A DNA stretch of 64,000 nucleotides from Salegentibacter agarivorans (GTDB taxonomy: Bacteria; Bacteroidota; Bacteroidia; Flavobacteriales; Flavobacteriaceae). Made by a program: the position numbers and the translations under genes. Location of the stretch: NCBI RefSeq assembly GCF_900113135.1, contig NZ_FOOH01000003.1:124001-188000 (forward strand), given 5' to 3'. Below are positions 1 to 64,000 of this stretch, in pieces; the stretch's first letter is position 1; each line of letters opens with the position of its first letter. Below the pieces are notes generated by a model. That model saw only the letters and a list, made by a program, of their open reading frames with translations, had not been told where the DNA came from and ran no database searches.

Positions 1-1
1 A

Positions 2-1921
2 GGGAATCATTTTATAATTATTTATAAGGCTAACCACAAGTTCATTTATGTATCAGACCCGGCCTACGGCAAGTTGAAATACCGCCACAGTGAATTCATC
101 AGTAAATGGGCAGAAGCAGAGAAAGAACAGGGTGTTCTTCTTCTTGTAGAACCCACTGATCACTTCCTGGACGAAGAACCTCCAGAAATGGATAAGAAAA
201 GTAGTCTGGGATTCCTGCTTGATTACCTTAAACCTTACAAAAGATATATAAACCAGTTATTCCTGGGTTTAATAATTGCTGCCACTATTCAGTTAATGCT
301 TCCTTTCCTTACGCAAAGCCTGGTGGACTATGGAATTAATTATGAAGACTTTGGTTTTATCAACCTTATATTATTAGCGCAGTTCTTTTTGTTTCTTACG
401 CGTTCTGCATCAGAAGTGATTAGAGACTGGATTTTATTGTATATAAGTACACGTATAAATATTCAAATGCTTTCAGATTTTTTGGGGAAACTACTAAGCC
501 TTCCTTTAGCATATTTTGAATCAAAAGACACCGGTGATTTTATGCAAAGAATCTATGATCATCAAAGGATAGATGAGTTTCTAACGGGCCGTGGTTTAAA
601 TATTCCTTTTGATATCTTTTCTATTTTAGTATTCGGAATAGTGCTGTTCTACTTTCATCCACATATTGCACTTATCTTTTTTACAGGAACTTGTTTATTT
701 TTCGGTTGGTCACTATTATTTATGAAAAGGAAGGAACTTTTGGATAACCAGCTTTTCGACCTTAACAGAAAAGACCAATCCCTATTTCTGCAGATCATTC
801 TGGCAGTTTCAGAAATTAAATTAAACAATTCAGAAAACAGGAGAAAAGGGGAGTGGGAAGTTAATCAAAATGGTCTTTTCAGGATAAAGTCAAAGATTTT
901 AAGCGTAGGACAGGCTCAAATTAAAGGAGGTTTATTCCTTAATGAATTAACCAATATTTTAATAATCTTCTGGTCTGCAAAGGCTGTAATCACAGGGCAA
1001 ATTACATTGGGGGCTATGCTGGCTATCCAATTTATTATCGGCTCATTATCCTTACCTATTTCAAATATCATCAATTTTCTTACAGATTATCAGAGCGCCA
1101 GACTCTCTTTTGACAGGTTGTCTGAAGTCCATAATCAAAAACCTGAAGATAACAGAAGGGGCTATGAGAATAACCTACCCACTGGAGATCTTAACATAAG
1201 GAATCTAAGTTTCGGATATGGAAACCCTTCCTTACCTCCATTGCTAAATGAACTGAATATTACTATCCCTAAGGGGAAGATTACTGCAATTGTTGGTTCA
1301 AGCGGTTCAGGAAAGACAACTTTGTTAAAACTGCTTCTGAAATTTTATATACCCTGGAAGGGTAATTTAAAAGTTGGGGATGATGATCTTAGAGATATTA
1401 ATACATCCCTTTGGAGAAGTAGATGTGGAGTTGTAATGCAGGACGGCTGTCTTTTTAACGATACTATTGAGAGGAATATCACAGAATCACAACCGGATAT
1501 TCCTGTGGATCGAAGCTCGTTACGAAAAGCTGTGGAAATGGTTAATCTAAATGAATTCATTGAGAAGCTTCCCCTTGGGGATCAAACTAAGATTGGGGAA
1601 AATGGACAGCTCCTTAGTGGTGGAGAGAGACAAAGAATTTTACTTGCGAGGGCAATCTATAAAGATCCAGATTATTTATTTCTTGACGAGGCTACCAGCT
1701 CTTTAGATTCAGAAAACGAAAAATTCATTACTGACAATTTAATTTCCTTCTATAAAAATAGAACTGTGGTGATTATTGCCCATAGGCTATCTACAGTCTT
1801 GACTGCTGATCAAATACTGGTTATGAACAAGGGTGAGATTGTAGAACGGGGGAATCACCAGGATTTAATTCAAAATAAAGGTGTTTACCATAACCTGATT
1901 AAATATCAACTAAAGATTTGA
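2..1921 (+). CDS. Peptidase-containing ABC exporter (PCAT), 5'-truncated by window edge
   Basis: Exports double-glycine-leader peptides across the inner membrane and removes the leader with an N-terminal C39 protease. The frame is open from base 2, so only 639 C-terminal residues are visible. The first residues read NHFIIIYK and later VSDPAYGK, which fit the His and Asp regions of a C39 domain; its catalytic Cys lies outside the window. A membrane domain follows, then an ABC ATPase with Walker A GSSGSGKTT (bases 1295-1321), signature LSGGERQ, Walker B LFLDEATS and switch His in IIAHRLS. A TTG at base 74 is an artefact of the truncation, not the start. The HlyD-type gene follows after 4 bases. 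Family confident; cargo inferred from the small peptide gene at 5035. Confidence 0.93.
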   Translation, partial: GNHFIIIYKANHKFIYVSDPAYGKLKYRHSEFISKWAEAEKEQGVLLLVEPTDHFLDEEPPEMDKKSSLGFLLDYLKPYKRYINQLFLGLIIAATIQLMLPFLTQSLVDYGINYEDFGFINLILLAQFFLFLTRSASEVIRDWILLYISTRINIQMLSDFLGKLLSLPLAYFESKDTGDFMQRIYDHQRIDEFLTGRGLNIPFDIFSILVFGIVLFYFHPHIALIFFTGTCLFFGWSLLFMKRKELLDNQLFDLNRKDQSLFLQIILAVSEIKLNNSENRRKGEWEVNQNGLFRIKSKILSVGQAQIKGGLFLNELTNILIIFWSAKAVITGQITLGAMLAIQFIIGSLSLPISNIINFLTDYQSARLSFDRLSEVHNQKPEDNRRGYENNLPTGDLNIRNLSFGYGNPSLPPLLNELNITIPKGKITAIVGSSGSGKTTLLKLLLKFYIPWKGNLKVGDDDLRDINTSLWRSRCGVVMQDGCLFNDTIERNITESQPDIPVDRSSLRKAVEMVNLNEFIEKLPLGDQTKIGENGQLLSGGERQRILLARAIYKDPDYLFLDEATSSLDSENEKFITDNLISFYKNRTVVIIAHRLSTVLTADQILVMNKGEIVERGNHQDLIQNKGVYHNLIKYQLKI

Positions 1922-1925
1922 GAAG

Positions 1926-3212
1926 GTGGAAAATAGGAAATATAATAGCAGCGGGAGTAACCCATTGAATATTGAACCCGGTTATTTACTACGCCGAGGT
2001 ACGGCCTATATGTTTGGATTCTTCTTTCTAGTGTTAATTCTGGCCGGCATTATTTCTTTTAATCAGGTTGTAAAAGGATCTGTAACTCTTACTTCAAAGA
2101 ACCCTCCAGTTGAAATTAAAGTGAAAAGAGACGGAAAGCTTTCTGCTATTTTTTATAAACCCGGAGACTCAATAGTAGCAGGAGATATTGTTGCAGTACT
2201 TGATAATCCTGCAAGCCAAAAAGATATAACTTTCCTAAAAGAAAGATTAGGGAAGGATTTTCTAAAGGTATTATCACTGGAAGCATTATTAACCGAATTT
2301 CCGGTAAACTTAAGTCTGGGAACTTCCTTACAGGCAGCATACAATAGGTTTTTAGAAGAATATCACAACCTTATTTTAGAAAATACACTTGGCCATAACC
2401 AAATAATGGAGCAAGGCTTACTCCAAAATATTAATAACCAGAGATCAATTTTAAATTCTAAAGAGGAGGAGTTTCAATTGATGGAAAACAGTCTTTCTAT
2501 TTCAACTGAAAATATAAATCGACATCGACAATTATTTGAAAAAGGAGTGATCTCAAAATTTGATTTGGAAAAGGTTGAGTTGGAATTTACCGAGAAGAAT
2601 CGACAATACTCTTTACTGAAACAGCAGATGATTCAGTTACAGGCCGACAAGAGCAGGGCGAAAAGCGATCTTGAAATATTAAGATCTTCTGAAGAAAGAA
2701 AATTAAGCCTTCAGGAGGCGGAATTGGTTTTTGCAAAGCAAAATCTTCTTAATGAGATTTCAGAGTGGGAGGATATAAATATTATAAAAAGTCCCGTTGC
2801 AGGTAGGCTTTCTTATAATCAGGTTTGGGGAGTACATCAGAATGTTGAAGAAGGCGATGTAGTGTTTACCATTGTTCCTTTTATGAGAAAAGATCTGCTA
2901 GGTAAATGTATCGTTCCTGTCCAAAATTCAGGTCAGATAAATAAGGGTCAGAAGGTTTATTTAAAGCTTGACAATTATCCATACAGGGAATGGGGAATGA
3001 TAAAAGCTAGCGTTAAGTCGATCTCAGAGGTTCCCAGCAGAGCGGAAGTGCCAGCATATATTGTTTATTTAGATGTAGATAGTTTAGTGACTTCCTATGG
3101 AAAGGAGCTAATTCTCCATCAAGAATTAATAGGAACCGCAGAAATAGTGCTTGAAGAAGTCACTTTACTTAAGCGCATTTTTTACCAGTTTCGTCAGCTT
3201 TGGACAACCTAA
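1926..3212 (+). CDS. HlyD-family membrane fusion protein for peptide export
   Basis: Periplasmic adaptor that would connect the upstream PCAT exporter to an outer-membrane channel. The 428-residue protein has a short cytoplasmic tail, one membrane segment at about residues 28-50, a lipoyl-like half (VKRDGKLSAIF, PGDSIVAGDIVAVLDNP), a long coiled-coil hairpin at roughly 130-285, and the second lipoyl half (SPVAGRLSYN) followed by a beta-barrel region. The start is GTG at 1926, directly after the exporter stop and preceded by a purine-rich GAGAAGG. Translational coupling with the exporter is likely. No TolC-like partner is encoded in this cluster. Confidence 0.9.
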   Translation: MENRKYNSSGSNPLNIEPGYLLRRGTAYMFGFFFLVLILAGIISFNQVVKGSVTLTSKNPPVEIKVKRDGKLSAIFYKPGDSIVAGDIVAVLDNPASQKDITFLKERLGKDFLKVLSLEALLTEFPVNLSLGTSLQAAYNRFLEEYHNLILENTLGHNQIMEQGLLQNINNQRSILNSKEEEFQLMENSLSISTENINRHRQLFEKGVISKFDLEKVELEFTEKNRQYSLLKQQMIQLQADKSRAKSDLEILRSSEERKLSLQEAELVFAKQNLLNEISEWEDINIIKSPVAGRLSYNQVWGVHQNVEEGDVVFTIVPFMRKDLLGKCIVPVQNSGQINKGQKVYLKLDNYPYREWGMIKASVKSISEVPSRAEVPAYIVYLDVDSLVTSYGKELILHQELIGTAEIVLEEVTLLKRIFYQFRQLWTT

Positions 3213-3224
3213 TTCTATTTAAGT

Positions 3225-4946
3225 ATGGCACAAATCCCGACAACATATAAATCAATCTTCTTCTATTTAATGTTTGTGTTAAGTGGTACTATATCATTTA
3301 TTGGTTATTCTCAGGATATCCCTTCAAAGAGACTTGAAAACGTGACAACCAAATTATCCTATGAAGAAATTCAAGATCTGGAATATGAGGCATTGATAGA
3401 TAAAGACACTGCTGCTCTGGGATTATTGATCAAGATTCACTTGCGAAAAGCTTCATTAGAGAAGAATAATATTGAAAAAGCCAGAGCTTATTATTATAAA
3501 ACAACTTTAGAAAAAACTAGTCCTGCATTGGTATATGCAGATTCTATAATTAAGATTACTAAAGAGAGTACTCATCCCAATTATCCTGCGATTGGGTATG
3601 CTATTAAAGGACATCTCCATTACGAATCGGGAAATTTTCAGGTTGCACTTACCAATTACCTAAAGGCATATAATCTCGCTTTAACGAAAGATAATGTTGA
3701 TCAGCAAAGGGAATTTGCTCTTGCAATAGCCGCAATTAGAAATCTTTATGGACAGCATTACGCCGCGGTAGAACTTTACAATAAATATTTAAAATTATTG
3801 AAAAACGAAGATAATTTTGAGACGCAACATTACGATGATTACACATTATTGATATTTAATCTCTCTTTAACGCATCTTCGATTACAGTCAATAGATTCAG
3901 CTAGGTTCTATGCTAATCAGGGTATTAAATTAACCTCAAAATTAAGGGACGATTCTAATTTTCAGGATTTCATTCTTTTAGATGCACAAATTAATTATTA
4001 TGATAGTGCTTATGATGAAGCAAGGGATACCCTCCTTAAATATAATGGCTCTCTGGATGGAACCAGCAAAGCCATTAAACTATATTATCTAGGTAAAATT
4101 GAGGATAGACTGAATAATAAAAATCTTTCTATCAAATATTTTAAAGAAATTGATTCGATAGTTACCGCAACGGGAGATCCTTTTCCCGAGGTTAAAGACG
4201 TTTATCATGAACTAATTCTAAATTCCATAGACCAAGATGATAAACTTGGGCAGATAGAATATATCGGGAAATTAATTACCTATGATAGTTTACACTCGAC
4301 AAAGCAGGAAAATGTTATAAATGCAGCTATGACTTCTTATGATATACCTTACTTAAAACATCAAAAACGAGAGGCAGAAGCACAGCTTGAAAATAAAAGA
4401 ACAATTATAACCGGAGTTGGATTATTGGCCGGTTTAGGAAGCTTTACTGGAATATTCTTCTTCGTGAGATCAATCCGTATACAAAGAAAGTTGAAAGTTT
4501 TACTCGAAGAAGGGATAGTAAGAAAAAAAATAATAAGTGATCAACCAGTTGGTAACCATCCAAGTTCTGTACCTGAAGATATTAAAAAAGATATTTTAAA
4601 TAAACTGGAAAAATTCGAAAACTCGGAAAGGTTTTTAGATAAGGAATTAGATATGTCTAAGTTAGCGCAGGAACTGGAAACAAATACTTCTTACCTTTCT
4701 GTTATTATCAATTCATATAAAGGCAAAACATTTCCTAATTATCTTAAAGATCTTCGGATAGCAAAAGCCGTCCGGATGTTAAATAATGATCATAGCCTTT
4801 TGAGATTCAGTAATCAGGGATTAGCTGAAGTGTTTGGATTTAAAACAAGTGAATCTTTTTCTAAAGCTTTTTACAAGAACACCGGTATATACCCTTCAAA
4901 ATTCATAAAGGAGTTGAACTTACGAAAAGTGGACGGTCATTCATAA
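3225..4946 (+). CDS. TPR-containing membrane-anchored AraC-family regulator
   Basis: Predicted signal-responsive transcription factor. A hydrophobic N-terminus (residues about 10-30) is followed by roughly 350 residues of helical, TPR-like sequence. A transmembrane helix lies near 393-412 (TGVGLLAGLGSFTGIFFFV) and an AraC-type double helix-turn-helix covers the last about 110 residues (DMSKLAQELETNTSYLS, later FGFKTSESFSKAFYKNTG). This layout places the TPR sensor outside the inner membrane and the DNA-binding domain inside. It begins 12 bases after the HlyD-type gene, so it is probably cotranscribed and may control the peptide gene 90 bases downstream. Ligand and targets are not visible. Confidence 0.85.
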   Translation: MAQIPTTYKSIFFYLMFVLSGTISFIGYSQDIPSKRLENVTTKLSYEEIQDLEYEALIDKDTAALGLLIKIHLRKASLEKNNIEKARAYYYKTTLEKTSPALVYADSIIKITKESTHPNYPAIGYAIKGHLHYESGNFQVALTNYLKAYNLALTKDNVDQQREFALAIAAIRNLYGQHYAAVELYNKYLKLLKNEDNFETQHYDDYTLLIFNLSLTHLRLQSIDSARFYANQGIKLTSKLRDDSNFQDFILLDAQINYYDSAYDEARDTLLKYNGSLDGTSKAIKLYYLGKIEDRLNNKNLSIKYFKEIDSIVTATGDPFPEVKDVYHELILNSIDQDDKLGQIEYIGKLITYDSLHSTKQENVINAAMTSYDIPYLKHQKREAEAQLENKRTIITGVGLLAGLGSFTGIFFFVRSIRIQRKLKVLLEEGIVRKKIISDQPVGNHPSSVPEDIKKDILNKLEKFENSERFLDKELDMSKLAQELETNTSYLSVIINSYKGKTFPNYLKDLRIAKAVRMLNNDHSLLRFSNQGLAEVFGFKTSESFSKAFYKNTGIYPSKFIKELNLRKVDGHS

Positions 4947-5034
4947 ATGGAAGGTATTTCTATGTTGCTAATTGTTGTCTGATATAGTTATTTAGTAGCA
5001 AACAAATATTTATTAACCTTTAAAATTTTTAATC

Positions 5035-5154
5035 ATGAAAAAAACATTAAAAGATTACCAGGGAAGAGCTTTAAAGAATTTAGAAAAAATTAAAGGAGGG
5101 GGAAACCCTGTAATTGATCGCGACAAGGTGAGACGGCCTAAGCCGGGGAAGTAG
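5035..5154 (+). CDS. Double-glycine-leader peptide, likely exporter cargo
   Basis: A 39-codon ORF whose N-terminal part (MKKTLKDYQGRALKNLEKIK) ends in GGG. This matches a C39-type leader, with hydrophobic positions (L, L, I) spaced before the glycines. Cleavage after the second or third Gly would release a basic, proline-containing peptide of 16-17 residues (NPVIDRDKVRRPKPGK). There is no Cys, so no disulfide or lanthionine ring is possible, and no core hydrophobic stretch typical of pore-forming bacteriocins. An intrinsic terminator follows at once. Its position between the exporter/regulator genes and a secreted prolyl oligopeptidase makes it the natural cargo. Function (signal, toxin or substrate) is unknown. 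Confidence 0.8.
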   Translation: MKKTLKDYQGRALKNLEKIKGGGNPVIDRDKVRRPKPGK

Positions 5155-5178
5155 AAACTATCTGTTTTAATTAAAATG

Positions 5179-5202
5179 AGCCCGGACTGTTCCGGGCTTT
5201 TC
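5179..5202 (+). terminator. Intrinsic terminator after the leader-peptide gene
   Basis: Perfect 8-bp stem AGCCCGGA / TCCGGGCT (5179-5186 and 5191-5198) with loop CTGT and a following T run. It separates the peptide transcript from the prolyl oligopeptidase gene starting 14 bases further on. Confidence 0.85.
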
Positions 5203-5215
5203 AAAATTTAGAGTA

Positions 5216-7375
5216 ATGAAAAAAGATCACCTCCTAATCCTATGTTTGAGCTTATTATCATTAACCATTTCTTTTGGTCAACAGAACTTTACTCATTCTT
5301 ATTACCCATCTCTTTCTAAGCAAGTGAGGATCATAAATGAATTTGGTTTTTCACTTTCAGATGACTATTCCAACTTGAATAATCTCGAAGACCCAAAAAT
5401 AGACCAATGGTTAAAAGCCCAGGACTCTTTAGCGGAAGAGTATTTTTCTAAAAATGATCTTTTGCAAGATTATCAGGAAAAATTTGAAGAATATCAGAAT
5501 CGTGAGAACGGAACAATCAGTATGATTAAAGTGAATGAAGAAGGAAACTATTTTTACATAAAATATGATCATATATCTGGTACACATAAATTATATTTTA
5601 GAAAAAATCTCTCAGCAGATGACGTAGAACTTTTTGATCCTGGAAATTATGATGATATAACAGAGGTGACCTATCTAGAACCCTCATTCGATGGAGATAA
5701 AATTGCCATTGGATATCCATCCGATGAAAATTTTTCATCTCGAGTTAGAATATTTGATGTAAAAAACAAGAAGTTTTATAGTGAAGTGATCACCAATATT
5801 AATCCATCGTTTGGGGGAATTGAATGGTTACCTGATAGCTCGGGTTTTATTTATCTCTATTTTCCAGTAGTAGATCAAAATAAACCGGACTACAAAAAGA
5901 ATTCTTATTCTGTTCTTCATAAATTAGGGAATATACATGCAAAAAAGATGAAAGTTTTTGGGAATAGTAACACAGTTAATATCCCTGCAGATTTTTATCC
6001 AAAAGTAAAAATTGGTTCCAGTCAGGATAAATATATTATTGGATATTCTGCTAATTCCAGTGATTACTATGACGCATATATTGCTAAAGTTTCAGATATA
6101 GTATCAGGAAATGCAAATTGGACTCCTTTGTTTAAGATAGAGCAGAAAGTGTATACCACTGAGGGAGAAGTTAGGGGTGAGGAATTTATTTTCAGGCAGG
6201 GAAATACCACCGGAAATCAAATAAGCCGTATTCAATTCCATTCCCCCAATTTTAAAAATCCAGAGGTACTTGCAGAAGGAACTAAAGAAAATCCAATCAT
6301 CCAATTTGATGTTACTAAGGATCATATATATTATTCAAAATCTAAGTTAGGTGTTGAAGTTAGTCTCTGGAAAATTGATAAGAAAAAGAATATAATCAAA
6401 TTAAAAACACCTTTTGTACCGGGGTATGTCACATTTTTTGGGGGATCAGTAAAAACTAATTTTATTGGAATAGAATTAGATGGATGGATATCAAACTATA
6501 CCAGGTTCATTATTGCAGATGATAAAAATTTACAGAAAGAAGGATTGAAAACAGAAACCTTCTATCCTGAATTTGAAAATCTTATTGTAGAGCAAATTAT
6601 GATTAAAGGTCATGATGGGGTAGAGGTGCCATTATCTTTAATTTATGACCCCAATTTGCTAAATTTGGAGAATGAGGTATTTATTTATGTATATGGTGCA
6701 TATGGAGAAAGCTTGAGTCCCTTTTTCTATCCTATTTTTTTGGACTGGGCAACCCAGGGAGGTATTCTTGCCTTTCCTCATGTAAGAGGAGGTGGAGAAA
6801 AGGGAAAAGAATGGCATATTCAGGGACAAAAGGCGCTAAAATATAATTCCTGGAGAGATCTTATTTCTTGTACTGAAGCACTAATCGATAAAGGTTTTAC
6901 CAAAAGAGGATTAATTTCTCTATATACATACAGTGCAGGTGGAATTACTGCAGGTATGGCCGTAAATGAACGGCCAGATCTTTTTTCTTCATACATAGCT
7001 GAAGTGCCTAGATTAAATCCTTTAGGTCTGGAATCATCTGCTACGGCCAGTAGTACAAGTTATTTGGAATATGGAACTGTAAAGGACAGCCTGGAGTTTG
7101 CAGGCCTGGTTAAAATGGATCCCTACTTCAATCTGAATTCGGAGAATAAATATCCACCGACTTTAATACTGCCAGCATCTCAAGATGACCGAATTCCTTT
7201 GTGGGATAGCGGTAAGTATATAGCTAAATTACAAAGCATTTCAGGGGAAGAAACACCCATTTTAATGGATATTGATTACCGCTATGGTCACGAAGGCCAG
7301 GGTAACGATGAGACCGTGATGCTTTATAGTAAAATTTTTAGTTTTGCCAGGAGTAACATGAGACAGTATCACTAA
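5216..7375 (+). CDS. Secreted prolyl oligopeptidase (S9A family)
   Basis: Serine peptidase that cleaves short peptides, typically after proline. A signal peptide (MKKDHLLILCLSLLSLTISFG) directs it to the periplasm. Residues about 60-450 fit the beta-propeller. The C-terminal alpha/beta-hydrolase domain carries an intact triad: Ser573 in TYSAGG, Asp657 in QDDRIP, and His692 in YGHEGQ; GGGEKGKEWH matches the S9A domain. The family usually has GGSNGG around the serine, so TYSAGG is a variant. At 719 residues the length is normal. It lies directly downstream of the proline-containing leader peptide, suggesting processing or turnover of that peptide, but this is inference. Confidence 0.9.
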   Translation: MKKDHLLILCLSLLSLTISFGQQNFTHSYYPSLSKQVRIINEFGFSLSDDYSNLNNLEDPKIDQWLKAQDSLAEEYFSKNDLLQDYQEKFEEYQNRENGTISMIKVNEEGNYFYIKYDHISGTHKLYFRKNLSADDVELFDPGNYDDITEVTYLEPSFDGDKIAIGYPSDENFSSRVRIFDVKNKKFYSEVITNINPSFGGIEWLPDSSGFIYLYFPVVDQNKPDYKKNSYSVLHKLGNIHAKKMKVFGNSNTVNIPADFYPKVKIGSSQDKYIIGYSANSSDYYDAYIAKVSDIVSGNANWTPLFKIEQKVYTTEGEVRGEEFIFRQGNTTGNQISRIQFHSPNFKNPEVLAEGTKENPIIQFDVTKDHIYYSKSKLGVEVSLWKIDKKKNIIKLKTPFVPGYVTFFGGSVKTNFIGIELDGWISNYTRFIIADDKNLQKEGLKTETFYPEFENLIVEQIMIKGHDGVEVPLSLIYDPNLLNLENEVFIYVYGAYGESLSPFFYPIFLDWATQGGILAFPHVRGGGEKGKEWHIQGQKALKYNSWRDLISCTEALIDKGFTKRGLISLYTYSAGGITAGMAVNERPDLFSSYIAEVPRLNPLGLESSATASSTSYLEYGTVKDSLEFAGLVKMDPYFNLNSENKYPPTLILPASQDDRIPLWDSGKYIAKLQSISGEETPILMDIDYRYGHEGQGNDETVMLYSKIFSFARSNMRQYH

Positions 7376-7477
7376 GCAACTCCCCAATCCTTTTAATAGC
7401 CATGATCAATCTGGCTTCACACTTTCCCATCTTCCAAATATTTTCGTTCGCTATGTTCGATAGCTTAAAAATTTATA

Positions 7478-7636
7478 TTCATTTATAAATGAACTTATTT
7501 ATTAATAAAAGGAATAATTCAGCAAGCACTTCTTAATAATATTGGTTTATAAATGTAGTATTTTGATTTATAAACCGAAATCCTTCCAATTTTTATCCTA
7601 ACCTCTTTTGCCTGAAATTTAATGAATGGTTTATAA
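7478..7636. promoter_or_regulatory. Cluster of TTTATAA palindromes upstream of rteC
   Basis: Three related elements lie in the leader of the RteC gene. One is a 16-bp perfect palindrome, TTCATTTATAAATGAA (7478-7493). The second is a perfect 11-bp inverted repeat, GGTTTATAAAT (7544-7554) and ATTTATAAACC (7566-7576). The third is a further half site, GGTTTATAA, at 7628-7636, just before the start codon. RteC of CTnDOT is known to bind inverted half sites, so autoregulatory operators are plausible. The rest of the 269-base gap shows no ORF. Confidence 0.45.
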
Positions 7637-7644
7637 CATAAGAG

Positions 7645-8466
7645 GTGAATTTTCTAATAACATCGGAAGAACTTTTGAAAGAAATTTCAAAAATAGAGGA
7701 ATCTTCACCCTCTAGACTAAATGCATTCAATAGGGTTATAAAATACTGCCGAGAAGTTCTTGAAAACTACCGAAAGAATATTAGAAACTTCAAATTTAAT
7801 TCATCTTCTGATGAAATTAAGTTTTTTAAGGAGGAAAAGCAAATTCCTCTTAGTCAGCTTATTTACTATACAAGCCTTCGAACGATTGAACTTGAATCAA
7901 CTTCATCGGTTAAATACAAAAGGAAATATTTATCCAGGAAGATTAAAAAGATTAATAAGTTTTTTCAACGTAACAGGAAATTTCAGCTATATATTGATCT
8001 GGAACAAACCAGTATGGATAAATTTTATTTTACCCGGAAATTTCAAAATGAAGTGGCACACTATGATACTTCGCTATATTGGGATCCTGAATTCAATACT
8101 TCTCACGATATTCTTTTAGCTTATTTAAGAGCCTACAAAAGACTGCTTCCGTTTCTACAGAGACAAATGGAATTATTAGATCACCCACAAATTGAATATA
8201 TCAATAAACACGATCTACATTGGACGGCCTCCAAAGTGGACCTTATCGAGCTCATTTATGCATTACATTTCTCAGGAGCTATTAATAATGGTTCTGCAAA
8301 TATTATTGATATCGTTTCCCTTTTTGAAGTGATTTTTAAACAAAAGTTAGGCAATTGCTATAAGAAGCTTTCTGAAATTAAGGGTAGGAAAGGTAGAATC
8401 ACCAAATTTTTGGACGAAATCACCTGGAATTTTGAACAAAAAATGAACCATGAAAATGAGCTATAA
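7645..8466 (+). CDS. rteC: RteC-family regulator of a conjugative element
   Basis: Transcription regulator that in CTnDOT-type elements activates excision genes. The 273-residue protein has the family's C-terminal block (HWTASKVDLIELIYALHFSG, then AINNG) and an HTH-like tail. The start is the GTG at 7645; no in-frame ATG exists in the N-terminal half, and AAGAGG lies very close to the start, so the exact initiation is uncertain. It marks the left side of the ICE-like segment, and the next genes (HTH protein, replication-type proteins) are the module such regulators usually control. Confidence 0.88.
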   Translation: MNFLITSEELLKEISKIEESSPSRLNAFNRVIKYCREVLENYRKNIRNFKFNSSSDEIKFFKEEKQIPLSQLIYYTSLRTIELESTSSVKYKRKYLSRKIKKINKFFQRNRKFQLYIDLEQTSMDKFYFTRKFQNEVAHYDTSLYWDPEFNTSHDILLAYLRAYKRLLPFLQRQMELLDHPQIEYINKHDLHWTASKVDLIELIYALHFSGAINNGSANIIDIVSLFEVIFKQKLGNCYKKLSEIKGRKGRITKFLDEITWNFEQKMNHENEL

Positions 8467-8667
8467 TTTTCGGTAGGTGAACGTAACTCCGAAAACTATT
8501 TTTCTGTCAATATTTAGTTACTTTTTTAATTTATTGCCATTTATTTTCCGCGGTAAAGCTCCCAAATATTACTATTTACAGGAAGTGTTAAATTATCTCG
8601 TAGTCCGGTAGACATAGTGAAATTAATTTCCTAAAGCTACTCAAATTTGCCTAGAAGTCAAATCAAC

Positions 8668-8710
8668 AAAATCCCGCCGTGTAAAAAAGTATAACCATCG
8701 GTGGGATTTT
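8668..8710 (+). promoter_or_regulatory. Hairpin in the leader of the excisionase-like gene
   Basis: Inverted repeat AAAATCCCGCCG (8668-8679) and CGGTGGGATTTT (8699-8710), 12 bp with one G-T pair and a 19-base loop, ending 19 bases before the HTH gene start. It could be an attenuator-like RNA hairpin or an operator for RteC. The rest of the interval from 8467 shows nothing recognisable. Confidence 0.5.
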
Positions 8711-8729
8711 AAACTAAAACTTTTTAAAA

Positions 8730-9008
8730 ATGGCAAAAGAAATAATTACTACTGATGATCTAATGATTTTTAAGCTGGAGTTATTCGATGAGCTTAAAAG
8801 ACTTTTTAATGAGCAGTCTAAAGGAAAACATAAAAGGTACGTGAAATCAGGAGAAGTGAGAAAACTACTTAATATTAGTTGGGGAACTTTACAGAATATA
8901 CGAATTAACGGGAATCTGCCTTACACAAAAATAGGAGGTACGATTTTCTATGAATGGGAAGATATACAACGAGTTATGGATGAATTTAGGGTAGATAATA
9001 GTGATTAA
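8730..9008 (+). CDS. Excisionase-like helix-turn-helix protein
   Basis: A 92-residue DNA-binding protein of the MerR-like HTH_17 type, common as excision or control factor in Bacteroidetes conjugative transposons. The motif lies at residues 38-85: YVKSGEVRKLLNISWGTLQN, then GNLPYTKIGGTIFYEWEDI, which is the winged turn. An acidic helix precedes it. It is followed after 2 bases by the replication-type gene, so the three genes 8730-10358 form a tight operon. Whether it acts on excision or only on transcription cannot be told from sequence. Confidence 0.82.
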   Translation: MAKEIITTDDLMIFKLELFDELKRLFNEQSKGKHKRYVKSGEVRKLLNISWGTLQNIRINGNLPYTKIGGTIFYEWEDIQRVMDEFRVDNSD

Positions 9009-9010
9009 TT

Positions 9011-9718
9011 ATGAATTACATAAAACACCTTACCGCGATTTTTTATCGCTTCAATGAGGATAGCCGGCTCAATCCTTCACACGTGAGTATTTATTATGCT
9101 TTATTCCATTATTGGAACGTATTTAGGTTCTGTAAGCAATTCTATATACAAAGGCAGGAAATTATGGAAGCTTCAAAGGTTGGTTCACTTTCAACCTACC
9201 ATAAATGCATTAGAGAACTAAGTGATTGGAATTACATTTTGTATATGCCTTCTAAAAACCCCTTAAAAGGTAGCCAGGTTAAGATATCCATTTTTTGGAC
9301 TAGTGATGAACAAGCAGAATATGAGCATTCAATTTGTAGTGTAAATGACCTGGATAAGTTTGAGACTTTTTTAGAACAGGTTGCAGAAGAGTCCGGAAAG
9401 AGTAGCGAAATAGCTCCGGTATATGAAATAAACAATATTAAACATATTAAACAGAATAAAACTTATTGGCCAAAAAGTGAATTAGAAGTTTTGAATTTTT
9501 TTAAAAAGAATGGTTGGCCAGATAATGAAGCTTCTAAGTTCTATCTCCACTATGAGGCTGTTGGTTGGAAAATTAATAGAAATACTCAGGTTGTAAACTG
9601 GCAGGCTTTAGCTAAGCGTTGGATCAAAAAAGCCGAGGAGATCCAGCAGAATATAAAATCAAAAAATCCAGATCATTTAAAAATAAAAAAAAATAAAAAC
9701 TATGGAGAACCCTTGTGA
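9011..9718 (+). CDS. ICE replication-type protein, function unassigned
   Basis: A 235-residue protein with a predicted winged-helix N-terminal half (NPSHVSIYYALFHYWN, IMEASKVGS, YHKCIRELSDWNYI), typical of proteins placed before DnaC-like ATPases in flavobacterial conjugative elements. The C-terminal part has an aromatic and basic segment (NWQALAKRWIKKAEE) resembling the tails of replisome-organiser proteins. It overlaps the next gene by 17 bases. A role in element replication or primosome loading is inferred from this arrangement; no catalytic motif is visible. Confidence 0.6.
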   Translation: MNYIKHLTAIFYRFNEDSRLNPSHVSIYYALFHYWNVFRFCKQFYIQRQEIMEASKVGSLSTYHKCIRELSDWNYILYMPSKNPLKGSQVKISIFWTSDEQAEYEHSICSVNDLDKFETFLEQVAEESGKSSEIAPVYEINNIKHIKQNKTYWPKSELEVLNFFKKNGWPDNEASKFYLHYEAVGWKINRNTQVVNWQALAKRWIKKAEEIQQNIKSKNPDHLKIKKNKNYGEPL

Positions 9719-10358
9719 AATAATTGAAGGCGGCGTGGTGTACAAGATCGGGAGATTTAAGGGAAAAGAAGTTTTGTATGATTTTCCTCTTATGCTCGAA
9801 TACCTGCAAATAAAAGGAAAAATCCTTTTTGGTAAAGATTTTCACCTGTATAAAAAAGATGAAAAATTACTTTTCAAGCTTTGCAATTACATCATCGCAG
9901 ATAAGGAAAAATGTCAAAAATTTGAACTCGATCCTGCCAAAGGAATTTTATTAACAGGTCCGGTAGGTTGTGGAAAAACAAGTTTTCTAAAATTATTACG
10001 CTACCTGGTACCGCACCAAAAAGAATATCAGGTAATTCCCTGCAGAAATATCGCTTTTGCCTTTCATCATCTTGGCTATAAAACAATTGAGGATTATGGG
10101 AACAGCAGCTATCTATGTTTTGATGATCTAGGGGTTGAGCCAGAAGGCAGGTTTTACGGAAAAGATTGCAATGTTATGGGCGAAATTCTCCTTTCCCGTT
10201 ATGAATTGTTTTTGAATCATAAAGTTAGAACCCACGCTACAACAAATTTAAATGCCGGTGAACTTGAAGAACGCTATGGCTCGAGGGTTAGGAGTAGAAT
10301 GCGCGAACTTTTTAACCTGATCTCATTTGATGAAAAAACTATTGATAAGAGGAAATAG
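9702..10358 (+). CDS. DnaC/IstB-like AAA+ ATPase
   Basis: ATPase of the helicase-loader type. Walker A GPVGCGKTS lies at residues 86-94 and Walker B YLCFDDLG at 138-145. A sensor-1-like stretch RTHATTNLNAGELEERYG and Arg-rich SRVRSRMRELF (arginine finger region) follow. The start overlaps the upstream gene, indicating coupling. In mobile elements such proteins help load the replicative helicase; association with the preceding HTH and winged-helix genes supports element replication. An IstB-like role is less likely because no cognate transposase adjoins. The 267 bases after it hold no recognisable gene. Confidence 0.75.
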   Translation: MENPCEIIEGGVVYKIGRFKGKEVLYDFPLMLEYLQIKGKILFGKDFHLYKKDEKLLFKLCNYIIADKEKCQKFELDPAKGILLTGPVGCGKTSFLKLLRYLVPHQKEYQVIPCRNIAFAFHHLGYKTIEDYGNSSYLCFDDLGVEPEGRFYGKDCNVMGEILLSRYELFLNHKVRTHATTNLNAGELEERYGSRVRSRMRELFNLISFDEKTIDKRK

Positions 10359-10625
10359 AAAAAATCTTAATTTTACTTTTGCCTAAGTATTCAAATACTC
10401 AATTTTACAACTTCAAAATCACAAATCTGACGTTTTTAACCTTCAACTTTCCATCTGCCCTAAAACTTATAAACAACGCAATTCGAGAATTTCATAAAAT
10501 TTTATCTCATTTGAGATCAAAATAGCTCAAATAAGTACAAATTTAATTTTATTCACAAAATGATGTAACCTGGTGGAATTCAAGTGATTTAATTATATTT
10601 TTCTAAATAACAAAGTATTTGGAAA

Positions 10626-11753
10626 ATGAAGATAGCCACATTTAATATTCAGAATTTATTCCATCGGGACAGAAGTTTTTTGGAAAAGCCATTCAATAAA
10701 AACAAAAAGGAATGGGAAATGGAGGTAGATCAACTATTGGAAAAGCCTTTTAAGTCAATTCAAGATAATGATCGGATAAGGGAATTAGCTTGTTTAGTCG
10801 GTATTGATAAATGTAATCAACTACCATATGCTGTTTTAAGGCGGAAAGCCAGCTTTCTTTTTTTAAAGGGAAAGAATTACTCAAAGGAATTAAAAGCTTC
10901 TGAATTGACAAATTGGAACGGCTGGATAGCACTTCAGAATTTTCCAATTGATCCTAAGGCAGTAGAAAATAAAGCTAGGGTAATCGCAGATGTGAATCCT
11001 GATATTTTGGTTCTCCAGGAGATTGAAGACCGTGCCTCACTTGATGAATTTAATAATGAGTTTCTACCCCGGTTTGGTTGCAACCCGTTTGAACAAAGTT
11101 TTGTAGTGCAGGGAAATGATATGCGAGGCCAGGAAATTGGCATTCTTTCCCGAAATGGTTTTAAAATTGAATCGGTGAGAAACCATATTTATGATTTAAA
11201 TATCAATAAAAATACTCTTTTTTGTAAAGATCTTGTGGAATATAAAATACTTACCGCAAATGGAAATACAATTTGGATCCTAGCTACCCATTTACAAGAG
11301 CAAACAATATATAAAGAACATTCAGATACTATAAGAAAAGTACAGACCGAAAAAATTGCTGAAGTATATCATAAATTATATGCAGAGGATAAAAAGCATA
11401 TTGCAGTAATGGGTACGCTCAATACCGTTTCATATTGTAATTCCCTTGCTCCCTTACTGCAAAGAGCCAATTTAAAGGAAGTCACCAAACATCCATCCTT
11501 TAATGTGGATTACGACAAAGGAAAAGATGCTGGCTATTACAGTCTTGGAGCTTACCGGTTGGGAGTTAATATTAAGCAAAAAGATTACCTACTTTTATCC
11601 CCCGAACTTTTTGATAAAGTTAAAAATAGCGGACTAAACCGAAAAGGCATCTGGCCTGATAAACGGCCTATGTGGACGGTATATCCAGGTATAAATTGTA
11701 AAGCTCACTCGGCCAGTGAGCATCCTGCAATTTGGGTGGATTTGAGTTGGTAG
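10626..11753 (+). CDS. Endonuclease/exonuclease/phosphatase-fold protein, atypical active site
   Basis: 375-residue protein of the DNase I-like fold. Recognisable positions are the N-terminal TFNIQN, the metal-binding Glu in LQEIED (about residue 136), and RGQEIGILSR. The usual GDFN motif reads GTLN (in VMGTLNTV) and the terminal SDH reads SEH (in SASEHPAIWVDL). Two expected acidic positions are therefore changed, so activity may be altered or directed at another phosphoester. It lies alone, 267 bases after the ATPase gene, and its stop is only 11 bases before a group II intron remnant. Cargo gene of the element; substrate unknown. Confidence 0.75.
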   Translation: MKIATFNIQNLFHRDRSFLEKPFNKNKKEWEMEVDQLLEKPFKSIQDNDRIRELACLVGIDKCNQLPYAVLRRKASFLFLKGKNYSKELKASELTNWNGWIALQNFPIDPKAVENKARVIADVNPDILVLQEIEDRASLDEFNNEFLPRFGCNPFEQSFVVQGNDMRGQEIGILSRNGFKIESVRNHIYDLNINKNTLFCKDLVEYKILTANGNTIWILATHLQEQTIYKEHSDTIRKVQTEKIAEVYHKLYAEDKKHIAVMGTLNTVSYCNSLAPLLQRANLKEVTKHPSFNVDYDKGKDAGYYSLGAYRLGVNIKQKDYLLLSPELFDKVKNSGLNRKGIWPDKRPMWTVYPGINCKAHSASEHPAIWVDLSW

Positions 11754-11764
11754 GGATTGTTTTC

Positions 11765-11845
11765 GAACCGCCATTTACAAGATCAGTACGTATGGTGGTT
11801 TGAGAGCTGTACTCCGAATTAGCTAATGGTGGAGTGGCCTAGTCG
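11765..11845 (+). mobile_element. Group II intron 3' remnant (domains V and VI)
   Basis: Bases 11765-11800 fold as domain V: AACCGCCAT pairs with ATGGTGGTTT, the CGC catalytic triad is intact, and the bulge lies in GTACGTATGG. A second hairpin at 11811-11835 (ACTCC to GGAGT, with ATTAGCTAAT inside) fits domain VI, and CTAGTCGATTAG resembles the 3' end of Bacteroidetes introns. No reverse-transcriptase ORF or domains I-IV are present; the sequence upstream is the nuclease gene. It is therefore a truncated relic. Confidence 0.6.
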
Positions 11846-11851
11846 ATTAGC

Positions 11852-11859
11852 TGCTTCCA
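11852..11859. repeat. Left target-site duplication of the IS256-family element
   Basis: TGCTTCCA, repeated at 13195-13202 on the other side of the element; the match extends to 9 bases if the preceding C is included. An 8-9 bp duplication is normal for IS256. Confidence 0.85.
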
Positions 11860-11887
11860 AGGACTATCTCATAAACTGTGTAAATAG

Positions 11888-11921
11888 AAAAATAACAGGG
11901 GTCACGACCCCTGTTATTTTT
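11888..11921 (+). terminator. Perfect hairpin inside the left end of the IS
   Basis: AAAATAACAGGGGTC (11889-11903) pairs perfectly with GACCCCTGTTATTTT (11906-11920) around AC, with T residues following. It overlaps the inner part of the left inverted repeat and lies before the transposase start, so it would block transcription entering from outside, a known way insertion sequences limit expression. Confidence 0.8.
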
Positions 11922-11947
11922 TTGTCTAATTTTAAATTTTACACAGT

Positions 11948-13144
11948 ATGAAAAAAGAGGATTTATTTAACGATGAATTTTTAAAGCAGTTCAAAAGTGG
12001 AGATGAGCTCAATGGCTTTTTAAAACAACTGCAGAAACGTGGCATTGAAAAAATGCTGGAAGGCGAATTGGATGGTCATTTAGGGTATGACAAGAGCCAA
12101 AAGTCCGATAATCCCAATACCCGCAATGGTTTTGGTCAAAAAAAGGTTCGTACCTCTTTCGGGGAATCCCAGATCCAGGTCCCCCGAGACCGAAATGCTT
12201 CCTTTAATCCGATGATTGTCCCCAAACGGGGCAATATGGTTGATGGTATTGAAAATGTCATCGTATCGCTCTATGCCAAAGGAATGAGTAATAGCGATAT
12301 CGAAGAACAGATCAGGGAAGTTTATAATTTTGAAGTTTCCACTTCTACCATCTCCAGGATTACCGAGAAGGTCACCGAGGATATCGTGGCCTGGCAGAAC
12401 CGACCACTCGAACCCGTATATCTTATTGTTTGGATGGATGGGATCGTATTCAAGGTACGGGAGAACTCCAAGGTGATCAACAAGACAATATACATAGCAG
12501 TTGGGCTTCGCAGAGATGGAAAGAAAGAAGTATTGGGACTTTGGTTGGGTAAAAATGAATCTGCAGCTTTTTGGATGAGTGTCCTTACCGATATAAAATC
12601 CAGGGGAACCGAAGATATCCTCATCACGGCTACTGATAACCTAAACGGGTTTACCGATACCATCAGGAACGTATTCCCTGAGTCCAAAACCCAAATCTGC
12701 GTAGTGCATCAAATACGCAACGCCTGCAGGTATGTGGTATGGAAGGATAAAAAAGCCTTTACAGCAGATATGAAGCATATCTACAATGCACCTAACCAGC
12801 AAGCTGCCAAAGCTGCCCTGGATGATTTTGCAGGGCTATGGGAAAGTAAATATTCTTATGCCATTAAGAGCTGGAGGGACAACTGGGAAGACCTTACCGT
12901 ATTCTTTGAGTTTCCCCTGGAAATAAGAAAGATCATTTATACCACCAACCTTATCGAGAACCTCAATGGTAAAATCAGGAAGTACACTAAAAATAAATTG
13001 TCTTTCCCTACCGATGAGGCAGTGATGAAATCGGTATATTTGGCTACAAGGGAAGCCACTAAAAAGTGGTCAATGCCCATTAGGAACTGGGGCATTATCT
13101 TAAATCAGTTCCTTACGATCTATAAAAAAAGGGTCAGACTTTAA
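11948..13144 (+). CDS. IS256-family transposase
   Basis: 398-residue DDE transposase of the Mutator/IS256 type. The catalytic acids are visible: Asp164 in WMDGIVFK, Asp230 in TATDNLNG, and Glu337 in [11 protein letters not shown]. The N-terminal DNA-binding region contains the family motifs ([34 protein letters not shown]). The frame is complete with no disruption and length is normal. It moves the surrounding element by a circular-intermediate pathway known for the family. Confidence 0.97.
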
Positions 13145-13194
13145 AAAGTCCAACCCCTGTTATTTTAACTTTACACACTTTGCGGGATAGTGTC

Positions 13195-13202
13195 TGCTTC
13201 CA
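13195..13202. repeat. Right target-site duplication of the IS256-family element
   Basis: TGCTTCCA, identical to 11852-11859, directly after the right inverted repeat. Confidence 0.85.
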
Positions 13203-13212
13203 TAATCAAAAA

Positions 13213-13737
13213 TTACTTAATTAAGTCTTTTTTCATAAGAATATCAGTTTGTTTGTCTCCACCTAAATTAAAAATATGTTCATCGAATTTTAGAAATCCG
13301 TTTTTTTCATAAAATCGAATTGCTCTTTGATTTTCTTCCCAAACCCCTAACCAAACATAATGAAGGTTTTTCTGATTAGCGATATCAATTGCTTTTTTAT
13401 AAAGTGCTTGACCAATCTTTTTACCTAAAAATTCTTTTAATACGTAGATGCGTTCAATTTCTAAAGCATTCCGATCTTTTAATTCTGTTTGTGATTGATC
13501 AAAATTTACTTTAAGATATCCAACAATTTTTTTATTAATTTTAGCAAAATAAATTTCTGAATTTTTATCAGATATTTCACCACTTACTTTTTCTTTGGAG
13601 AAACTTTTTTTTAAATATTCTGCCATAAAAGCTGAAGAGTTTTGAGTACCAAATGTATCTTCAAATGTTTTTATTCCTATAGCCCGCAGTTGATCTGTAT
13701 TTTTAAGAGTAACCTTGTCAATTTCAATATTTTTCAT
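13213..13737 (-). CDS. GNAT-family N-acetyltransferase
   Basis: Transfers an acetyl group from acetyl-CoA to an unidentified amine. The acetyl-CoA motif A is seen as LEIERIYVLKEFLGKKIGQA, with the downstream WEENQRAIRFYEKNGF block. I chose the Met that begins MKNIEIDKVTLK; an upstream Met would add nine basic residues (MRKFIVRRK) not typical of the family. First unit downstream of the IS and last unit in transcription order of the four minus-strand cassette-like genes. Resistance to an aminoglycoside-like or toxic amine is possible but unproven. Confidence 0.85.
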   Translation of the reverse strand: MKNIEIDKVTLKNTDQLRAIGIKTFEDTFGTQNSSAFMAEYLKKSFSKEKVSGEISDKNSEIYFAKINKKIVGYLKVNFDQSQTELKDRNALEIERIYVLKEFLGKKIGQALYKKAIDIANQKNLHYVWLGVWEENQRAIRFYEKNGFLKFDEHIFNLGGDKQTDILMKKDLIK

Positions 13738-13924
13738 TTTTCTTCTTACTATAAATTTTCTCAAAAATACTTGTTTTATAACACAGGACCCATCACCATG
13801 TGGTAGAGTTGTTACTCCGGCGTTGTAGGCTTACACCCAAATTTTTCGTGAGTTTAATTAAATTTTAAAAACACTCTTGTAAATTTGTGATGAATTTTGT
13901 TGGCAGCAGTATTTATTCCACGGC

Positions 13925-14392
13925 CTAGTTATTCTTATTAAGTAAAATGTTGATATAGTGGTTTATTTGCTCAATTTGTTTGGCTTCTGTAGTTTTCGAA
14001 ATGATATCATCCATAATTTCTTTTTGTTCATCTTTATTTAATGATTTGAACGAATCCTTTACACTTGCATCTTCAAAACATTTGAAAATTTCAGATTTTT
14101 TATTAATTCTATCATGTGTATGAAGATACAGGGTAACGGTAACTGTGTCTCCACCAGATTTGCCTATTGCTTTTCTTATTTCTTCGTTTATTGAAATCAT
14201 TTTATCTTCTTCTTTCCGTGGTGCCAAATTCATTTCTTTCAACTCGTAATCATCAAGTAAACCAGAAACTTTTAGCGAACCCCAAGTTCCATCTATATCG
14301 GCTGTATTTGGTATGACAATATGGTATGTCCAAGCTCCGTTTCCGCTTTTATAGATCAATTCAAGCTTTTGTTTATCGACAATTTTTTTCAT
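13925..14392 (-). CDS. DUF1905 / YdeI-like protein
   Basis: 155 residues. The N-terminal part (GNGAWTYHIVIP, then GTWGSLKVSGLLDDYELKEM, and SGGDTVTVTLYLHT) fits the DUF1905 beta-barrel. The C-terminal helix pair (SLNKDEQKEIMDDIISKTTE, then IEQINHYINIL) resembles the YdeI/OmdA tail linked with resistance to cationic peptides in some bacteria. Function here is unknown. It sits alone between two long non-coding spacers on the same strand as its neighbours, as a captured single-gene unit would. Confidence 0.7.
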   Translation of the reverse strand: MKKIVDKQKLELIYKSGNGAWTYHIVIPNTADIDGTWGSLKVSGLLDDYELKEMNLAPRKEEDKMISINEEIRKAIGKSGGDTVTVTLYLHTHDRINKKSEIFKCFEDASVKDSFKSLNKDEQKEIMDDIISKTTEAKQIEQINHYINILLNKNN

Positions 14393-14457
14393 TCTGTAAT
14401 TTATATTTTTTCTGAAATTGAAGGTAACGGTTGGGTTATCATAATTTGCGGAAGTAT

Positions 14458-14479
14458 GGACACGGACTTGTCGGATTAG
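14458..14479. repeat. Spacer repeat, copy 1
   Basis: GGACACGGACTTGTCGG followed by ATTAG in the spacer before the DUF1905 gene. It matches 15171-15192 at 19 of 22 positions. The same two spacers also share GTAACGG upstream and AACGCTG downstream of this motif. Confidence 0.55.
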
Positions 14480-14600
14480 TTTTTTTCTTTCCTGGTTCCT
14501 AAAATTAAGCTTTTCCTACAATGTCCGTAACTTGAGATGAACGCTGTTTTATGCTGGCATTATCTATGCCTTCTGTACTTATAATATTTGTTGGGGATAA

Positions 14601-15077
14601 TCAGTTCTTATTTAGCAATTCAAAAACCTTGTCATAATATTCTTGGGTCAAGACTTCTGTCCATTCTGTTGGTTTTTCTCCACTATAGAATGCTAAATAT
14701 GTAACATCACTATCTTTTGTAGATGAGTGCCAATGTTCTGTATTTTTCTCGCACCTAATTACATCACCTTCTTTTAAAATTATAGGTTTTTTTCCTCTTT
14801 CTTGATAATATGCATCGCCATCTACAATAACTAAAACTTGCACTGAACTATGCTTATGCCAATCTAATGTTGAGTTAGCTTTAAAAGTTGCTTTTGTTAT
14901 GTTATAACCTAATTCAGAGTCGTCGTGAATTATTGGATTTAACCAAGCTTCTCCAATGTAATGAGTATTTCGTGCTTTTGTACCCTCGGTTTGATATGAA
15001 GAAACATTATAATCAGAACTTTGTGAAAATAGAAATAAGGGGGCTAAAAATATCAGTGTGAAAATTGAATTTTTCAT
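14601..15077 (-). CDS. Secreted cupin-domain protein
   Basis: 158 residues with a signal peptide (MKNSIFTLIFLAPLFLFSQ) and one cupin barrel. Metal-ligand motifs are visible as WHKHSSVQVLVIVDG (first His pair and acidic residue) and HWHSSTKD (last His). Single-domain periplasmic cupins of this type often bind Fe, Mn or Cu, but the substrate is unknown. It stands alone between about 200-base spacers, in the same orientation as the other cassette-like genes. Confidence 0.8.
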   Translation of the reverse strand: MKNSIFTLIFLAPLFLFSQSSDYNVSSYQTEGTKARNTHYIGEAWLNPIIHDDSELGYNITKATFKANSTLDWHKHSSVQVLVIVDGDAYYQERGKKPIILKEGDVIRCEKNTEHWHSSTKDSDVTYLAFYSGEKPTEWTEVLTQEYYDKVFELLNKN

Positions 15078-15170
15078 AATTTACTTTTAAAATTTTATTC
15101 TTCTTATTGTTCTTACATGCCTGAATGCATTCGTACAACGGTTACAATTTTGGACAAGTAACGGGAGTAG

Positions 15171-15192
15171 GGACGCGGACTGGTCGGCTTAG
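15171..15192. repeat. Spacer repeat, copy 2
   Basis: GGACGCGGACTGGTCGG followed by CTTAG, in the spacer between the cupin and cation-transporter genes; partner of 14458-14479. The conservation in otherwise different spacers suggests a recombination or structural signal. Confidence 0.55.
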
Positions 15193-15234
15193 ACCTAGTT
15201 TGTGGGTCAAGATACTTATTTTCTTTCTAACGCT

Positions 15235-15275
15235 GCCGCTTATTGGCGATTAACCGATGTTGTTGCCAGTGCGGC
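15235..15275 (-). terminator. GC-rich hairpin at the end of the cation-transporter gene
   Basis: GCCGC-TTATT-GGC (15235-15247) pairs with GCC-AGT-GCGGC (15265-15275) and touches the stop codon of the minus-strand transporter. There is no T tract on the minus strand, so it may be a weak terminator or a folded attC-like site with AACGCTG at its foot. Confidence 0.4.
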
Positions 15276-16069
15276 TACCTACCAATTTTTAAAATTCTTA
15301 TAGCACCTTGAATTACGAGAATGAATACGATTGTTCCAATAATTAAATCTGGTTTACTTGAATTTAACCAATTGACTAGTAAAGCAGCAATTATAACACC
15401 TACATTTATTATTATATCATTTGAGGTGAAAATCATACTCGCTTTCATATGAGCTTCCTTTTTACTTTTAGATTTTTGAAGCAGGTATAAACAAATTCCA
15501 TTTGCAATTGATGCTAAAATTGAAACAATTATCATTGTTGAAAAATCAGGAAGTTTTTCATTTCCAAAAAACCTTCTTAGAACTTCTGCAAATCCAATTA
15601 GCGCTAATAAAATTTGGAAATAACCAGCTAAATTGGCAATTTTTTTCTTTTTTACGATTGAACCTCCTACAGCAAAAAGACTAATTCCATAAACAAAAGA
15701 ATCTGCTAGCATATCTAAACTATCTGCAACTAACCCCATAGATTTTGAGATTAAGCCAGTTGTCATTTCTATTATAAAAAATGCAAAATTTATTACTAGT
15801 ACAGACCAAAGTAATTTCTTTTGTTGAGAATTTTCTTTGAATTCAGTTTGGTCGGTTTGTTCCGTCTTAATTTTTTTAGTTCCTAATTTTAGTCCGTTTA
15901 ATGATTCTTCTATAGATTGAATTTCACCTTCGTGAAATACTGTTAATTTTCTATTCGGAATATCGAAATCAAGATTTTTAATACTAGAGATTTCATCTAA
16001 TTTCATCCTTATCAGATTTTCTTCTGAAGGACAATCAATTTTTGAAATTTCGAAAATTGACTTATTCAT
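15275..16069 (-). CDS. Cation-diffusion-facilitator protein with N-terminal HMA-like domain
   Basis: 264 residues. Residues 1-70 fit a ferredoxin-like HMA fold without the CxxC pair (KIDCPSEENLIRMKL keeps one Cys). The rest is a CDF-type membrane unit of about six helices with the metal-site pattern SLDMLADSFVYG (residues near 115) and TSNDIIINVGV. Such proteins export Zn, Co or Cd using the proton gradient. The usual C-terminal cytoplasmic domain is missing, replaced by the N-terminal domain. First gene in transcription order of the four minus-strand cassette-like units. Confidence 0.82.
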   Translation of the reverse strand: MNKSIFEISKIDCPSEENLIRMKLDEISSIKNLDFDIPNRKLTVFHEGEIQSIEESLNGLKLGTKKIKTEQTDQTEFKENSQQKKLLWSVLVINFAFFIIEMTTGLISKSMGLVADSLDMLADSFVYGISLFAVGGSIVKKKKIANLAGYFQILLALIGFAEVLRRFFGNEKLPDFSTMIIVSILASIANGICLYLLQKSKSKKEAHMKASMIFTSNDIIINVGVIIAALLVNWLNSSKPDLIIGTIVFILVIQGAIRILKIGR

Positions 16070-16518
16070 TGAGGTTTAAATTTATCTAGCTTTTGCAAGA
16101 TAAATTATGAATTTATACTTGAGAACTTTCTTGTTTAGAAATTTGATTTTTAACCTGAATGCTCAATGTCCGCATTGGCTACAACTTGTTATATCACGCA
16201 CAATATACCTATTTATCACAAATCTTTCCCGGATAAAAATAGGTTTCAAATCATCTGGAAGAAACTTCAATTAATTTTAAGAGACCTAATTTGGTCTCTT
16301 GGTGGTCTTTTATGAGCTTACCAGATCATCCTTCCCATTAAACAAAATTCAAAGAATCCCTCTATTTTCTAAGAATCTTATCGCATTATCCGTCAACTCG
16401 CGTTAAAGTTTAGGCAGTTTGTTCCAGGCTTTCCCTTTCATAATAAATTTCTCAAAAATTAAACATCAAGTGGTCATCATCAATCAATTCTGCATTGGCA
16501 GATCAAAAAACGAACATT
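16070..16518. other. Non-coding interval before the transfer operon
   Basis: About 450 bases without a supported gene. It holds the upstream part of the last cassette-like spacer (AATGTCCG, then TGGCTACAACTTGTTATA near 16170-16193), a hairpin AGAGACC / GGTCTCT at 16280-16299, and the leader of the traE gene. No clear promoter could be picked. Confidence 0.6.
16280..16300. terminator. Short hairpin between cargo and transfer operon
   Basis: AGAGACC (16280-16286) and GGTCTCT (16293-16299) form a 7-bp stem with a 6-base loop; T residues follow only loosely. Possible bidirectional terminator. Confidence 0.35.
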
Positions 16519-16806
16519 ATGAAAAAAACAATTTACTCATCAGTCCTTTTGACACTGTTTTCTTATCCGCTCTTTGCACAAATTGGCGGCATTGAAAATT
16601 CAGTTGCAGACATAGCCGATACTATTCGAGCTATTTTCCCCATCATTCTCGGTGTTATTTTTCTCGTGGGGTTCCTCTTTAATGCGGGTCACTTCTTTGG
16701 TGAGAATGCAGATCTTAAAAAAGGAATTACCCGGGTGCTTGTCTTTACGCTTATTGCAGGAGCGGTTGTAGGAATATTTACCTACCTCATTGGAATAGTA
16801 GTGTAA
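16519..16806 (+). CDS. traE: Conjugative transposon protein TraE (DUF4134)
   Basis: Small membrane component of the Bacteroidetes type IV secretion system, comparable to VirB2-like subunits. 95 residues: a signal peptide (MKKTIYSSVLLTLFSYPLFA), then two hydrophobic helices separated by GHFFGENADLKKGITR, the DUF4134 signature region. I use the ATG at 16519 because it starts the signal peptide; a TTG 24 bases upstream only adds a polar tail. Its stop overlaps the traF start by one base (TAATG). Confidence 0.9.
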   Translation: MKKTIYSSVLLTLFSYPLFAQIGGIENSVADIADTIRAIFPIILGVIFLVGFLFNAGHFFGENADLKKGITRVLVFTLIAGAVVGIFTYLIGIVV

Positions 16807-17090
16807 TGAAAAGTTTCGAAGTATACCGAAACATTAGGAAAAGAGCGATGATCTGGGGATTGCCGGTTTCGCTCTTTGCCCTTATGATGACAGCCGTGGT
16901 AGGATCACTGCTGGTAATCATATTTTCTTTCAGTCTCGGAGCGGTAATTAGCGTGTTTATTTTCAATTGTACGCTGTATATCGGCTTGACAAGGCTAACC
17001 AGTAATCCGCAGGTCTTCCAGTTTTCAAGAGTCTTTCCAGAAACTATTTCTTCTAAACGATTAAGCAACTTTCATTATGAGCAAGATTAA
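16806..17090 (+). CDS. traF: Conjugative transposon protein TraF (DUF4133)
   Basis: 94-residue inner-membrane protein with a short basic N-terminus (EVYRNIRKRAMIWGLP) and two adjacent membrane helices (about 18-60), the layout of VirB3-like DUF4133 proteins. It overlaps traE by one base and traG by 14 bases, so translation of the three is coupled. VirB3-like subunits work with the VirB4-type ATPase encoded next. Confidence 0.88.
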   Translation: MKSFEVYRNIRKRAMIWGLPVSLFALMMTAVVGSLLVIIFSFSLGAVISVFIFNCTLYIGLTRLTSNPQVFQFSRVFPETISSKRLSNFHYEQD

Positions 17091-19479
17091 TCTTTCATCA
17101 CCACCACCCATTGCCGATATACGTGGAAATATGGTTTTTGCTGCCAATGGAAATGTAATATTGGCCTTTGAAGTGCTACTTCCAGAGATCTATAGTTTAT
17201 CTGAAAATGATTTTGAAGAATTTCATAGTGCCTGGTTTCAATCACTAAAATCGCTACCCACGGGAACAGTAGTTCATAAACAGGATGTTTATTTAAAAAG
17301 AATCTATTCGGCAGAGAAATTACCAACCCATACATTTTTGGAAAAAGCTACCCATTATTATTTCAAAGGCAGGGAACATTTAGAACATCGTAGTTATCTC
17401 TTCTTTATTCATACAAAGAACAAATCTTTCAATCATCCAAAATATGTAAATCCCTTTAAAAAGGTTAGCAGGAATGTTCCTGGAGACCTGGATGATAACT
17501 TAAAGAGATTTCAGAATTCGGTAAATGATGCGGTTTCTTTCTTAAACAATAGCCGAAAGCTGGAGCTTATTCCTCTTACTGAGAACGAAATTAATAGACT
17601 CTCCACTAAATATTTTAATGGTTTGCAGGAAGGATTTGATACCAATATTTTACTGGATAAAAATAACATCAGTATTGGTGACAATCATTTTGACGTGCTG
17701 GCGGTAAACAGTGAATTGTGCTTTGGTGAAAGTATTCAGAGTAGTAAAACCAACGATAAGTTTACTTCAGATGATTTCGTATTCCATCAGGGTTTTATAG
17801 ATGGACTCGGACTTAACTTAAAAGAAAACCATATTGTAAACCAGGTCATATATCTGGATGATCGCCAAAAATGGAGAAAACTACTGGATGCGAAAGTAGA
17901 AGAACTAAATAAGAGCTCAAATTTTGGTTCACAGAATAAAGTGGTCCTTAAGAAAATCCAGCATATTCTGGACCAAATAAATAATGATGATACCTCCAGA
18001 ATTATCCGTGGGCATTTAAATGTGATTTATTGGGATAAAGACCGAACTAATCTTTCTTCGATTAATGCCAGGATAAAAACTGAATTTAAACTCCTGGACA
18101 TTGTTCCTTATTATCCAAAAGGGGAGGAGCGCAAGAATTATTTTCTGAATAGCTACTTCTGCTTTTCTTCAAATTTCTCTAATGAGGATCTTTATGTAAC
18201 CGATCTAAAACACGCGCTGTGCCTGTTTATTAATAACAGTAATTATAAATCAGATGCTAAAGGAATAATTTTTAATGACAGGGAATATAATATCCCAGTT
18301 TTAAAAGATGTTTGGGATGAAAGCAAGAAAAGAATAAAGGCCAGGAATTTTGCCATCTTCGCCCCTACAGGAGAAGGTAAATCTTTTCTGGCCAACAATA
18401 TACTTCGTCAATACTATGAAAGTGGAGTTCGCCTAGTGATCATTGATCTTGGGGGATCTTATACCAAGTTCGCAAAGCTTTATCCTAATGATTACACCAT
18501 CCTGAGATATGAGAACGGAAAGAGCCTCGGAATTAATCCTTTCTACATAAGCAGCCCTGATGACCTAACGGCCGATCGCCTTGAGGACCTGTCTGAGTTT
18601 CTTTTTGAATTATTTGCTTCAGATATGAAGGTTACCAAAGCCCAGTCTGTTTCCATTAAAAAGATCCTGCTTGATTATTATATACATTATAATGGCAAAT
18701 ATTCGTTGCAAAGCTTCTATCAATATATCGAGCGGCATAGGATTGATCTCCTGGATGACCTAAAGATTCACCCGGATTACTTCAACATTAATAATTTCCT
18801 TCACATAATGTCTGAATATGTGGAAGATGGAATCTACAGTTTTCTATTTGAAGTTGGAGAAGACCAAACCTATAAGATTGAAGATAAGCGCTTAATAGTA
18901 TTTGAATTGGATGAAGTGAAGGATAATAAAGAGATCCTTTCGGTAATGCTTAAGCTTATCAAATCTGCCATCCAAAGAACCATCTGGAAGAACCGGGCAG
19001 AGAAGGGGATTATTTTATTTGATGAGTTTGCCAAGCAACTAAAATTTGAAAATGTACTGGAGAGTGTGGAGTTTTATTACCAGGCCATAAGAAAACAGAA
19101 TGGTGCTATTGGAATAGTTCTTCAGTCCATTAATCAGCTCCCCAATAACTCGACTTCTGCAAGCATTCTGGAGAACACACAGGTGATCTACAGCCTTCGC
19201 AATGAAAAAGGATACGAGGAGCTTCAAAAGAGATTAAACCTCTCCAGTCACGATTTAAATCAGCTAAAATCAATTAAAAACAACTTTATAGGGGAAAGAA
19301 AGTACACCGAGATTTTTATCAAGATCGGTAAAGAGAGCAATGTCTTTCGGCTGGAAGTCCCCAAAGAAGTTTACGCGGCATATCTCACTGACGGTGCAGA
19401 GAACGATCTCATTATGCAGCTCTATGAAAAGCATGGAAATATGGAAAAAGCAATTCAGGAATTCACCTCTAAAATATAA
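17077..19479 (+). CDS. traG: TraG-family conjugation ATPase (VirB4-like)
   Basis: 800-residue ATPase that powers pilus assembly and transfer. The N-terminal part matches the TraG_N/DUF3875 region (ADIRGNMVFAANGNVILAFE). Walker A APTGEGKS is at residues 429-436 and Walker B IILFDE at about 645-650, with the downstream motif AIRKQNGAIGIVLQSI. Length is normal for the family. It follows traF with a 14-base overlap and is followed 4 bases later by traI. In the Bacteroides nomenclature TraG is the VirB4-like ATPase, not the coupling protein. Confidence 0.95.
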   Translation: MSKINLSSPPPIADIRGNMVFAANGNVILAFEVLLPEIYSLSENDFEEFHSAWFQSLKSLPTGTVVHKQDVYLKRIYSAEKLPTHTFLEKATHYYFKGREHLEHRSYLFFIHTKNKSFNHPKYVNPFKKVSRNVPGDLDDNLKRFQNSVNDAVSFLNNSRKLELIPLTENEINRLSTKYFNGLQEGFDTNILLDKNNISIGDNHFDVLAVNSELCFGESIQSSKTNDKFTSDDFVFHQGFIDGLGLNLKENHIVNQVIYLDDRQKWRKLLDAKVEELNKSSNFGSQNKVVLKKIQHILDQINNDDTSRIIRGHLNVIYWDKDRTNLSSINARIKTEFKLLDIVPYYPKGEERKNYFLNSYFCFSSNFSNEDLYVTDLKHALCLFINNSNYKSDAKGIIFNDREYNIPVLKDVWDESKKRIKARNFAIFAPTGEGKSFLANNILRQYYESGVRLVIIDLGGSYTKFAKLYPNDYTILRYENGKSLGINPFYISSPDDLTADRLEDLSEFLFELFASDMKVTKAQSVSIKKILLDYYIHYNGKYSLQSFYQYIERHRIDLLDDLKIHPDYFNINNFLHIMSEYVEDGIYSFLFEVGEDQTYKIEDKRLIVFELDEVKDNKEILSVMLKLIKSAIQRTIWKNRAEKGIILFDEFAKQLKFENVLESVEFYYQAIRKQNGAIGIVLQSINQLPNNSTSASILENTQVIYSLRNEKGYEELQKRLNLSSHDLNQLKSIKNNFIGERKYTEIFIKIGKESNVFRLEVPKEVYAAYLTDGAENDLIMQLYEKHGNMEKAIQEFTSKI

Positions 19480-19483
19480 AATC

Positions 19484-20065
19484 ATGAAAAAGCAGATTAC
19501 AACACTAATGCTGATGGGCTTTTTAGTTTTAACTGTGCACACTCCAGCTATGAGCCAGGGGATGCCGGTGTATGACAACACTAATTTTATCAGCCTCGCC
19601 AAATCCTTAATTGAATCGGCAAAGCAGACAACGCAGCTACTGAAAACAGTAGAATTTCTCAAAACACAAAAAGAGAATATCGAAAAGGTAAATAATGTGG
19701 TAAGGCAGCTGAAGGCGGTAAGGGAACTGACTCGGAATAATCAGATCCTTTTTGAAACGGTGCGTGATGACCTTCGAAACATTCTGAACTCACCCTATAT
19801 AAAGCCTGAGGAAATCGCTCGAATCTCTGATTCTTTTAATACCATTATGGAAAACTCCCTGGAAGATCTTGACTTTATAGATAAGATCCTTACCAGTGAC
19901 TATTTTAAAATGAGTGATGCAGAGAGGGCGCAAGTACTAAGGGAAAGAGAACTACAATCTAAAGAAATGGTTGCAGAGATCACGCTAAAAACCAAACGCT
20001 ATAACGACATCATTTCCTTCCGGGAGATGCAGGATAAGATCAATAACAGGACTATAAATTACTAA
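19484..20065 (+). CDS. traI: Conjugative transposon protein TraI (DUF4141)
   Basis: 193-residue periplasmic protein with a signal peptide (MKKQITTLMLMGFLVLTVHT) and a long helical body (KSLIESAKQTTQLLKTVEFL, later coiled-coil with many Arg and Glu), matching the VirB5-like DUF4141 family. The start at 19484 follows ATC-ATG after the traG stop; an upstream in-frame extension inside traG is not used because it would precede the signal peptide. Ends 2 bases before traJ. Confidence 0.88.
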   Translation: MKKQITTLMLMGFLVLTVHTPAMSQGMPVYDNTNFISLAKSLIESAKQTTQLLKTVEFLKTQKENIEKVNNVVRQLKAVRELTRNNQILFETVRDDLRNILNSPYIKPEEIARISDSFNTIMENSLEDLDFIDKILTSDYFKMSDAERAQVLRERELQSKEMVAEITLKTKRYNDIISFREMQDKINNRTINY

Positions 20066-20067
20066 AG

Positions 20068-20910
20068 ATGACAGGGGGCATATTTTTAGGAATAGGTTTG
20101 GAGTATGTAGATGCGGTTTTCCAAACAATTAAAAGCAGTGACTTTTCCCAATATACAATTGCAGGAATGAAGTCACTAGCAGTGATGTTTTTCCTGGTAA
20201 ACATTCTGAAGAAATACAATGAAGGGATTGCGGATAATGATGGATATACCTGGGGCTTGAGCCCCGGAGAGCTGGCAAAGAATTTTGCTATAGTACTTCT
20301 CGTTATTTTCTCCACACAAATCTTAAGTGTTTTCGATGGAATCCTGGTAAGTATTGAAACTGAGTATGCAGATACCGCCCCAGCGCTAATTCCACTTCAA
20401 TTACAAGACATAGATATTGAACAGGAAGTTGGTGCGCTTGAAGTAGCTAAAAAAGCAATGGCTTTGCTTTATGAAGCTTTGGTGACACCACTTTACCCGG
20501 TAAAAGTGATTTCCTTTGTGGTAGGCCTGTTTTTATGGGTGATAGATTTATTTATCTACCCACTATTCCTGGCAGAACGCTTTTTCCTCTTAGGAATTAT
20601 GCAGGCTTTCTTTCCCCTGGTGATTAGCCTTGCAGTATTTGAAAAGTTCAGGGGGATGGCTTATAATTTCTTTAGGTTGTATGCCGCAATTTATATGCTG
20701 GTGCCGGCTTTTTTTCTGGTGAATGTTTTCGTTAACAATTTATACGCAGAGATCAATACCAACTTCTGGTCTAATCTTCTTGGTACATCTACTGACAATA
20801 ATATTATTCGGATTATAGTTGAGGCAGGATCTATCGCATTTATTGTATTTCTGAAGTTTAAACTCTACACCCGCGCCACTTCCTTCACAATAAGACTTTT
20901 TACAGGATAG
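20068..20910 (+). CDS. traJ: Conjugative transposon protein TraJ
   Basis: 280-residue polytopic inner-membrane protein, analogous to VirB6, with at least five hydrophobic segments (about 30-45, 70-95, 145-170, 180-205, 215-235, 255-270). Family-typical pieces are GMKSLAVMFFLVNILKKYNE, WGLSPGELAKNFAIVLLV and FFLLGIMQAFFPLVISLAVF. It may form the inner-membrane translocation channel. Located 2 bases after traI and 69 bases before traK. Confidence 0.88.
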   Translation: MTGGIFLGIGLEYVDAVFQTIKSSDFSQYTIAGMKSLAVMFFLVNILKKYNEGIADNDGYTWGLSPGELAKNFAIVLLVIFSTQILSVFDGILVSIETEYADTAPALIPLQLQDIDIEQEVGALEVAKKAMALLYEALVTPLYPVKVISFVVGLFLWVIDLFIYPLFLAERFFLLGIMQAFFPLVISLAVFEKFRGMAYNFFRLYAAIYMLVPAFFLVNVFVNNLYAEINTNFWSNLLGTSTDNNIIRIIVEAGSIAFIVFLKFKLYTRATSFTIRLFTG

Positions 20911-20979
20911 GAGAAAAATTAATCATCGGCTACCATCATAATTAATTTTGAATTAGTATCACACCAAAAATTAAAAAAA

Positions 20980-21594
20980 ATGAAAACACCATATAGAAGT
21001 ATTTATTCGGTTTTAAAAATAAACCGATTTATAGTCCTCACTGCCGTATGTGGGGCAGTAATTTCCAGCCTATATTTTGGATGGATGGTTTTTGATATTC
21101 ATCGTTCTGCTTTGAATAATGCTTTTGCAATAAATACAGACGGGAGTGTAATACCGCTAAAGTGGGTGACACAAAAAGAAAACCTAGAGGTAGAAGCTCT
21201 TTCCCATTTGGATCTCTTTCATACCTATTTCTACAATATCGATGCTACTAACTATGAACGTAACCTTGAAAAAGCCCTTTGGCTTGGTAACAGTTCTGTA
21301 GACAATGTTTACCGGCAAAAGAAGGCTGATGGAGTTTATAACAGGCTGTTACAGTACTCATTGGTGCAGAAAGTAATAAGCATAGAATCGGAAGTAAATA
21401 TTGAAATGGAGCCATACACTTTTAAGACCAGGACGGTCTTTGAAATTAACCGTGGAAAAATAGTGGACCGGTATGAACTCATTTCATCGGGAAACTTAAT
21501 AAACGTAGACCGGAACTTTCCTAACAATACCCACGGGTTATTGATCACCAATTATTTTGAAAACACCTTAAAAAAACTAAACGATGAAAATTGA
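20980..21594 (+). CDS. traK: Conjugative transposon protein TraK
   Basis: 204 residues with one N-terminal membrane helix (about 17-40) and a periplasmic domain; fits the VirB8-like TraK family (NAFAINTDGSVIPLKWV, then HTYFYNIDATNYERNLEKAL). VirB8-like proteins nucleate the assembly of the transfer channel. It overlaps traM by 11 bases. In CTnDOT-type operons traL lies between traK and traM; here it is absent. Confidence 0.88.
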   Translation: MKTPYRSIYSVLKINRFIVLTAVCGAVISSLYFGWMVFDIHRSALNNAFAINTDGSVIPLKWVTQKENLEVEALSHLDLFHTYFYNIDATNYERNLEKALWLGNSSVDNVYRQKKADGVYNRLLQYSLVQKVISIESEVNIEMEPYTFKTRTVFEINRGKIVDRYELISSGNLINVDRNFPNNTHGLLITNYFENTLKKLNDEN

Positions 21595-22531
21595 TAAGAA
21601 AAAAATTGTTTTTGGCGCTGTACTAGCCACCATTGTAATATTTATAGTGGCCTATAGTGTATTGGTTTTTGGCGGAGATAGTGAAGAACCATCTGAACTA
21701 AAAAACACCCTTGTGCCCGAACTCCAGCAGGAGCAGGAAGATTTTAAATCTAAGCTGGATGCGGTAAATGCTTTAAAGGAAGTAAGGGAAACTACAACCC
21801 CAAGCATTTATGATGAAAAATACCTGGATTCTATGGGGTATTATGATCCTGATTTTCCGCAACGGGAAAAGGGAAGAATCTTAGATAGCATTTATGAACA
21901 CAACCCTATTAACTATGAAGATTATGGCTTTGAAAATGAATTTAATGAAGAAGAATGGGAACCACAATTTGAAGCGGATATTCAGGAGGTTCCAGATGCG
22001 TCGCAAGCTTCTCCAAAACCACAGGAAATGGGGCTAGCGCATCAATTGTTTTATGCCACTGCTCCTGAAGTAGAAATTGAAATTAAGAAACCAATTGCTA
22101 ATAATTCCGCTACTGATATTTTGGTAGAAGTAGATGGAGACCAGGTTGTTCAGGCCGGTTACCGGTTAAAGATGAGATTGAAAGATAGTGCTATGATCAA
22201 TAATATCCAGTTTCCAGCAAACACCCCTGTTTATGGATTCATCAGTTTTCAACCGAACAGGGCTTTGATAGAAATTGAAAACATAGCGCATTATCCCGTA
22301 AAGTTAAAAGCTTATGATCTTCAGGATGGTAGTGAAGGGATTTATGTTGAAAATAATATTCGTGCCGATGCCAGTAAGGAAGTGATAGGTGATATTATCC
22401 AGGATATAAATGTTGCAGGGGTGCCAGAGGTAGGAGGGCTAAAGCAATTATTTCAGCGAAACAACAGGAATATTAAGGTGCAGGTCACCAATAATTACAA
22501 ACTCATTTTAAAAAGAAACTCAAATCAATAG
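21584..22531 (+). CDS. traM: Conjugative transposon protein TraM (VirB10-like)
   Basis: 315 residues. A single membrane helix (about 8-30) is followed by an acidic, proline-poor linker of about 130 residues and a C-terminal beta-rich TraM domain (VQAGYRLKMRLKDSAMINNI, then PVYGFISFQPNRALIEIENI). The role is to connect inner and outer membrane parts of the transfer channel. Overlaps traK by 11 bases and lies 5 bases before traN. Confidence 0.9.
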   Translation: MKIDKKKIVFGAVLATIVIFIVAYSVLVFGGDSEEPSELKNTLVPELQQEQEDFKSKLDAVNALKEVRETTTPSIYDEKYLDSMGYYDPDFPQREKGRILDSIYEHNPINYEDYGFENEFNEEEWEPQFEADIQEVPDASQASPKPQEMGLAHQLFYATAPEVEIEIKKPIANNSATDILVEVDGDQVVQAGYRLKMRLKDSAMINNIQFPANTPVYGFISFQPNRALIEIENIAHYPVKLKAYDLQDGSEGIYVENNIRADASKEVIGDIIQDINVAGVPEVGGLKQLFQRNNRNIKVQVTNNYKLILKRNSNQ

Positions 22532-22536
22532 AAATT

Positions 22537-23397
22537 ATGAAAAAGCAGATCTTGATTCTCGTATTCGTAATGGCCGCTTTCGTAAAGGGAATGGCCCAGG
22601 AAAACACCATAGATTTAGATACCATCTATGCCAACGATAGAATGAATGTTGCCCTGATTTTCCCGGAACCAATTCGGCAGGGGATAACAGGTTCAGAGGA
22701 CTTTGTTTTCACCTATAACAGGGAAAAAGAACAATACCTGGGATTGCTGCAGGCTATTCCGGGAGAGGTGAGTAATTTGCTGGTTATCAGTACAACCGGT
22801 TCAATTTTTTCGTATATTGTGAAGTACTCCGAAGAGCTGGAAAAGCTAAATTATTTTATAGCAGAAACCGGTAAAATCGGGAATGAGATTCCAGAGCTTT
22901 CTGAAAAACTCATAGAAGACCAGGCATTGTTTTCAGACGCTAAAGCTGAAAAAGAATTAGCAGATAAAGAAACCTATTACCAGGATTTTAGTTCACATTT
23001 ATTAAGAAGTAAACAAACAATTGGCAAGCTTAGAAAGCGGAAAGATGGAGTGGAGTTAAAAGTTCAAAATATAGTGTACCATAATTCGGAATTGTATTTT
23101 GTGCTGGAAATTAATAATAATTCTCCCATAGATTATGAACCTGCTTTTTTGAATGTTTCTGTGGAAACAAGGAAACAGGGAAGGAAGAAGTCAATCCAGA
23201 AATTGCCTGTTTCTCCAGTATATAAACATCTGGTACCGGAGATAATTCCTCAGAAAAAGACCAATCGATTTGTATACGTTCTACCCAAATTCTCCATTGC
23301 TGAAGATAAAATTGTAGTAATTGACCTAAAAGAGCAACAAGGCGAAAGAGATATAAAACTTAAAATAAAAAAGCGATTTGTTAATAATCCTAATTAA
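22537..23397 (+). CDS. traN: Conjugative transposon protein TraN (DUF4138, VirB9-like)
   Basis: 286 residues with a signal peptide (MKKQILILVFVMAAFVKGMA) and a beta-rich periplasmic domain. Features are the family pattern NVALIFPEPIRQGITGSEDF early and LEINNNSPIDYEPAFLNVSV late. It would form the outer-membrane-proximal part of the channel with TraM. The lipoprotein gene 7 bases downstream ends the recognisable transfer operon; traO-traQ are not present in the window. Confidence 0.88.
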   Translation: MKKQILILVFVMAAFVKGMAQENTIDLDTIYANDRMNVALIFPEPIRQGITGSEDFVFTYNREKEQYLGLLQAIPGEVSNLLVISTTGSIFSYIVKYSEELEKLNYFIAETGKIGNEIPELSEKLIEDQALFSDAKAEKELADKETYYQDFSSHLLRSKQTIGKLRKRKDGVELKVQNIVYHNSELYFVLEINNNSPIDYEPAFLNVSVETRKQGRKKSIQKLPVSPVYKHLVPEIIPQKKTNRFVYVLPKFSIAEDKIVVIDLKEQQGERDIKLKIKKRFVNNPN

Positions 23398-23404
23398 GAA
23401 TACG

Positions 23405-23767
23405 ATGAAAAAAATATTATCCCTTGCAGTTTTTGTCATTTTTATGGCTTGTGCCGAAGCAGAAAAATCTCACACCGAAACCGCTCAAATAGTGGTGGAA
23501 AGTTTTTATGAAAAGAATCTTCCAACCTTGAAAGAATATACCACAAAAGAAAGCTTTCAGGCCTTTATGAATATCCAGGATATGTTCACAGCTTCAAAAA
23601 CTGAAAATTCTAATTTTAAAATCGTGCAAGAATTAGAAGATGGAGATATTGCCTGGGTAAAATTTACCACAGCCTACGAAGAACAGCCCGAAACCTTTAA
23701 GCTAGTAAAGGAAAATGGGCAATGGAAAGTTACGGAAAGGGGATTGAGAGAGAAGGGGCCATTTTGA
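23405..23767 (+). CDS. Small lipoprotein of the transfer operon, unassigned
   Basis: 120 residues starting at the ATG at 23405. Lipobox around Cys16 (VIFMAC) marks it as a lipoprotein. The mature part has an NTF2/DUF4878-like layout (IVVESFYEKNLPTLKEYTT early and LVKENGQWKVTERGL at the end). It lies 7 bases after traN and may act in surface exclusion or channel stability, but this is only suggested by position. Confidence 0.6.
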   Translation: MKKILSLAVFVIFMACAEAEKSHTETAQIVVESFYEKNLPTLKEYTTKESFQAFMNIQDMFTASKTENSNFKIVQELEDGDIAWVKFTTAYEEQPETFKLVKENGQWKVTERGLREKGPF

Positions 23768-23816
23768 GATTTTACTTATAATATCTCAGAGATTCACTTA
23801 AGCATAATTCTTTTTT

Positions 23817-24152
23817 CTATAATTCGAATCCTGACTCCTGCATTTTTTTTAAATGTCTCTTCAAATTATTCTCGTGAAATTCATTAATCTTTTTTAAACC
23901 ATAGGCGAAATTTACCAAATACTCCTGTTCTTTATCTGAAAGAATCTTTGCCTTTGTATTCCACTCAACCATCTTTCTCATCATAATTTCATCTATCGGA
24001 GCATCCTCAGATAATTGAGTTCTTTCATTTCTTTTTAAATCATTTTGGCTGTACGAACAAGAAGCGTAATAGATTTGCTTTATAGTCGGAGGTGTTCCTT
24101 TTTCTAATTGTTTTCCTATTTCAGTAAATACAGAGCTATAGATAATAAAAAT
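23817..24152 (-). pseudogene. Open frame without start, probable gene fragment
   Basis: An open minus-strand frame of about 112 codons ends with TAG at 23817. It encodes a helical, charged protein end (KGTPPTIKQIYYASCSYSQN, later FAYGLKKINEFHENNLKR). No suitable start codon lies in its first half and an in-frame TAA stands at 24153. It looks like the C-terminal piece of a larger protein cut off at the junction between the conjugative operon and the metal island. I do not recognise the family with confidence. Confidence 0.45.
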
Positions 24153-24190
24153 TTAAATATTATTTTTCAGAAACAAGATTATTGCTTTTC

Positions 24191-25444
24191 TTAGGATACT
24201 TTGTTGTCTTGTCCTATTTTAGTTGTTTTACTATTAAAGCTTTTATAAAAATAAAGTAATCCAATGGCGGTCAATATAATGATGCCGGCAATAATAAAGG
24301 GAAAATAAAACCCACCTGTAATAAGCCAAGTCCCTATAACCGGACCTAAAATTTGTCCCACACTATTTGCCGATGTTTGGATAGAAATATTGCTGCCCGC
24401 ATTTTCTTTTGAAAGTTGGGAAACAGCTGAAAGTAGGTTTGGGGTCACCATAGCACCTCCTGCGGCGAATATGATGATTAATAAATAGACGGCAAATTCA
24501 TTATTAAAAAATGGGAATGCAATCATTGAAATTCCTGAAATAAACAACCCGGCTGCAATTTGCTGCTTTGCCGTTAATAGTTTTTCCCCATAGGTTGCAA
24601 ATACTGGCTGTAATACGGCCATTACCACTCCACAAAGCATAAAGCCAATGCCTATTTGATTACTAGAAAATAACAACTCATTTTTTCCGTAAATTGAAAA
24701 AACCGTTTCGAAGAGGGTAATTACGAATTGCATTACAAAAGAAAGCAGTAATAGGACAGTAAAGAACCTACTAAAGCTAAAGCTCAATTTTTGTGCTTCT
24801 GAAACAAACCGACTTATAGGTGTTGTGTTCCCAAGCCATTTTATGAGTATGCTCAATATAACAAAACCCAAAAGAGCAACCAGGAGAAAGGGGATTGAAA
24901 AGCGATCCAAATGTAATATTCCCAAGGAATACTTGAAATGTAGATTGGTTTGGGATAGAAGGCTACCTAAAACAGGGCCAAAAATAACCCCTGAACTTAT
25001 CGCTACCCCAGACCAGGCCATAACCTTGGTCCTGTGCTTTATAGAAGTGATATCACTAAGATATGCATTACTAACGGGAATTACAGCTGATGTAAAAATA
25101 CCTCCGAAGATTCTAGCTATATAGAGCATCGTCAATGATGTAGCAAGACCGGTAAGTAATTGCATAATTACAAAGCCGATTAGCCCAACAATGATAATGG
25201 GCTTACGCCCGTATTTATCGGATAACCTCCCCCAAAGTATAACGAAAAGAAGCTGAAAGAAGGGGTAGATACTCGTTAATAAACCAATATGAAAGTTAAT
25301 CGAATCAGTATCTAGGTTATCTCCTAAAGCTAATCTTTCGGTATAGTAAGGAAGGGTTGGCAATAAAATACCATAGCCCAACATCACTACAAATAAACTC
25401 AACAGGATTAAAGATATCCTGTTGAGTTTTTCTTTTTGGTTCAT
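24191..25444 (-). CDS. MFS drug/efflux transporter (DHA1-like)
   Basis: 417-residue major facilitator protein with 12 hydrophobic segments. Motif A is clear (GRLSDKYGRKPII between helices 2 and 3) and a motif-C-like stretch ISSGVIFGPVLGSLL follows in helix 5. The family exports drugs such as tetracyclines by proton antiport; substrate here is unknown. Its start codon directly abuts the stop of the CopB-type ATPase, so the two are translated from one transcript and the pump may be linked with metal stress. Confidence 0.85.
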   Translation of the reverse strand: MNQKEKLNRISLILLSLFVVMLGYGILLPTLPYYTERLALGDNLDTDSINFHIGLLTSIYPFFQLLFVILWGRLSDKYGRKPIIIVGLIGFVIMQLLTGLATSLTMLYIARIFGGIFTSAVIPVSNAYLSDITSIKHRTKVMAWSGVAISSGVIFGPVLGSLLSQTNLHFKYSLGILHLDRFSIPFLLVALLGFVILSILIKWLGNTTPISRFVSEAQKLSFSFSRFFTVLLLLSFVMQFVITLFETVFSIYGKNELLFSSNQIGIGFMLCGVVMAVLQPVFATYGEKLLTAKQQIAAGLFISGISMIAFPFFNNEFAVYLLIIIFAAGGAMVTPNLLSAVSQLSKENAGSNISIQTSANSVGQILGPVIGTWLITGGFYFPFIIAGIIILTAIGLLYFYKSFNSKTTKIGQDNKVS

Positions 25445-27547
25445 TTATTTTTTACCGATTTTTCGCTTCAGTAATTGCGCATTAATAGCCACTATAATCG
25501 TACTTAAACTCATAAATACCGCTCCTACAGCTGGTCCTAAAACAAAGCCTGAAGAATATAATACACCGGCTGCTAAAGGAATAGCCACTACATTATATCC
25601 TGTAGCCCAAATCAAATTCTGAATCATTTTATTGTAGGTGGCTTTTCCAAAGAGAATTAAGTTGGCAATATCCTGTGGGTTACTGTTGACCAGAATGATA
25701 TCTGCTGTTTCGGCGGCAACGTCAGTACCTGAACCAACTGCAATTCCCACATCAGCTTTGGCAAGTGCGGGCGCATCATTTACACCATCACCCGTCATCG
25801 CTACAAAATCGCCTTTGTTCTGTAAATCTTCTACAATTTCAACTTTTTGATGTGGCAAAACTTCGGCGTAGTATCCATCCAAGCCGAGTTTATCGCTAAC
25901 AGCTTTGGCAGTTCTTTCATTATCACCGGTAGCCATTAAAACTTTTATATTATTCTTTTTGAAAATTTTGATGGCATCGGCAGATTCAGGTCTTATTTCA
26001 TCAGCAAGAGCAATGTATCCTGCTAGCTGGCCATCTATTAATACAAATACAACAGTTTCAGCAGCGTCACTATAAGCATCTTCAGGAATAGTGATTTTTT
26101 CATCCCTTAAATAACCAGGGCTGACCACCTTCACTTGTTTACCATCTACATTTGCCTCTACACCTTTTCCTGTAATTGCATTAAAGTTTTCAGGTTTTGG
26201 AATAGTAATGTTATCTTCTTTAACTCTTTTAATAATACCAACTGCAATGGGGTGTTCTGAGCTTTGTTCCAATGCACTTGAAAGTCTTAAAATTTCCTCT
26301 GTTGAATAAGCTTCTTTAACAGATTCGATTCGAGTGACACCAAAATCACCTTTGGTTAGTGTTCCTGTTTTATCAAAAAGCAAAGCTGAAATTTTTCTTG
26401 ACTCTTCAAAAGCAGTTCTATTTCGGATAAGCAATCCATTTTGAGCAGATACTGCCGTAGAAATCGCAACCACAAGGGGAATGGCAAGACCCAATGCGTG
26501 TGGACAAGCAATGACCATAACGGTAACCATTCTTTCTAAAGCATAGACAAATGGAAAGCCTAAAATCAGCCATACCGCCAATGTTCCAAAACCAATAGCC
26601 AAAGCGATATAGGTTAACCATTTTGCAGCCCTGTCTGAAAGATTTTGCATCTTGGATTTGGTTTTTTGCGCTTCTTCGACCATTTTGATGACCTTGTTGA
26701 GATAGCTATCTTTTCCAGTATGCTCAACCTTTACTTTTAAGGTACTGTTACCATTTACCGAACCACCAATAACCTTATCGTTTTCATCTTTTTTTACAGG
26801 TTTGGATTCGCCTGTAAGCATAGATTCGTTCAGGTAACTTGAACCGTCTACTATAATCCCATCAGCAGGAACTTTTTCACCTGGTTTAACCAAAATCACA
26901 TCATCCTTTAGTAAATCTTCAAGAGGGATGTCTTCTATGATGTCGCCTTTTACCCTGTGCGCTTCCGCAGGCATCATACTTACCAGTAACTGTAAAGCTT
27001 TTGACGCACCTAACACACTTTTCATTTCTATCCAATGACCAAGCAACATTATGGCTATAAGTGTTGATAGCTCCCAGAAAAAGTCTTCGCCTCTTAAGCC
27101 AAATACGGTCGCGGTGCTATAAAAATAAGCTACAGAAATTGCCATAGAAATCAAGGTCATCATTCCTGGCGCACCTTTTTTGATTTCAGACCAGAATCCT
27201 TTTAAAAATGGCCAACCACCATAGAAATATACGATTGTGGAAAGTGCAAAAAGGATATATGGATTTCCGGGAAGCAAAAACTCATATCCAAAAAAGTCCT
27301 GAATCATCGGCGAGAAGAACAGTATGGGAATAGTAAGTACAAGGGTTACCCAAAACCGTTTTCTAAAATCGGCAATCATCATTTTATGATGGTCGTGGCC
27401 CATCTCGCCGTGACCGGGATTGTGACCCGAATGGTCCCCACCTTTGTGGTTCATTTTAGAATGGTCTTCTTTTTTGTGTTTCATCTTCGAATGGTCCATT
27501 TTAGAATGGTCCATTTCTTCGTGATTGTGGTGTTCGTGATTTTCCAT
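25445..27547 (-). CDS. copB: CopB-type copper/silver P1B ATPase
   Basis: 700-residue metal-exporting P-type ATPase. The N-terminus (residues 1-56) is His/Met/Asp-rich with repeated DHSKM-like units. The membrane motif is Cys348-Pro349-His350 (IACPHALGL), the CopB-type form, not CPC. The phosphorylation site is Asp392 (DKTGTLTK) with TGES and GDGVNDAPAL present. Full length, no HMA domains. CPH ATPases export Cu2+ or Ag+. It leads into the MFS gene without spacing and follows a 97-codon gene by 18 bases. Confidence 0.93.
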   Translation of the reverse strand: MENHEHHNHEEMDHSKMDHSKMKHKKEDHSKMNHKGGDHSGHNPGHGEMGHDHHKMMIADFRKRFWVTLVLTIPILFFSPMIQDFFGYEFLLPGNPYILFALSTIVYFYGGWPFLKGFWSEIKKGAPGMMTLISMAISVAYFYSTATVFGLRGEDFFWELSTLIAIMLLGHWIEMKSVLGASKALQLLVSMMPAEAHRVKGDIIEDIPLEDLLKDDVILVKPGEKVPADGIIVDGSSYLNESMLTGESKPVKKDENDKVIGGSVNGNSTLKVKVEHTGKDSYLNKVIKMVEEAQKTKSKMQNLSDRAAKWLTYIALAIGFGTLAVWLILGFPFVYALERMVTVMVIACPHALGLAIPLVVAISTAVSAQNGLLIRNRTAFEESRKISALLFDKTGTLTKGDFGVTRIESVKEAYSTEEILRLSSALEQSSEHPIAVGIIKRVKEDNITIPKPENFNAITGKGVEANVDGKQVKVVSPGYLRDEKITIPEDAYSDAAETVVFVLIDGQLAGYIALADEIRPESADAIKIFKKNNIKVLMATGDNERTAKAVSDKLGLDGYYAEVLPHQKVEIVEDLQNKGDFVAMTGDGVNDAPALAKADVGIAVGSGTDVAAETADIILVNSNPQDIANLILFGKATYNKMIQNLIWATGYNVVAIPLAAGVLYSSGFVLGPAVGAVFMSLSTIIVAINAQLLKRKIGKK

Positions 27548-27565
27548 TATTGTCTTGTTTAAGTG

Positions 27566-27859
27566 TTATCGTAATTTTTTTCTCATAGCTTCCGAAATGT
27601 TTTCGGCATAGACGCCATAGGCATCTACCAAAAGTCCTTTAATCCCATTTTTTGATGAAATAGCATAAAGCACACTATTATCGTCGGTACTGCTCATACC
27701 CTCAAAACGATGCATCTCGTCAACATTAAAATCTTCTGGGTGTATTTCAATTTTTAGTGAGGCACACTCCAAACATTCTGGTTTTAGGTTAAAATCATAT
27801 GTATAGCCATTTCCCTGTAAATCGTTTATGGCTTCAGAAAGTGTATCGTAATTTTTCAT
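27566..27859 (-). CDS. Small conserved flavobacterial protein, not a PRPP synthetase
   Basis: 97 residues (MKNYDTLSEAINDL at the start, then KPECLECASLKIEIHPEDF and HRFEGMSSTDD). From memory, similar small proteins are often labelled phosphoribosylpyrophosphate synthetase in Bacteroidetes annotations. Length and sequence exclude this: there is no PRPP loop. A Cys pair (CLEC) could bind metal. It lies between the copper ATPase gene and a secreted protein gene, on the same strand. Function unknown. Confidence 0.7.
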   Translation of the reverse strand: MKNYDTLSEAINDLQGNGYTYDFNLKPECLECASLKIEIHPEDFNVDEMHRFEGMSSTDDNSVLYAISSKNGIKGLLVDAYGVYAENISEAMRKKLR

Positions 27860-27865
27860 CTGTCT

Positions 27866-28510
27866 TTATTTATAGTTTATTGTAAAATAGCTGTTATCTG
27901 CTTCTGAAAATTTCTGAAAAGTCAATAATCCTTTTTCATTTAATTTTTCAATAACAGTATAATTGAATTGCTTGATGCGAATACCCCAGGCATAGGCCTT
28001 AATATTTATTTTTGATTTAATAGTGTTTTTGCCAGCTTCTAATTTTCGATCGTAAATTTTTATGATGCTTTTTGAACCGAAAAAATTCAACAAGCCCGAG
28101 TCAAAACTCATTTCCAATTCAATATTTTTCAGATTATCCAAATTGTATAGTTCTTTAAATTTCTTTGAAGTGGTGTTGATTTCTGTTTTCTTTGATTTTG
28201 GATTGGAAAACGGGAAAGCCATTACCACTACACTTGCTTCATCAGGCTTGCAACGATAGGTTGTGGTGTATTTATCGGTCAATTTTTTGTCTTTATCAAA
28301 CAATTCCGTAACTACCTCAATTTCATAGAATCCATTTTTCTTTATTGTTTCACTGGCTTTGAAAGTTTGTTTATTTAAAAAAGAACCATTTTCATCAAAG
28401 TTTTCCCGAATAACAACTCTGCCTGAAATCTGCCCAATGAGCATTTCAGTTTGTCCAGTCATTGTGATGCTGAATAAAGTGATTAGTACTATAAAGCCTT
28501 GTTTTCTCAT
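27866..28510 (-). CDS. Secreted protein, DUF3108-like, unassigned
   Basis: 214 residues with a signal peptide (MRKQGFIVLITLFSITMTGQ). The mature part is beta-rich and mentions no catalytic motif I recognise; its end (KINIKAYAWGIRIKQFNYTV, then VIEKLNEKGLLTFQKFSEAD) is compatible with a DUF3108-type lipid-binding fold, but I hold that loosely. The start overlaps the stop of the PRPP synthetase gene by 4 bases, so it is part of the same operon. Confidence 0.5.
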   Translation of the reverse strand: MRKQGFIVLITLFSITMTGQTEMLIGQISGRVVIRENFDENGSFLNKQTFKASETIKKNGFYEIEVVTELFDKDKKLTDKYTTTYRCKPDEASVVVMAFPFSNPKSKKTEINTTSKKFKELYNLDNLKNIELEMSFDSGLLNFFGSKSIIKIYDRKLEAGKNTIKSKINIKAYAWGIRIKQFNYTVIEKLNEKGLLTFQKFSEADNSYFTINYK

Positions 28511-29400
28511 ATATGGTGCATTAATTTTTTTACCTCTTTTGCCATAATATCACTTAAATCTATTCCATTTGAAGAGTGTGGGATGGTATTACAAGTCACT
28601 ATTTTTTCTACTCCGGAATCCAATAAATCTTGATAGGCGTTTCCTGAAAAAACGGCGTGAATGCCTACACAAATAGGTGGTTTCATTCCTGCTTTTTTAA
28701 GATGTTGTACGGTTTCAATCATTGTTCGGGCTGTGGAAATAATATCATCTACCAAAATGGGTGTAGCATCTTTATATATATCCACATCGGGAACAGAGAC
28801 TTCTACATCACGGTCACCGTGACGCACCTTTTGTAATACCGTAAATGGTGCTCCTGCATTTTTGGCGACTTCTGATACCCATTGTTCACTTTCAGAATCA
28901 GGTCCGATAAGTACCGGGTTTTCGATATTTTCTTTAATCCATTCTGAAATTGCGTCGGCAGCTTGAATCACTTTATTTGGAATTTGATACACTTCTCCCA
29001 ACGAACTAATTCTGTGCAAGTGAGGGTCAACTGTGGTAATGCTATCGGCGAAACCAGAAATCAATTTTCCGAAGAAACCGGAAGTCACTCCTTCTCCTTC
29101 ATTAAATACTTTGTCCTGCCGCATATACGCCAAATAGGGTGCTACCAAACAGGTACACATAGCTCCTAATGATTTGGCTGTGTGGCTTAAAAAATATAGT
29201 GACAACAGTTTTTCGTCCGGTTCGTGCAAGGTGCATACCAGTACCACACATTTATCTTTAACATCAGACAATATGCGCGTGTATGATTCCCCGTCAGGGA
29301 ATTTCCTTAATGTGGCTTGACCCACTTCAGCATCCATTTTTGTAGCCATTAGTTCTGTGAGTTCTTCATTTCCGGGAAGACTGAATAATATTGTTTTCAT
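28507..29400 (-). CDS. prs: Ribose-phosphate pyrophosphokinase (archaeal-like type)
   Basis: Makes PRPP from ribose 5-phosphate and ATP. 297 residues with recognisable active-site parts: the flexible-loop YMRQDK (Arg and Gln), VDPHLHR, and the PRPP loop LVDDIISTARTM. The PRPP loop has STAR where many have STGG or STAG. The length and DPHLHR resemble class III archaeal enzymes. It lies 10 bases from the AMP-phosphorylase-type gene, suggesting a link: AMP phosphorylase releases ribose 1,5-bisphosphate, which could be connected to PRPP by this protein. That direction is speculation. Confidence 0.88.
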   Translation of the reverse strand: MKTILFSLPGNEELTELMATKMDAEVGQATLRKFPDGESYTRILSDVKDKCVVLVCTLHEPDEKLLSLYFLSHTAKSLGAMCTCLVAPYLAYMRQDKVFNEGEGVTSGFFGKLISGFADSITTVDPHLHRISSLGEVYQIPNKVIQAADAISEWIKENIENPVLIGPDSESEQWVSEVAKNAGAPFTVLQKVRHGDRDVEVSVPDVDIYKDATPILVDDIISTARTMIETVQHLKKAGMKPPICVGIHAVFSGNAYQDLLDSGVEKIVTCNTIPHSSNGIDLSDIMAKEVKKLMHHI

Positions 29401-29410
29401 AGTATGTTCT

Positions 29411-30913
29411 TTAATTTATAGTTATGATGTCGTTATGGTTGTTTTCATATTCCAAGGCATAATTAAGTTCACCTTTGGATTCAGCATATATGGTATAAAG
29501 CAGTTGGTTCTCTTCGATTTGTTCTCCCAAATGCACATTTAGAAGAATCCCTGCCGATTTAGATTGTGGTGCTCCAGAAAGCTTGGCCAGTTTTGCAATT
29601 TTACGGTTATCAATTCGTTGCAAAACGCCTGACTTTTCAGCTTTAATTTCAATTTTATAAGGTGCTAAAACTGGTTTTGAAAATTGACCTTGCGCCTTAC
29701 AAATGGCTACGAATTTTTCATATGCTTTTCCAGATTTGAGAATTTTATGTGCGGTTTCCTGTCCCTTTCCTTTTTCTACTTTTCCAGAAAGTTCTAATAG
29801 TTCAGTAGCTAAAAGCAATGCTCTTTCTGTTAAGTCTTTAGGTGCATCTTCCTCATTTTTCAAAACTTTTAATATATCTATGGCTTCTAAAGTTGGACCG
29901 ATACCCCTTCCAACAGGCTGCGTGCCATCCGTAACTACAACTTTTACATTCAACCCAACAGCAGTTCCAACGGTTTCCATATGATTTTTTAGTTTTTCTG
30001 CCATTTCGGTACTGCGAACCTTGGCGGTTTCTCCCACGGGAATATCAATGACCACGTGAGTAGAACCAGCTGCTGCCTTTTTAGAGAGTACTGAAGCGAT
30101 GAGCTGACCTTCGCTATCAATATCCAAGGCTTTTTCAATTTTAATGAGCACATCATCGGCAGGACTTAACTGCGCTGTACCGCCCCAAACAAAACATCCG
30201 CCTTCTTTTTCTACTACGGTCTTTATTTCCTCGGAAGAGAGCGTAACATTGGTCAGTACTTCCATTGTATCTGCTGTGCCTGCTGGCGAAGTGATTGCCC
30301 GTGAGGATGTTTTTGGCATAGTAAGCCCATACGCGGCAACAATGGCAACTACCAATGGTGTTGTCCTATTGCCAGGCAATCCGCCAATACAATGTTTGTC
30401 GACCACGATATCCTTGTTCCAGTTCAGTTGCTTTCCGGAAGCAATCATTGCTTTCGTTAGGTCGGATATTTCATCAATATCCATTCGGTCGCCAGCACAG
30501 GCAGTAATAAATGCCGAAAGGTGGATGTTGGAATAATCGCCTTCCACGATATCGGTTATGATGTTGTTATAGGCCTTATAATCCAGTTTTTTGTTATAGA
30601 TTTTTGCCCTGACGTGGCTTAAGGATTCAATAGGCTCTAAATGGGAAACATATAATGTATCGTTTGGGGAAACATTGAGTTTTTTCGCAGCAGCATCTGA
30701 TAGTCCGATTTCATTAGGCAACAGAATATCAGAATTCAGGACATTAAGACTTGCTACGATTGATGTATTTGCATTGGATATTCTTATTCGGGTAAGTGCC
30801 TCAAACCCTTCTGAAATACAGACGTGGCAATCTTCGCGCATATACACTACATTTTCGTTTTGGGTATAGATTCCGAGATGTTTATATTTTAATATGTTTG
30901 AGTGTGTGTCCAT
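29411..30913 (-). CDS. AMP phosphorylase-type nucleoside-phosphorylase family enzyme
   Basis: 500 residues. Compared with bacterial thymidine phosphorylases it has an extra N-terminal domain of about 90 residues, as in archaeal AMP phosphorylases. The phosphate/sugar site reads KHCIGGLPGNRTTP instead of the KHSTGGVGD of thymidine phosphorylase, and ITSPAGTADTMEVL and GGTAQLSPADD follow. AMP phosphorylases convert NMP plus phosphate to base and ribose 1,5-bisphosphate. In archaea the product goes to RuBisCO; none is in this window, whereas a PRPP synthetase is adjacent. Family strongly supported, exact substrate inferred. Confidence 0.85.
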   Translation of the reverse strand: MDTHSNILKYKHLGIYTQNENVVYMREDCHVCISEGFEALTRIRISNANTSIVASLNVLNSDILLPNEIGLSDAAAKKLNVSPNDTLYVSHLEPIESLSHVRAKIYNKKLDYKAYNNIITDIVEGDYSNIHLSAFITACAGDRMDIDEISDLTKAMIASGKQLNWNKDIVVDKHCIGGLPGNRTTPLVVAIVAAYGLTMPKTSSRAITSPAGTADTMEVLTNVTLSSEEIKTVVEKEGGCFVWGGTAQLSPADDVLIKIEKALDIDSEGQLIASVLSKKAAAGSTHVVIDIPVGETAKVRSTEMAEKLKNHMETVGTAVGLNVKVVVTDGTQPVGRGIGPTLEAIDILKVLKNEEDAPKDLTERALLLATELLELSGKVEKGKGQETAHKILKSGKAYEKFVAICKAQGQFSKPVLAPYKIEIKAEKSGVLQRIDNRKIAKLAKLSGAPQSKSAGILLNVHLGEQIEENQLLYTIYAESKGELNYALEYENNHNDIITIN

Positions 30914-30941
30914 ATTTTATTGGTTGTTGTGATTTTTCGAT

Positions 30942-32318
30942 TTATTCTATTTCTTCGATGGTGTATAATTGCGGAATTTCTGCATCCCACCCATAGGTTT
31001 CCTTGATGCCTTTTTGCAATGCTTCTGCACTCTCTTTTTCACCGTGTACAATGAAAATACGTTCGGGTTTGTTTTTTATCTTATCCATCCAGTCCATAAG
31101 TTCTGCGTGGTCTGCGTGTGCCGAAAGCCCTTCAATTTCTGCAACTTCCATATCAAAGGGCACCCATTTTCCATACACTTTAAGTTCCTTATCGCCTTCC
31201 AATAATTTTCTGCCTCGCGTACCTTCAGCTTGATAACCCACAAAAAGCAAGGTGTTGTTGGGGTTTTGTGCCTGTGTTTCAAGGTAGTTTAGCATTCTTC
31301 CGCCTGTGAGCATTCCGCTTCCTGCAATCACGATTTTCGGTTTATTATCTGTTCGTAATTCCATTGTTTCCCGATAACTGCTTACGACCGTAAAGTGCGA
31401 GCACATTTCGTCACATTCGTTATCTTCCAACCTGTGCCAATCTCTTGTGCGATGAAACAATTCTAATACACTTGCTCCCATTGGGCTATCCATTATCATT
31501 TGTATTTTTGGTATTTTCTTCTCTTTCAATAATTTCCAAAAAATCAGCATCATCAATTGGGCACGTTCTACTGAAAAACTTGGAACAAATAGGCTGCCAC
31601 CTCTGTTGATGGTGTCATTGACCAATTTTTCTATCTGTGGAAGTGCTTCTACTTCATCAGGATGAAATCTTCCTCCGTAGGTGGATTCAATAAATAATAC
31701 ATCTGCCTTTTTTGGCTTTAATGGCGGAAACAGTAATAAATCGTTTGTTCTGCCTATATCGCCAGAAAACACAAAACGTTTCCTGTGTACATCCAACTCA
31801 ATGTAAGTTGCTCCCAGAATGTGTCCATTATATTGAAATCGAGCCCTTATGCCATCAAACAATGGAATCCATTGTGATTGCGGAATTCCTTTAAAATGAG
31901 GGATAGTTTTTTCTACATCCTTTAGGTCGTACAATGGTTCAGCAGGATTATGTTTGGAATAGCCTTCTTTATTGGCACGTTCTGCTTCTTGTTCCTGAAT
32001 TTTTGCACTATCATTCAAAATGATTTTTGCAATGTCCAAGGTGGGATTGGTACCATAGATGGGCCCTTTGAAACCTTGCTTTACCAATCTCGGCAGATAA
32101 CCTGTGTGGTCCATATGGCCGTGGGTGAGCAAAACAGCATCAATATCAGCAACATTAACAGGTGGGTACTCCCAGTTTTTAAGGCGTAATTCCTTTAGCC
32201 CTTGAAAAAGTCCGCAGTCTATGAGTATCTTTTTATCTCCTGTGTCCACTAAATATTTTGAGCCGGTTACCGTACCTGCTGCACCTAAAAAGTGAATATT
32301 TATTTTATTGTTATCCAT
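30942..32318 (-). CDS. Beta-CASP metallo-beta-lactamase-fold RNA nuclease
   Basis: 458-residue MBL-fold protein. The zinc motif is His66-x-His68-x-Asp70-His71 (THGHMDHTG), followed by the beta-CASP insertion and its terminal His motifs (SGMLTGGRML, GLSAHADH, and VHGEK). Such enzymes cut or trim RNA. It is 28 bases from the AMP-phosphorylase-type gene, an association I recall from other bacteria. A path from RNA fragments to NMPs to ribose 1,5-bisphosphate would fit. Confidence 0.9.
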   Translation of the reverse strand: MDNNKINIHFLGAAGTVTGSKYLVDTGDKKILIDCGLFQGLKELRLKNWEYPPVNVADIDAVLLTHGHMDHTGYLPRLVKQGFKGPIYGTNPTLDIAKIILNDSAKIQEQEAERANKEGYSKHNPAEPLYDLKDVEKTIPHFKGIPQSQWIPLFDGIRARFQYNGHILGATYIELDVHRKRFVFSGDIGRTNDLLLFPPLKPKKADVLFIESTYGGRFHPDEVEALPQIEKLVNDTINRGGSLFVPSFSVERAQLMMLIFWKLLKEKKIPKIQMIMDSPMGASVLELFHRTRDWHRLEDNECDEMCSHFTVVSSYRETMELRTDNKPKIVIAGSGMLTGGRMLNYLETQAQNPNNTLLFVGYQAEGTRGRKLLEGDKELKVYGKWVPFDMEVAEIEGLSAHADHAELMDWMDKIKNKPERIFIVHGEKESAEALQKGIKETYGWDAEIPQLYTIEEIE

Positions 32319-32333
32319 CTTTATAGTATTTAT

Positions 32334-32588
32334 TTAGAGTCCACCACAGCAGGAAGGTGTATTTCCTTTATCTTGTTTTGATTTGCTCAATTCCACTATT
32401 TCTTTATATAGATTACGAGAATCCTCTTTAATAAAAAGAGCCAATTTCTTTACTGATTTAGGTTCAAAGTGAACCATTTCCAATAATATCTCAAGGGCTT
32501 CTTCAAGTAGTTTTGAGTCATCTTCCAATGCCTGGTAAAATGGTTCTAAATCTATGTTGCCCTGTTTTTGCAATTCTTCAGTTTTCAT
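32334..32588 (-). CDS. Small unassigned protein with C-terminal Cys pair
   Basis: 84 residues, mostly helical and acidic (DLEPFYQALEDDSKLLEEAL), ending in SCCGG. The adjacent CC near the C-terminus may bind a soft metal such as Cu. It lies between the ATP-cone endonuclease and the beta-CASP gene, 15 bases from the latter, on one transcript. Not recognised. Confidence 0.6.
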   Translation of the reverse strand: MKTEELQKQGNIDLEPFYQALEDDSKLLEEALEILLEMVHFEPKSVKKLALFIKEDSRNLYKEIVELSKSKQDKGNTPSCCGGL

Positions 32589-32629
32589 TTGTATTATTTT
32601 TAAAAATTAGTAATTATTCATTATTTGAA

Positions 32630-33472
32630 TTAATGGGATCTACATAATTCTCTTGAATCTTCGAGTATCTTATTTTGCCTTAGCTTACTGATACCCATTT
32701 GTTCCAAAAAGTCTGGATTTTCGTGTAGCTCCTTGCAGAGTATGATGCCTTGATCCAATAATTTTGTTTTTTCAGCTTTGGTAAGTGTTGTTAAAGCGGT
32801 TAAGGGATGTAGCCCCGATTTATCTATTCTGTCCTTGAGACCATTTCCTCTTGGATAATCCCAACTGGTCATAAGCATTCCAACACATTTCCCGTACTGA
32901 ATGGCATCGGTTGTGAAACGCGTATTGGTGTAAACCCCGCCTTTATGAAGTTTAGCCTCGTGACCTTTTTGGTGTTTCCATTGCTTTTCCACGTCCAAAA
33001 ACCGTGAATGGATATATAATGGGATTTTTACATTGCAAAACCTGCCTTGGTCACTATGGTATTTACATTCAATCATATAATGTTTATTTCCTTTTTGCGC
33101 TATCACATCCACTTCGTGCTGAACGCAATTGCCTTGAACTATGACACCAACCTGTGTTGAAAATCCTTCGTGTGCCAATAGTTTGCCTACTAACTTTTCA
33201 AATGGAAAACCGGTTGGACCTAGTTCCATTAAAGCTTTTTTGAGCTTGTACTTTGAGGCACTTACCCTAGATTTTCGTTTTAGCATCTTGAAAGCCAACT
33301 GATAGATTTTTTTGGTTGTCATTCCTTCTTCAATCTGCTCTTGTACTTTCCGGGCTACATCCTGAATAATATCCTCATCTGCCCGTGAACGCCGCAGGGA
33401 GTTGATGAGTTTGTTTACATCAAAGGCTTCGTACTCACCAGAGTATTTTTTTATTAGGACTGGTTTATTCAT
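32630..33472 (-). CDS. ATP-cone plus PD-(D/E)XK (Mrr-like) endonuclease-fold protein
   Basis: 280 residues. Residues 1-95 form an ATP-cone (IKKYSGEYEAFDVNKLINSL, RRSRADEDII), a nucleotide sensor known from ribonucleotide reductase and NrdR. Residues about 100-170 hold a restriction-endonuclease fold with catalytic pattern QHEVDVIAQ and MIECKYH (D...ECK). Combination suggests a nuclease gated by adenine nucleotides. It stands directly next to a universal stress protein gene, a common pairing in stress islands. Target unknown. Confidence 0.8.
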   Translation of the reverse strand: MNKPVLIKKYSGEYEAFDVNKLINSLRRSRADEDIIQDVARKVQEQIEEGMTTKKIYQLAFKMLKRKSRVSASKYKLKKALMELGPTGFPFEKLVGKLLAHEGFSTQVGVIVQGNCVQHEVDVIAQKGNKHYMIECKYHSDQGRFCNVKIPLYIHSRFLDVEKQWKHQKGHEAKLHKGGVYTNTRFTTDAIQYGKCVGMLMTSWDYPRGNGLKDRIDKSGLHPLTALTTLTKAEKTKLLDQGIILCKELHENPDFLEQMGISKLRQNKILEDSRELCRSH

Positions 33473-33474
33473 TG

Positions 33475-34305
33475 TTATACCTTAATGGTCATTACCGGCA
33501 ATTCGGAATGATTGGTTACGCCCTCGGCGATACTTTTGGAGAACAGGCTTAAAAAACCTGTACGGCCACTAGTACACATTGCTATTAAATCGGCATCTTT
33601 ATATTTCAAAAAATTGTTTATACCTGTTTCTACATCAGGTTCATTATATACATTCATTGAAAAGTTATCCAAATCGGGGAATTTCTTCAAGAATTCCTTG
33701 ATGGGGTCCAAACCCTGTTCTATACTGTTAAAATCAGTTTGGGTATTAACCCTCAATAAATGAAGATGTGCACCGCACTTTTCCGCAATAGAAATAACCT
33801 GCTTAAATGCTTCGCTCACATCTTCCAGAAAATCTGAAACAAAAACAATATTATTAAAAGGAAAAGTTACTTTTTCATCCTTAACCACAATTACAGGGAC
33901 ATCGGCTTTTCTTACAATTTTCTCTACATTGCTTCCCAGTAATTCGCGCACTCCACCTCGGGTGCCGCTGCTTCCTGTAACAATAAAGTCGTGGTGAAAA
34001 TGACCGGAGTGTTTAAGTATATTTGCCTGTCCGCCATCAAACTCAAGGAACGTCCTGCATTCAAGCTCTTGTTGTTCTGCTTTTTTTTCCAGTGCTCTCA
34101 AGGAGGCTTTTGCACTTCCTATTTCTTTTACTGTTTCTGGATATCTTTTTTCTTTTTCCTTATCTAGCTCAACCCAGTTTACGGGGGTGTTAATTAAGTG
34201 AAAAAAATGAATTTCTGAATTGTAAAGCTTTGCCATTTCAATTCCGAGTTCCTCTGCTTTCTTGCAGTTTTCTGAAAAGTTTGTAGGTACGAGTATGTTT
34301 TTCAT
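33475..34305 (-). CDS. Universal stress protein with two Usp domains
   Basis: 276 residues composed of two tandem UspA-like domains (about 1-145 and 146-276). The first ends with an ATP-binding signature GSSGTRGGVRELLGSN and the second with a degenerate CTSGRTGFLSLFSKS, so one half probably binds nucleotide. It begins MKNILVPTNFSE, typical for the family. The ATP-cone nuclease gene follows after 2 bases. Likely acts in survival under energy or oxidative stress. Confidence 0.9.
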   Translation of the reverse strand: MKNILVPTNFSENCKKAEELGIEMAKLYNSEIHFFHLINTPVNWVELDKEKEKRYPETVKEIGSAKASLRALEKKAEQQELECRTFLEFDGGQANILKHSGHFHHDFIVTGSSGTRGGVRELLGSNVEKIVRKADVPVIVVKDEKVTFPFNNIVFVSDFLEDVSEAFKQVISIAEKCGAHLHLLRVNTQTDFNSIEQGLDPIKEFLKKFPDLDNFSMNVYNEPDVETGINNFLKYKDADLIAMCTSGRTGFLSLFSKSIAEGVTNHSELPVMTIKV

Positions 34306-34337
34306 GATTTATTGGTTTTAAATTGTTTTCGTTATAA

Positions 34338-35399
34338 TTAAGCTATGGTTATACTATCTTCCAGATATACCTGTTGGACGGAGTGCAGTAACTCAATCCC
34401 TCTAATAAAAGGCTTTTGAAATGCTTTTCGACCCATAATCAATCCAGAGCCGCCAGCTCTTTTATTGATTAATGCTGTTGTTACCGCTTCGGTCAAATCT
34501 GATTCACCTTTAGAGCCACCGCCGGAATTGATCAATCCTATTTTGCCCATATAGCAATTGGCGACTTGTAATCGACAAAGGTCAATGGGATGTTCTGTGG
34601 TAAGGGTTTTATACATTTCATCATCATATTTTCCAAACCCAATTTCCTTAAATCCAAAATTGTTTGTAGGTAATTTTTGTTTGATGATATCTGCCTGTAT
34701 CGTTACGCCGATATGATTAGCTTGTCCGGTAACGTCGGCGGCAGCGTGATAATCTTTCTTTTCGGTTTTAAAATTTTCATTGCGGGTATAGCACCATAAA
34801 ATGGTAGCCATTCCTAAACTATGGGCTTCTTCAAAAGCTTCGGCTATTTCCTTTAGCTGTCTATTACTTTCTTCAGAACCAAAATAAATGGTGGCACCCA
34901 CAGCAACGGCTCCCATATTCCAAGCTGATTTTACTTTTCCGAATAGTGTTTGGTCATATTTGTTTGGGTAGGTAAGCAGTTCATTGTGGTTAATCTTCAC
35001 GATAAACGGAATTTTATGGGCATATTTTCGTGCGTTTAATCCTAAAACCCCAAAGGTGGAAGCCACTCCATTACATCCTGCTTCTATTGCCAATTTTATA
35101 ATATTCTCCGGGTCAAAATAATCCGGGTTTTTATAGAATGAAAAAGCAGCACTGTGCTCAATACCCTGGTCTACGGGAAGGATGCTCAAATAGCCTGTAC
35201 CGCCAAGGTTTCCGTGGTTATACAATTGCGAAAGACTTCGCAGTACCTGTGGATTTCTGTTACTTTGAACAAATACCTTATCTATGTTTGCTTTACTGGG
35301 GGTTTGCAGTTCATCCTTTGTTATTTTTTCACAAACGTGTTCCAAATAGAAGTCTGCCTTTTCTCCTAAAAGTCCTATTATGTTTTTGCTTATTTTCAT
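34338..35399 (-). CDS. fbaB: Class I fructose-bisphosphate aldolase (FbaB/DhnA type)
   Basis: Cleaves fructose 1,6-bisphosphate to two triose phosphates through a Schiff base. 353 residues; segments [14 protein letters not shown] near 75, and [12 protein letters not shown] around 235 (candidate Schiff-base Lys), and [11 protein letters not shown] and [14 protein letters not shown] for phosphate binding. The length matches E. coli FbaB. It is placed between a GAPDH of archaeal type (11 bases away) and a universal stress protein, so glycolytic steps are bundled with stress functions. Confidence 0.9.
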
Positions 35400-35410
35400 C
35401 TCGATAGTGT

Positions 35411-36424
35411 TTAATGGATTCCTAAACTTTCATTTGTTTTGGCGATGGATTTAGCCCCATCTGTTTCAATTCCAGTTAAAGCCCTAATAGCATCAATTGT
35501 TTCCGGGATTACAATAGCTTGGTTATCGACCACGTAGGCATAAAAGAGTTCGTCTCCCTGTACCTTCAGCATATCTTCCCATAGTGCTACTTCGTACATA
35601 TCGCCCCAAGGCCTTCCCATATCCAAGAACATTTCCTTAATGGTATTGTTAGAAACCAGACCTTGGTCATATTGAATCAATTTAATACGGCTGGACGTTT
35701 TGAAAGCATTTAGCACTTCTTGCTTTGTCGCCTGTTTTTTCAATTTCACATTCCAATAGTGCAGATGGCTTAAGGTTTGCGGTACTTTTACTGCTGCGGT
35801 GATGACATCCAGTTCTGGGTCAACACTTTTAGCATCCGGACCTTGATGGCTTGGGATATCTTTTTCGGGAACCATCGTATTCATAATACCACCCAAATGA
35901 CTTTCCCAAGGGTCTGTAGCTCTTCTTAAAAGTGTACCTCTGGCATAATCCAATAAATCGGCTCTTTTTAAAGCGGTCAAGGTTCTTAAAATAGACGTAG
36001 TATTACAGGAAACTACTCTTGTCGCATTCAAGTTTAGAGCTGATTTGTAATTATTTTCTGCACTAAAGGAATGCCCTGTGGTTTCGTGTTTTTCGCCACC
36101 GTGTAGAATAAATTTGATGTTTTGCTCCTTGTAGATAACGACATTCTGAGCGGCAATTTTTTTGGGTGTACAGTCCACAACAAGATCTGATTTCTTTAAA
36201 AGTTCCTGCATATCGCCTTTTACCGAAATCCCTTCAGATTTCATTTTATCAGCAGCATCTTTAGTTGCTGCATAAATGTCGTATTCCTTTCTTACGGCAT
36301 TTTGAATTCGCCAGTCGCTAATGATATCACATACTCCCGAAAGCTTCATATCGTTTTGTAAGTTGATGGCATCTGCCACCCTTTTTCCAATGACTCCGTA
36401 TCCTATAACTGCTATATTTTTCAT
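35411..36424 (-). CDS. Type II (archaeal-type) glyceraldehyde-3-phosphate dehydrogenase
   Basis: Oxidises glyceraldehyde 3-phosphate to 1,3-bisphosphoglycerate with NAD(P). 337 residues; the N-terminal Rossmann motif is [13 protein letters not shown] and the catalytic Cys140 stands in SCNTTSILR, at the position and context of archaeal enzymes and not the SCTTNC of the usual bacterial Gap. HGGEKHE is another type II segment. It directly precedes the aldolase gene. Archaeal-type GAPDH in a flavobacterium is unusual and suggests horizontal transfer of the module. Confidence 0.9.
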
Positions 36425-36443
36425 ATAAATTGATTTTTATTAA

Positions 36444-37790
36444 TTATGTTTTATTGTTCGTAGTTTCCATTCCCATTGGCATATTACCTTCATCGTCTGT
36501 GTGTGAAATCATAAAAAGGCGTTCTGCAACAAGTATTAGAACAATCCCAATCGCTGCTACGATAAGCACCAAAGGATCGTTCAGATATTTTATATAAAGA
36601 AAAGCTGCCAATACCGCAATGTCCAATACGATGGCTATTAATGGGATGATAGGCTGAAAAACCACTTTGTTTTTAAGGTGACGGAACAGCCCCCAATGGA
36701 TAGCGATATCCATAATAAGGTAAAAAATAGCCCCAATGGATGCTATCCTTGTCAAATCGAAAAGCACGGTCAGTAAAATGGCGAGGGAAGACGTGAATAT
36801 TAGTGCTGGATTTTTTAAGCTACCAAGTTTGGTTAAAGAAGGCACCTGTTTCATATTGCTGAGCATTGCCAACAAGCGTGAAGAGGAAAAGATACTGGCA
36901 ATGACCCCAGAAACCGTGGCAATAATGGCAATGCCAATGGTAATCCAGGAACCCCATTCCCCAAAAACAGGTTTTGCGGCGGCTGCAAGGGCATAATCTT
37001 TAGCTTCGATTATTTCAGGAATGCTTAAACCTCCCGCAACAGCTAATGCCAAGGCTACATATATCAGTGTGCAGATAAGTATGGAAAACACGATAGACCT
37101 ACCAAGATTTTTATGCGGGTTTTTAATATCGGCCCCTTGGTTCGTGATAGTGGTAAAGCCTTTATAAGCAAGGATAGATAACGCCAAAGCGGCCACAAAT
37201 CCGAAGCCTTGTGGTAATGTCTCAGTATTTTTGGGAATATAGTTTCCCGTAATATCGGCAAAACCTGAAATTGCAAGGCCGGCAATAGCTAAAATTGCTA
37301 TTCCCACTACCTTTATAATAGCGGTAAATGTCGCGGTGGCACCAATAACCTTATTGCCCAGGATGTTCACTATATAAGCAACAACAATTAGCCCAACACC
37401 CAGGGTAGAGGCATAACCTGCATAGGACTCGGGAAATAGTCTCAACGTATATGCTCCAAAAGTACCCGCCACCAGACTTTCGGAAACTACCATTGATACG
37501 TACATCAGCAAAGAATAAAACCCTGTTGTTGTTCCAGGTCCATAGGATTTGTTAAGGAATTTAACCACACCTCCAGACGATGGAAAAGCATTTGAAAACT
37601 TGACATAGGAATATGAGCTAAAACCCACCACAACAGCACCTGCAATAAATGCAATGGGAAATAGATCACCCACCAACTCTGCTATTTGCCCCATAAGGAC
37701 AAATATGCCAGCACCAATCATTACGCCTGTACCAAGAGATATGGAACCTAATAAGGAAAGCTTATTATTTTTATCTGTGGTGTTTTTCAT
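36444..37790 (-). CDS. APC-family amino-acid/polyamine permease, copy 1
   Basis: 448 residues with about 12 membrane helices; the family start MIGAGIFVLMGQ is in helix 1 and LSILAYKGFTTITNQGADIK in helix 6. Substrate is probably an amino acid, but the position in a metal/stress cluster is odd. A closely related second copy is at 57873-59189 in the copper island; the shared stretches include GAGIF, ESLVA-TFG and SIPEIIEAKDY. It lies between NDH-2 and GAPDH genes on one strand. Confidence 0.85.
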   Translation of the reverse strand: MKNTTDKNNKLSLLGSISLGTGVMIGAGIFVLMGQIAELVGDLFPIAFIAGAVVVGFSSYSYVKFSNAFPSSGGVVKFLNKSYGPGTTTGFYSLLMYVSMVVSESLVAGTFGAYTLRLFPESYAGYASTLGVGLIVVAYIVNILGNKVIGATATFTAIIKVVGIAILAIAGLAISGFADITGNYIPKNTETLPQGFGFVAALALSILAYKGFTTITNQGADIKNPHKNLGRSIVFSILICTLIYVALALAVAGGLSIPEIIEAKDYALAAAAKPVFGEWGSWITIGIAIIATVSGVIASIFSSSRLLAMLSNMKQVPSLTKLGSLKNPALIFTSSLAILLTVLFDLTRIASIGAIFYLIMDIAIHWGLFRHLKNKVVFQPIIPLIAIVLDIAVLAAFLYIKYLNDPLVLIVAAIGIVLILVAERLFMISHTDDEGNMPMGMETTNNKT

Positions 37791-37797
37791 TTCAAAA

Positions 37798-39153
37798 TTA
37801 TTTTTCCCTGTTTTTAATCGAAGATTTCGGTTTAAAGTTTCTAATAATCAGGCGGTTGCTCTTTTCATAAGTGAAATAGCTAACCGCCCAATTAAAACCA
37901 ACCATCAATCTATTTCTAAATCCACTTATGGACATCAAGTGAACAACGGACCACAGCAACCAGGCGAAATAGCCTGCAAATTTAAATTTGCCCAAATCGG
38001 CAACTGCCTTGCGTTTTCCTACAGTGGCCAAGGAGCCTTTGTCTTTATATTCGAAAGGTTGTGTGGGTTTATTATTTATGAGGTTTAATATAGAATTACC
38101 CAGATATTTTCCTTGTTGAATTGCTGCCTGCGCCACCTGTGGATGCCCTTTGGGTCTTTCTTCAGAAATAAGCGCAGCTATATCGCCTATGGCAAAAAAG
38201 TTTTCGTAACCTTCTACCATTAAAAATGAGCCAGTTTTTATACGGTTGCCCTTGACCACGTGTTTTTCATCAATACCTTTTGGGAATTGTCCTTTTACGC
38301 CAGCCGTCCAGATAAGATTTTTAGCCAAAATGGTCTTACCACTTTTGGTAGTGACTTCGTTGCCGTCATAATTGCTTACAGCTTCATTTAATAATACCTT
38401 TACATTCAAATCCTCTAAATATTTGAGGGTTTTCGATGATGCCTTGTCTGACATTGTGCCTAACAACTCATCAATGGCTTCTATTAGATAAATATTCATA
38501 ATGGAAGAAGGGTACTCTGGGTAATCTTTGGGAAGGATGTATTTGCAAAACTCTGCCAAAGCTCCTGCCATTTCTACGCCTGCTGGACCACCACCTACTA
38601 TTACAAAATTTGTCAGCGCGTCGCGTTCTTTATCATCACAAGTAATAGCTGCCTGTTCCAAATTTTGCAACATCATATGACGGATGTTGAGGGAATCGCG
38701 AATATCCTTCATCCCCAAACTATTTTCGGCCACAGAATCCATCCCAAAGAAATTGGTGGTCGTGCCAGTAGCCAACACTAAATAGTCATAAGAAACACTT
38801 CCCTTATTGGTCAATATAGTATTTGAATCAGGTTGAATTTCCTCAACTTCAGCCAAACGAAAGAAAACATTTTTATAGCCATTGATTTGTTTTCTGAATG
38901 GAAATACAATACTGTCAGGCTCCAGGGCACTCGTTGCCACTTGATATAATAAAGGCTGAAACTGATGGAAGTTATTTTTATCGAGTAAAACCACTTGAAC
39001 TTCTTTGTGTTTCAGTTTCTCAACCAATGCCAAACCTGCAAATCCTCCACCAACGATAACCACACGAGGTAATTTAGTATCGGGAAGACATATCTCATCT
39101 GTTATCTTACAGGTGGATTCCAACGTAATGCTATGTGTTTGCTTTTCTTTCAT
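37798..39153 (-). CDS. ndh: Type II NADH dehydrogenase
   Basis: Oxidises NADH and reduces quinone without pumping protons. 451 residues with the FAD-binding GGGFAGLALVEKL at about 34-46, FQPLLYQVAT, the NADH-binding VIVGGGPAGVEMAGALAEF near 195, and the terminal FAD segment (NFFAIGDIAAL). A C-terminal hydrophobic segment (FAGYFAWLLWSVVHLMSI) anchors it to the membrane. The start overlaps the universal stress gene by 4 bases. Copper damages iron-sulfur clusters, so a cluster-free NADH enzyme in this island would help respiration; this is inference. Confidence 0.92.
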   Translation of the reverse strand: MKEKQTHSITLESTCKITDEICLPDTKLPRVVIVGGGFAGLALVEKLKHKEVQVVLLDKNNFHQFQPLLYQVATSALEPDSIVFPFRKQINGYKNVFFRLAEVEEIQPDSNTILTNKGSVSYDYLVLATGTTTNFFGMDSVAENSLGMKDIRDSLNIRHMMLQNLEQAAITCDDKERDALTNFVIVGGGPAGVEMAGALAEFCKYILPKDYPEYPSSIMNIYLIEAIDELLGTMSDKASSKTLKYLEDLNVKVLLNEAVSNYDGNEVTTKSGKTILAKNLIWTAGVKGQFPKGIDEKHVVKGNRIKTGSFLMVEGYENFFAIGDIAALISEERPKGHPQVAQAAIQQGKYLGNSILNLINNKPTQPFEYKDKGSLATVGKRKAVADLGKFKFAGYFAWLLWSVVHLMSISGFRNRLMVGFNWAVSYFTYEKSNRLIIRNFKPKSSIKNREK

Positions 39154-39611
39154 TTTTTATTTCTATCTCTTGCAATCAGTACTGAACATTTGGCATTTGT
39201 GGTTAAATATTGGGATACTGAGCCCAATACTAAGCGAGAAAAAGCACCGTGACCCTGAGAGCCTACTACAATTAAATCTGCACCCCAATTTTCTGCTTTT
39301 TCATTAATAGTACTTTTGGGCAGTCCGCTAACAACACTTGTGGTTATGGTAAGTGCCTTGTTTTCGGCCTTGATTTTATCGGAAGCTTCTGAAACGATTT
39401 TGTTTCCCAATTTTTGAGCGTTACTTTTAATTTCTTCTATGTAATTTCCTATCTTGCCGCCCATAGTATGCAATCCCAGACCGGTTGTTTTAGGAAGTTC
39501 ATAAACATTTATAATATGAATTTCACTATTTGAGGATAAAGTCATTTTCTTAAGCTCGTTAATGGCTACTTCACTAAAATCTGAACCATCTATGGCCAAT
39601 ACAATTTTCAT
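39150..39611 (-). CDS. Universal stress protein, single domain
   Basis: About 153 residues from the Met beginning MKIVLAIDGSDFSE; an upstream Met adds 14 charged residues and is less likely. The ATP-binding signature VGSQGHGAFSRLVLGSVS near the C-terminus is complete (G-2x-G-9x-GS). Overlaps the NDH-2 start by 4 bases, so the pair is translationally coupled. Typical role is survival during stress or low energy. Confidence 0.9.
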   Translation of the reverse strand: MKIVLAIDGSDFSEVAINELKKMTLSSNSEIHIINVYELPKTTGLGLHTMGGKIGNYIEEIKSNAQKLGNKIVSEASDKIKAENKALTITTSVVSGLPKSTINEKAENWGADLIVVGSQGHGAFSRLVLGSVSQYLTTNAKCSVLIARDRNKK

Positions 39612-39743
39612 TTTTTTCGTCTTTTTAATCTCTGATTTCGGGTTTAATTCCACTAATTCTGTCCGAATTAGATTTACATGTCAAGCCAAAGAATTTAGTA
39701 ATCGAATCATTTTGGATATTTCATTTCCAACCTCTCTTATAAA

Positions 39744-40562
39744 CTAGTTGTATTGCATAAGCTTAAGCTTTTTGGTTTTTAAATAATCCACTGTTTCTTT
39801 TACCGATAGTGGATACGTAGCATTTCCTGTGCGTACATAAAAAGTGGTGTTTCCTTCATCACTCACATAAACCGGTTCGTTGGAAGGTTCGATATCCACC
39901 ACGCACACATCTTTCTCATCAATACTGTAGAACGAAATATGGTTGCTGAAACAAGCCTCGTGACCCAATTGTGTAGAGATAATCCTGAACACCGCACGTT
40001 CATACCCATCCATGTTTTTATGCTTTAGGGTTTTATAATCTTTTTCCAATCCCAGAACATTTCCGTCGTCATCAACACCAATTATAAGTTTTCCACCCTT
40101 GGCATTCATAAAGCCCACAATGGTTTTGGCAATGACCAACTCCAGTTCCCGATTGGTTGTTTTACGGTAATAATCATAGCGTATGGAAGATTTGAATTCC
40201 ACCCGTTCATTTTCACCGGCCTGGATTAATTCTTCAATATCACGAACAAGCAGCCGCTGTTGTGTGCCAATAATTTCATTTTTCTTTTTCAGGTTTATCC
40301 AGAATAAACCTGAAACTATCCCCAAGAATCCTCCCAATAAAGTTAAGAGTCCGCCCATGCCCCGCATATTGAAACTGAAAGATTCCAAAAAACGTTCTTC
40401 TAAGACTTGCTGAAACAAGGGGAAAGAGAAGGGCGTATCACTGAACTCAAACCAGTAGATTACCATTGTAAAAGGGTGTACCAGGAAATAAAAAATACCT
40501 GCCCCAATAAATAAATGAGTCAAAATGATCTTAATATTTTTATAAGTATTACTGTTTATCAT
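39744..40562 (-). CDS. Membrane protein with AlbA_2 (Schlafen-like) domain
   Basis: 272 residues. Two N-terminal membrane helices (about 10-35 and 65-90) are followed by an AlbA_2 domain: VEFKSSIRYDYYRK, FMNAKGGKLIIGVDDDGNVL, and FYVRTGNATYPLSV. AlbA_2 domains occur in transcription factors and Schlafen-like nucleases; here it is tethered to the membrane on the cytoplasmic side. Role unknown; it lies 132 bases upstream of the stress gene on the same strand. Confidence 0.75.
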   Translation of the reverse strand: MINSNTYKNIKIILTHLFIGAGIFYFLVHPFTMVIYWFEFSDTPFSFPLFQQVLEERFLESFSFNMRGMGGLLTLLGGFLGIVSGLFWINLKKKNEIIGTQQRLLVRDIEELIQAGENERVEFKSSIRYDYYRKTTNRELELVIAKTIVGFMNAKGGKLIIGVDDDGNVLGLEKDYKTLKHKNMDGYERAVFRIISTQLGHEACFSNHISFYSIDEKDVCVVDIEPSNEPVYVSDEGNTTFYVRTGNATYPLSVKETVDYLKTKKLKLMQYN

Positions 40563-40656
40563 TTTTAGCGGTTTATGAATCTTTGATATAATTATGTTCT
40601 AAATTCAAGAGGGCCTTATCTAAACTTTCGATTAAACAATCCTATTTAATGCAAAA

Positions 40657-40932
40657 TCATCTGTTTTTTATTTGGGCATTATAAAATGCCGCAATACACG
40701 CTCCAATCAACCAGCCTAAAATGAAGCTTTGCACAATACCAAAAAATGCTTCTAATAGTGGCACGTCCATTCTTATAATATTACTGGTGTCCAGACCGTG
40801 TAAAAGGCTGTTGAAAAATATAATCGTTCCTTCCTGTCCTGCTGTAGCCATCACGATCATACAGCCCAAATAAATTAAGGATACTGTTAGACCGAGGGCA
40901 AAACCGAATTTTTTTACATTTAATCGATACAT
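40657..40932 (-). CDS. DUF5676-like small membrane protein
   Basis: 91 residues with two membrane helices (about 10-32 and 62-84), matching small membrane proteins called DUF5676 that accompany metal-resistance genes. It belongs to a run of four small genes (with SHOCT, HMA and DUF2933 proteins), spaced by 10-25 bases. Possibly helps metal traffic through the membrane. Confidence 0.65.
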   Translation of the reverse strand: MYRLNVKKFGFALGLTVSLIYLGCMIVMATAGQEGTIIFFNSLLHGLDTSNIIRMDVPLLEAFFGIVQSFILGWLIGACIAAFYNAQIKNR

Positions 40933-40944
40933 AATTTATATGTT

Positions 40945-41169
40945 TTAAGATTGGTTATCTGATTTTAATAATTTTTTGGATTCTTCAAATTCCTCCTTTG
41001 AAATTTCGCCCTTGGCAAACCTGTTTTTTAGGATGTCCAATGGCTTTTCTTTTTTTGGTTTTTGGTATGGGATATCAGTTGGGATAAAGAAAATCCAAAT
41101 GATAAACGCCATCCAAATAATCCACCATATCAGGTGCATACCTCCGAAACTTCCGTCGTGAAAAAACAT
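40945..41169 (-). CDS. Small membrane protein with C-terminal SHOCT motif
   Basis: About 74 residues starting at MFFHDGSFGGMHLIW; an upstream extension in the same frame is polar and lacks a good start context. One membrane helix (WWIIWMAFIIWIFF) and a short C-terminal SHOCT motif (DILKNRFAKGEISKEEFEES). The N-terminal Met/His-rich pattern suggests copper affinity. Part of the small-gene run. Confidence 0.75.
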   Translation of the reverse strand: MFFHDGSFGGMHLIWWIIWMAFIIWIFFIPTDIPYQKPKKEKPLDILKNRFAKGEISKEEFEESKKLLKSDNQS

Positions 41170-41191
41170 AATTTTTGATTTTAAGTTACTT

Positions 41192-41404
41192 TTATAGTTT
41201 TTCAATTGTGTAACCCTCAAGGTTGCTGAGTTGTTTTTGTAATTCATCTACTGAAAGCGTTTCCTTCATAGTGATGATTGTAGCTCCTTTTGGTGCCAGA
41301 AAAATTTCTGCCTTTTCAATCTTTGGATGTTCTTCCAATGTCTTTTTGACCCTGCTAATGCAGCCGCCGCAACTAATACCATTAATTTGAAATTTTCGTT
41401 TCAT
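41192..41404 (-). CDS. HMA-domain copper chaperone-like protein
   Basis: 70 residues forming one HMA domain. The metal loop is ISCGGCISRVKK (CxxC with Gly-Gly between) instead of the common MxCxxC. Such proteins deliver Cu(I) to P-type ATPases. Next to the DUF2933 and SHOCT genes; the CopB-type ATPase lies 14 kb away on the same strand. Confidence 0.88.
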   Translation of the reverse strand: MKRKFQINGISCGGCISRVKKTLEEHPKIEKAEIFLAPKGATIITMKETLSVDELQKQLSNLEGYTIEKL

Positions 41405-41414
41405 AACATAAATT

Positions 41415-41642
41415 TTAGTGATGTTGTCCTTCTTTTTTTTTATCCTTCTTTTTTAAGTTCTCATTGGACAATCCGTGCGTATGGCTCCCGTGCCGCATGG
41501 GCATTAACAAGTGTACTGCGAACATTATTATAATAAATGCAAAAAGCCAGGTGCCACCACCAATTCCAATAGATGGTGCTAAAAAGATGAGTAAAAGCGG
41601 CAGTCCACAACCGAGGACCATCCATAACCAGTGATTTTTCAT
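41415..41642 (-). CDS. DUF2933-like small membrane protein
   Basis: 75 residues with two hydrophobic helices, a MPMRHGSHTHG segment and a basic, His-ended tail (KKKDKKKEGQHH). The MPMxHG pattern with His residues fits DUF2933 proteins found beside copper genes. Ten bases separate it from the HMA gene. Confidence 0.7.
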   Translation of the reverse strand: MKNHWLWMVLGCGLPLLLIFLAPSIGIGGGTWLFAFIIIMFAVHLLMPMRHGSHTHGLSNENLKKKDKKKEGQHH

Positions 41643-41824
41643 TGTTTTTTATTTTAATTAATGTTTATTCCTCGCCTTTTTAAGACCTGAACTGGCTTAT
41701 GTTGTAATTGGGGGATTATCAACACAAGCCTTAGGGAGTTCGGGCTTTAGGGTTTTTAATATTATAATTAACACGAAAGCTATCTGTTTTTATGCTACTT
41801 CATCTGCATAACTTTCGTTGTTAT

Positions 41825-42406
41825 TTATATAATTTCATCATAGAAATTTCGTTTCCATTTTTCTGTGTTTTTATAGTCGCTCATACTCATTCCCACAATC
41901 TCTTTAAACTGTCTTGATAAATGGTTAATGCTACTATAATCCAGCATATATGCCACATCTGAAAAAGAATATTGTTTTAATTGAATAAGTTCTTTTACTT
42001 TTTCAATTTTCAGTTTTATAAAGTATTTTTCAATGGTGGTGTTTTCATTTTTAGAAAACAGCCTGCTCAGTATTTTATAATCCCTGTTGAGCGTAGAAGA
42101 CAAATGTTCTGAAGTATTTGTTTTCAAATGAAGTGGTAACTGAGTAAGCAGTTGGATTAGAATGATTTTTACTTTTTCAACCAGCATTTCCCCTTCACTT
42201 TGTACTATTTCAAAATCATTGGAATGAAGTACTTTGGTAACTTTATACGTAACCTCCGTGGTGGTGTTTTTTGAAGATTCAACCAATAGTTTACCTAATT
42301 CCAAAGAGAGTACGGTTATTCCCATCTCTTCCAGTTCTTGCGTTATTACTTTTAGACAACGGCTACATACCATATTCTTTATCCAGAATTCTCTCTGTAA
42401 ATCCAT
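41825..42406 (-). CDS. AraC-family regulator fused to an HMA-like metal domain, copy 1
   Basis: 193 residues. The N-terminal 70 residues form a ferredoxin-like HMA domain with Cys14 and Cys17 (NMVCSRCLKV). The C-terminal about 100 residues are an AraC HTH pair (VEKYF-type IEKYFIKLKIEKVKELI, then YMLDYSSINHLSRQFK and GMSMSDY). This would let one protein sense Cu or another soft metal and bind DNA. It is the first gene before the small-membrane run and a paralogue lies at 53594. A conventional MerR or CueR is not seen. Confidence 0.85.
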   Translation of the reverse strand: MDLQREFWIKNMVCSRCLKVITQELEEMGITVLSLELGKLLVESSKNTTTEVTYKVTKVLHSNDFEIVQSEGEMLVEKVKIILIQLLTQLPLHLKTNTSEHLSSTLNRDYKILSRLFSKNENTTIEKYFIKLKIEKVKELIQLKQYSFSDVAYMLDYSSINHLSRQFKEIVGMSMSDYKNTEKWKRNFYDEII

Positions 42407-42546
42407 AGTATTAATTATTTATTCTTAGAATGGTATTTATTCTAATAGATTATAAATTTCTGTTTTTCAAATAGTTGAAAGTGTGGTATGCTCAGGATAG
42501 AGCGCACCAGTTGTTAGCCTTTGCGTAGTACAGGCCAACATATAAG

Positions 42547-42571
42547 GTAGGTTGTTTGAAAAAGAACCTAC
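42547..42571 (-). terminator. Possible hairpin after HYC_CC_PP copy 1
   Basis: GTAGGTT / AACCTAC, 7-bp stem with an 11-base loop, 12 bases past the stop on the minus strand. There is no T tract, so activity is doubtful. Confidence 0.3.
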
Positions 42572-42582
42572 TTAGGATGAAA

Positions 42583-42999
42583 TCAAATTAAATATACCTC
42601 GTGGAGTACTTGAAAATCTTTCGGTATGAGGGGTGGGTCATAATCCCTAAAAGGGATTATATTTTGTTCCAACCCTTCGAATAGATTTACGTAAGTGTAA
42701 AAAAATGTGTGTAGGAAAATCAGTTTATGATTTTCCATCTCAAATGAAGCTTTTTGAAAGTTATCGCCACTTTCTTTAACTATAGATTTATTAGCACAGC
42801 AACCTTTTTTTTCGAACGAACATTTTTTTGAAGGATTGGTCTGAGCCTTCACCGCATTATCACAAACCTGAGCTTTATTTAAAACCGCCATATCCACGAG
42901 TTTATCACAGCAGAAATGCATATTCACAGTAAAAGACGATGAAGCAAACATTACTGCAAGTACCAATGAAACAGCTATTATTTTATTAAAGCTTTGCAT
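42583..42999 (-). CDS. HYC_CC_PP-family protein, copy 1
   Basis: 138 residues with an N-terminal signal or anchor (MQSFNKIIAVSLVLAVMFAS) and the motifs MHFCCDKLVD (variant of HYC), KGCCANK (CC) and YDPPLIP (PP) that name this family. Five or more Cys suggest periplasmic metal binding. It is divergent from copy 2 at 43237, with 237 bases between containing a palindrome. Copy 1 has FCC in place of YCG. Confidence 0.75.
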   Translation of the reverse strand: MQSFNKIIAVSLVLAVMFASSSFTVNMHFCCDKLVDMAVLNKAQVCDNAVKAQTNPSKKCSFEKKGCCANKSIVKESGDNFQKASFEMENHKLIFLHTFFYTYVNLFEGLEQNIIPFRDYDPPLIPKDFQVLHEVYLI

Positions 43000-43094
43000 A
43001 ATACGAATATAAAAAAAATTAACAAATGTTAACTAATTTTTAATAATGAATTTTTTAGGACTTATTTTTGCCGAACATACTGCAAAAAAGAAAA

Positions 43095-43122
43095 TAAAAA
43101 TATGATATTTATCATATTTTTA
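43095..43122. promoter_or_regulatory. Palindrome between the divergent HYC_CC_PP genes
   Basis: TAAAAATATGATA and TATCATATTTTTA, a perfect 13-bp inverted repeat with a 2-base centre, midway in the divergent intergenic region. It shares the GATA-centre-TATC core with two palindromes near cusA. Candidate operator. Confidence 0.5.
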
Positions 43123-43221
43123 GAAGTTTGATTCTTTTATTTTTGTCGAAAATAGTATAGGAAGTAAAAGTTTAACATAACGAAAAGAATTATTAATGTT
43201 TTTATATTTCGTTGTTTTATA

Positions 43222-43229
43222 TATATTTG
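43222..43229 (+). promoter_or_regulatory. Bacteroidetes -7-like element
   Basis: TATATTTG matches the TAnnTTTG consensus and ends 7 bases before the ATG of HYC_CC_PP copy 2. If used, the transcript would be leaderless or nearly so. No clear TTG -33 box at the right distance. Confidence 0.35.
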
Positions 43230-43236
43230 CAATCTT

Positions 43237-43653
43237 ATGAAATCGTTTTTCCATAAAATATTATCTGTAGCCTTGGCGAGTTTGGTATTTGTTACCACTA
43301 TGTCGTTTACTGTAAATATGCATTATTGTGGAGATTCATTGGTTGATTTTGCTTTATTTCATAATGCTCAAACCTGTGGTATGGAAAATCAATCATCCCA
43401 AAAAAGTTGTGAAGCAGGTTTTTCGGAAAAATCTTGCTGTTCAGATGCACAAATAGTGAATGACGGTCAAGATGATTTAAAAACATCTTACACCAATTTA
43501 AGCTTTGAGCATCAAGCCTTTGTTGCTACTTTCTTTTATACTTATATTAATCTTTTTGATGGACTGGATAAGAACATTGTTCCATTTAGAGATTATACAC
43601 CTCCTTATCTTGTAAGGAACGTACAAAAACTACACGAAACTTATTTAATTTGA
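43237..43653 (+). CDS. HYC_CC_PP-family protein, copy 2
   Basis: 138 residues with a signal or anchor (MKSFFHKILSVALASLVFVT), MHYCGDSLVDFA (HYC), KSCCSDAQ (CC) and YTPPYLV (PP). It leads the plus-strand copper operon, 135 bases before cusA. Same length and layout as copy 1 on the other strand, pointing to an old duplication. Its Cys and His residues suggest metal handling at the cell envelope. Confidence 0.8.
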   Translation: MKSFFHKILSVALASLVFVTTMSFTVNMHYCGDSLVDFALFHNAQTCGMENQSSQKSCEAGFSEKSCCSDAQIVNDGQDDLKTSYTNLSFEHQAFVATFFYTYINLFDGLDKNIVPFRDYTPPYLVRNVQKLHETYLI

Positions 43654-43663
43654 TTTTAAACAG

Positions 43664-43683
43664 TTTCCGATAATTATCGGAAA
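43664..43683. promoter_or_regulatory. Perfect palindrome upstream of cusA, copy 1
   Basis: TTTCCGATAATTATCGGAAA, a 20-bp perfect palindrome just after HYC_CC_PP copy 2. Similar to 43734-43752; both have TTTC(C/T)GATA half sites. May be an operator or, less likely, a terminator because no T tract follows. Confidence 0.5.
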
Positions 43684-43733
43684 GATTTGCTCTATGGTTA
43701 CTTCCATCTTGGGCTTACTTTGTTGTGTTTAAT

Positions 43734-43752
43734 TTTCTGATATTATCAGAAA
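43734..43752. promoter_or_regulatory. Palindrome upstream of cusA, copy 2
   Basis: TTTCTGATA-T-TATCAGAAA, perfect 9-bp arms, ending 36 bases before the cusA start. Its centre lies about 70 bases from the first palindrome. Confidence 0.5.
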
Positions 43753-43788
43753 GTTATTCAATGTATAACTGTTTAATTATCAATAAAG

Positions 43789-46700
43789 ATGCTAAATAAA
43801 GGCATAAAATTTCTTATAGAAAACAAACTAGTAGCAATTATCCTCCTAGTCCTTTTTGTAGGCTGGGGCGTGGTAAATGCCCCTTTTAATTGGGAAACCG
43901 GTTTAATTCCGCGCGATCCCGTGGCGGTAGATGCCATCCCCGATATTGGCGAGAATCAACAAATTGTCTTTACCAAATGGGAGGGGAAATCCCCCCAGGA
44001 TATAGAAGACCAGATTACCTATCCCCTTACTACTTCGCTCCTGGGAATTCCCGGTGTGAAAACCATCCGGAGTTCCTCTATGTTTGGGTTTTCCAGTATT
44101 TATATCATTTTTGAAGAGGATATTGAGTTCTACTGGAGCCGTAGCCGGATTTTGGAAAAACTCAATTCCCTGCCGGCAAACCTGCTTCCCGAAGGTGTAA
44201 ACCCTGCCCTGGGTCCCGATGCTACCGGGCTGGGCCAGGTTTTTTGGTACACCTTAGAAGGACGTGACAAAGATGGCAATGTTACCGGGGGCTGGGATTT
44301 GCACGAACTGCGAAGCATTCAGGATTATTATGTGAAATATGGACTTTCCGGTGCCAGCGGGGTTTCCGAAGTTGCATCCATAGGTGGCTATGTGCAGGAA
44401 TATCAGGTAGATGTGGATCCCGAACTGATGCGTCAATACGATATTTCCCTGGCACAGGTGGTAAAGGCCGTAAAGGAAACCAACCGTGATATTGGTGCAC
44501 AAACCTTGGAAATAAATCAGGCCGAATATTTGGTACGTGGGCTGGGCTACGTTCAGGAAATAGAAGATATTGAAAATGCCGTGGTAACTTCAGAAGAATT
44601 TACCAGTATCAAAATAAGCGACATTGCCAAAGTAAACCTGGGTCCGGAAACCCGCCGTGGTATCCTGGACAAAGAAGGTGCCGAGGTGGTTGGCGGAGTG
44701 GTTGTGGCTCGTTATGGCGCAAATCCGCTGGAAGTAATCAATAATGTAAAGGATAAAATAAATGAACTTAGCCCCGGCCTGCCCACCAAGGTGCTGGAAG
44801 ATGGTCGCGAGTCGCAGGTAACTATTGTTCCATTTTACGATCGTACGCAACTGATTCAGGAAACCCTGGGCACGCTTAATGAAGCCCTTACATTGGAAAT
44901 CCTGATTACGGTACTCGTAATTATCGTTATGGTTTTTAACCTACGGGCCTCCATCCTCATTTCCGGTTTATTGCCAGTAGCGGTTTTAATGGTCTTTATC
45001 TCGATGAAGTTCTTTAATGTCGATGCCAATATCGTGGCCCTTTCCGGTATTGCCATTGCTATTGGGACCATGGTGGATGTGGGCGTGATCTTATCTGAAA
45101 ATATCATCCGGCATCTCGATCAGGACAAAGAACGGAAATATTTGACCACGAATGAAATCGTGTACAATGCCACTGCCGAGGTTTCCGGGGCAATTATGAC
45201 GGCCGTGCTTACCACCATTATCAGTTTCCTTCCCGTCTTTACTATGGTGGGGGCAGAGGGGAAACTGTTCCGCCCACTGGCATTTACCAAGACCATGGCA
45301 CTGGTGGCTTCCCTAGTGGTTGCGCTTTTCCTTATTCCGCCATTTGCCGCATCTTTCTTTAAGAAACGGACCCGGCGTACTTCCGCGGGCTGGGTAATAC
45401 AGGGGATTCTGATAATTGCAGGGCTTACCGCTATTGTTTTTGGATATTTCATCGGTATTGTCCTAATTGCTTTTGGCGTAACCGGAATACTGCTTCTTAA
45501 AAAGAAAATTAGTTCCAAAAGATCAAATGTTATCAATATAGCTATTTCGGCTTTCGCCATAGTGCTACTTTTAGCCGAGTATTGGCGTCCGTTGGGTCTG
45601 GAAAAAAGTGTTTTCTGGAATTTTATTGTGGTAGGGATTATATCCTTTGGTTTGCTGGGTGTTTTTGCCCTGTTCCAAAAATTTTATACCCGCATCCTCA
45701 ATTGGGCCTTGCGCAATAAGTTGTTGTTCTTGTCGGTGCCCACCGTTTTGGTTATTCTCGGTTTTATGATTATGCGCAACATTGGGCAGGAATTTATGCC
45801 CTCACTCAATGAAGGCTCCTTCTTGTTGATGCCCACTTCGCTGCCCCATGCAGGTGTAGAGGAGAACAAGCGGGTCTTGCAGCAGCTGGATATGGCCGTG
45901 GCCGCTATCCCGGAAATTGAGACGGTAGTGGGCAAGGCAGGTCGTACAGAGTCGGCCCTGGACCCTGCACCTATATCCATGTATGAAAATACAATCCAAT
46001 ACAAACCTGAATATATGCTGAATGAACACGGCGAACGCCAGCGCTACCAGGTAAATGAAGACGGTTTATTTATGTTAAAAAATGGCAAATTGGCAATAAA
46101 CCCAAGTTTAGAGGTGGACGAAGATGCAGCTGGCAGTTATAATGACAGCGAAATCGTGGAATTCCACCGCGTAAAAAACAAACAGCTCATTCCAGATGAT
46201 GACGGGGAATATTACCGTAACTGGCGCCCCGAAATAGAGTCGCCAGATGATATCTGGAACGAGATCACCGCCGCCACCAAGCTGCCGGGGGTAACCTCGG
46301 CGCCCAAGCTCCAGCCCATCGAGACACGGCTGGTAATGCTTCAAACGGGGATGCGCGCACCTATGGGAATCAAAGTGCAGGGGCAAAACCTTCGACAAAT
46401 AGAAGATTTTGGACTCCAACTGGAAGACCTGTTAAAGCAAGTGGAAGGTGTAAAAGACGAAGCCGTTTTTGCCGACCGTATTGTTGGAAAACCTTACCTG
46501 CTTCTTGATATCAAGCGTGAACGTTTGGCTCGTTATGGTATTAGCATAGAAGAAGTTCAGCAACTTTTGGAGGTTGCTGTGGGAGGAAAACGCCTAAGTC
46601 AAACGGTTGAAGGACGCGAACGCTACGGTGTACGCGTGCGCTACCCAAGGGAATTGCGGGACAGCCCGGAAGATATGGGCAATATCTATGTTCCGGTTGA

Positions 46701-47571
46701 GGGCGGCTCGCCGGTGCCGTTAGATGAGTTGGTAGATATCCGTTACGAGCAGGGGCCGCAGATAATAAAAAGTGAAGATACCTTCCTTATTGGCTATGTG
46801 CTTTTTGATAAACAGGATGGTTTTGCTGAAGTGGATGTAGTAGAAAATGCCCAGGCCCTTATTCAGGATAAAATCGATAACGGGGAGCTCAGGGTGCCCA
46901 AAGGTCTCAGCTATAAATTCACGGGGACTTACGAAAACCAGATTCGCGCTGAAAAAACGCTGAGTGTTGTGGTGCCACTGGCACTGATGATTATCTTTTT
47001 GATCCTGTACTTTCAGTTTCAAAAAGTTTCTACCTCGCTTATGATCTTTAGTGGGATCCTCGTGGCTTTTTCTGGCGGGTTTATCCTTATTTGGCTCTAT
47101 GGCCAGGGTTGGTTCCTGAATTTCGACTTTTTTGGCGAAAACCTTCGGCATATGTTTCAGATAAAAACCATAAACCTGAGTGTGGCGGTATGGGTAGGCT
47201 TTATCGCCCTCTTTGGTATCGCTACTGATGATGGCGTGGTAATGGGTACCTACCTTACCCAAACTTTTGACCGGAACGAGCCCAAGAGCCGAAAGGAAAT
47301 CCGTAAATCGGTGGTGGAAGCAGGGTCCAAGCGTGTTCGCCCCGCCTTGATGACCACGGCTACAACAATCCTGGCACTCCTGCCCGTACTGACGTCTTCG
47401 GGGCGTGGTAGCGATATTATGATCCCTATGGCCATCCCCGCGGTTGGAGGTATGTCTATAGCATTAATCACATTGTTTGTAGTGCCGGTGTTATTTAGTT
47501 GGAGAAAAGAAGCCGGCATAAAAACCCTGGAGACGGCGAATAATGACAAGAGAATTGAAAATAGAAAATAG
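43789..47571 (+). CDS. cusA: HME-RND copper/silver efflux pump (CusA/CzcA type)
   Basis: 1260-residue proton-driven pump that moves Cu/Ag out of the periplasm. The heavy-metal RND pattern is evident from residue 1 (IENKLVAIILLVLFVGWG, DAIPDIGENQQIV, SSSMFGFSSIYI, GTMVDVGVILSENI). It is about 200 residues longer than E. coli CusA. Extra segments are a membrane-rich insertion around 525-615 and a charged insertion near 745-805 (NEHGERQRYQ onward). Ends 28 bases past an in-frame start of the next gene. First pump gene in the Cus operon with the OMF and CusB genes. Confidence 0.95.
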   Translation: MLNKGIKFLIENKLVAIILLVLFVGWGVVNAPFNWETGLIPRDPVAVDAIPDIGENQQIVFTKWEGKSPQDIEDQITYPLTTSLLGIPGVKTIRSSSMFGFSSIYIIFEEDIEFYWSRSRILEKLNSLPANLLPEGVNPALGPDATGLGQVFWYTLEGRDKDGNVTGGWDLHELRSIQDYYVKYGLSGASGVSEVASIGGYVQEYQVDVDPELMRQYDISLAQVVKAVKETNRDIGAQTLEINQAEYLVRGLGYVQEIEDIENAVVTSEEFTSIKISDIAKVNLGPETRRGILDKEGAEVVGGVVVARYGANPLEVINNVKDKINELSPGLPTKVLEDGRESQVTIVPFYDRTQLIQETLGTLNEALTLEILITVLVIIVMVFNLRASILISGLLPVAVLMVFISMKFFNVDANIVALSGIAIAIGTMVDVGVILSENIIRHLDQDKERKYLTTNEIVYNATAEVSGAIMTAVLTTIISFLPVFTMVGAEGKLFRPLAFTKTMALVASLVVALFLIPPFAASFFKKRTRRTSAGWVIQGILIIAGLTAIVFGYFIGIVLIAFGVTGILLLKKKISSKRSNVINIAISAFAIVLLLAEYWRPLGLEKSVFWNFIVVGIISFGLLGVFALFQKFYTRILNWALRNKLLFLSVPTVLVILGFMIMRNIGQEFMPSLNEGSFLLMPTSLPHAGVEENKRVLQQLDMAVAAIPEIETVVGKAGRTESALDPAPISMYENTIQYKPEYMLNEHGERQRYQVNEDGLFMLKNGKLAINPSLEVDEDAAGSYNDSEIVEFHRVKNKQLIPDDDGEYYRNWRPEIESPDDIWNEITAATKLPGVTSAPKLQPIETRLVMLQTGMRAPMGIKVQGQNLRQIEDFGLQLEDLLKQVEGVKDEAVFADRIVGKPYLLLDIKRERLARYGISIEEVQQLLEVAVGGKRLSQTVEGRERYGVRVRYPRELRDSPEDMGNIYVPVEGGSPVPLDELVDIRYEQGPQIIKSEDTFLIGYVLFDKQDGFAEVDVVENAQALIQDKIDNGELRVPKGLSYKFTGTYENQIRAEKTLSVVVPLALMIIFLILYFQFQKVSTSLMIFSGILVAFSGGFILIWLYGQGWFLNFDFFGENLRHMFQIKTINLSVAVWVGFIALFGIATDDGVVMGTYLTQTFDRNEPKSRKEIRKSVVEAGSKRVRPALMTTATTILALLPVLTSSGRGSDIMIPMAIPAVGGMSIALITLFVVPVLFSWRKEAGIKTLETANNDKRIENRK

Positions 47572-47587
47572 AAGAAAGCCTTTTACT

Positions 47588-48844
47588 ATGAAATCAAAAG
47601 ATATTTTAATAATAAAATTGAATAGAAGAAGCGGAATGCTAGCGGTGATTGTCTCTCTTTTCTTTTTTCTTACAGGAACAGCCCAGCAGCTCCAGCCTTA
47701 CCTTACCCAGGCTTTGGAAAATAACCCGAAGATACAGGCGTTTGAACTGCGTTATGAAACGGCCCGGGAGAGGATTGAAGAAGTTGGGGTACTCCCGGAA
47801 ACCCAGTTCAGCGTAGGCTATTTTGCCAGCGAACCAGAGACCCGAACGGGCCCACAGCAGTACAAACTATCGGTGCAACAAATGATTCCGTGGTTTGGGA
47901 CTATCACGGCAAGGGAGAATTATGCATCAAGCCTTGCCGATGCCCAATATGTGGAAATCGCCACGGCCCAGAGGCAACTGCTGCTAAATGTGGCCGAAAA
48001 TTATTACAGGCTTTATGCCATTAGGGCAAAGCAACGCGTATTGGAACAAAACATAGACCTGCTGGAAGCCTATGAGGAGCTTGCGCTTACTTCCCTGGAG
48101 GTAAACCAAGCCTCGTCCGTAGATGTGCTTCGCCTGCAAATGCGGCAAAACCAGCTACGGGAACGTTTGGAAAACTTCGATGAAGAATTTAAAGCCGAAC
48201 AAGCCGCTTTCAATACCCTACTCAATGCCGAACGTGGTGCTACGGTAAAGGTGTACGATTCGCTGGCAGTGCCACAGGAAGACCCGGTGCAGTTGCCAGA
48301 AGTGCCTCAAGTGCACCCAGAGTTGTTGCGTTTTGACAAGCTATATGAATCGGTAGGAGAAGCAGAAAAAATGAACCGAAAGGAAGCCCTGCCCGATCTG
48401 GGATTTGGCCTGGATTACGTTGCGGTGGGGGAAGCCACTGCGATGCAAGCCCCGGATAGCGGAAAGGACATCCTGATGCCGATGGTCTCTATAACGGTTC
48501 CAATTTTCGGTAATAAATACAAATCGGTTACGCGACAAAATGAACTGAAGCAACGTGAGCTAAATGCACAACGGGAGAACCGGCACAACGAATTGGTGTC
48601 GCGCCTGGAAGCCGCGGTGAGCAATAGGGCAGAGGCACGCATAAGCTACCGTACCCAGTTGCTCAACATCGAGCAAGCCAATGATGCCGAAGAAATCCTC
48701 AGGCGGAATTACGAAACCGGTACCATAGATTTCAATGATGTGCTGGACGTACAGGAGTTACAGCTAAATTTTGAGCTGAACCTGATAGAAGCGGTAAAAA
48801 ACTATTACCAAGCCAGTGCGAACATTAATTATTTAAGTGAATAA
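47588..48844 (+). CDS. TolC-like outer-membrane factor of the Cus system
   Basis: About 418 residues forming an outer-membrane channel of the TolC/OEP family. Signal region LAVIVSLFFFLTGTAQ precedes the repeated OEP helical domains (LENNPKIQAFELRYETARER; NAEEILRRNYETGTIDFNDV-type end). I use the ATG at 47588; an in-frame ATG at 47543 lies inside cusA, and one at 47636 directly begins the hydrophobic stretch, so the start is uncertain by some 15 codons. Lies between cusA and cusB. Confidence 0.88.
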   Translation: MKSKDILIIKLNRRSGMLAVIVSLFFFLTGTAQQLQPYLTQALENNPKIQAFELRYETARERIEEVGVLPETQFSVGYFASEPETRTGPQQYKLSVQQMIPWFGTITARENYASSLADAQYVEIATAQRQLLLNVAENYYRLYAIRAKQRVLEQNIDLLEAYEELALTSLEVNQASSVDVLRLQMRQNQLRERLENFDEEFKAEQAAFNTLLNAERGATVKVYDSLAVPQEDPVQLPEVPQVHPELLRFDKLYESVGEAEKMNRKEALPDLGFGLDYVAVGEATAMQAPDSGKDILMPMVSITVPIFGNKYKSVTRQNELKQRELNAQRENRHNELVSRLEAAVSNRAEARISYRTQLLNIEQANDAEEILRRNYETGTIDFNDVLDVQELQLNFELNLIEAVKNYYQASANINYLSE

Positions 48845-48869
48845 TTCAGAATAAATTAAAACAAAAACG

Positions 48870-50699
48870 ATGAAGAAATATATCATTTACACCGGATTAG
48901 TGTTAGCAGGATTGCTCCTTGGCTATCTGTTCTTTGGTGGCAATTCGTCTGAAAAAAATGTCGAAACAGCCACTACAGAAGAACACAATCACGAGGAGGA
49001 AAACCAGCTGTGGACCTGCTCTATGCACCCGCAGATTATGCAGCCCGAACCGGGCGATTGCCCCATTTGCGGGATGGACCTTATCCCTGCCGAGAGTGGC
49101 GGCGGCGAGGTTGGGCCGCAACAAATAGAAATGTCTGAAACCGCCCTGGCTCTGGCCAATATCCACACCGTGGAGATCGGCGATAGCCTCTTAGGGGATC
49201 ACGACCTGGTGCTCTCCGGGAAGATCGTGGAGAACGAAGAGGTGAAAAGTGTGCAGGCTTCTTATTTTGGCGGCAGGATAGAAAAACTTTATATAAATTA
49301 CACCGGGGAGGAAGTACGCCGCGGGCAGGTGTTGGCCACTATTTATTCCCCAGAGCTGGTCTCTGCCCAGCAGGAATTGCTTACCGCTGCGGGGATGAAG
49401 GACTCTCAGTCCCGGTTATACGAATCTGTACGCCGAAAATTGAAATTATGGAAACTCAGCGACAAGCAAATTGAAGAAATTGAAGCTTCTGGGGAAGTTA
49501 AAGAATATTTCCCTATTTATGCTACGGTTTCAGGTACGGTGACCGAAAAACTGGTGGAAGAAGGTGATTATGTAGAGCAGGGCCAGTCCCTTTATGAGAT
49601 TGCCAACCTTAGTATTGTATGGGCACAATTTGATGCTTATGAAAACCAGATTGCCCAGCTTGAAGAAGGGCAACAGATTAGCGTGACTGCCAATGCCTTG
49701 CCGGGAAAAGAATATGAAGTGCCCATTACTTTTATTGAACCACTGCTTAATACTGCCACCCGTACGGTAACTGTACGTGCAGTCCTGCCCAATAAGGAAG
49801 GTCGTCTAAAACCCGGAATGTTCGTGCGTGGAAAAGTGGCACCGGCCAAGAAAAAAAATGCAGATATTGAAGAACCCCAGCTTATTACAGTGCCAAAATC
49901 GGCCGTGATGTGGACCGGGGAACGTTCGCTGGTTTACGTACAACCCAATCCAGACAGGCCTGTCTTTGAAATGAGGGAAGTGAGCCTGGGTGCCGCAGCG
50001 GGTGGTAATTATGCGGTTACAGATGGCTTGAGTACCGGAGAGCGCATTGTGGTAAACGGTGCCTTTACCGTAGATGCTGCCGCACAACTCCAGGGCAAAA
50101 AGTCTATGATGAACAAGGACGGAGGCAAGACATCTACCGGTCACGAGGGCCACGCCGGTATGGACATGGCAGGTAGCGAGGGTAATGCCAATATGGAAAC
50201 GGCAGGAACCGGCAACGTTGACCATACCGAAATGCAGGAACGCATCGTGGTACCTGAAGAGTTCACCAACCAGCTAAATGGCGTTTTTGATCAATATTTG
50301 AAGTTGAAAAACGCCCTGGTGGAAGATGAGGCCAAAACCGCCCAAGCAACTGCAAATAAAGTACTGGAAGCAATGAACAAGATAGATATGAGTCTTTTAG
50401 AGGATCGTGAAGCTCACGACCACTGGATGCTGATTTCAAAAGAAGTAATTGGTGCTGCGGAAAAAATAACGGAGAGTGAAGATATTTCTACTCAGCGGGA
50501 TCATTTTAAACACCTGTCTGCCCATTTGAGCAAAGCGATGCAACTTTTTGGAGTGGGACAGACCGTTTATAAGCAATTTTGCCCTATGGCAGATGACAAT
50601 GCGGGAGCCTACTGGCTCAGCCGTTCAGAAGAGATCAAAAACCCTTATTACGGTAGCGCAATGTTAACCTGCGGCGAAATCGTGGAAACTATAAACTAA
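48870..50699 (+). CDS. cusB: CusB-type membrane fusion protein with metal-binding and DUF3347 domains
   Basis: 609 residues. After an N-terminal membrane anchor and a His-rich stretch (TEEHNHEEEN) comes a heavy-metal-binding domain with WTCSMHPQIM and GDCPICGMDL (residues about 48-72). The HlyD-like adaptor core fills 100-400. Residues 415-455 are a Met/His linker (GHEGHAGMDMAGSEG), and residues about 470-609 are a fused DUF3347 domain with QFCPMADDNAGAYW and NPYYGSAM near its end. This fusion links efflux to a domain repeated in three other proteins of the operon. Confidence 0.92.
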   Translation: MKKYIIYTGLVLAGLLLGYLFFGGNSSEKNVETATTEEHNHEEENQLWTCSMHPQIMQPEPGDCPICGMDLIPAESGGGEVGPQQIEMSETALALANIHTVEIGDSLLGDHDLVLSGKIVENEEVKSVQASYFGGRIEKLYINYTGEEVRRGQVLATIYSPELVSAQQELLTAAGMKDSQSRLYESVRRKLKLWKLSDKQIEEIEASGEVKEYFPIYATVSGTVTEKLVEEGDYVEQGQSLYEIANLSIVWAQFDAYENQIAQLEEGQQISVTANALPGKEYEVPITFIEPLLNTATRTVTVRAVLPNKEGRLKPGMFVRGKVAPAKKKNADIEEPQLITVPKSAVMWTGERSLVYVQPNPDRPVFEMREVSLGAAAGGNYAVTDGLSTGERIVVNGAFTVDAAAQLQGKKSMMNKDGGKTSTGHEGHAGMDMAGSEGNANMETAGTGNVDHTEMQERIVVPEEFTNQLNGVFDQYLKLKNALVEDEAKTAQATANKVLEAMNKIDMSLLEDREAHDHWMLISKEVIGAAEKITESEDISTQRDHFKHLSAHLSKAMQLFGVGQTVYKQFCPMADDNAGAYWLSRSEEIKNPYYGSAMLTCGEIVETIN

Positions 50700-50742
50700 A
50701 GCAGGGAAGAACAAATTTTTATAACCTTTAAAACCTATTAAG

Positions 50743-51255
50743 ATGAAAAGAACAATGATGATGCTCCTTCTAACTTTGTTAAGCATGGGAGTTTATGCAC
50801 AACACGACCACGACAATATGGCTGGTCATGGTGAAGAAATGCAAATGTCGCCTAAGTTCAAAGACAAAGATCTGGGCGCTGCTTATGAACATTACCTATT
50901 GGTAAAGGACGCTTTAGTGGCTTCAAATGATGCAAAGGCCGCCAAGCATTCGATGAAACTCGAGAAAACTTTGGCAAAAGTGGAAAATGCTGAGACGGCT
51001 CGCAAAGAAGCTTCGCAAATGGCCGGTGCCACTTCTCTGGAAGACCAACGTGACAATTTTAATGCTCTTAGCGATGCAATGTTGAAACTGGTTAAAAATG
51101 GGAAGCTTGCCAAAGGTGAAATTTACCTGGAATATTGCCCTATGGCAAACTCTAATAAAGGCGGCTATTGGCTTTCCAATGAAAAGGCGATCAAGAACCC
51201 ATATATGGGCCAAAAAATGCTGAAATGTGGTAGTGTAAAAGAAACTATCAATTAA
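50743..51255 (+). CDS. Secreted DUF3347 protein, copy 2
   Basis: 170 residues with a signal peptide (MKRTMMMLLLTLLSMGVYAQ), a HDHDNMAGHGEEMQM metal-like linker and one DUF3347 domain. The family ends are visible: EYCPMANSNKGGYWLSN and NPYMGQKMLKCGSV. The Cys and Met residues suggest Cu binding, the biochemical role is not known. Closest relative in the window is the C-terminal domain of CusB, 43 bases upstream. Confidence 0.88.
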   Translation: MKRTMMMLLLTLLSMGVYAQHDHDNMAGHGEEMQMSPKFKDKDLGAAYEHYLLVKDALVASNDAKAAKHSMKLEKTLAKVENAETARKEASQMAGATSLEDQRDNFNALSDAMLKLVKNGKLAKGEIYLEYCPMANSNKGGYWLSNEKAIKNPYMGQKMLKCGSVKETIN

Positions 51256-51257
51256 TA

Positions 51258-51316
51258 AAGTCCTGCAAGGTATGGATAGACTCTTTTTTATAGGTCTATC
51301 CATTTTGCAGGCACAA
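51258..51316 (+). ncRNA. Conserved-end hairpin, copy 1
   Basis: AAAGTCCTG on the left and CAGGCACAAAA on the right enclose a long stem: CCTGCA / TGCAGG and ATGGATAGAC / GTCTATCCAT, with a small internal loop. Very similar ends occur at 53407-53477, where the stem bases differ but still pair. Located between DUF3347 copy 2 and the TRASH-like lipoprotein; could be a terminator, a leader RNA, or a small mobile hairpin. Confidence 0.5.
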
Positions 51317-51328
51317 AATTAGAATGAA

Positions 51329-51775
51329 ATGAAAAATACATTCAAAGTTCTAACAGCGGTATTTCTTCTGGCCGTGGTTTTTGGTGCTTGTAACTCCTCT
51401 GGGGAGCAGCAAAAACAAAAAAAGCAAGACAAACTGGCTACAGAAATTAGTACAAGTACCGCCAATAAACAAACCTTTTCTTTAGATTTTCAGATAGGAG
51501 ACAAGTTGCCTAATGACCTGGTATGTATGGTAAACGATGCCTATATGGCCAAACCGCAAATCCCGGTTCCGGTAAACGGGAAAACCTATTATGGTTGCTG
51601 CGAGATGTGCGTGGGCACCTTGAACAACGAAGAATCTGCAAGGATGGCCACCGATCCCCAAACAGGGGAAAGAGTGGATAAAACCGAAGCCTTTATTGTA
51701 CTGCTTGACGCGAATGGCCGGGTTGGCTATTTTAATTCAGAAGCGAATTACACAGCTTACACAAAAAAGAGCTAA
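51329..51775 (+). CDS. Lipoprotein with TRASH/YHS-like Cys motif
   Basis: 148 residues with lipobox VVFGAC at Cys21. The body holds LVCMVNDAYMAKPQIPV, YYGCCEMCVGTL, spacing like the Cys-x-Cys-x3-Cys pattern of TRASH/YHS metal domains. It would sit on the periplasmic side of a membrane and bind Cu. Starts after the conserved-end hairpin and lies before the broken P-II-like gene. Confidence 0.75.
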   Translation: MKNTFKVLTAVFLLAVVFGACNSSGEQQKQKKQDKLATEISTSTANKQTFSLDFQIGDKLPNDLVCMVNDAYMAKPQIPVPVNGKTYYGCCEMCVGTLNNEESARMATDPQTGERVDKTEAFIVLLDANGRVGYFNSEANYTAYTKKS

Positions 51776-51812
51776 GCATAACAAAACTTATTTCAACTTA
51801 AATTTAGAAGAT

Positions 51813-52145
51813 ATGAATGAGATCAAAGCCTTTATCAGACCCGAAAGACTTAGTGAAGTGACCATGAATCTGCGGGAAGAAAACTTTTGTTGTTTTACCG
51901 TATTTCAAGGCGAGGGGGTTGGAGATTAAACTGATTCCAAAACCGCTTCCCCCAGTTTGAATTTTCCATTTATGCACAGCAAAGTCATTAAAATGGAGAT
52001 AGTGTGCGAAAAAGAGGATGTAGATAAAATTGTAAATATTATAAAAGTAAGTGCCCGTACTGGCAAAAGCGGGGACGGGCTCATCTATGTAAGCGACGTG
52101 GAACAGCGTATAAAAATAAGGACTGGGGAAAAGGAAAGCCGGTAA
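51813..52145 (+). pseudogene. P-II-like protein gene interrupted by one in-frame TAA
   Basis: Reading the frame from 51813 gives MNEIKAFIRPERLSEVTMNL, a P-II start, up to GEGVGD at codon 38, then TAA at 51927-51929, then in the same frame TDSKTASPSLNFPFMHSKV, KMEIVCEKEDVDKIV, and the P-II end SARTGKSGDGLIYVSDVEQ. Apart from the stop the 110-codon frame is intact. A P-II-like protein in a Cus operon may serve as metal-linked signal protein. A one-base change of a Tyr codon to TAA would explain the stop; read error or readthrough are alternatives. Confidence 0.8.
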
Positions 52146-52269
52146 GTGCTTTTTTTGTTTCCGGTCGAACAACCAAGTAAAATACTAAGTTCCGGGCTGT
52201 GTTTTATGGCATCCGGAAAATTTAATTAATTGCAGTAACAGAAATATCAACCTTTTAAAAACAAGAAAA

Positions 52270-52857
52270 ATGAAAACAGTAAAAGTAAGTTTGGGAGTGA
52301 TGGCTATGGCATTTGCCGTAATAAGCACTTCTTGCAAGAACAACGAGAAAAACAGCAATACAACTATTGAAGACGCGGCGACCGAGCGCGCTGTCCCGAT
52401 GGAAGAAAACAGGATGGAAAGCAGCAATGCTGCCCAAACCGATGCCAGCCTGACCACATACTTGGAGCTTAAAAATGCCTTGGTAAATGACGATCAGGAG
52501 GCCGCGGCCAAAGCCGGGGAAAAAATGGTGGGACAGTTAAAGACCTTTAAAACGGAAAACTACGAACAGAACGACCAACAAGAACTGCAAGATATCATAG
52601 AAGACGCCACTGAGCATGCCGAACACATTGCGGAAAGCCCCATAGGCCACCAGCGGGAACATTTCGACATTTTGAGCAAGGACATGATAGACTTGATTGA
52701 CATTGTCGGAACCAGCCAAAAGTTGTACCAAGCTTATTGCCCGATGTACAATAATAACAAAGGTGCACAGTGGTTGAGTGTAACCAAAGAAATCAAAAAT
52801 CCCTATTATGGAAGTAAAATGATGGATTGCGGAGAGGTGCAAAGAGAAATTAACTAA
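52270..52857 (+). CDS. DUF3347 lipoprotein, copy 3
   Basis: 195 residues with a lipobox-like VISTSC at Cys22 and an acidic linker. The DUF3347 domain runs from about 58: TTYLELKNALVNDDQEAAAK, HQREHFDILSKDM, YCPMYNNNKGAQWLS, NPYYGSKMMDCGEV. The last codon directly precedes the heme-binding gene start, so both are cotranslated. Likely a periplasmic copper-binding lipoprotein. Confidence 0.85.
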   Translation: MKTVKVSLGVMAMAFAVISTSCKNNEKNSNTTIEDAATERAVPMEENRMESSNAAQTDASLTTYLELKNALVNDDQEAAAKAGEKMVGQLKTFKTENYEQNDQQELQDIIEDATEHAEHIAESPIGHQREHFDILSKDMIDLIDIVGTSQKLYQAYCPMYNNNKGAQWLSVTKEIKNPYYGSKMMDCGEVQREIN

Positions 52858-53310
52858 ATGAAGACAATCAAAATCATTGCACTGGTTTTTTTAGTTGTGT
52901 TGGTGGGCATCCAGTTTGTGCCCACCAATCGCAACCAAAGTGAAGTGGTGCCAAAATCAGATTTTATGCTGGTGAACAATGTCCCGAAAGACGTACAGGA
53001 TAAATTAAAGGTTTCCTGTTATGATTGCCATAGCAACAATACAGCATACCCTTGGTACAATAAAATACAACCAGCTGCCTGGTTTTTAGAGGATCATATA
53101 AAAGAAGGAAAAGATGAATTGAATTTTAATGAATGGGGTGAATATTCCGACCGAAGAAAAAACAGCAAACTCCGGTCAATCATCAGTCAGATTGAAGATG
53201 ATGAAATGCCACTGGACTCCTACACTTTTATTCATGGGGATGCGAAACTTTCCAAAGAAGAAAAAACAGAAATGATACAATATATGACCCAGCTTAAAAA
53301 TAGTTTATAG
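52858..53310 (+). CDS. Heme-binding-domain (Haem_bd-like) protein with CxxCH
   Basis: 150 residues. An N-terminal membrane helix is followed by a single c-type heme motif Cys54-x2-Cys57-His58 (SCYDCHS), then WYNKIQPAAWFLEDH and GEYSDRRKNSK, segments of the haem_bd family. It may carry electrons in the periplasm, for instance to the multicopper oxidases downstream, but that is inference. Its ATG immediately follows the DUF3347 copy 3 stop. Confidence 0.85.
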   Translation: MKTIKIIALVFLVVLVGIQFVPTNRNQSEVVPKSDFMLVNNVPKDVQDKLKVSCYDCHSNNTAYPWYNKIQPAAWFLEDHIKEGKDELNFNEWGEYSDRRKNSKLRSIISQIEDDEMPLDSYTFIHGDAKLSKEEKTEMIQYMTQLKNSL

Positions 53311-53406
53311 GGGATTTTTAAAATAAACAATATCATATCCCAAAAAAGGAAAGGAATTTTTTCATTGATTGGTTAGTTAATCTTTTTCTTTTGAGAGTAT
53401 GATGTT

Positions 53407-53477
53407 AAAGTCCTGTGAGGGAAGGGTATTCTTAAATTTAATTAGTTTATAAAGCCTCTTCCCTTGACAGGCACAAA
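53407..53477 (+). ncRNA. Conserved-end hairpin, copy 2
   Basis: AAAGTCCTG at the left and CAGGCACAAAA at the right, as in copy 1. The stem is CCTGT / ACAGG and AGGGAAG / CTTCCCT with a larger loop. Both copies are followed within 20 bases by ATGAAAT, but copy 2 has no ORF there, only a four-codon frame. The paired but different stems suggest conserved structure. Confidence 0.5.
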
Positions 53478-53593
53478 AACCAAAAAATGAAATATTGTTA
53501 GACTACTGGGAAAAACATGGGCGTGGTAGCTTAAATAAATGCTTAGGGTATGATAAAAAATAAATTTTTAAAAAACATTACCAAAAAATTATC

Positions 53594-54160
53594 ATGGTAG
53601 AAGTCTTTGTTAAAAATATGGTCTGTAACCGGTGTATAAAAGTAATTAAAAACGAGTTACTTGAAGCAGGGGTGGAAGTAACAAAAGTAGAACTAGGCCG
53701 GGTAGTTTATAAAAGCAAAAATATAGCTCGTGATTCTAAAAAGTTAGAAAAGGTCCTCGATGAAAATGGTTTTGAAATATTGGAGGGATCCGATAAAATT
53801 TTAGTCGAGAAGGTAAAACAAAGTCTTATACGGCTTTTGGAAAACCTTCCCCTGCAAAAAACGGGGACTTTATCCAGCTACTTATCCAAAGAAACCGAAA
53901 CTGATTATTCGCGCTTGAGTCGAATTTTTTCCTATACCGAAAACATAACGGTAGAAAAGTATTTTATAAAGCTGAAAATTGAAAAAGTAAAAGAGCTCAT
54001 TCAGTCCAAACAATATAATTTTACCCAGATTAGTCAGCTATTGGATTATACTAATGTAAATTATCTTTCCAGGCAATTTAAAGCAGAAACAGGGATGAAT
54101 TTATCTCAATATAAAAAACTTAATAACAATTTTAGAAATTCTTTAGACCAAATTTTATAG
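53594..54160 (+). CDS. AraC-family regulator fused to an HMA-like metal domain, copy 2
   Basis: 188 residues, paralogue of the gene at 41825. The N-terminal HMA-like domain has Cys11 and Cys14 (NMVCNRCIKVI), and the C-terminal AraC HTH reads VEKYFIKLKIEKVKELIQSK, LLDYTNVNYLSRQFKAETG. It sits in the middle of the copper operon, between conserved-end hairpin 2 and DUF3347 copy 4. It would bind Cu or another soft metal and regulate the island; DNA target unknown. Confidence 0.85.
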   Translation: MVEVFVKNMVCNRCIKVIKNELLEAGVEVTKVELGRVVYKSKNIARDSKKLEKVLDENGFEILEGSDKILVEKVKQSLIRLLENLPLQKTGTLSSYLSKETETDYSRLSRIFSYTENITVEKYFIKLKIEKVKELIQSKQYNFTQISQLLDYTNVNYLSRQFKAETGMNLSQYKKLNNNFRNSLDQIL

Positions 54161-54236
54161 ATGTTTAACCAAATTATGACAATAAATCCTTTTTCTTACC
54201 ATTAATTTTAAAAATCAAATTTAAAACCAGAAAAAA

Positions 54237-54785
54237 ATGAAAAGTAAAATTTTAAATTTTGGTGTTGTTCTCTTACTAGCTATTGCCCTATTTTCCTGTG
54301 TAGATAACAAAGGGAAGCAATCGGTTGAAATAAACACCCCTGAAGAGGTTAAAAAAGCCGAAGAGAAAACAGCAGATATTGCCGATCAGGATTTTATAGA
54401 TGGAATGACGGGAAAAATCTGGCATAATTACCTGGAAATAAAAATAGCATTAACCAATGCTGATGCAGACCAGGTACAGGATGCGTCTCAAAGTATGGTA
54501 GCCTCTTTTTCAGAAGAAAGAGCAGAACTGAAAGCTATTGCACAACAATTATCTGAAACCAGCGAGCTGGAAAAACAAAGGGAATTATTCGCAGCATTTA
54601 CAGAAAAAGCTGGGCCTATGTTTGAAGATGCATTATCTGGTGGTACGATCTATAAAAAGTTCTGTCCTATGGCTTTTGACAATAAAGGAGCCTATTGGTA
54701 TGCTGATATCGAAGAAATAAACAATCCATATTTCGGTGATAAAATGCCCAATTGTGGTTCCGTAAAAAAGACAATTAAAAAGTAA
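54237..54785 (+). CDS. DUF3347 lipoprotein, copy 4
   Basis: 182 residues with lipobox AIALFSC at Cys21 and one DUF3347 domain: IWHNYLEIKIALTNADADQV, KFCPMAFDNKGAYWYADI, NPYFGDKMPNCGSVKK. The pattern matches the other three copies. Lies 28 bases before the DUF305 protein gene. Confidence 0.85.
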   Translation: MKSKILNFGVVLLLAIALFSCVDNKGKQSVEINTPEEVKKAEEKTADIADQDFIDGMTGKIWHNYLEIKIALTNADADQVQDASQSMVASFSEERAELKAIAQQLSETSELEKQRELFAAFTEKAGPMFEDALSGGTIYKKFCPMAFDNKGAYWYADIEEINNPYFGDKMPNCGSVKKTIKK

Positions 54786-54813
54786 AAACCAACCTAACCA
54801 AAACCAAAAAATA

Positions 54814-55305
54814 ATGAATTCAGAAGCAAAAAACCACCATAAAACTGGTGGTAGCAATTACGGTAGATTTTTTCTAATGCTCGGGTTATCTTTTATAGCC
54901 ATGTACATTACCATGTACCTGAATACCTACGAATTTGATCATGTTTATTTCAGCTTGACCCGTTTTTATATGACCTGTTTGGGGATAGCGGCAATGGCGG
55001 TAATTATGTTGTCGTTGATGTTGAAAATGTATAAAAATAAGAAGAAGAATATAGCAATTTACGTGGGTAGCCTGGTGCTGTTTGTCTCTGCTTTAGGTTT
55101 AGTACGAGCACAACGACCTATTATTGGCGACGTTTTATATATGAAGGCAATGATTCCCCACCATTCGATTGCGATTTTAACTAGTAAGCGGGCAGATATT
55201 AAAGATCCTGAAACCAAGAAACTGGCCGAAGAAATAATTGAGGCCCAGAAACGCGAAATTGCCCAGATGAAGAAGATCATTTATCGTTTGGAGAACGAGG
55301 AATAA
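54814..55305 (+). CDS. DUF305 membrane protein
   Basis: 163 residues. Three membrane helices (about 19-39, 48-70, 79-98) and a C-terminal DUF305 segment with the copper-island signature MKAMIPHHSIAILTSKRADI and AQKREIAQMKK. DUF305 proteins are often found beside Cu systems; His residues in IPHHS may bind metal. Ends before a strong terminator. Confidence 0.88.
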   Translation: MNSEAKNHHKTGGSNYGRFFLMLGLSFIAMYITMYLNTYEFDHVYFSLTRFYMTCLGIAAMAVIMLSLMLKMYKNKKKNIAIYVGSLVLFVSALGLVRAQRPIIGDVLYMKAMIPHHSIAILTSKRADIKDPETKKLAEEIIEAQKREIAQMKKIIYRLENEE

Positions 55306-55314
55306 TATTAAGCG

Positions 55315-55350
55315 AGACCCCACAGGTTTTGAAAACCTGTGGGGTCTTCT
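55315..55350 (+). terminator. Strong intrinsic terminator after the DUF305 gene
   Basis: Perfect 16-bp stem AGACCCCACAGGTTTT (55315-55330) / AAAACCTGTGGGGTCT (55332-55347) with a T-rich end. Closes the cusA-to-DUF305 transcript. The sequence resembles a repeat (CCTCACAGGT...ACCTGTGAGG) common in Bacteroidetes, so it may also be a repetitive element. Confidence 0.88.
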
Positions 55351-55452
55351 TTAAATAATCAATGTAGAATATTTTCAACAGGATCGATCTTTTTAGCCTT
55401 GTTAAAGCCTTACTAATGAAACCTAAAATATTTAGGCATTAAAATATCAAGA

Positions 55453-57867
55453 ATGAAAAATAATTTTTTTTTAATATTAACTTTGTGTTCAATGATGATT
55501 TCCTATGGCCAACGGCACATGGAAAAATCTGTTGAAGGAAATATAAATAATTTACCGGTACACGAATATAACCTGACCATAGACCAGGAAAAGGTTACTA
55601 AAGCCGAAGGCAAAGAGGTCATGGGGATGACCATTAACGGGGGAATCCCCGGCCCGACCCTGGAATTTACCGAAGGCGAATATGCGGTGATCTATGTTGA
55701 AAATAAAATGGATGTGGAAACTTCCATTCACTGGCATGGGATGATTTTGCCAAATTTCTTTGATGGTGTCCCTTATTTAACCACGCCACCCATTAAACCG
55801 GGCGAAACCTTTAAATATGAATTTGAGATCAAACAACATGGTACATACTGGTACCATTCCCATACCATGTTACAGGAACAAAGTGGGGTATATGGCTCTC
55901 TGCTAATCAATCCAAGAGAAAAAACATTGGAGTATGACAAAGACCTGGTGCTGGTACTTTCAGACTGGACCAATGAAAAGCCAAAAGATGTGCTTAGGTT
56001 TTTAAAAAGGGGCACAGAATGGTACAATATTAAAAAAGGAACAGCTACTCCCCTAAATCAGGTGATCAAGCGTGGAGCTTTGGGCGCACAAATTGATTTT
56101 TGGAGACAACGGATGGAAGGTGCCGATATTGCTGATATTTACTATCCTGCATTTTTAATAAATGGTGAGGAGAAAATAGAATATCCCGAATTCAAGCCTG
56201 GGGAAAAAGTTAGAATGAGAATTATTAATGGAGCTGCCTCTACTTCTTTCTGGATGACCTTTGGAGGTAATATGCCTACGCTGGTTTCTGCTGATGGTGT
56301 AGATGTAGTGCCGGTGGAGAAAAATAAAACCTTTATTGCAGTAGCAGAAACCTATGATTTTATTGTCACCATACCCGATGATGGCAAAATGGAATTTAAA
56401 ATTACTGCACAGGATGGTTCTGGGACAGCTTCAGCTTTTCTAGGCACCGGTAGGATACTTCCCGCCCCTAATGTGCCCAGGCCCGATAAAATTGGGATGA
56501 TGCAAAAAATGGCAAAAATGGATATGAAAATGGGGGCACCAGCCCTTAAATTCAATCCAAAAAATGTTGATCCCTATGAAATGATGGATAAGTGGGGAAT
56601 GCAAATGGATGAGATGGACATGGAAGCGATGAACCATGGCGATATGAATATGAAAAAAGAGGGAGATATGCAGGCCATGGACCACTCTAAAATGGATCAT
56701 TCCAAAATGGACATGAAGAAGGACTCCACAATGGCCAATAAGGACCATAGTGTGAAGATGAAAAAGGACTCTATGAAAATGGCCGGTGGCGGGAAAAAAA
56801 CCATGCAGATGGATAAGATGAAAGGAATGGAGCAAGGAAAAATGCCGGGTATGGATATGTTTTCAGAATATAACTATGATTACCTGGAATCTAAAAATCC
56901 TACAACACATCCCGAAGATGCGCCTGTAAAGGAAATCCTGCTGAATTTAACCGGAAATATGGCCCGCTATGTTTGGAGCTTAAACGGGGTGCCCCTGGCC
57001 GAAACCGATAAAATAAAAATTGAAGGTGATGGGGTTACCAGGATCACCTTTAACAACCTTACCATGATGCACCACCCTATGCATCTACATGGGCATTTTT
57101 TCAGGGTAATTAATAAAAACGGAGAACATTCCCCTTTGAAACATACCGTCAATGTCCCGCCCATGCAAAAAGTGACTATCGAGTTTTATGGGAATGAATA
57201 TGGCGATTGGTTCCTGCATTGCCACATCCTTTATCATTTGGATTCCGGAATGGCGAGAGTGGTAAGTTATGACACTAAAAGGGACGAACGTATGAAGCCT
57301 TTCCCATTGAGTAACCTAGTAAGGGAAACCAATAAATTTTATACCTGGGGAATGTTGGATGCCGCCTCACACATGACAACATTAAATGTGGTAAGTTCCA
57401 ATATAAGGAATCAATTTAACGTTTTGGCAGAATACGGCTGGAACGAAAATATTGAAGCAGAATTCACCTATGAATATTACCTCTATGACTGGGTACGTTT
57501 GTTTGCCGGTGTGAATATGGAGAATGAAATGAAGGATAGTATGGAAGAACTCAGTACCACCGCCATTGGAGGTATTAGGTATTTTACTCCCTATATGTTT
57601 GCTTTAGACCTTCGTGTAGATAATAAATTGAGGCCCCAAATTAGCCTTGCCCGGGAAGTTATGATCTTCCCTCGACTTGTTTTATTCGGGGAATATGAAT
57701 TCCAGGCAGATTTTGGCTGGGTCAATGATCTTGAACCAGGAAAAGATTTTGAAGATGAGCAAGTATGGAGCGCCGGGCTGGAATATTTTCTTGGTAAGAA
57801 CTTTTCATTAATGGGAAGTTACGACAATAGATTTGGCGCCGGAGGTGGATTATCATTACGATTCTAA
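55453..57867 (+). CDS. Multicopper oxidase (CopA/PcoA-like) fused to a CopB-like outer-membrane domain
   Basis: 804 residues. Signal peptide MKNNFFLILTLCSMMISYG. Copper sites are intact: His93-Trp-His95, His135-Ser-His137, HHPMHLHGHFF (540-550) and His589-Cys590-His591. A Met/His/Asp-rich region lies at about 395-475 (EMDMEAMNHGDMNM type). Residues about 640-804 are a beta-barrel-like domain (EYGWNENIEAEFTYEYYLYD, LRPQISLAREVMIF, AGGGLSLRF) as in CopB/PcoB, normally a separate protein. It would oxidise Cu(I) and hold copper at the outer membrane. Confidence 0.9.
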   Translation: MKNNFFLILTLCSMMISYGQRHMEKSVEGNINNLPVHEYNLTIDQEKVTKAEGKEVMGMTINGGIPGPTLEFTEGEYAVIYVENKMDVETSIHWHGMILPNFFDGVPYLTTPPIKPGETFKYEFEIKQHGTYWYHSHTMLQEQSGVYGSLLINPREKTLEYDKDLVLVLSDWTNEKPKDVLRFLKRGTEWYNIKKGTATPLNQVIKRGALGAQIDFWRQRMEGADIADIYYPAFLINGEEKIEYPEFKPGEKVRMRIINGAASTSFWMTFGGNMPTLVSADGVDVVPVEKNKTFIAVAETYDFIVTIPDDGKMEFKITAQDGSGTASAFLGTGRILPAPNVPRPDKIGMMQKMAKMDMKMGAPALKFNPKNVDPYEMMDKWGMQMDEMDMEAMNHGDMNMKKEGDMQAMDHSKMDHSKMDMKKDSTMANKDHSVKMKKDSMKMAGGGKKTMQMDKMKGMEQGKMPGMDMFSEYNYDYLESKNPTTHPEDAPVKEILLNLTGNMARYVWSLNGVPLAETDKIKIEGDGVTRITFNNLTMMHHPMHLHGHFFRVINKNGEHSPLKHTVNVPPMQKVTIEFYGNEYGDWFLHCHILYHLDSGMARVVSYDTKRDERMKPFPLSNLVRETNKFYTWGMLDAASHMTTLNVVSSNIRNQFNVLAEYGWNENIEAEFTYEYYLYDWVRLFAGVNMENEMKDSMEELSTTAIGGIRYFTPYMFALDLRVDNKLRPQISLAREVMIFPRLVLFGEYEFQADFGWVNDLEPGKDFEDEQVWSAGLEYFLGKNFSLMGSYDNRFGAGGGLSLRF

Positions 57868-57872
57868 ACAAT

Positions 57873-59189
57873 ATGGGAAATTATAAAGAAAACAGTCTAA
57901 GCCTGGTGGGTGCAATATCAATGGGAACCAATGTTATGATTGGTGCAGGGATCTTTGCGCTTCTTGGTCAAGTGGCAGAACTTTCTGGTGAGTATTTTCC
58001 AATAGCTTTTATTGTGGGTGGAATTATATCAGGATTTAGTGCTTATTCCTATAACAAGATGTCTAATGCGTATCCATCTGCAGGAGGTATCGCCATGTAT
58101 TTGGAGAAAGCTTATGGAAAGGGACTTGTAACTGCTTTTGCAGCTTTACTGATGACGTTCTCTATGATTATTAATGAAAGTCTGGTGGCCAGGACCTTTG
58201 GTAGTTATACGTTGCAATTGTTCGATGCGCCAAAAGACAGTTATCTCATTCCCGTTTTAGGGGTGGGCCTACTCATTTTTGCCTTTGTAATTAATATTGC
58301 AGGCAATAAGGTAATAGGGAAATCCTCCCTTGCCATGGCGATCCTCAAAACCGGTGGGTTATTGATCTTTGCCGGAGGAGCTATCTATGCCTCGGGTTTT
58401 GTAGTATCAGATTTAGTACCTTCAGGAGGTACCGGCGGGGAAAGGGGAGTAATGGAGTACCTTGGAGCACTGGCTTTATCTATCCTTGCCTATAAGGGTT
58501 TTACTACTATAACCAATAGTGGTGGTGAAATTGTGAAACCACACAAAAACGTGAGCAGGACCATTATCATTTCATTGCTCATTTGCGGGCTAACCTATTT
58601 ACTCGTTTCGTGGGGGGTGATTTCCAACTTGAGTATTCCTGAAATCATTGAGGCCAAAGATTATAGTCTAGCTGAAGCTTCCAGGCCATTATTTGGTCAA
58701 TTTGGTTTATGGTTTACCGTGGCTATTGCTATTATCGCCACTATTTCTGGAGTAATTGCCAGTGTTTTTGCAGTTTCAAGAATGACTGCTATGTTAACTG
58801 ACATGAAGTTGATACCTCACAGTCACTTTGGTATGAAAGGGAGTATACAAAAGCATATGCTGGTGTATATTATAGTAATTGCCATTGTGCTTACTATCTT
58901 TTTCGACCTTTCCAGGATAGCCTCCCTTGGCGCAATATATTATTTGGTGATGGATATTATTATTCATTGGGGAGTGCTTACCACAATGAGAAAGGACATA
59001 GAGGCCAAAGCGGGGATCGTAATAAGCGCAATAATTCTGGATGTGGTAGTTCTGGGTTCCTTCGTTTATATTAAAATAGAACGTGATCCCACCCTAATTT
59101 GGATAGCATTTGGTTCTATGTTGCTCATATTTTTAGGTGAAAAATGGTTTCTAAATCGAAAACCTCCAGAAAAAGGGGCGGTAGATTAG
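57873..59189 (+). CDS. APC-family amino-acid/polyamine permease, copy 2
   Basis: 438 residues with about 12 membrane helices and the family start MIGAGIFALLGQ. It is the close paralogue of 36444-37790 (shared ESLVA-TFGSYTL, LSILAYKGFTTITN, LSIPEIIEAKDYSLAEA). It begins 5 bases after the fused multicopper oxidase, so it is cotranscribed with copper genes. Transport of a copper-chelating amino acid such as His or Cys is a possible reason, not shown by sequence. Confidence 0.85.
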   Translation: MGNYKENSLSLVGAISMGTNVMIGAGIFALLGQVAELSGEYFPIAFIVGGIISGFSAYSYNKMSNAYPSAGGIAMYLEKAYGKGLVTAFAALLMTFSMIINESLVARTFGSYTLQLFDAPKDSYLIPVLGVGLLIFAFVINIAGNKVIGKSSLAMAILKTGGLLIFAGGAIYASGFVVSDLVPSGGTGGERGVMEYLGALALSILAYKGFTTITNSGGEIVKPHKNVSRTIIISLLICGLTYLLVSWGVISNLSIPEIIEAKDYSLAEASRPLFGQFGLWFTVAIAIIATISGVIASVFAVSRMTAMLTDMKLIPHSHFGMKGSIQKHMLVYIIVIAIVLTIFFDLSRIASLGAIYYLVMDIIIHWGVLTTMRKDIEAKAGIVISAIILDVVVLGSFVYIKIERDPTLIWIAFGSMLLIFLGEKWFLNRKPPEKGAVD

Positions 59190-59295
59190 CTGTTAAGCAG
59201 CCTACGACTTTTAAGTTGTCTAAGTATCTAAAATTTAAGCGGGGCTTTAACCTTCCTTGTGCTGAAATTTTACGAATGCAATTCAAAATAATATA

Positions 59296-60978
59296 ATGAT
59301 GAAAAAAAACGTAAACAGAAGAAATTTTATACAAACTGCAAGCCTGGCAGCAGCAGGTTTCTATGTAATGCCTTTTTTTGCCTCCTGTAAATCGGATACC
59401 TCCACCCGGCATCCTGAGACCGTAAATAAAATGAACAAGGATTTTATTGCCGATTTAGATCTACAACTTACCGCATTACCTTCCCAGACCAACATCTATC
59501 CAGACAGTAGTACCAAAACATATTCCTATAGAGCATCTATTATAAAAGGTAGTGAAGATAATTTACAAAATATAGAGGGTAGCTATTTAGGACCTGTTAT
59601 TCGGGTAAAGAAAGGGGATAAGGTTAGGGTGAGGTATGAAAACCAGATTCCGGCCGAATCTATTGTACACTGGCATGGCCTGCACGTGTCTCACGAGAAT
59701 GATGGCCACCCAGAGCATGTAATAAGTGAAGGAGAAACCTATTATTATGAATTTGAAGTGATGAACAGGGCTGGAACGTATTGGTTCCACCCACATCCGC
59801 ATAAACATACAGGGGAACAGGTATATAAGGGACTGGCAGGATTGTTTATCGTATCTGATAAAGAAGAAGAAAAATTAAATTTACCCCAGGGTGAATATGA
59901 TATTCCTGTGGTAATCCAGGACAGGACTTTTAATGATAATAAGCAGCTCCAATACCTAGGCGATGGTCAGATGGATCGAATGCAGGGTTTTTTAGGTGAG
60001 CAAATATTGATCAATGGTAAAATTGATAATACCCTGAACCTGGGCGCAAACGGGAAATATCGTTTAAGGCTCTTAAACGGTTCCAATTCCCGTGCCTATA
60101 AATTGGCATGGGATAACGGCGAAGCGATAACCGTATTGGGTGTAGATGGAGGTCTGCTTAAAGCGCCAAAAAGAATGTCTTATTTAATGCTAGGGCCGGC
60201 TCAGCGGGTAGATGTATGGTTGGATTTATCTCAACAGTCAGAAAATAGTCGTATTAAACTGGTCCATTTACCTATCCCACTGGACATGATGGGTGGTGGC
60301 ATGATGAATGGCGGGATGATGGGAAATAGCAGTAGCAATCACTTGCCTTATGACACTCAGTTTGATATTCTGGAAATAAATGTGGGGGCTTTCGCAGAAA
60401 ACAAAGATGCTCAATTACCTGGTGAGCTCAGTTCTTTCAATACATTGGCGGCCACAGATGCCATCAATAAAGACAATCCCAGGACTTTCACCTTCGCTAT
60501 GGGCGGAATGATGGAATGGACCATTAACGGTCGCACCTATAATGGCACCGAAGTAGCCGAAGAAGAGACCGTGAAATTAGATACTACCGAAATTTGGCGT
60601 ATCAATAATGGAAACCAGTTTTCTTCAGATCCTGATGATGACAGCGGAATGATGGGCGGCGGAATGCATGGCAACGGCGGAATGATGGGCGGTCAGGGAG
60701 GCATGGGAAATATGATGCAAATGCCACATCCTGTTCATATCCACCAATTACAATTCAACATCTTAAACCGAGACGCTGATAAGGTAGATGATAAGCTTTG
60801 GGAAGCAACCAAAGACGGTTTTATCAACGAAGGCTGGCAGGACAGTGTTTATCTTTTACCAGGAATGCAAATGGATTTGATCATGCGATTTGAAGACTAT
60901 AAAGGATTGTTTCTATACCATTGCCATAATCTGGAGCATGAGGATATGGGCATGATGAGAAACTTTAAAATAGTGTAG
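59296..60978 (+). CDS. Multicopper oxidase (CueO-like, Tat-exported)
   Basis: 560 residues. Tat signal NRRNFIQTASLAAAGF followed by a possible lipoprotein Cys (FFASC). Copper ligands are present: His125-Trp-His127, FHPHPHKH, HPVHIHQLQF, and His542-Cys543-His544. Met/Gly-rich linkers (GGGMMNGGMMG near 335, GGMMGGQGGMGNMMQM near 465) fit CueO-type cuprous oxidases. Separated from the permease gene by 106 bases without visible features. Probably detoxifies Cu(I) in the periplasm. Confidence 0.9.
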   Translation: MMKKNVNRRNFIQTASLAAAGFYVMPFFASCKSDTSTRHPETVNKMNKDFIADLDLQLTALPSQTNIYPDSSTKTYSYRASIIKGSEDNLQNIEGSYLGPVIRVKKGDKVRVRYENQIPAESIVHWHGLHVSHENDGHPEHVISEGETYYYEFEVMNRAGTYWFHPHPHKHTGEQVYKGLAGLFIVSDKEEEKLNLPQGEYDIPVVIQDRTFNDNKQLQYLGDGQMDRMQGFLGEQILINGKIDNTLNLGANGKYRLRLLNGSNSRAYKLAWDNGEAITVLGVDGGLLKAPKRMSYLMLGPAQRVDVWLDLSQQSENSRIKLVHLPIPLDMMGGGMMNGGMMGNSSSNHLPYDTQFDILEINVGAFAENKDAQLPGELSSFNTLAATDAINKDNPRTFTFAMGGMMEWTINGRTYNGTEVAEEETVKLDTTEIWRINNGNQFSSDPDDDSGMMGGGMHGNGGMMGGQGGMGNMMQMPHPVHIHQLQFNILNRDADKVDDKLWEATKDGFINEGWQDSVYLLPGMQMDLIMRFEDYKGLFLYHCHNLEHEDMGMMRNFKIV

Positions 60979-61047
60979 AAAGAACAGGATAAGAGAATTA
61001 AAAAAAACTGAACGATGAAATTTTTATTAACTCTAAAACAAAGTAAA

Positions 61048-61620
61048 ATGAAAACAATTGTAAAAACCTTAATGATTATAGTAGCAGTAGGAACATTGAT
61101 AAGTTGTAAATCAACATTTAACGCTTCTGAAGCAATGGATGTTCCAGACAATCGAAACGCTGTTTACCAGGAAATTATTTCGAACCCAAACCAATTCAAT
61201 GAATTTATTGATCTGGCACAACAAGACGAAGGGGCAAGAAAACTCATGATGCAAAGCCATATGCAAATGATGGAATCTGGCAAGATGAAAGCCATGATGC
61301 AAAAGAACCCGGGGATGAAAGAAAAGATGAAATCCCACATGGAGAAAATGATGGATGATCCTGAAATGAAAGAAAAAATGCATAAGATGATGCAGGAGAG
61401 ACTGGACAGGAATCCAGAAATGAAGAAAAAGATGAAAGAGAAAATGATGAAAGATCCGGCTATGAAAGAAGCAATGATGGAAGAGATGCATTCCAAGATG
61501 AAATCTAATCCCGAAATGGCCGAGAAGATGATGGATAAAATGATCCAGTTTTTGCATGAGAATCCTGAGCTTATGGAAAAGATGAAAGCCAAAATGAAGG
61601 CACATCAGGAAAAGATGTAA
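61048..61620 (+). CDS. Met-rich repeat lipoprotein, unassigned
   Basis: 190 residues from the ATG at 61048 (MKTIVKTLMIIVAVG), with lipobox TLISC; an upstream ATG at 61015 adds 11 residues. After a short N-terminal domain, the chain from about 90 onward has six repeats of about 18-22 residues of the type (N/D)PxMKEKM-basic-Met, totalling about 45 Met. Met side chains bind Cu(I), so a copper-sequestering role at the envelope is likely. Placed between the second multicopper oxidase and DUF302 protein genes. Confidence 0.7.
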   Translation: MKTIVKTLMIIVAVGTLISCKSTFNASEAMDVPDNRNAVYQEIISNPNQFNEFIDLAQQDEGARKLMMQSHMQMMESGKMKAMMQKNPGMKEKMKSHMEKMMDDPEMKEKMHKMMQERLDRNPEMKKKMKEKMMKDPAMKEAMMEEMHSKMKSNPEMAEKMMDKMIQFLHENPELMEKMKAKMKAHQEKM

Positions 61621-61668
61621 ATTTTAAATGCAGTCAAAAAAATTGTAAAACGCATTAAATAAAAAATC

Positions 61669-62055
61669 ATGGACTATTATTTTAACAAAAGCCTTAAAGG
61701 AAATTTCGAAGAGGTAATCGTTAAAGTTACCGAGGAATTGGAAAAAGAAGGTTTTGGGGTATTAACAGAGATCAACGTTACTGAAACTTTGAAGAAAAAG
61801 CTGGATGTGGATTTTAGAAACTATCGCATTCTTGGAGCCTGTAACGCGCCTTACGCTTATAAAGCTCTAAAAACGGAAGACAAGATTGGGGCTATGCTGC
61901 CCTGCAATGTGATTGTACAGGAAAAAGAGGCAGGAGAGATAGAAGTAGCGGTGGTAAATCCCATTGCTTCCATGCAGGCGGTGGAAGATGATGCGCTAGG
62001 CAAAGTGGCTAAAGAGATCAAGGTAAAACTTCAAAAAGTTATTTCGAACCTTTAA
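61669..62055 (+). CDS. DUF302 protein
   Basis: 128 residues of the DUF302 fold (EEVIVKVTEELEKEGFGVLT, later RILGACNAPYAYKALKTEDK, and GAMLPCNVIVQE). The GACN and LPCNV cysteines are the usual conserved positions. DUF302 genes often appear with copper or sulfur genes; no enzymatic role is known. It lies 48 bases after the Met-rich lipoprotein. Confidence 0.88.
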   Translation: MDYYFNKSLKGNFEEVIVKVTEELEKEGFGVLTEINVTETLKKKLDVDFRNYRILGACNAPYAYKALKTEDKIGAMLPCNVIVQEKEAGEIEVAVVNPIASMQAVEDDALGKVAKEIKVKLQKVISNL

Positions 62056-62070
62056 TTAAATAATTGAACA

Positions 62071-62244
62071 ATGAAAAAATTCAGAATTTTACTGTTAGTC
62101 TTATTTGTGGGAACTTTTAACCTTACCATGATTTCCTGTAGGGAAACCACCGAAGATGACCACGGCGATATGGAAATGGAACAGGGAGGGATGGAAGGTG
62201 ACGATATGGAAATGGACCATAATGAGTCTATGGATCATGATTAG
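62071..62244 (+). CDS. Small acidic Met/His lipoprotein
   Basis: 57 residues, a small ORF easily missed by length filters. Signal with lipobox TMISC (Cys21), then a short acidic chain of repeated Asp/Glu-Met units (DDHGDMEMEQGG, DDMEMDHNESMDHD). The composition suggests metal binding. Starts 15 bases after the DUF302 stop and is followed by a terminator-like hairpin. Confidence 0.7.
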   Translation: MKKFRILLLVLFVGTFNLTMISCRETTEDDHGDMEMEQGGMEGDDMEMDHNESMDHD

Positions 62245-62271
62245 AATCTGGGATTAAAGTTTAAAGGAAAT

Positions 62272-62330
62272 GGAGGGATCGTTGTTTATGATAATTAGTT
62301 GAAGTCTTAATTTCCCTCCTTTTTCTTTTT
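62272..62330 (+). terminator. Terminator-like hairpin after the small lipoprotein
   Basis: GGAGGGA (62272-62278) pairs with TCCCTCC (62313-62319) and is followed by a long T-rich tract. The loop is long (34 bases), so efficiency is uncertain. Confidence 0.5.
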
Positions 62331-62522
62331 TCATTGTAGAATTCCAAACCATATAGCGATATGGCAGATATTTAAGATACCCGGTATGGATTTTAAATTT
62401 ATTTTTCGAGTTATCAATTTAAGTTCCATTTTAAATCACCAGAATAATGCGGGTACTTCTAAATAATTTAAGATGTTTGGGCCTAATGAATTTACCATTA
62501 AGACATATTTACATTATACTCT

Positions 62523-62570
62523 GCCACCAATCCACGAATATTTTCTACAATTTATTGGTGGATTCGTGGC
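62523..62570. repeat. Imperfect inverted repeat, REP-like
   Basis: GCCACCAATCCACGAAT (62523-62539) and ATTGGTGGATTCGTGGC (62554-62570): 17-base arms with two mismatched positions. ATTCGTGG-type sequences recur between genes in Bacteroidetes genomes, so this may be a repetitive palindrome. Confidence 0.45.
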
Positions 62571-62645
62571 TCCTTTGCGCATTTTTGGGCAGATTAAGAA
62601 TATTCTATGCTTCCGGTAATTAACTTTATAACTCCATTTATTTTT

Positions 62646-63332
62646 ATGAAAAATTTTGTCTTTATATTCTTTTTAATGATGTTGCCATTATTACTCCCGG
62701 CGCAAGACGATCATAATCATTCTCCATTAGGTCAGGAACAGGGATTAGACCCCGATACTATAACCACAAATATAGCTACAGAAAATACCAGGCAGGATCC
62801 GGCTTTAGGATCAGAAGATAGTTTCAGGGAAGTTAAGGCGGCGCTTGATGATTTTCCAAATCTTCATCCTTTGGTGGTTCATTTTCCCATTGTTTTGCTT
62901 TTACTGGGGGCATTTTTGCAGCTAATTCAGATTTTTACTCTGAAAAGGAATCTGGATTGGATAATCCTTTTAACCGTAGGCGGAGGGTTTATCGGTGCCT
63001 ATATAGCCGGGGTGTATGCCCATCCCCATACCCAGGATTTAACTGAAATGGCCAAAAAAGTATTAGAACAGCATGATAAATTTGCCGAATGGACCATTTA
63101 TTCCAGCGCAGTTGCTGCTACCTTAAAATTGATCAGCTTATTTTTATTGAAGAAGAACCGGGTTTTTGAAATTTTTGTATTCCTAATTCTTGCTTTTTCA
63201 GCATATTCTGTTGCAGAAGCAGGACATTATGGTTCCCAGCTGGTATATATAGAAGGAGTGGGCCCTCAGGGCGAATATCTTGAAACTGAAAAAACAGATG
63301 GAAATAGCAAAGGCGAAGGACACTCGCATTAA
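62646..63332 (+). CDS. DUF2231 membrane protein
   Basis: 228 residues from the ATG at 62646, chosen because it begins the signal peptide MKNFVFIFFLMMLPLLLPAQ; an upstream ATG adds 13 residues. After a polar stretch come four membrane helices with LHPLVVHFPIVLLLLGAFL, the DUF2231 signature. Such proteins accompany metal resistance and c-type-heme genes; role unknown. His-rich ends (DDHNHS, GEGHSH) are notable. Confidence 0.85.
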   Translation: MKNFVFIFFLMMLPLLLPAQDDHNHSPLGQEQGLDPDTITTNIATENTRQDPALGSEDSFREVKAALDDFPNLHPLVVHFPIVLLLLGAFLQLIQIFTLKRNLDWIILLTVGGGFIGAYIAGVYAHPHTQDLTEMAKKVLEQHDKFAEWTIYSSAVAATLKLISLFLLKKNRVFEIFVFLILAFSAYSVAEAGHYGSQLVYIEGVGPQGEYLETEKTDGNSKGEGHSH

Positions 63333-63341
63333 ATTGGATTT

Positions 63342-64000
63342 ATGAGAATTTTTTTTTTAATAGGTTCTTCAGTATCCGCGGTAGGACTTATATTAATTAT
63401 ATTGTGGCGGCCGCATCTATGGTGGATAGCGATTTTATTGCTTCCTATTTATATATTGGGCTTTAAAGATTATTTTCAAAAAGCAGACAATATTCAGCGT
63501 AATTATCCTTTATTTGGTAGGCTTACCAATTTATTAGAAGAACAACGTCACGTTTTGCAAGAAGCTTTGTTTCTCAACCGCGCCGAAGGTATGCCCTTCA
63601 ATTGGATCCAAAAGGAAATTGTATATAAGCGGGCCGCAAATGCAAACATGAATCAGCCATTTGGCACCCAGTTATCTTATGAGAGTACTGGCCGTGAATG
63701 GTTTTTGCATTCTACATTTCCCTCAAAGGAATTTCGCGATAATTTTCGTATTAATATTGGAGGTCCAAATTGTACTAAGCCCTACAGTTCAAGTATTTTG
63801 AATTTAGGGGCAATGAGTTATGGCTCTATTAGTAAAAATGCTACCCTGGCTTTTAATGGAGGGGCTAAAATAGCGGGATTTGCACAAAACACTGGTGAAG
63901 GGGGGCTTACACCTTATCATCAAAAATACGGGGCAGATCTAATCTTTCAATTTGGCACCGGATATTTTGGATGCCGAAATGCTGAAGGGAATTTTGATGC
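63342..64000 (+). CDS. FMN-binding glutamate-synthase-family protein, cut off by window end
   Basis: The first 219 residues of a longer protein are visible. Two short membrane helices (MRIFFLIGSSVSAVGLILII, then LWWIAILLLPIYILGF) lead into a GltB-domain-2-like sequence (LNLGAMSYGSISKNATLAFN, then GGAKIAGFAQNTGEGGLTPY). Homologous membrane-bound oxidoreductases bind FMN; the substrate of this subfamily is uncertain. It begins 9 bases after the DUF2231 stop, so the two are likely cotranscribed. Confidence 0.85.
   Translation, partial: MRIFFLIGSSVSAVGLILIILWRPHLWWIAILLLPIYILGFKDYFQKADNIQRNYPLFGRLTNLLEEQRHVLQEALFLNRAEGMPFNWIQKEIVYKRAANANMNQPFGTQLSYESTGREWFLHSTFPSKEFRDNFRINIGGPNCTKPYSSSILNLGAMSYGSISKNATLAFNGGAKIAGFAQNTGEGGLTPYHQKYGADLIFQFGTGYFGCRNAEGNFD

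Follow-up and report, generated by a model that had tools for sequence, protein, structure and literature searches.

A predicted two-enzyme salvage unit, composed of an AMP/NMP-phosphorylase-type enzyme and a Prs-like enzyme, forms the probable core of a gene run on a mobile stress and copper element of Salegentibacter agarivorans. Based on comparisons of genes and protein families, we place the probability of this reading, in which the Prs-like enzyme would be the outlet for ribose 1,5-bisphosphate (R15P), at about 0.48.

Organization of the gene run

The window, that is, the whole 64,000-nt stretch of DNA analysed, contains a minus-strand run from approximately 24.2 to 40.6 kb (Table 1). A preliminary description had set the limits at 28507-36424 and had proposed a single minus-strand run that includes stress proteins; the run extends further, and the Usp genes indeed lie within it. 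The gene families, described there as clear, were upheld by profile searches and the ORF list: the named genes are intact ORFs, all on the minus strand, with clear family matches. The intergenic gaps are shorter than 45 bp from the Prs-like gene through the GAPDH gene (28507-36424). The 5' end of the run carries an AlbA_2 gene, a Usp gene, an NDH-2-like oxidoreductase and an APC permease, and the 3' end carries two small ORFs, a copper-type P-type ATPase and an MFS transporter. Conjugation genes adjoin the copper ATPase, as in a conjugative element with copper cargo. The AlbA_2/Schlafen gene is kept in the islands of genomes G005, G006, G010 and G014.

Table 1. Features of the gene run and the adjoining conjugation genes (positions in the window)
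Feature	Position	Strand	Support
Conjugation genes of the element, including TraG-type ATPase, TraM and DUF4138	17077..23397	+	Pfam
MFS transporter, final gene of the run	24191..25444	-	Pfam MFS_1, 184.8 bits
Copper-type P-type ATPase	25445..27547	-	Pfam E1-E2_ATPase and Hydrolase; TIGR01511, 614.6 bits (cut-off 397)
97-aa ORF, conserved with the island	27566..27859	-	No Pfam match at 0.001
214-aa ORF	27866..28510	-	No Pfam or NCBIfam match at 0.001
Prs-like enzyme, class-III-like (core pair)	28507..29400	-	NF005537, 396 bits (cut-off 322)
AMP/NMP-phosphorylase-type enzyme (core pair)	29411..30913	-	TIGR02645, 606 bits (cut-off 434.6)
Beta-CASP metallo-beta-lactamase-fold nuclease	30942..32318	-	Pfam Lactamase_B; Beta-Casp, 114 bits; RMMBL, 73 bits
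84-aa ORF	32334..32588	-	No Pfam match above cut-off
ATP-cone and Mrr-type nuclease	32630..33472	-	Pfam Mrr_cat, 27.7 bits; ATP-cone, 25.8 bits
Tandem universal stress protein	33475..34305	-	Pfam Usp, two stretches
Class I fructose-bisphosphate aldolase (DeoC/LacD family)	34338..35399	-	NF006707, 635 bits (cut-off 327)
Type II (archaeal-type) GAPDH	35411..36424	-	NF003251, 446 (cut-off 185); TIGR01546, 324 (cut-off 233)
APC-family permease	36444..37790	-	Pfam AA_permease_2, 103 bits
NDH-2-like NADH dehydrogenase	37798..39153	-	Pfam Pyr_redox_2, 153 bits; NDH2_C, 45 bits
Universal stress protein	39150..39653	-	Pfam Usp, 90.6 bits
AlbA_2/Schlafen-domain protein, conserved with the island	39744..40562	-	Pfam SLFN_AlbA_2, 73 bits

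Our survey of other genomes used the best-scoring 80 loci of 576 confirmed phosphorylase relatives, which fall into 70 groups at 90% phosphorylase identity and lean towards the window's own type because they score best. Homologues of the 97-aa, 214-aa and 84-aa ORFs were found at 10, 15 and 10 of these 80 loci, respectively. A scan for promoters and terminators gave 50 promoter-like sites, no excess over the 57.5 expected from shuffles, and 18 terminator-like sites (14.5 expected), which we did not use as evidence. One strong hairpin lies at 25395-25429, where the MFS gene begins.

A phosphorylase of the archaeal AMP/NMP type

The phosphorylase covers positions 1-489 of the 493 in the TIGR02645 profile, including the N-terminal domain, and so belongs to the wider family; its score against the AMP_phos equivalog TIGR03327 (495.4 bits) is below the cut-off of 535. 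It also remained below the cut-offs of the thymidine/pyrimidine phosphorylase profiles TIGR02644 (219.7 vs. 409.05), NF004490 (205 vs. 269), NF004747 (176.3 vs. 559) and TIGR02643 (147.8 vs. 570.7). NF003338, titled thymidine phosphorylase, was passed (692.8 vs. 434), and this profile spans the archaeal-type family. The best solved homologues are PDB 4ga5/4ga6 and 4ga4, which we take to be the Thermococcus kodakarensis AMP phosphorylase TK0352. They share with the Salegentibacter protein the stretches IGG-PGN, PKTSSRAITS-AGTAD, VWGG and PADD, whereas the three pyrimidine nucleoside phosphorylases compared have none of these. The profile scores and shared stretches thus support the preliminary description in assigning the enzyme to the archaeal AMP/NMP type, with a nucleoside monophosphate as the predicted substrate, and not to the thymidine/pyrimidine phosphorylases. 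Among the matches listed, most bacterial proteins related to the archaeal AMP phosphorylase are labelled as members of the thymidine phosphorylase family. The thymidine phosphorylase gene deoA, raised by uranium according to the available part of PMC6315756, could not be linked to the present family and was set aside.

A Prs-like enzyme with a rebuilt loop

The nearest solved structures of the Prs-like enzyme are archaeal PRPP synthases, and its AF2 model (pLDDT 93.6) matched 1u9y best in the PDB (TM 0.84/0.91). Like class III PRPP synthases, it has the ATP-binding FPDxE, RQD and DPH motifs, the KxR loop and the DD...T motif, and therefore both the fold and the ATP-binding and catalytic residues of a PRPP synthase. 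It differs from them in its tight pairing with the phosphorylase and in having DxES in place of DxG[GA], the loop that presumably holds the diphosphate, a role on which the available part of PMC4363470 is silent. Archaeal PDB chains read DKGA, DRGA or DDGG at this position, and the window protein reads GPDSESEQW (residues 166-174). The DxG[GA] loop expected of a PRPP synthase is missing from the island enzyme; GPDxESxQW replaces it in all 74 readable Prs sequences, with the other catalytic residues kept. A canonical Prs is also present in the Salegentibacter genome. To our knowledge, there is no precedent for a Prs acting on R15P. A preprint on PRPS defines classes I-XII and, in the sections available, reports that the catalytic residues persist throughout its major classes and makes the case that PRPP synthesis is conserved; the term "thymidine phosphorylase" is absent from its main text as available (PMC13252144).

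Pairing of the two genes across genomes

A Prs homologue was found at 70 of the 80 best-scoring phosphorylase loci, and at 65 of the 80 it starts less than 100 bp downstream on the same strand. (A separate clustering of the ORFs at these loci also contains shadow ORFs antisense to the phosphorylase, and we cite labelled clusters only.) Among the 10 of these 80 loci without a Prs match, L118 retains a C-terminal remnant and L105 an apparent N-terminal one. Both genes are common on plasmids, the phosphorylase being present on 115 plasmid records and the Prs-like gene on 99. In the sister islands of G005 and G010, which otherwise match, both are absent.

The Prs motif occurs in 14 of 289 Alphaproteobacteria, and all 14 are among the 43 genomes that carry the phosphorylase (hypergeometric 3e-13; 49 matches less 6 that cover only a PhnN part). 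Without the centre genome G389, which was chosen for its phosphorylase, the count is 13 of 13 within 42 of 288 (2e-12). The exact motif is missing from 29 of the 43, and variants such as ESEPW escape the search because the pattern demands exact codons. Together with the 10 loci without Prs, these 29 genomes indicate that the phosphorylase can use other partners.

The phosphorylase lies within approximately 1.5 kb of 24 of 30 motif places (Alphaproteobacteria, 12 of 15; Burkholderiales, 9 of 11; Bacteroidota, 3 of 4), or 21 of 27 when we leave out the window genome (G000) and the centres G389 and G392 (via loci L130 and L118), all picked with their phosphorylase already known. Six places lack a close phosphorylase: a contig edge truncates L138, L191 and L219, the motif at L193 belongs to a partial second copy in G579, and in the L184 genome the phosphorylase sits on a different contig, which leaves L215 as the one place without such a reason.

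The preliminary description would have been undermined had the neighbours not co-occurred elsewhere. The pair and its gene order do recur in other genomes, so the clustering is not due to chance. Distance matrices of the phosphorylase, Prs, MBL and CopA gave a phosphorylase-Prs correlation (r 0.77) not above that of phosphorylase-CopA (0.82); co-evolution of the pair was therefore not demonstrated, and we dropped this argument. No description of the pair as a system was found in the literature searched, which covers a minority of subscription journals.

Fate of ribose 1,5-bisphosphate

In T. kodakarensis, R15P is passed through R15P isomerase to RuBisCO, according to the available text of PMC9700705. 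In the Salegentibacter genome, by contrast, neither sink gene was found, and the neighbour of the phosphorylase is the Prs-like enzyme: searches of the whole genome at 0.001 gave no match for RuBisCO (PF00016; 5 of 14 controls matched) or R15P isomerase (TIGR00511; 9 of 14 controls matched). The archaeal sink, previously noted as absent from the neighbourhood, is missing in these genome searches too. The haloarchaeal non-carboxylating pentose bisphosphate pathway has an R15P node without RuBisCO and, as far as the same source describes it, requires R15P isomerase, RuBP phosphatase and a Ru1P aldolase of the FucA type (PMC9700705). Salegentibacter differs in that it has no R15P isomerase match and its aldolase is of the class I FBA type.

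In Escherichia coli, PhnN converts R15P to PRPP (available part of PMC9700705). PhnN is fused to the phosphorylase in three other records, each adjoining nadC, and its match is above the cut-off in all three. It thus resembles the proposed Prs role in its use of R15P and its fusion to the same phosphorylase family; however, it belongs to a separate protein family, and there was no PhnN match above the cut-off in the Salegentibacter genome. The close pairing, the joint absence, the remodelled loop and the PhnN-phosphorylase fusions together lend support to the suggestion that Prs is the R15P outlet.

Nucleases, aldolase and GAPDH

The beta-CASP protein, homologues of which lie at 46 of the 80 best-scoring loci, scored 306.8 bits against the aCPSF1 equivalog, below the cut-off of 580.2. 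A type VII Cas14 identity was rejected (389.4 vs. a cut-off of 800) in favour of general beta-CASP kinship. The ATP-cone match of the Mrr-type nuclease is exactly at the Pfam cut-off.

The aldolase scored above the curated cut-off for class I FBA (PRK09250 type). An onward route through the aldolase and GAPDH, as first suggested, is not supported as an obligate one: FBA lies near the phosphorylase at only 7, and GAPDH II at only 10, of the 80 best-scoring loci, and the G005 and G010 islands retain FBA-GAPDH without the phosphorylase and Prs. The two enzymes are separable accessories. GAPDH II is inside the island in 5 of 5 phosphorylase-positive relatives vs. 2 of 94 others. Other copies of the cassette add PFK, a D-lactate-dehydrogenase-like enzyme, PPK2, phosphoketolase and acetate kinase (AckA).

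Copper and low-oxygen settings

At 28 of the 80 best-scoring loci there is an ATPase that shares 33% identity or more with the window copper ATPase, whereas 46 loci have Prs and no such ATPase in the fetched stretch. In Bradyrhizobium diazoefficiens, bll3117-bll3116-bll3115, annotated as a phosphorylase, a Prs and an MBL hydrolase, form one predicted operon that the source, as available, describes as induced in microoxia and fixK2-dependent. We liken this operon to the island by annotation, not by its sequences. The order phosphorylase-Prs-MBL is the same on pBs1S1a of B. septentrionale, where the 10.9-kb stretch has no copper ATPase and the Prs reads ESEPW, unlike the ESxQW of the island type. 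Metal stress, the setting first proposed, is thus only one of those in which the phosphorylase loci occur: an ATPase of this kind is present at 28 of the 80, and the inducer in Bradyrhizobium is low oxygen.

Alternative explanations

The alternative that survives best, although we consider it unlikely, is that the island supplies copper- or stress-tolerant replacements for vulnerable enzymes. Prs would then carry out the normal reaction (R5P + ATP -> PRPP), GAPDH II and class I FBA would serve as backups of the housekeeping GAPDH and the metal-dependent aldolase, and the phosphorylase would break down excess nucleotides, with no dedicated route for R15P. The retained catalytic residues of Prs and the confinement of island-borne GAPDH II largely to phosphorylase-positive relatives are consistent with this. 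In the available part of PMC10249872, Cu(I) inhibits Staphylococcus aureus Prs in vitro, extra copies of prs raise copper tolerance, and GapA is cited as copper-inhibited; a linear pathway therefore explains the aldolase and GAPDH no better than spare copies do. However, such replacements leave unexplained the tie of Prs to the phosphorylase at the 46 loci where the fetched stretch holds no close copper ATPase, the loop change in every readable sequence and the PhnN fusions, and a canonical Prs is already present in the genome.

A new activity for the Prs-like partner, as an R15P phosphotransferase (R15P + AMP <-> R5P + ADP), is doubtful. This would be the Prs reaction with one phosphate instead of two, the rebuilt loop shutting out the second. 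If true, the two enzymes would give 2 AMP + Pi -> ADP + adenine + R5P. Phosphate would then drive the rebuilding of ADP from AMP, and of ATP with the help of adenylate kinase, with no need for respiration; the missing R15P sink would also be explained. Both steps from AMP to ADP would probably be uphill, which counts against the two-enzyme unit as a whole.

It is improbable that all of the genes serve one dedicated energy pathway from RNA through AMP, R15P, Prs and pentose phosphates to aldolase and GAPDH. The closely spaced single run and the ATP-yielding theme of PFK, the D-LDH-like enzyme, PPK2, phosphoketolase and AckA in other copies fit such a route, but the rarity of FBA and GAPDH II at the 80 best-scoring loci and the FBA-GAPDH islands without the pair argue against it. 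Finally, anti-phage or mobile-element defence by nucleotide depletion is very improbable, since the mobile setting, the Mrr-type and beta-CASP nucleases and the AlbA_2 gene that favour it are set against the poorly fitting metabolic neighbours and low-oxygen regulation, and PADLOC gave one weak match in seven proteins (the Mrr protein to CARF_PDDEXK, 23.5 bits) and none for the pair.

Proposed salvage unit and its significance

In the two-enzyme unit that we favour, the phosphorylase would convert AMP or another nucleoside 5'-monophosphate and Pi to the base and R15P, as expected from its family. The Prs-like enzyme with its rebuilt loop may then transfer a phosphoryl group between R15P and an adenine nucleotide and so feed PRPP or ribose 5-phosphate back into ordinary metabolism; if Prs takes up R15P in this way, R15P isomerase and RuBisCO would not be needed. 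The beta-CASP and Mrr/ATP-cone nucleases might conceivably release monophosphates from nucleic acid. FBA, GAPDH II, PFK, the D-LDH-like enzyme, PPK2, phosphoketolase and acetate kinase may provide accessory ATP routes or spares for copper-poisoned enzymes. The cell would rely on the unit when copper or oxygen shortage makes respiration fail.

A mobile pair with a conserved, altered active-site loop would offer a handle on what becomes of R15P in bacteria that have neither RuBisCO nor R15P isomerase, and could explain the presence of nucleotide and sugar-phosphate enzymes in some copper and low-oxygen gene clusters.

Gene content and mobility of the island

Our ORF check and profile searches confirmed that the gene families named in the preliminary description form a single minus-strand run of intact ORFs. 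The closely spaced run exceeds its first limits, reaching from its AlbA_2/Usp end to an MFS transporter gene and including a copper-type P-type ATPase, and lies beside conjugation genes. In the window genome (4.3 Mb, listed as 100% complete), the sequence from 24140 onward is 92-98% identical to two genomes of the same genus, G006 (to 55754 within the stretch fetched) and G014 (to 51502). In G026 and G044, which belong to other genera, the cassette part (24.2-39.6 kb) is matched in blocks of 72-96%, and a Mesonia mobilis locus (L064) is 93% identical over 25230-40905. This identity across genera, together with the presence of a true phosphorylase in only five of 99 relatives (window genome counted), fits a mobile cassette.

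Identity to G044 is mosaic, 95% at 35094-39611 versus 84-88% at 24247-35074, which suggests recombination between islands. Extra genes for a transporter and PFK, accompanied by either an SDR or a D-lactate-dehydrogenase-like gene, occupy the junction between Usp and the class I aldolase (FBA) in loci L054, L057 and L062 and in G014, G026 and G044; the window is without them. Two small ORFs of no family are conserved with the island; each has a homologue in 10 of 80 loci (the best 80 of 576 phosphorylase relatives).

Coordinates of the features discussed (L, fetched locus; other positions refer to the window)
Feature	Position	Strand	Remark
Conjugation genes	17-23 kb		beside the minus-strand run
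Closely spaced run	24191-40562	-	
MFS transporter	run end at 24191	-	member of the run
Copper-type P-type ATPase	within 24191-40562	-	TIGR01511, 614.6 bits
Named genes	28507-36424	-	all intact
Prs-like enzyme	28507-29400	-	
Phosphorylase	29411-30913	-	
Small ORFs	32334-32588; 27566-27859		no family
Usp-FBA junction	34305-34338		extra genes elsewhere
P-loop protein at missing-pair site	L212:6966-7508		180 aa, AAA_28
P-loop protein at missing-pair site	L213:5428-5970		180 aa
PhnN-NMP phosphorylase fusion	L050:9350-11476		
PhnN-NMP phosphorylase fusion	L148:7001-9154		
PhnN-NMP phosphorylase fusion	L194:6638-8674	-	
Apparent Prs-acetate kinase fusion	L105:5244-6470		Thiobacillus MAG

Identity of the phosphorylase and the missing archaeal sink

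In profile searches, the phosphorylase scored above the ARCH_P_rylase family cut-off, below the AMP_phos equivalog cut-off and far under those of the thymidine and pyrimidine phosphorylase equivalogs. Its closest solved homologues were 4ga5/4ga6 and 4ga4, which we take to be the Thermococcus kodakarensis protein TK0352; the PGN, SSRAITS, VWGG and PADD stretches are common to these entries and the window enzyme and differ in the three pyrimidine phosphorylases compared. TK0352 is described as an NMP phosphorylase with AMP, CMP and UMP as substrates (PMC9700705). From these similarities we infer AMP phosphorylase activity, which yields ribose 1,5-bisphosphate (R15P). Profile searches of the window genome gave no match to RuBisCO or R15P isomerase, and the best match to PhnN (33.9 bits) was well under the cut-off of 156.

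The phosphorylase and the Prs-like enzyme as a unit

Among the best 80 of 576 phosphorylase loci, a homologue of the window Prs occurred in 70, and in 65 it followed the phosphorylase on the same strand within 100 bp. Unsupervised ORF clustering of these loci, counted over 70 locus groups, recovered the Prs cluster in 59 and the beta-CASP protein in 38, while P-type ATPases of any kind appeared in 29 and the Mrr/ATP-cone protein in 17; all 67 members of the Prs cluster carry the loop motif GPDxESxQW. Searching DNA from the Prs side with GPDxESxQW[VA], we found the pattern in 14 of 289 Alphaproteobacteria, all among the 43 with a phosphorylase (P = 3e-13); without the centre genome, picked for having the phosphorylase, the overlap was 13 of 13 in 42 of 288 (P = 2e-12). 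The phosphorylase lay within ~1.5 kb of the motif, the flank covered, at 24 of 30 places in three taxa, or 21 of 27 after removal of three genomes known beforehand to have it. This Prs is present in 99 plasmid records; among the 60 rows listed, 25 overlap an annotated phosphorylase gene. One motif-bearing Prs C-terminus (L138) runs into unrelated sequence where its contig ends and seems to be a broken copy or a misassembly.

Both genes are absent from the otherwise matching islands of G005 and G010, where a P-loop protein takes the place of the pair and a PPK2 gene lies further on; PPK2 and the pair coexist in L054. The two islands are 93% alike in the pair-less part, and the joint absence may be a single event. 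Despite this likeness, it indicates that the phosphorylase and Prs are gained and lost as a unit.

A remodelled Prs loop and the proposed fate of R15P

Alignment of the window Prs with 76 homologues from fetched loci showed conservation of F34-P-D-x-E, R94-Q-D, D125-P-H, K191-x-R and D218-D...T226, with two exceptions (R193 to E in the fragment L074; D218 to A in L101). The loop after the metal-binding Asp (residues 166-174), in place of DxG[GA], is GPDxESxQW in 74 of 74 readable sequences (two gapped, one masked), many of them close kin and thus not independent cases. The canonical Prs of the window genome reads SPDMGGSKRA, and a gap-free alignment puts DKGA, DRGA or DDGG at this site in solved archaeal PRPP synthases. 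An AlphaFold2 model (27 sequences, pLDDT 93.6) is matched over its whole length by PRPP synthases. In a second Prs branch adjoining the same phosphorylase, the loop contains ESRQW (Sphingobium) or ESEPW (B. septentrionale). The kept loop change within an otherwise intact active site suggests changed chemistry at C1 of ribose.

The first interpretation is partly borne out: a predicted role of the Prs-like neighbour as the outlet for R15P is now the leading reading of the pair; the aldolase and GAPDH, proposed to feed trioses forward, are accessory. A bolder version, R15P + AMP -> R5P (ribose 5-phosphate) + ADP, is unlikely but is kept as a candidate because it would require the least alteration of the Prs reaction and would account for the missing sink. 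Its energetics are unfavourable, and high AMP together with removal of R5P would be needed to drive it.

In-frame PhnN-phosphorylase fusions were found in Pacificitalea manganoxidans, Variovorax sp. SRS16 and the alphaproteobacterial genome G457 (PhnN 183.9, 179.7 and 192.2 bits; cut-off 156). Since PhnN converts R15P to PRPP (PMC9700705), phosphorylase-made R15P very probably returns to PRPP in these three records, which by analogy supports action of the Prs-like neighbour on R15P elsewhere. The gene immediately upstream of each fusion is nadC, and a TRAP or TTT-type transport gene lies nearby in all three, suggesting quinolinate use with PRPP recycling: quinolinate and PRPP would give NaMN, NaMN and Pi would give nicotinate and R15P, and R15P and ATP would restore PRPP. 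A nadC-phnN-bug27 arrangement in Variovorax is recorded in a paper whose main text does not contain the word phosphorylase (PMC11452294).

Aldolase, GAPDH and physiological setting

Type II GAPDH occurred in seven of 99 relatives, namely all five with the phosphorylase plus G005 and G010, whose islands lack the pair (Fisher 3e-7). The window-type FBA was commoner (19 of 99), and the window genome has a second copy. Both enzymes belong to the island, not to the pair.

A copper setting fits, because Cu(I) inhibits Prs in Staphylococcus aureus and the same paper cites GapA as another enzyme inhibited by copper (PMC10249872). An ATPase at least 33% identical to that of the window was present in only 28 of the best 80 of 576 loci, and 46 had Prs and no such ATPase in the fetched stretch, which means that copper is not the cause in general.

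In Bradyrhizobium diazoefficiens, an annotated MBL-Prs-phosphorylase trio is listed under a relaxed threshold as increased in microoxia (protein log2 2.9, 4.4 and 2.1; transcripts 15.4-, 7.7- and 5.1-fold), with no soybean bacteroid entry and FixK2 marked '-' in the same table (PMC6515984). In a later table, bll3117-bll3116-bll3115 appears as a predicted operon that carries a FixK2-type box at -74 and neighbours a phosphoketolase-acetate kinase operon; without fixK2, bll3117 fell 6.6-fold and bll3115 30.6-fold (PMC9104804). In a Thiobacillus MAG, the apparent first Prs residues are fused to acetate kinase next to a protein resembling phosphoketolase by eye; this may be a deletion product.

On a Criblamydia plasmid the pair occurs alongside phosphoketolase, acetate kinase, glucan phosphorylase and a P-type ATPase. 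Its companions in Legionella anisa are an F-type ATPase and a metal efflux system, those in Ruegeria and Methylophaga are copper genes, and those in Arenibacter certesii (L054) are PFK, PPK2 and a D-lactate-dehydrogenase-like enzyme. The thread common to these settings could be the making or sparing of ATP when respiration is not available.
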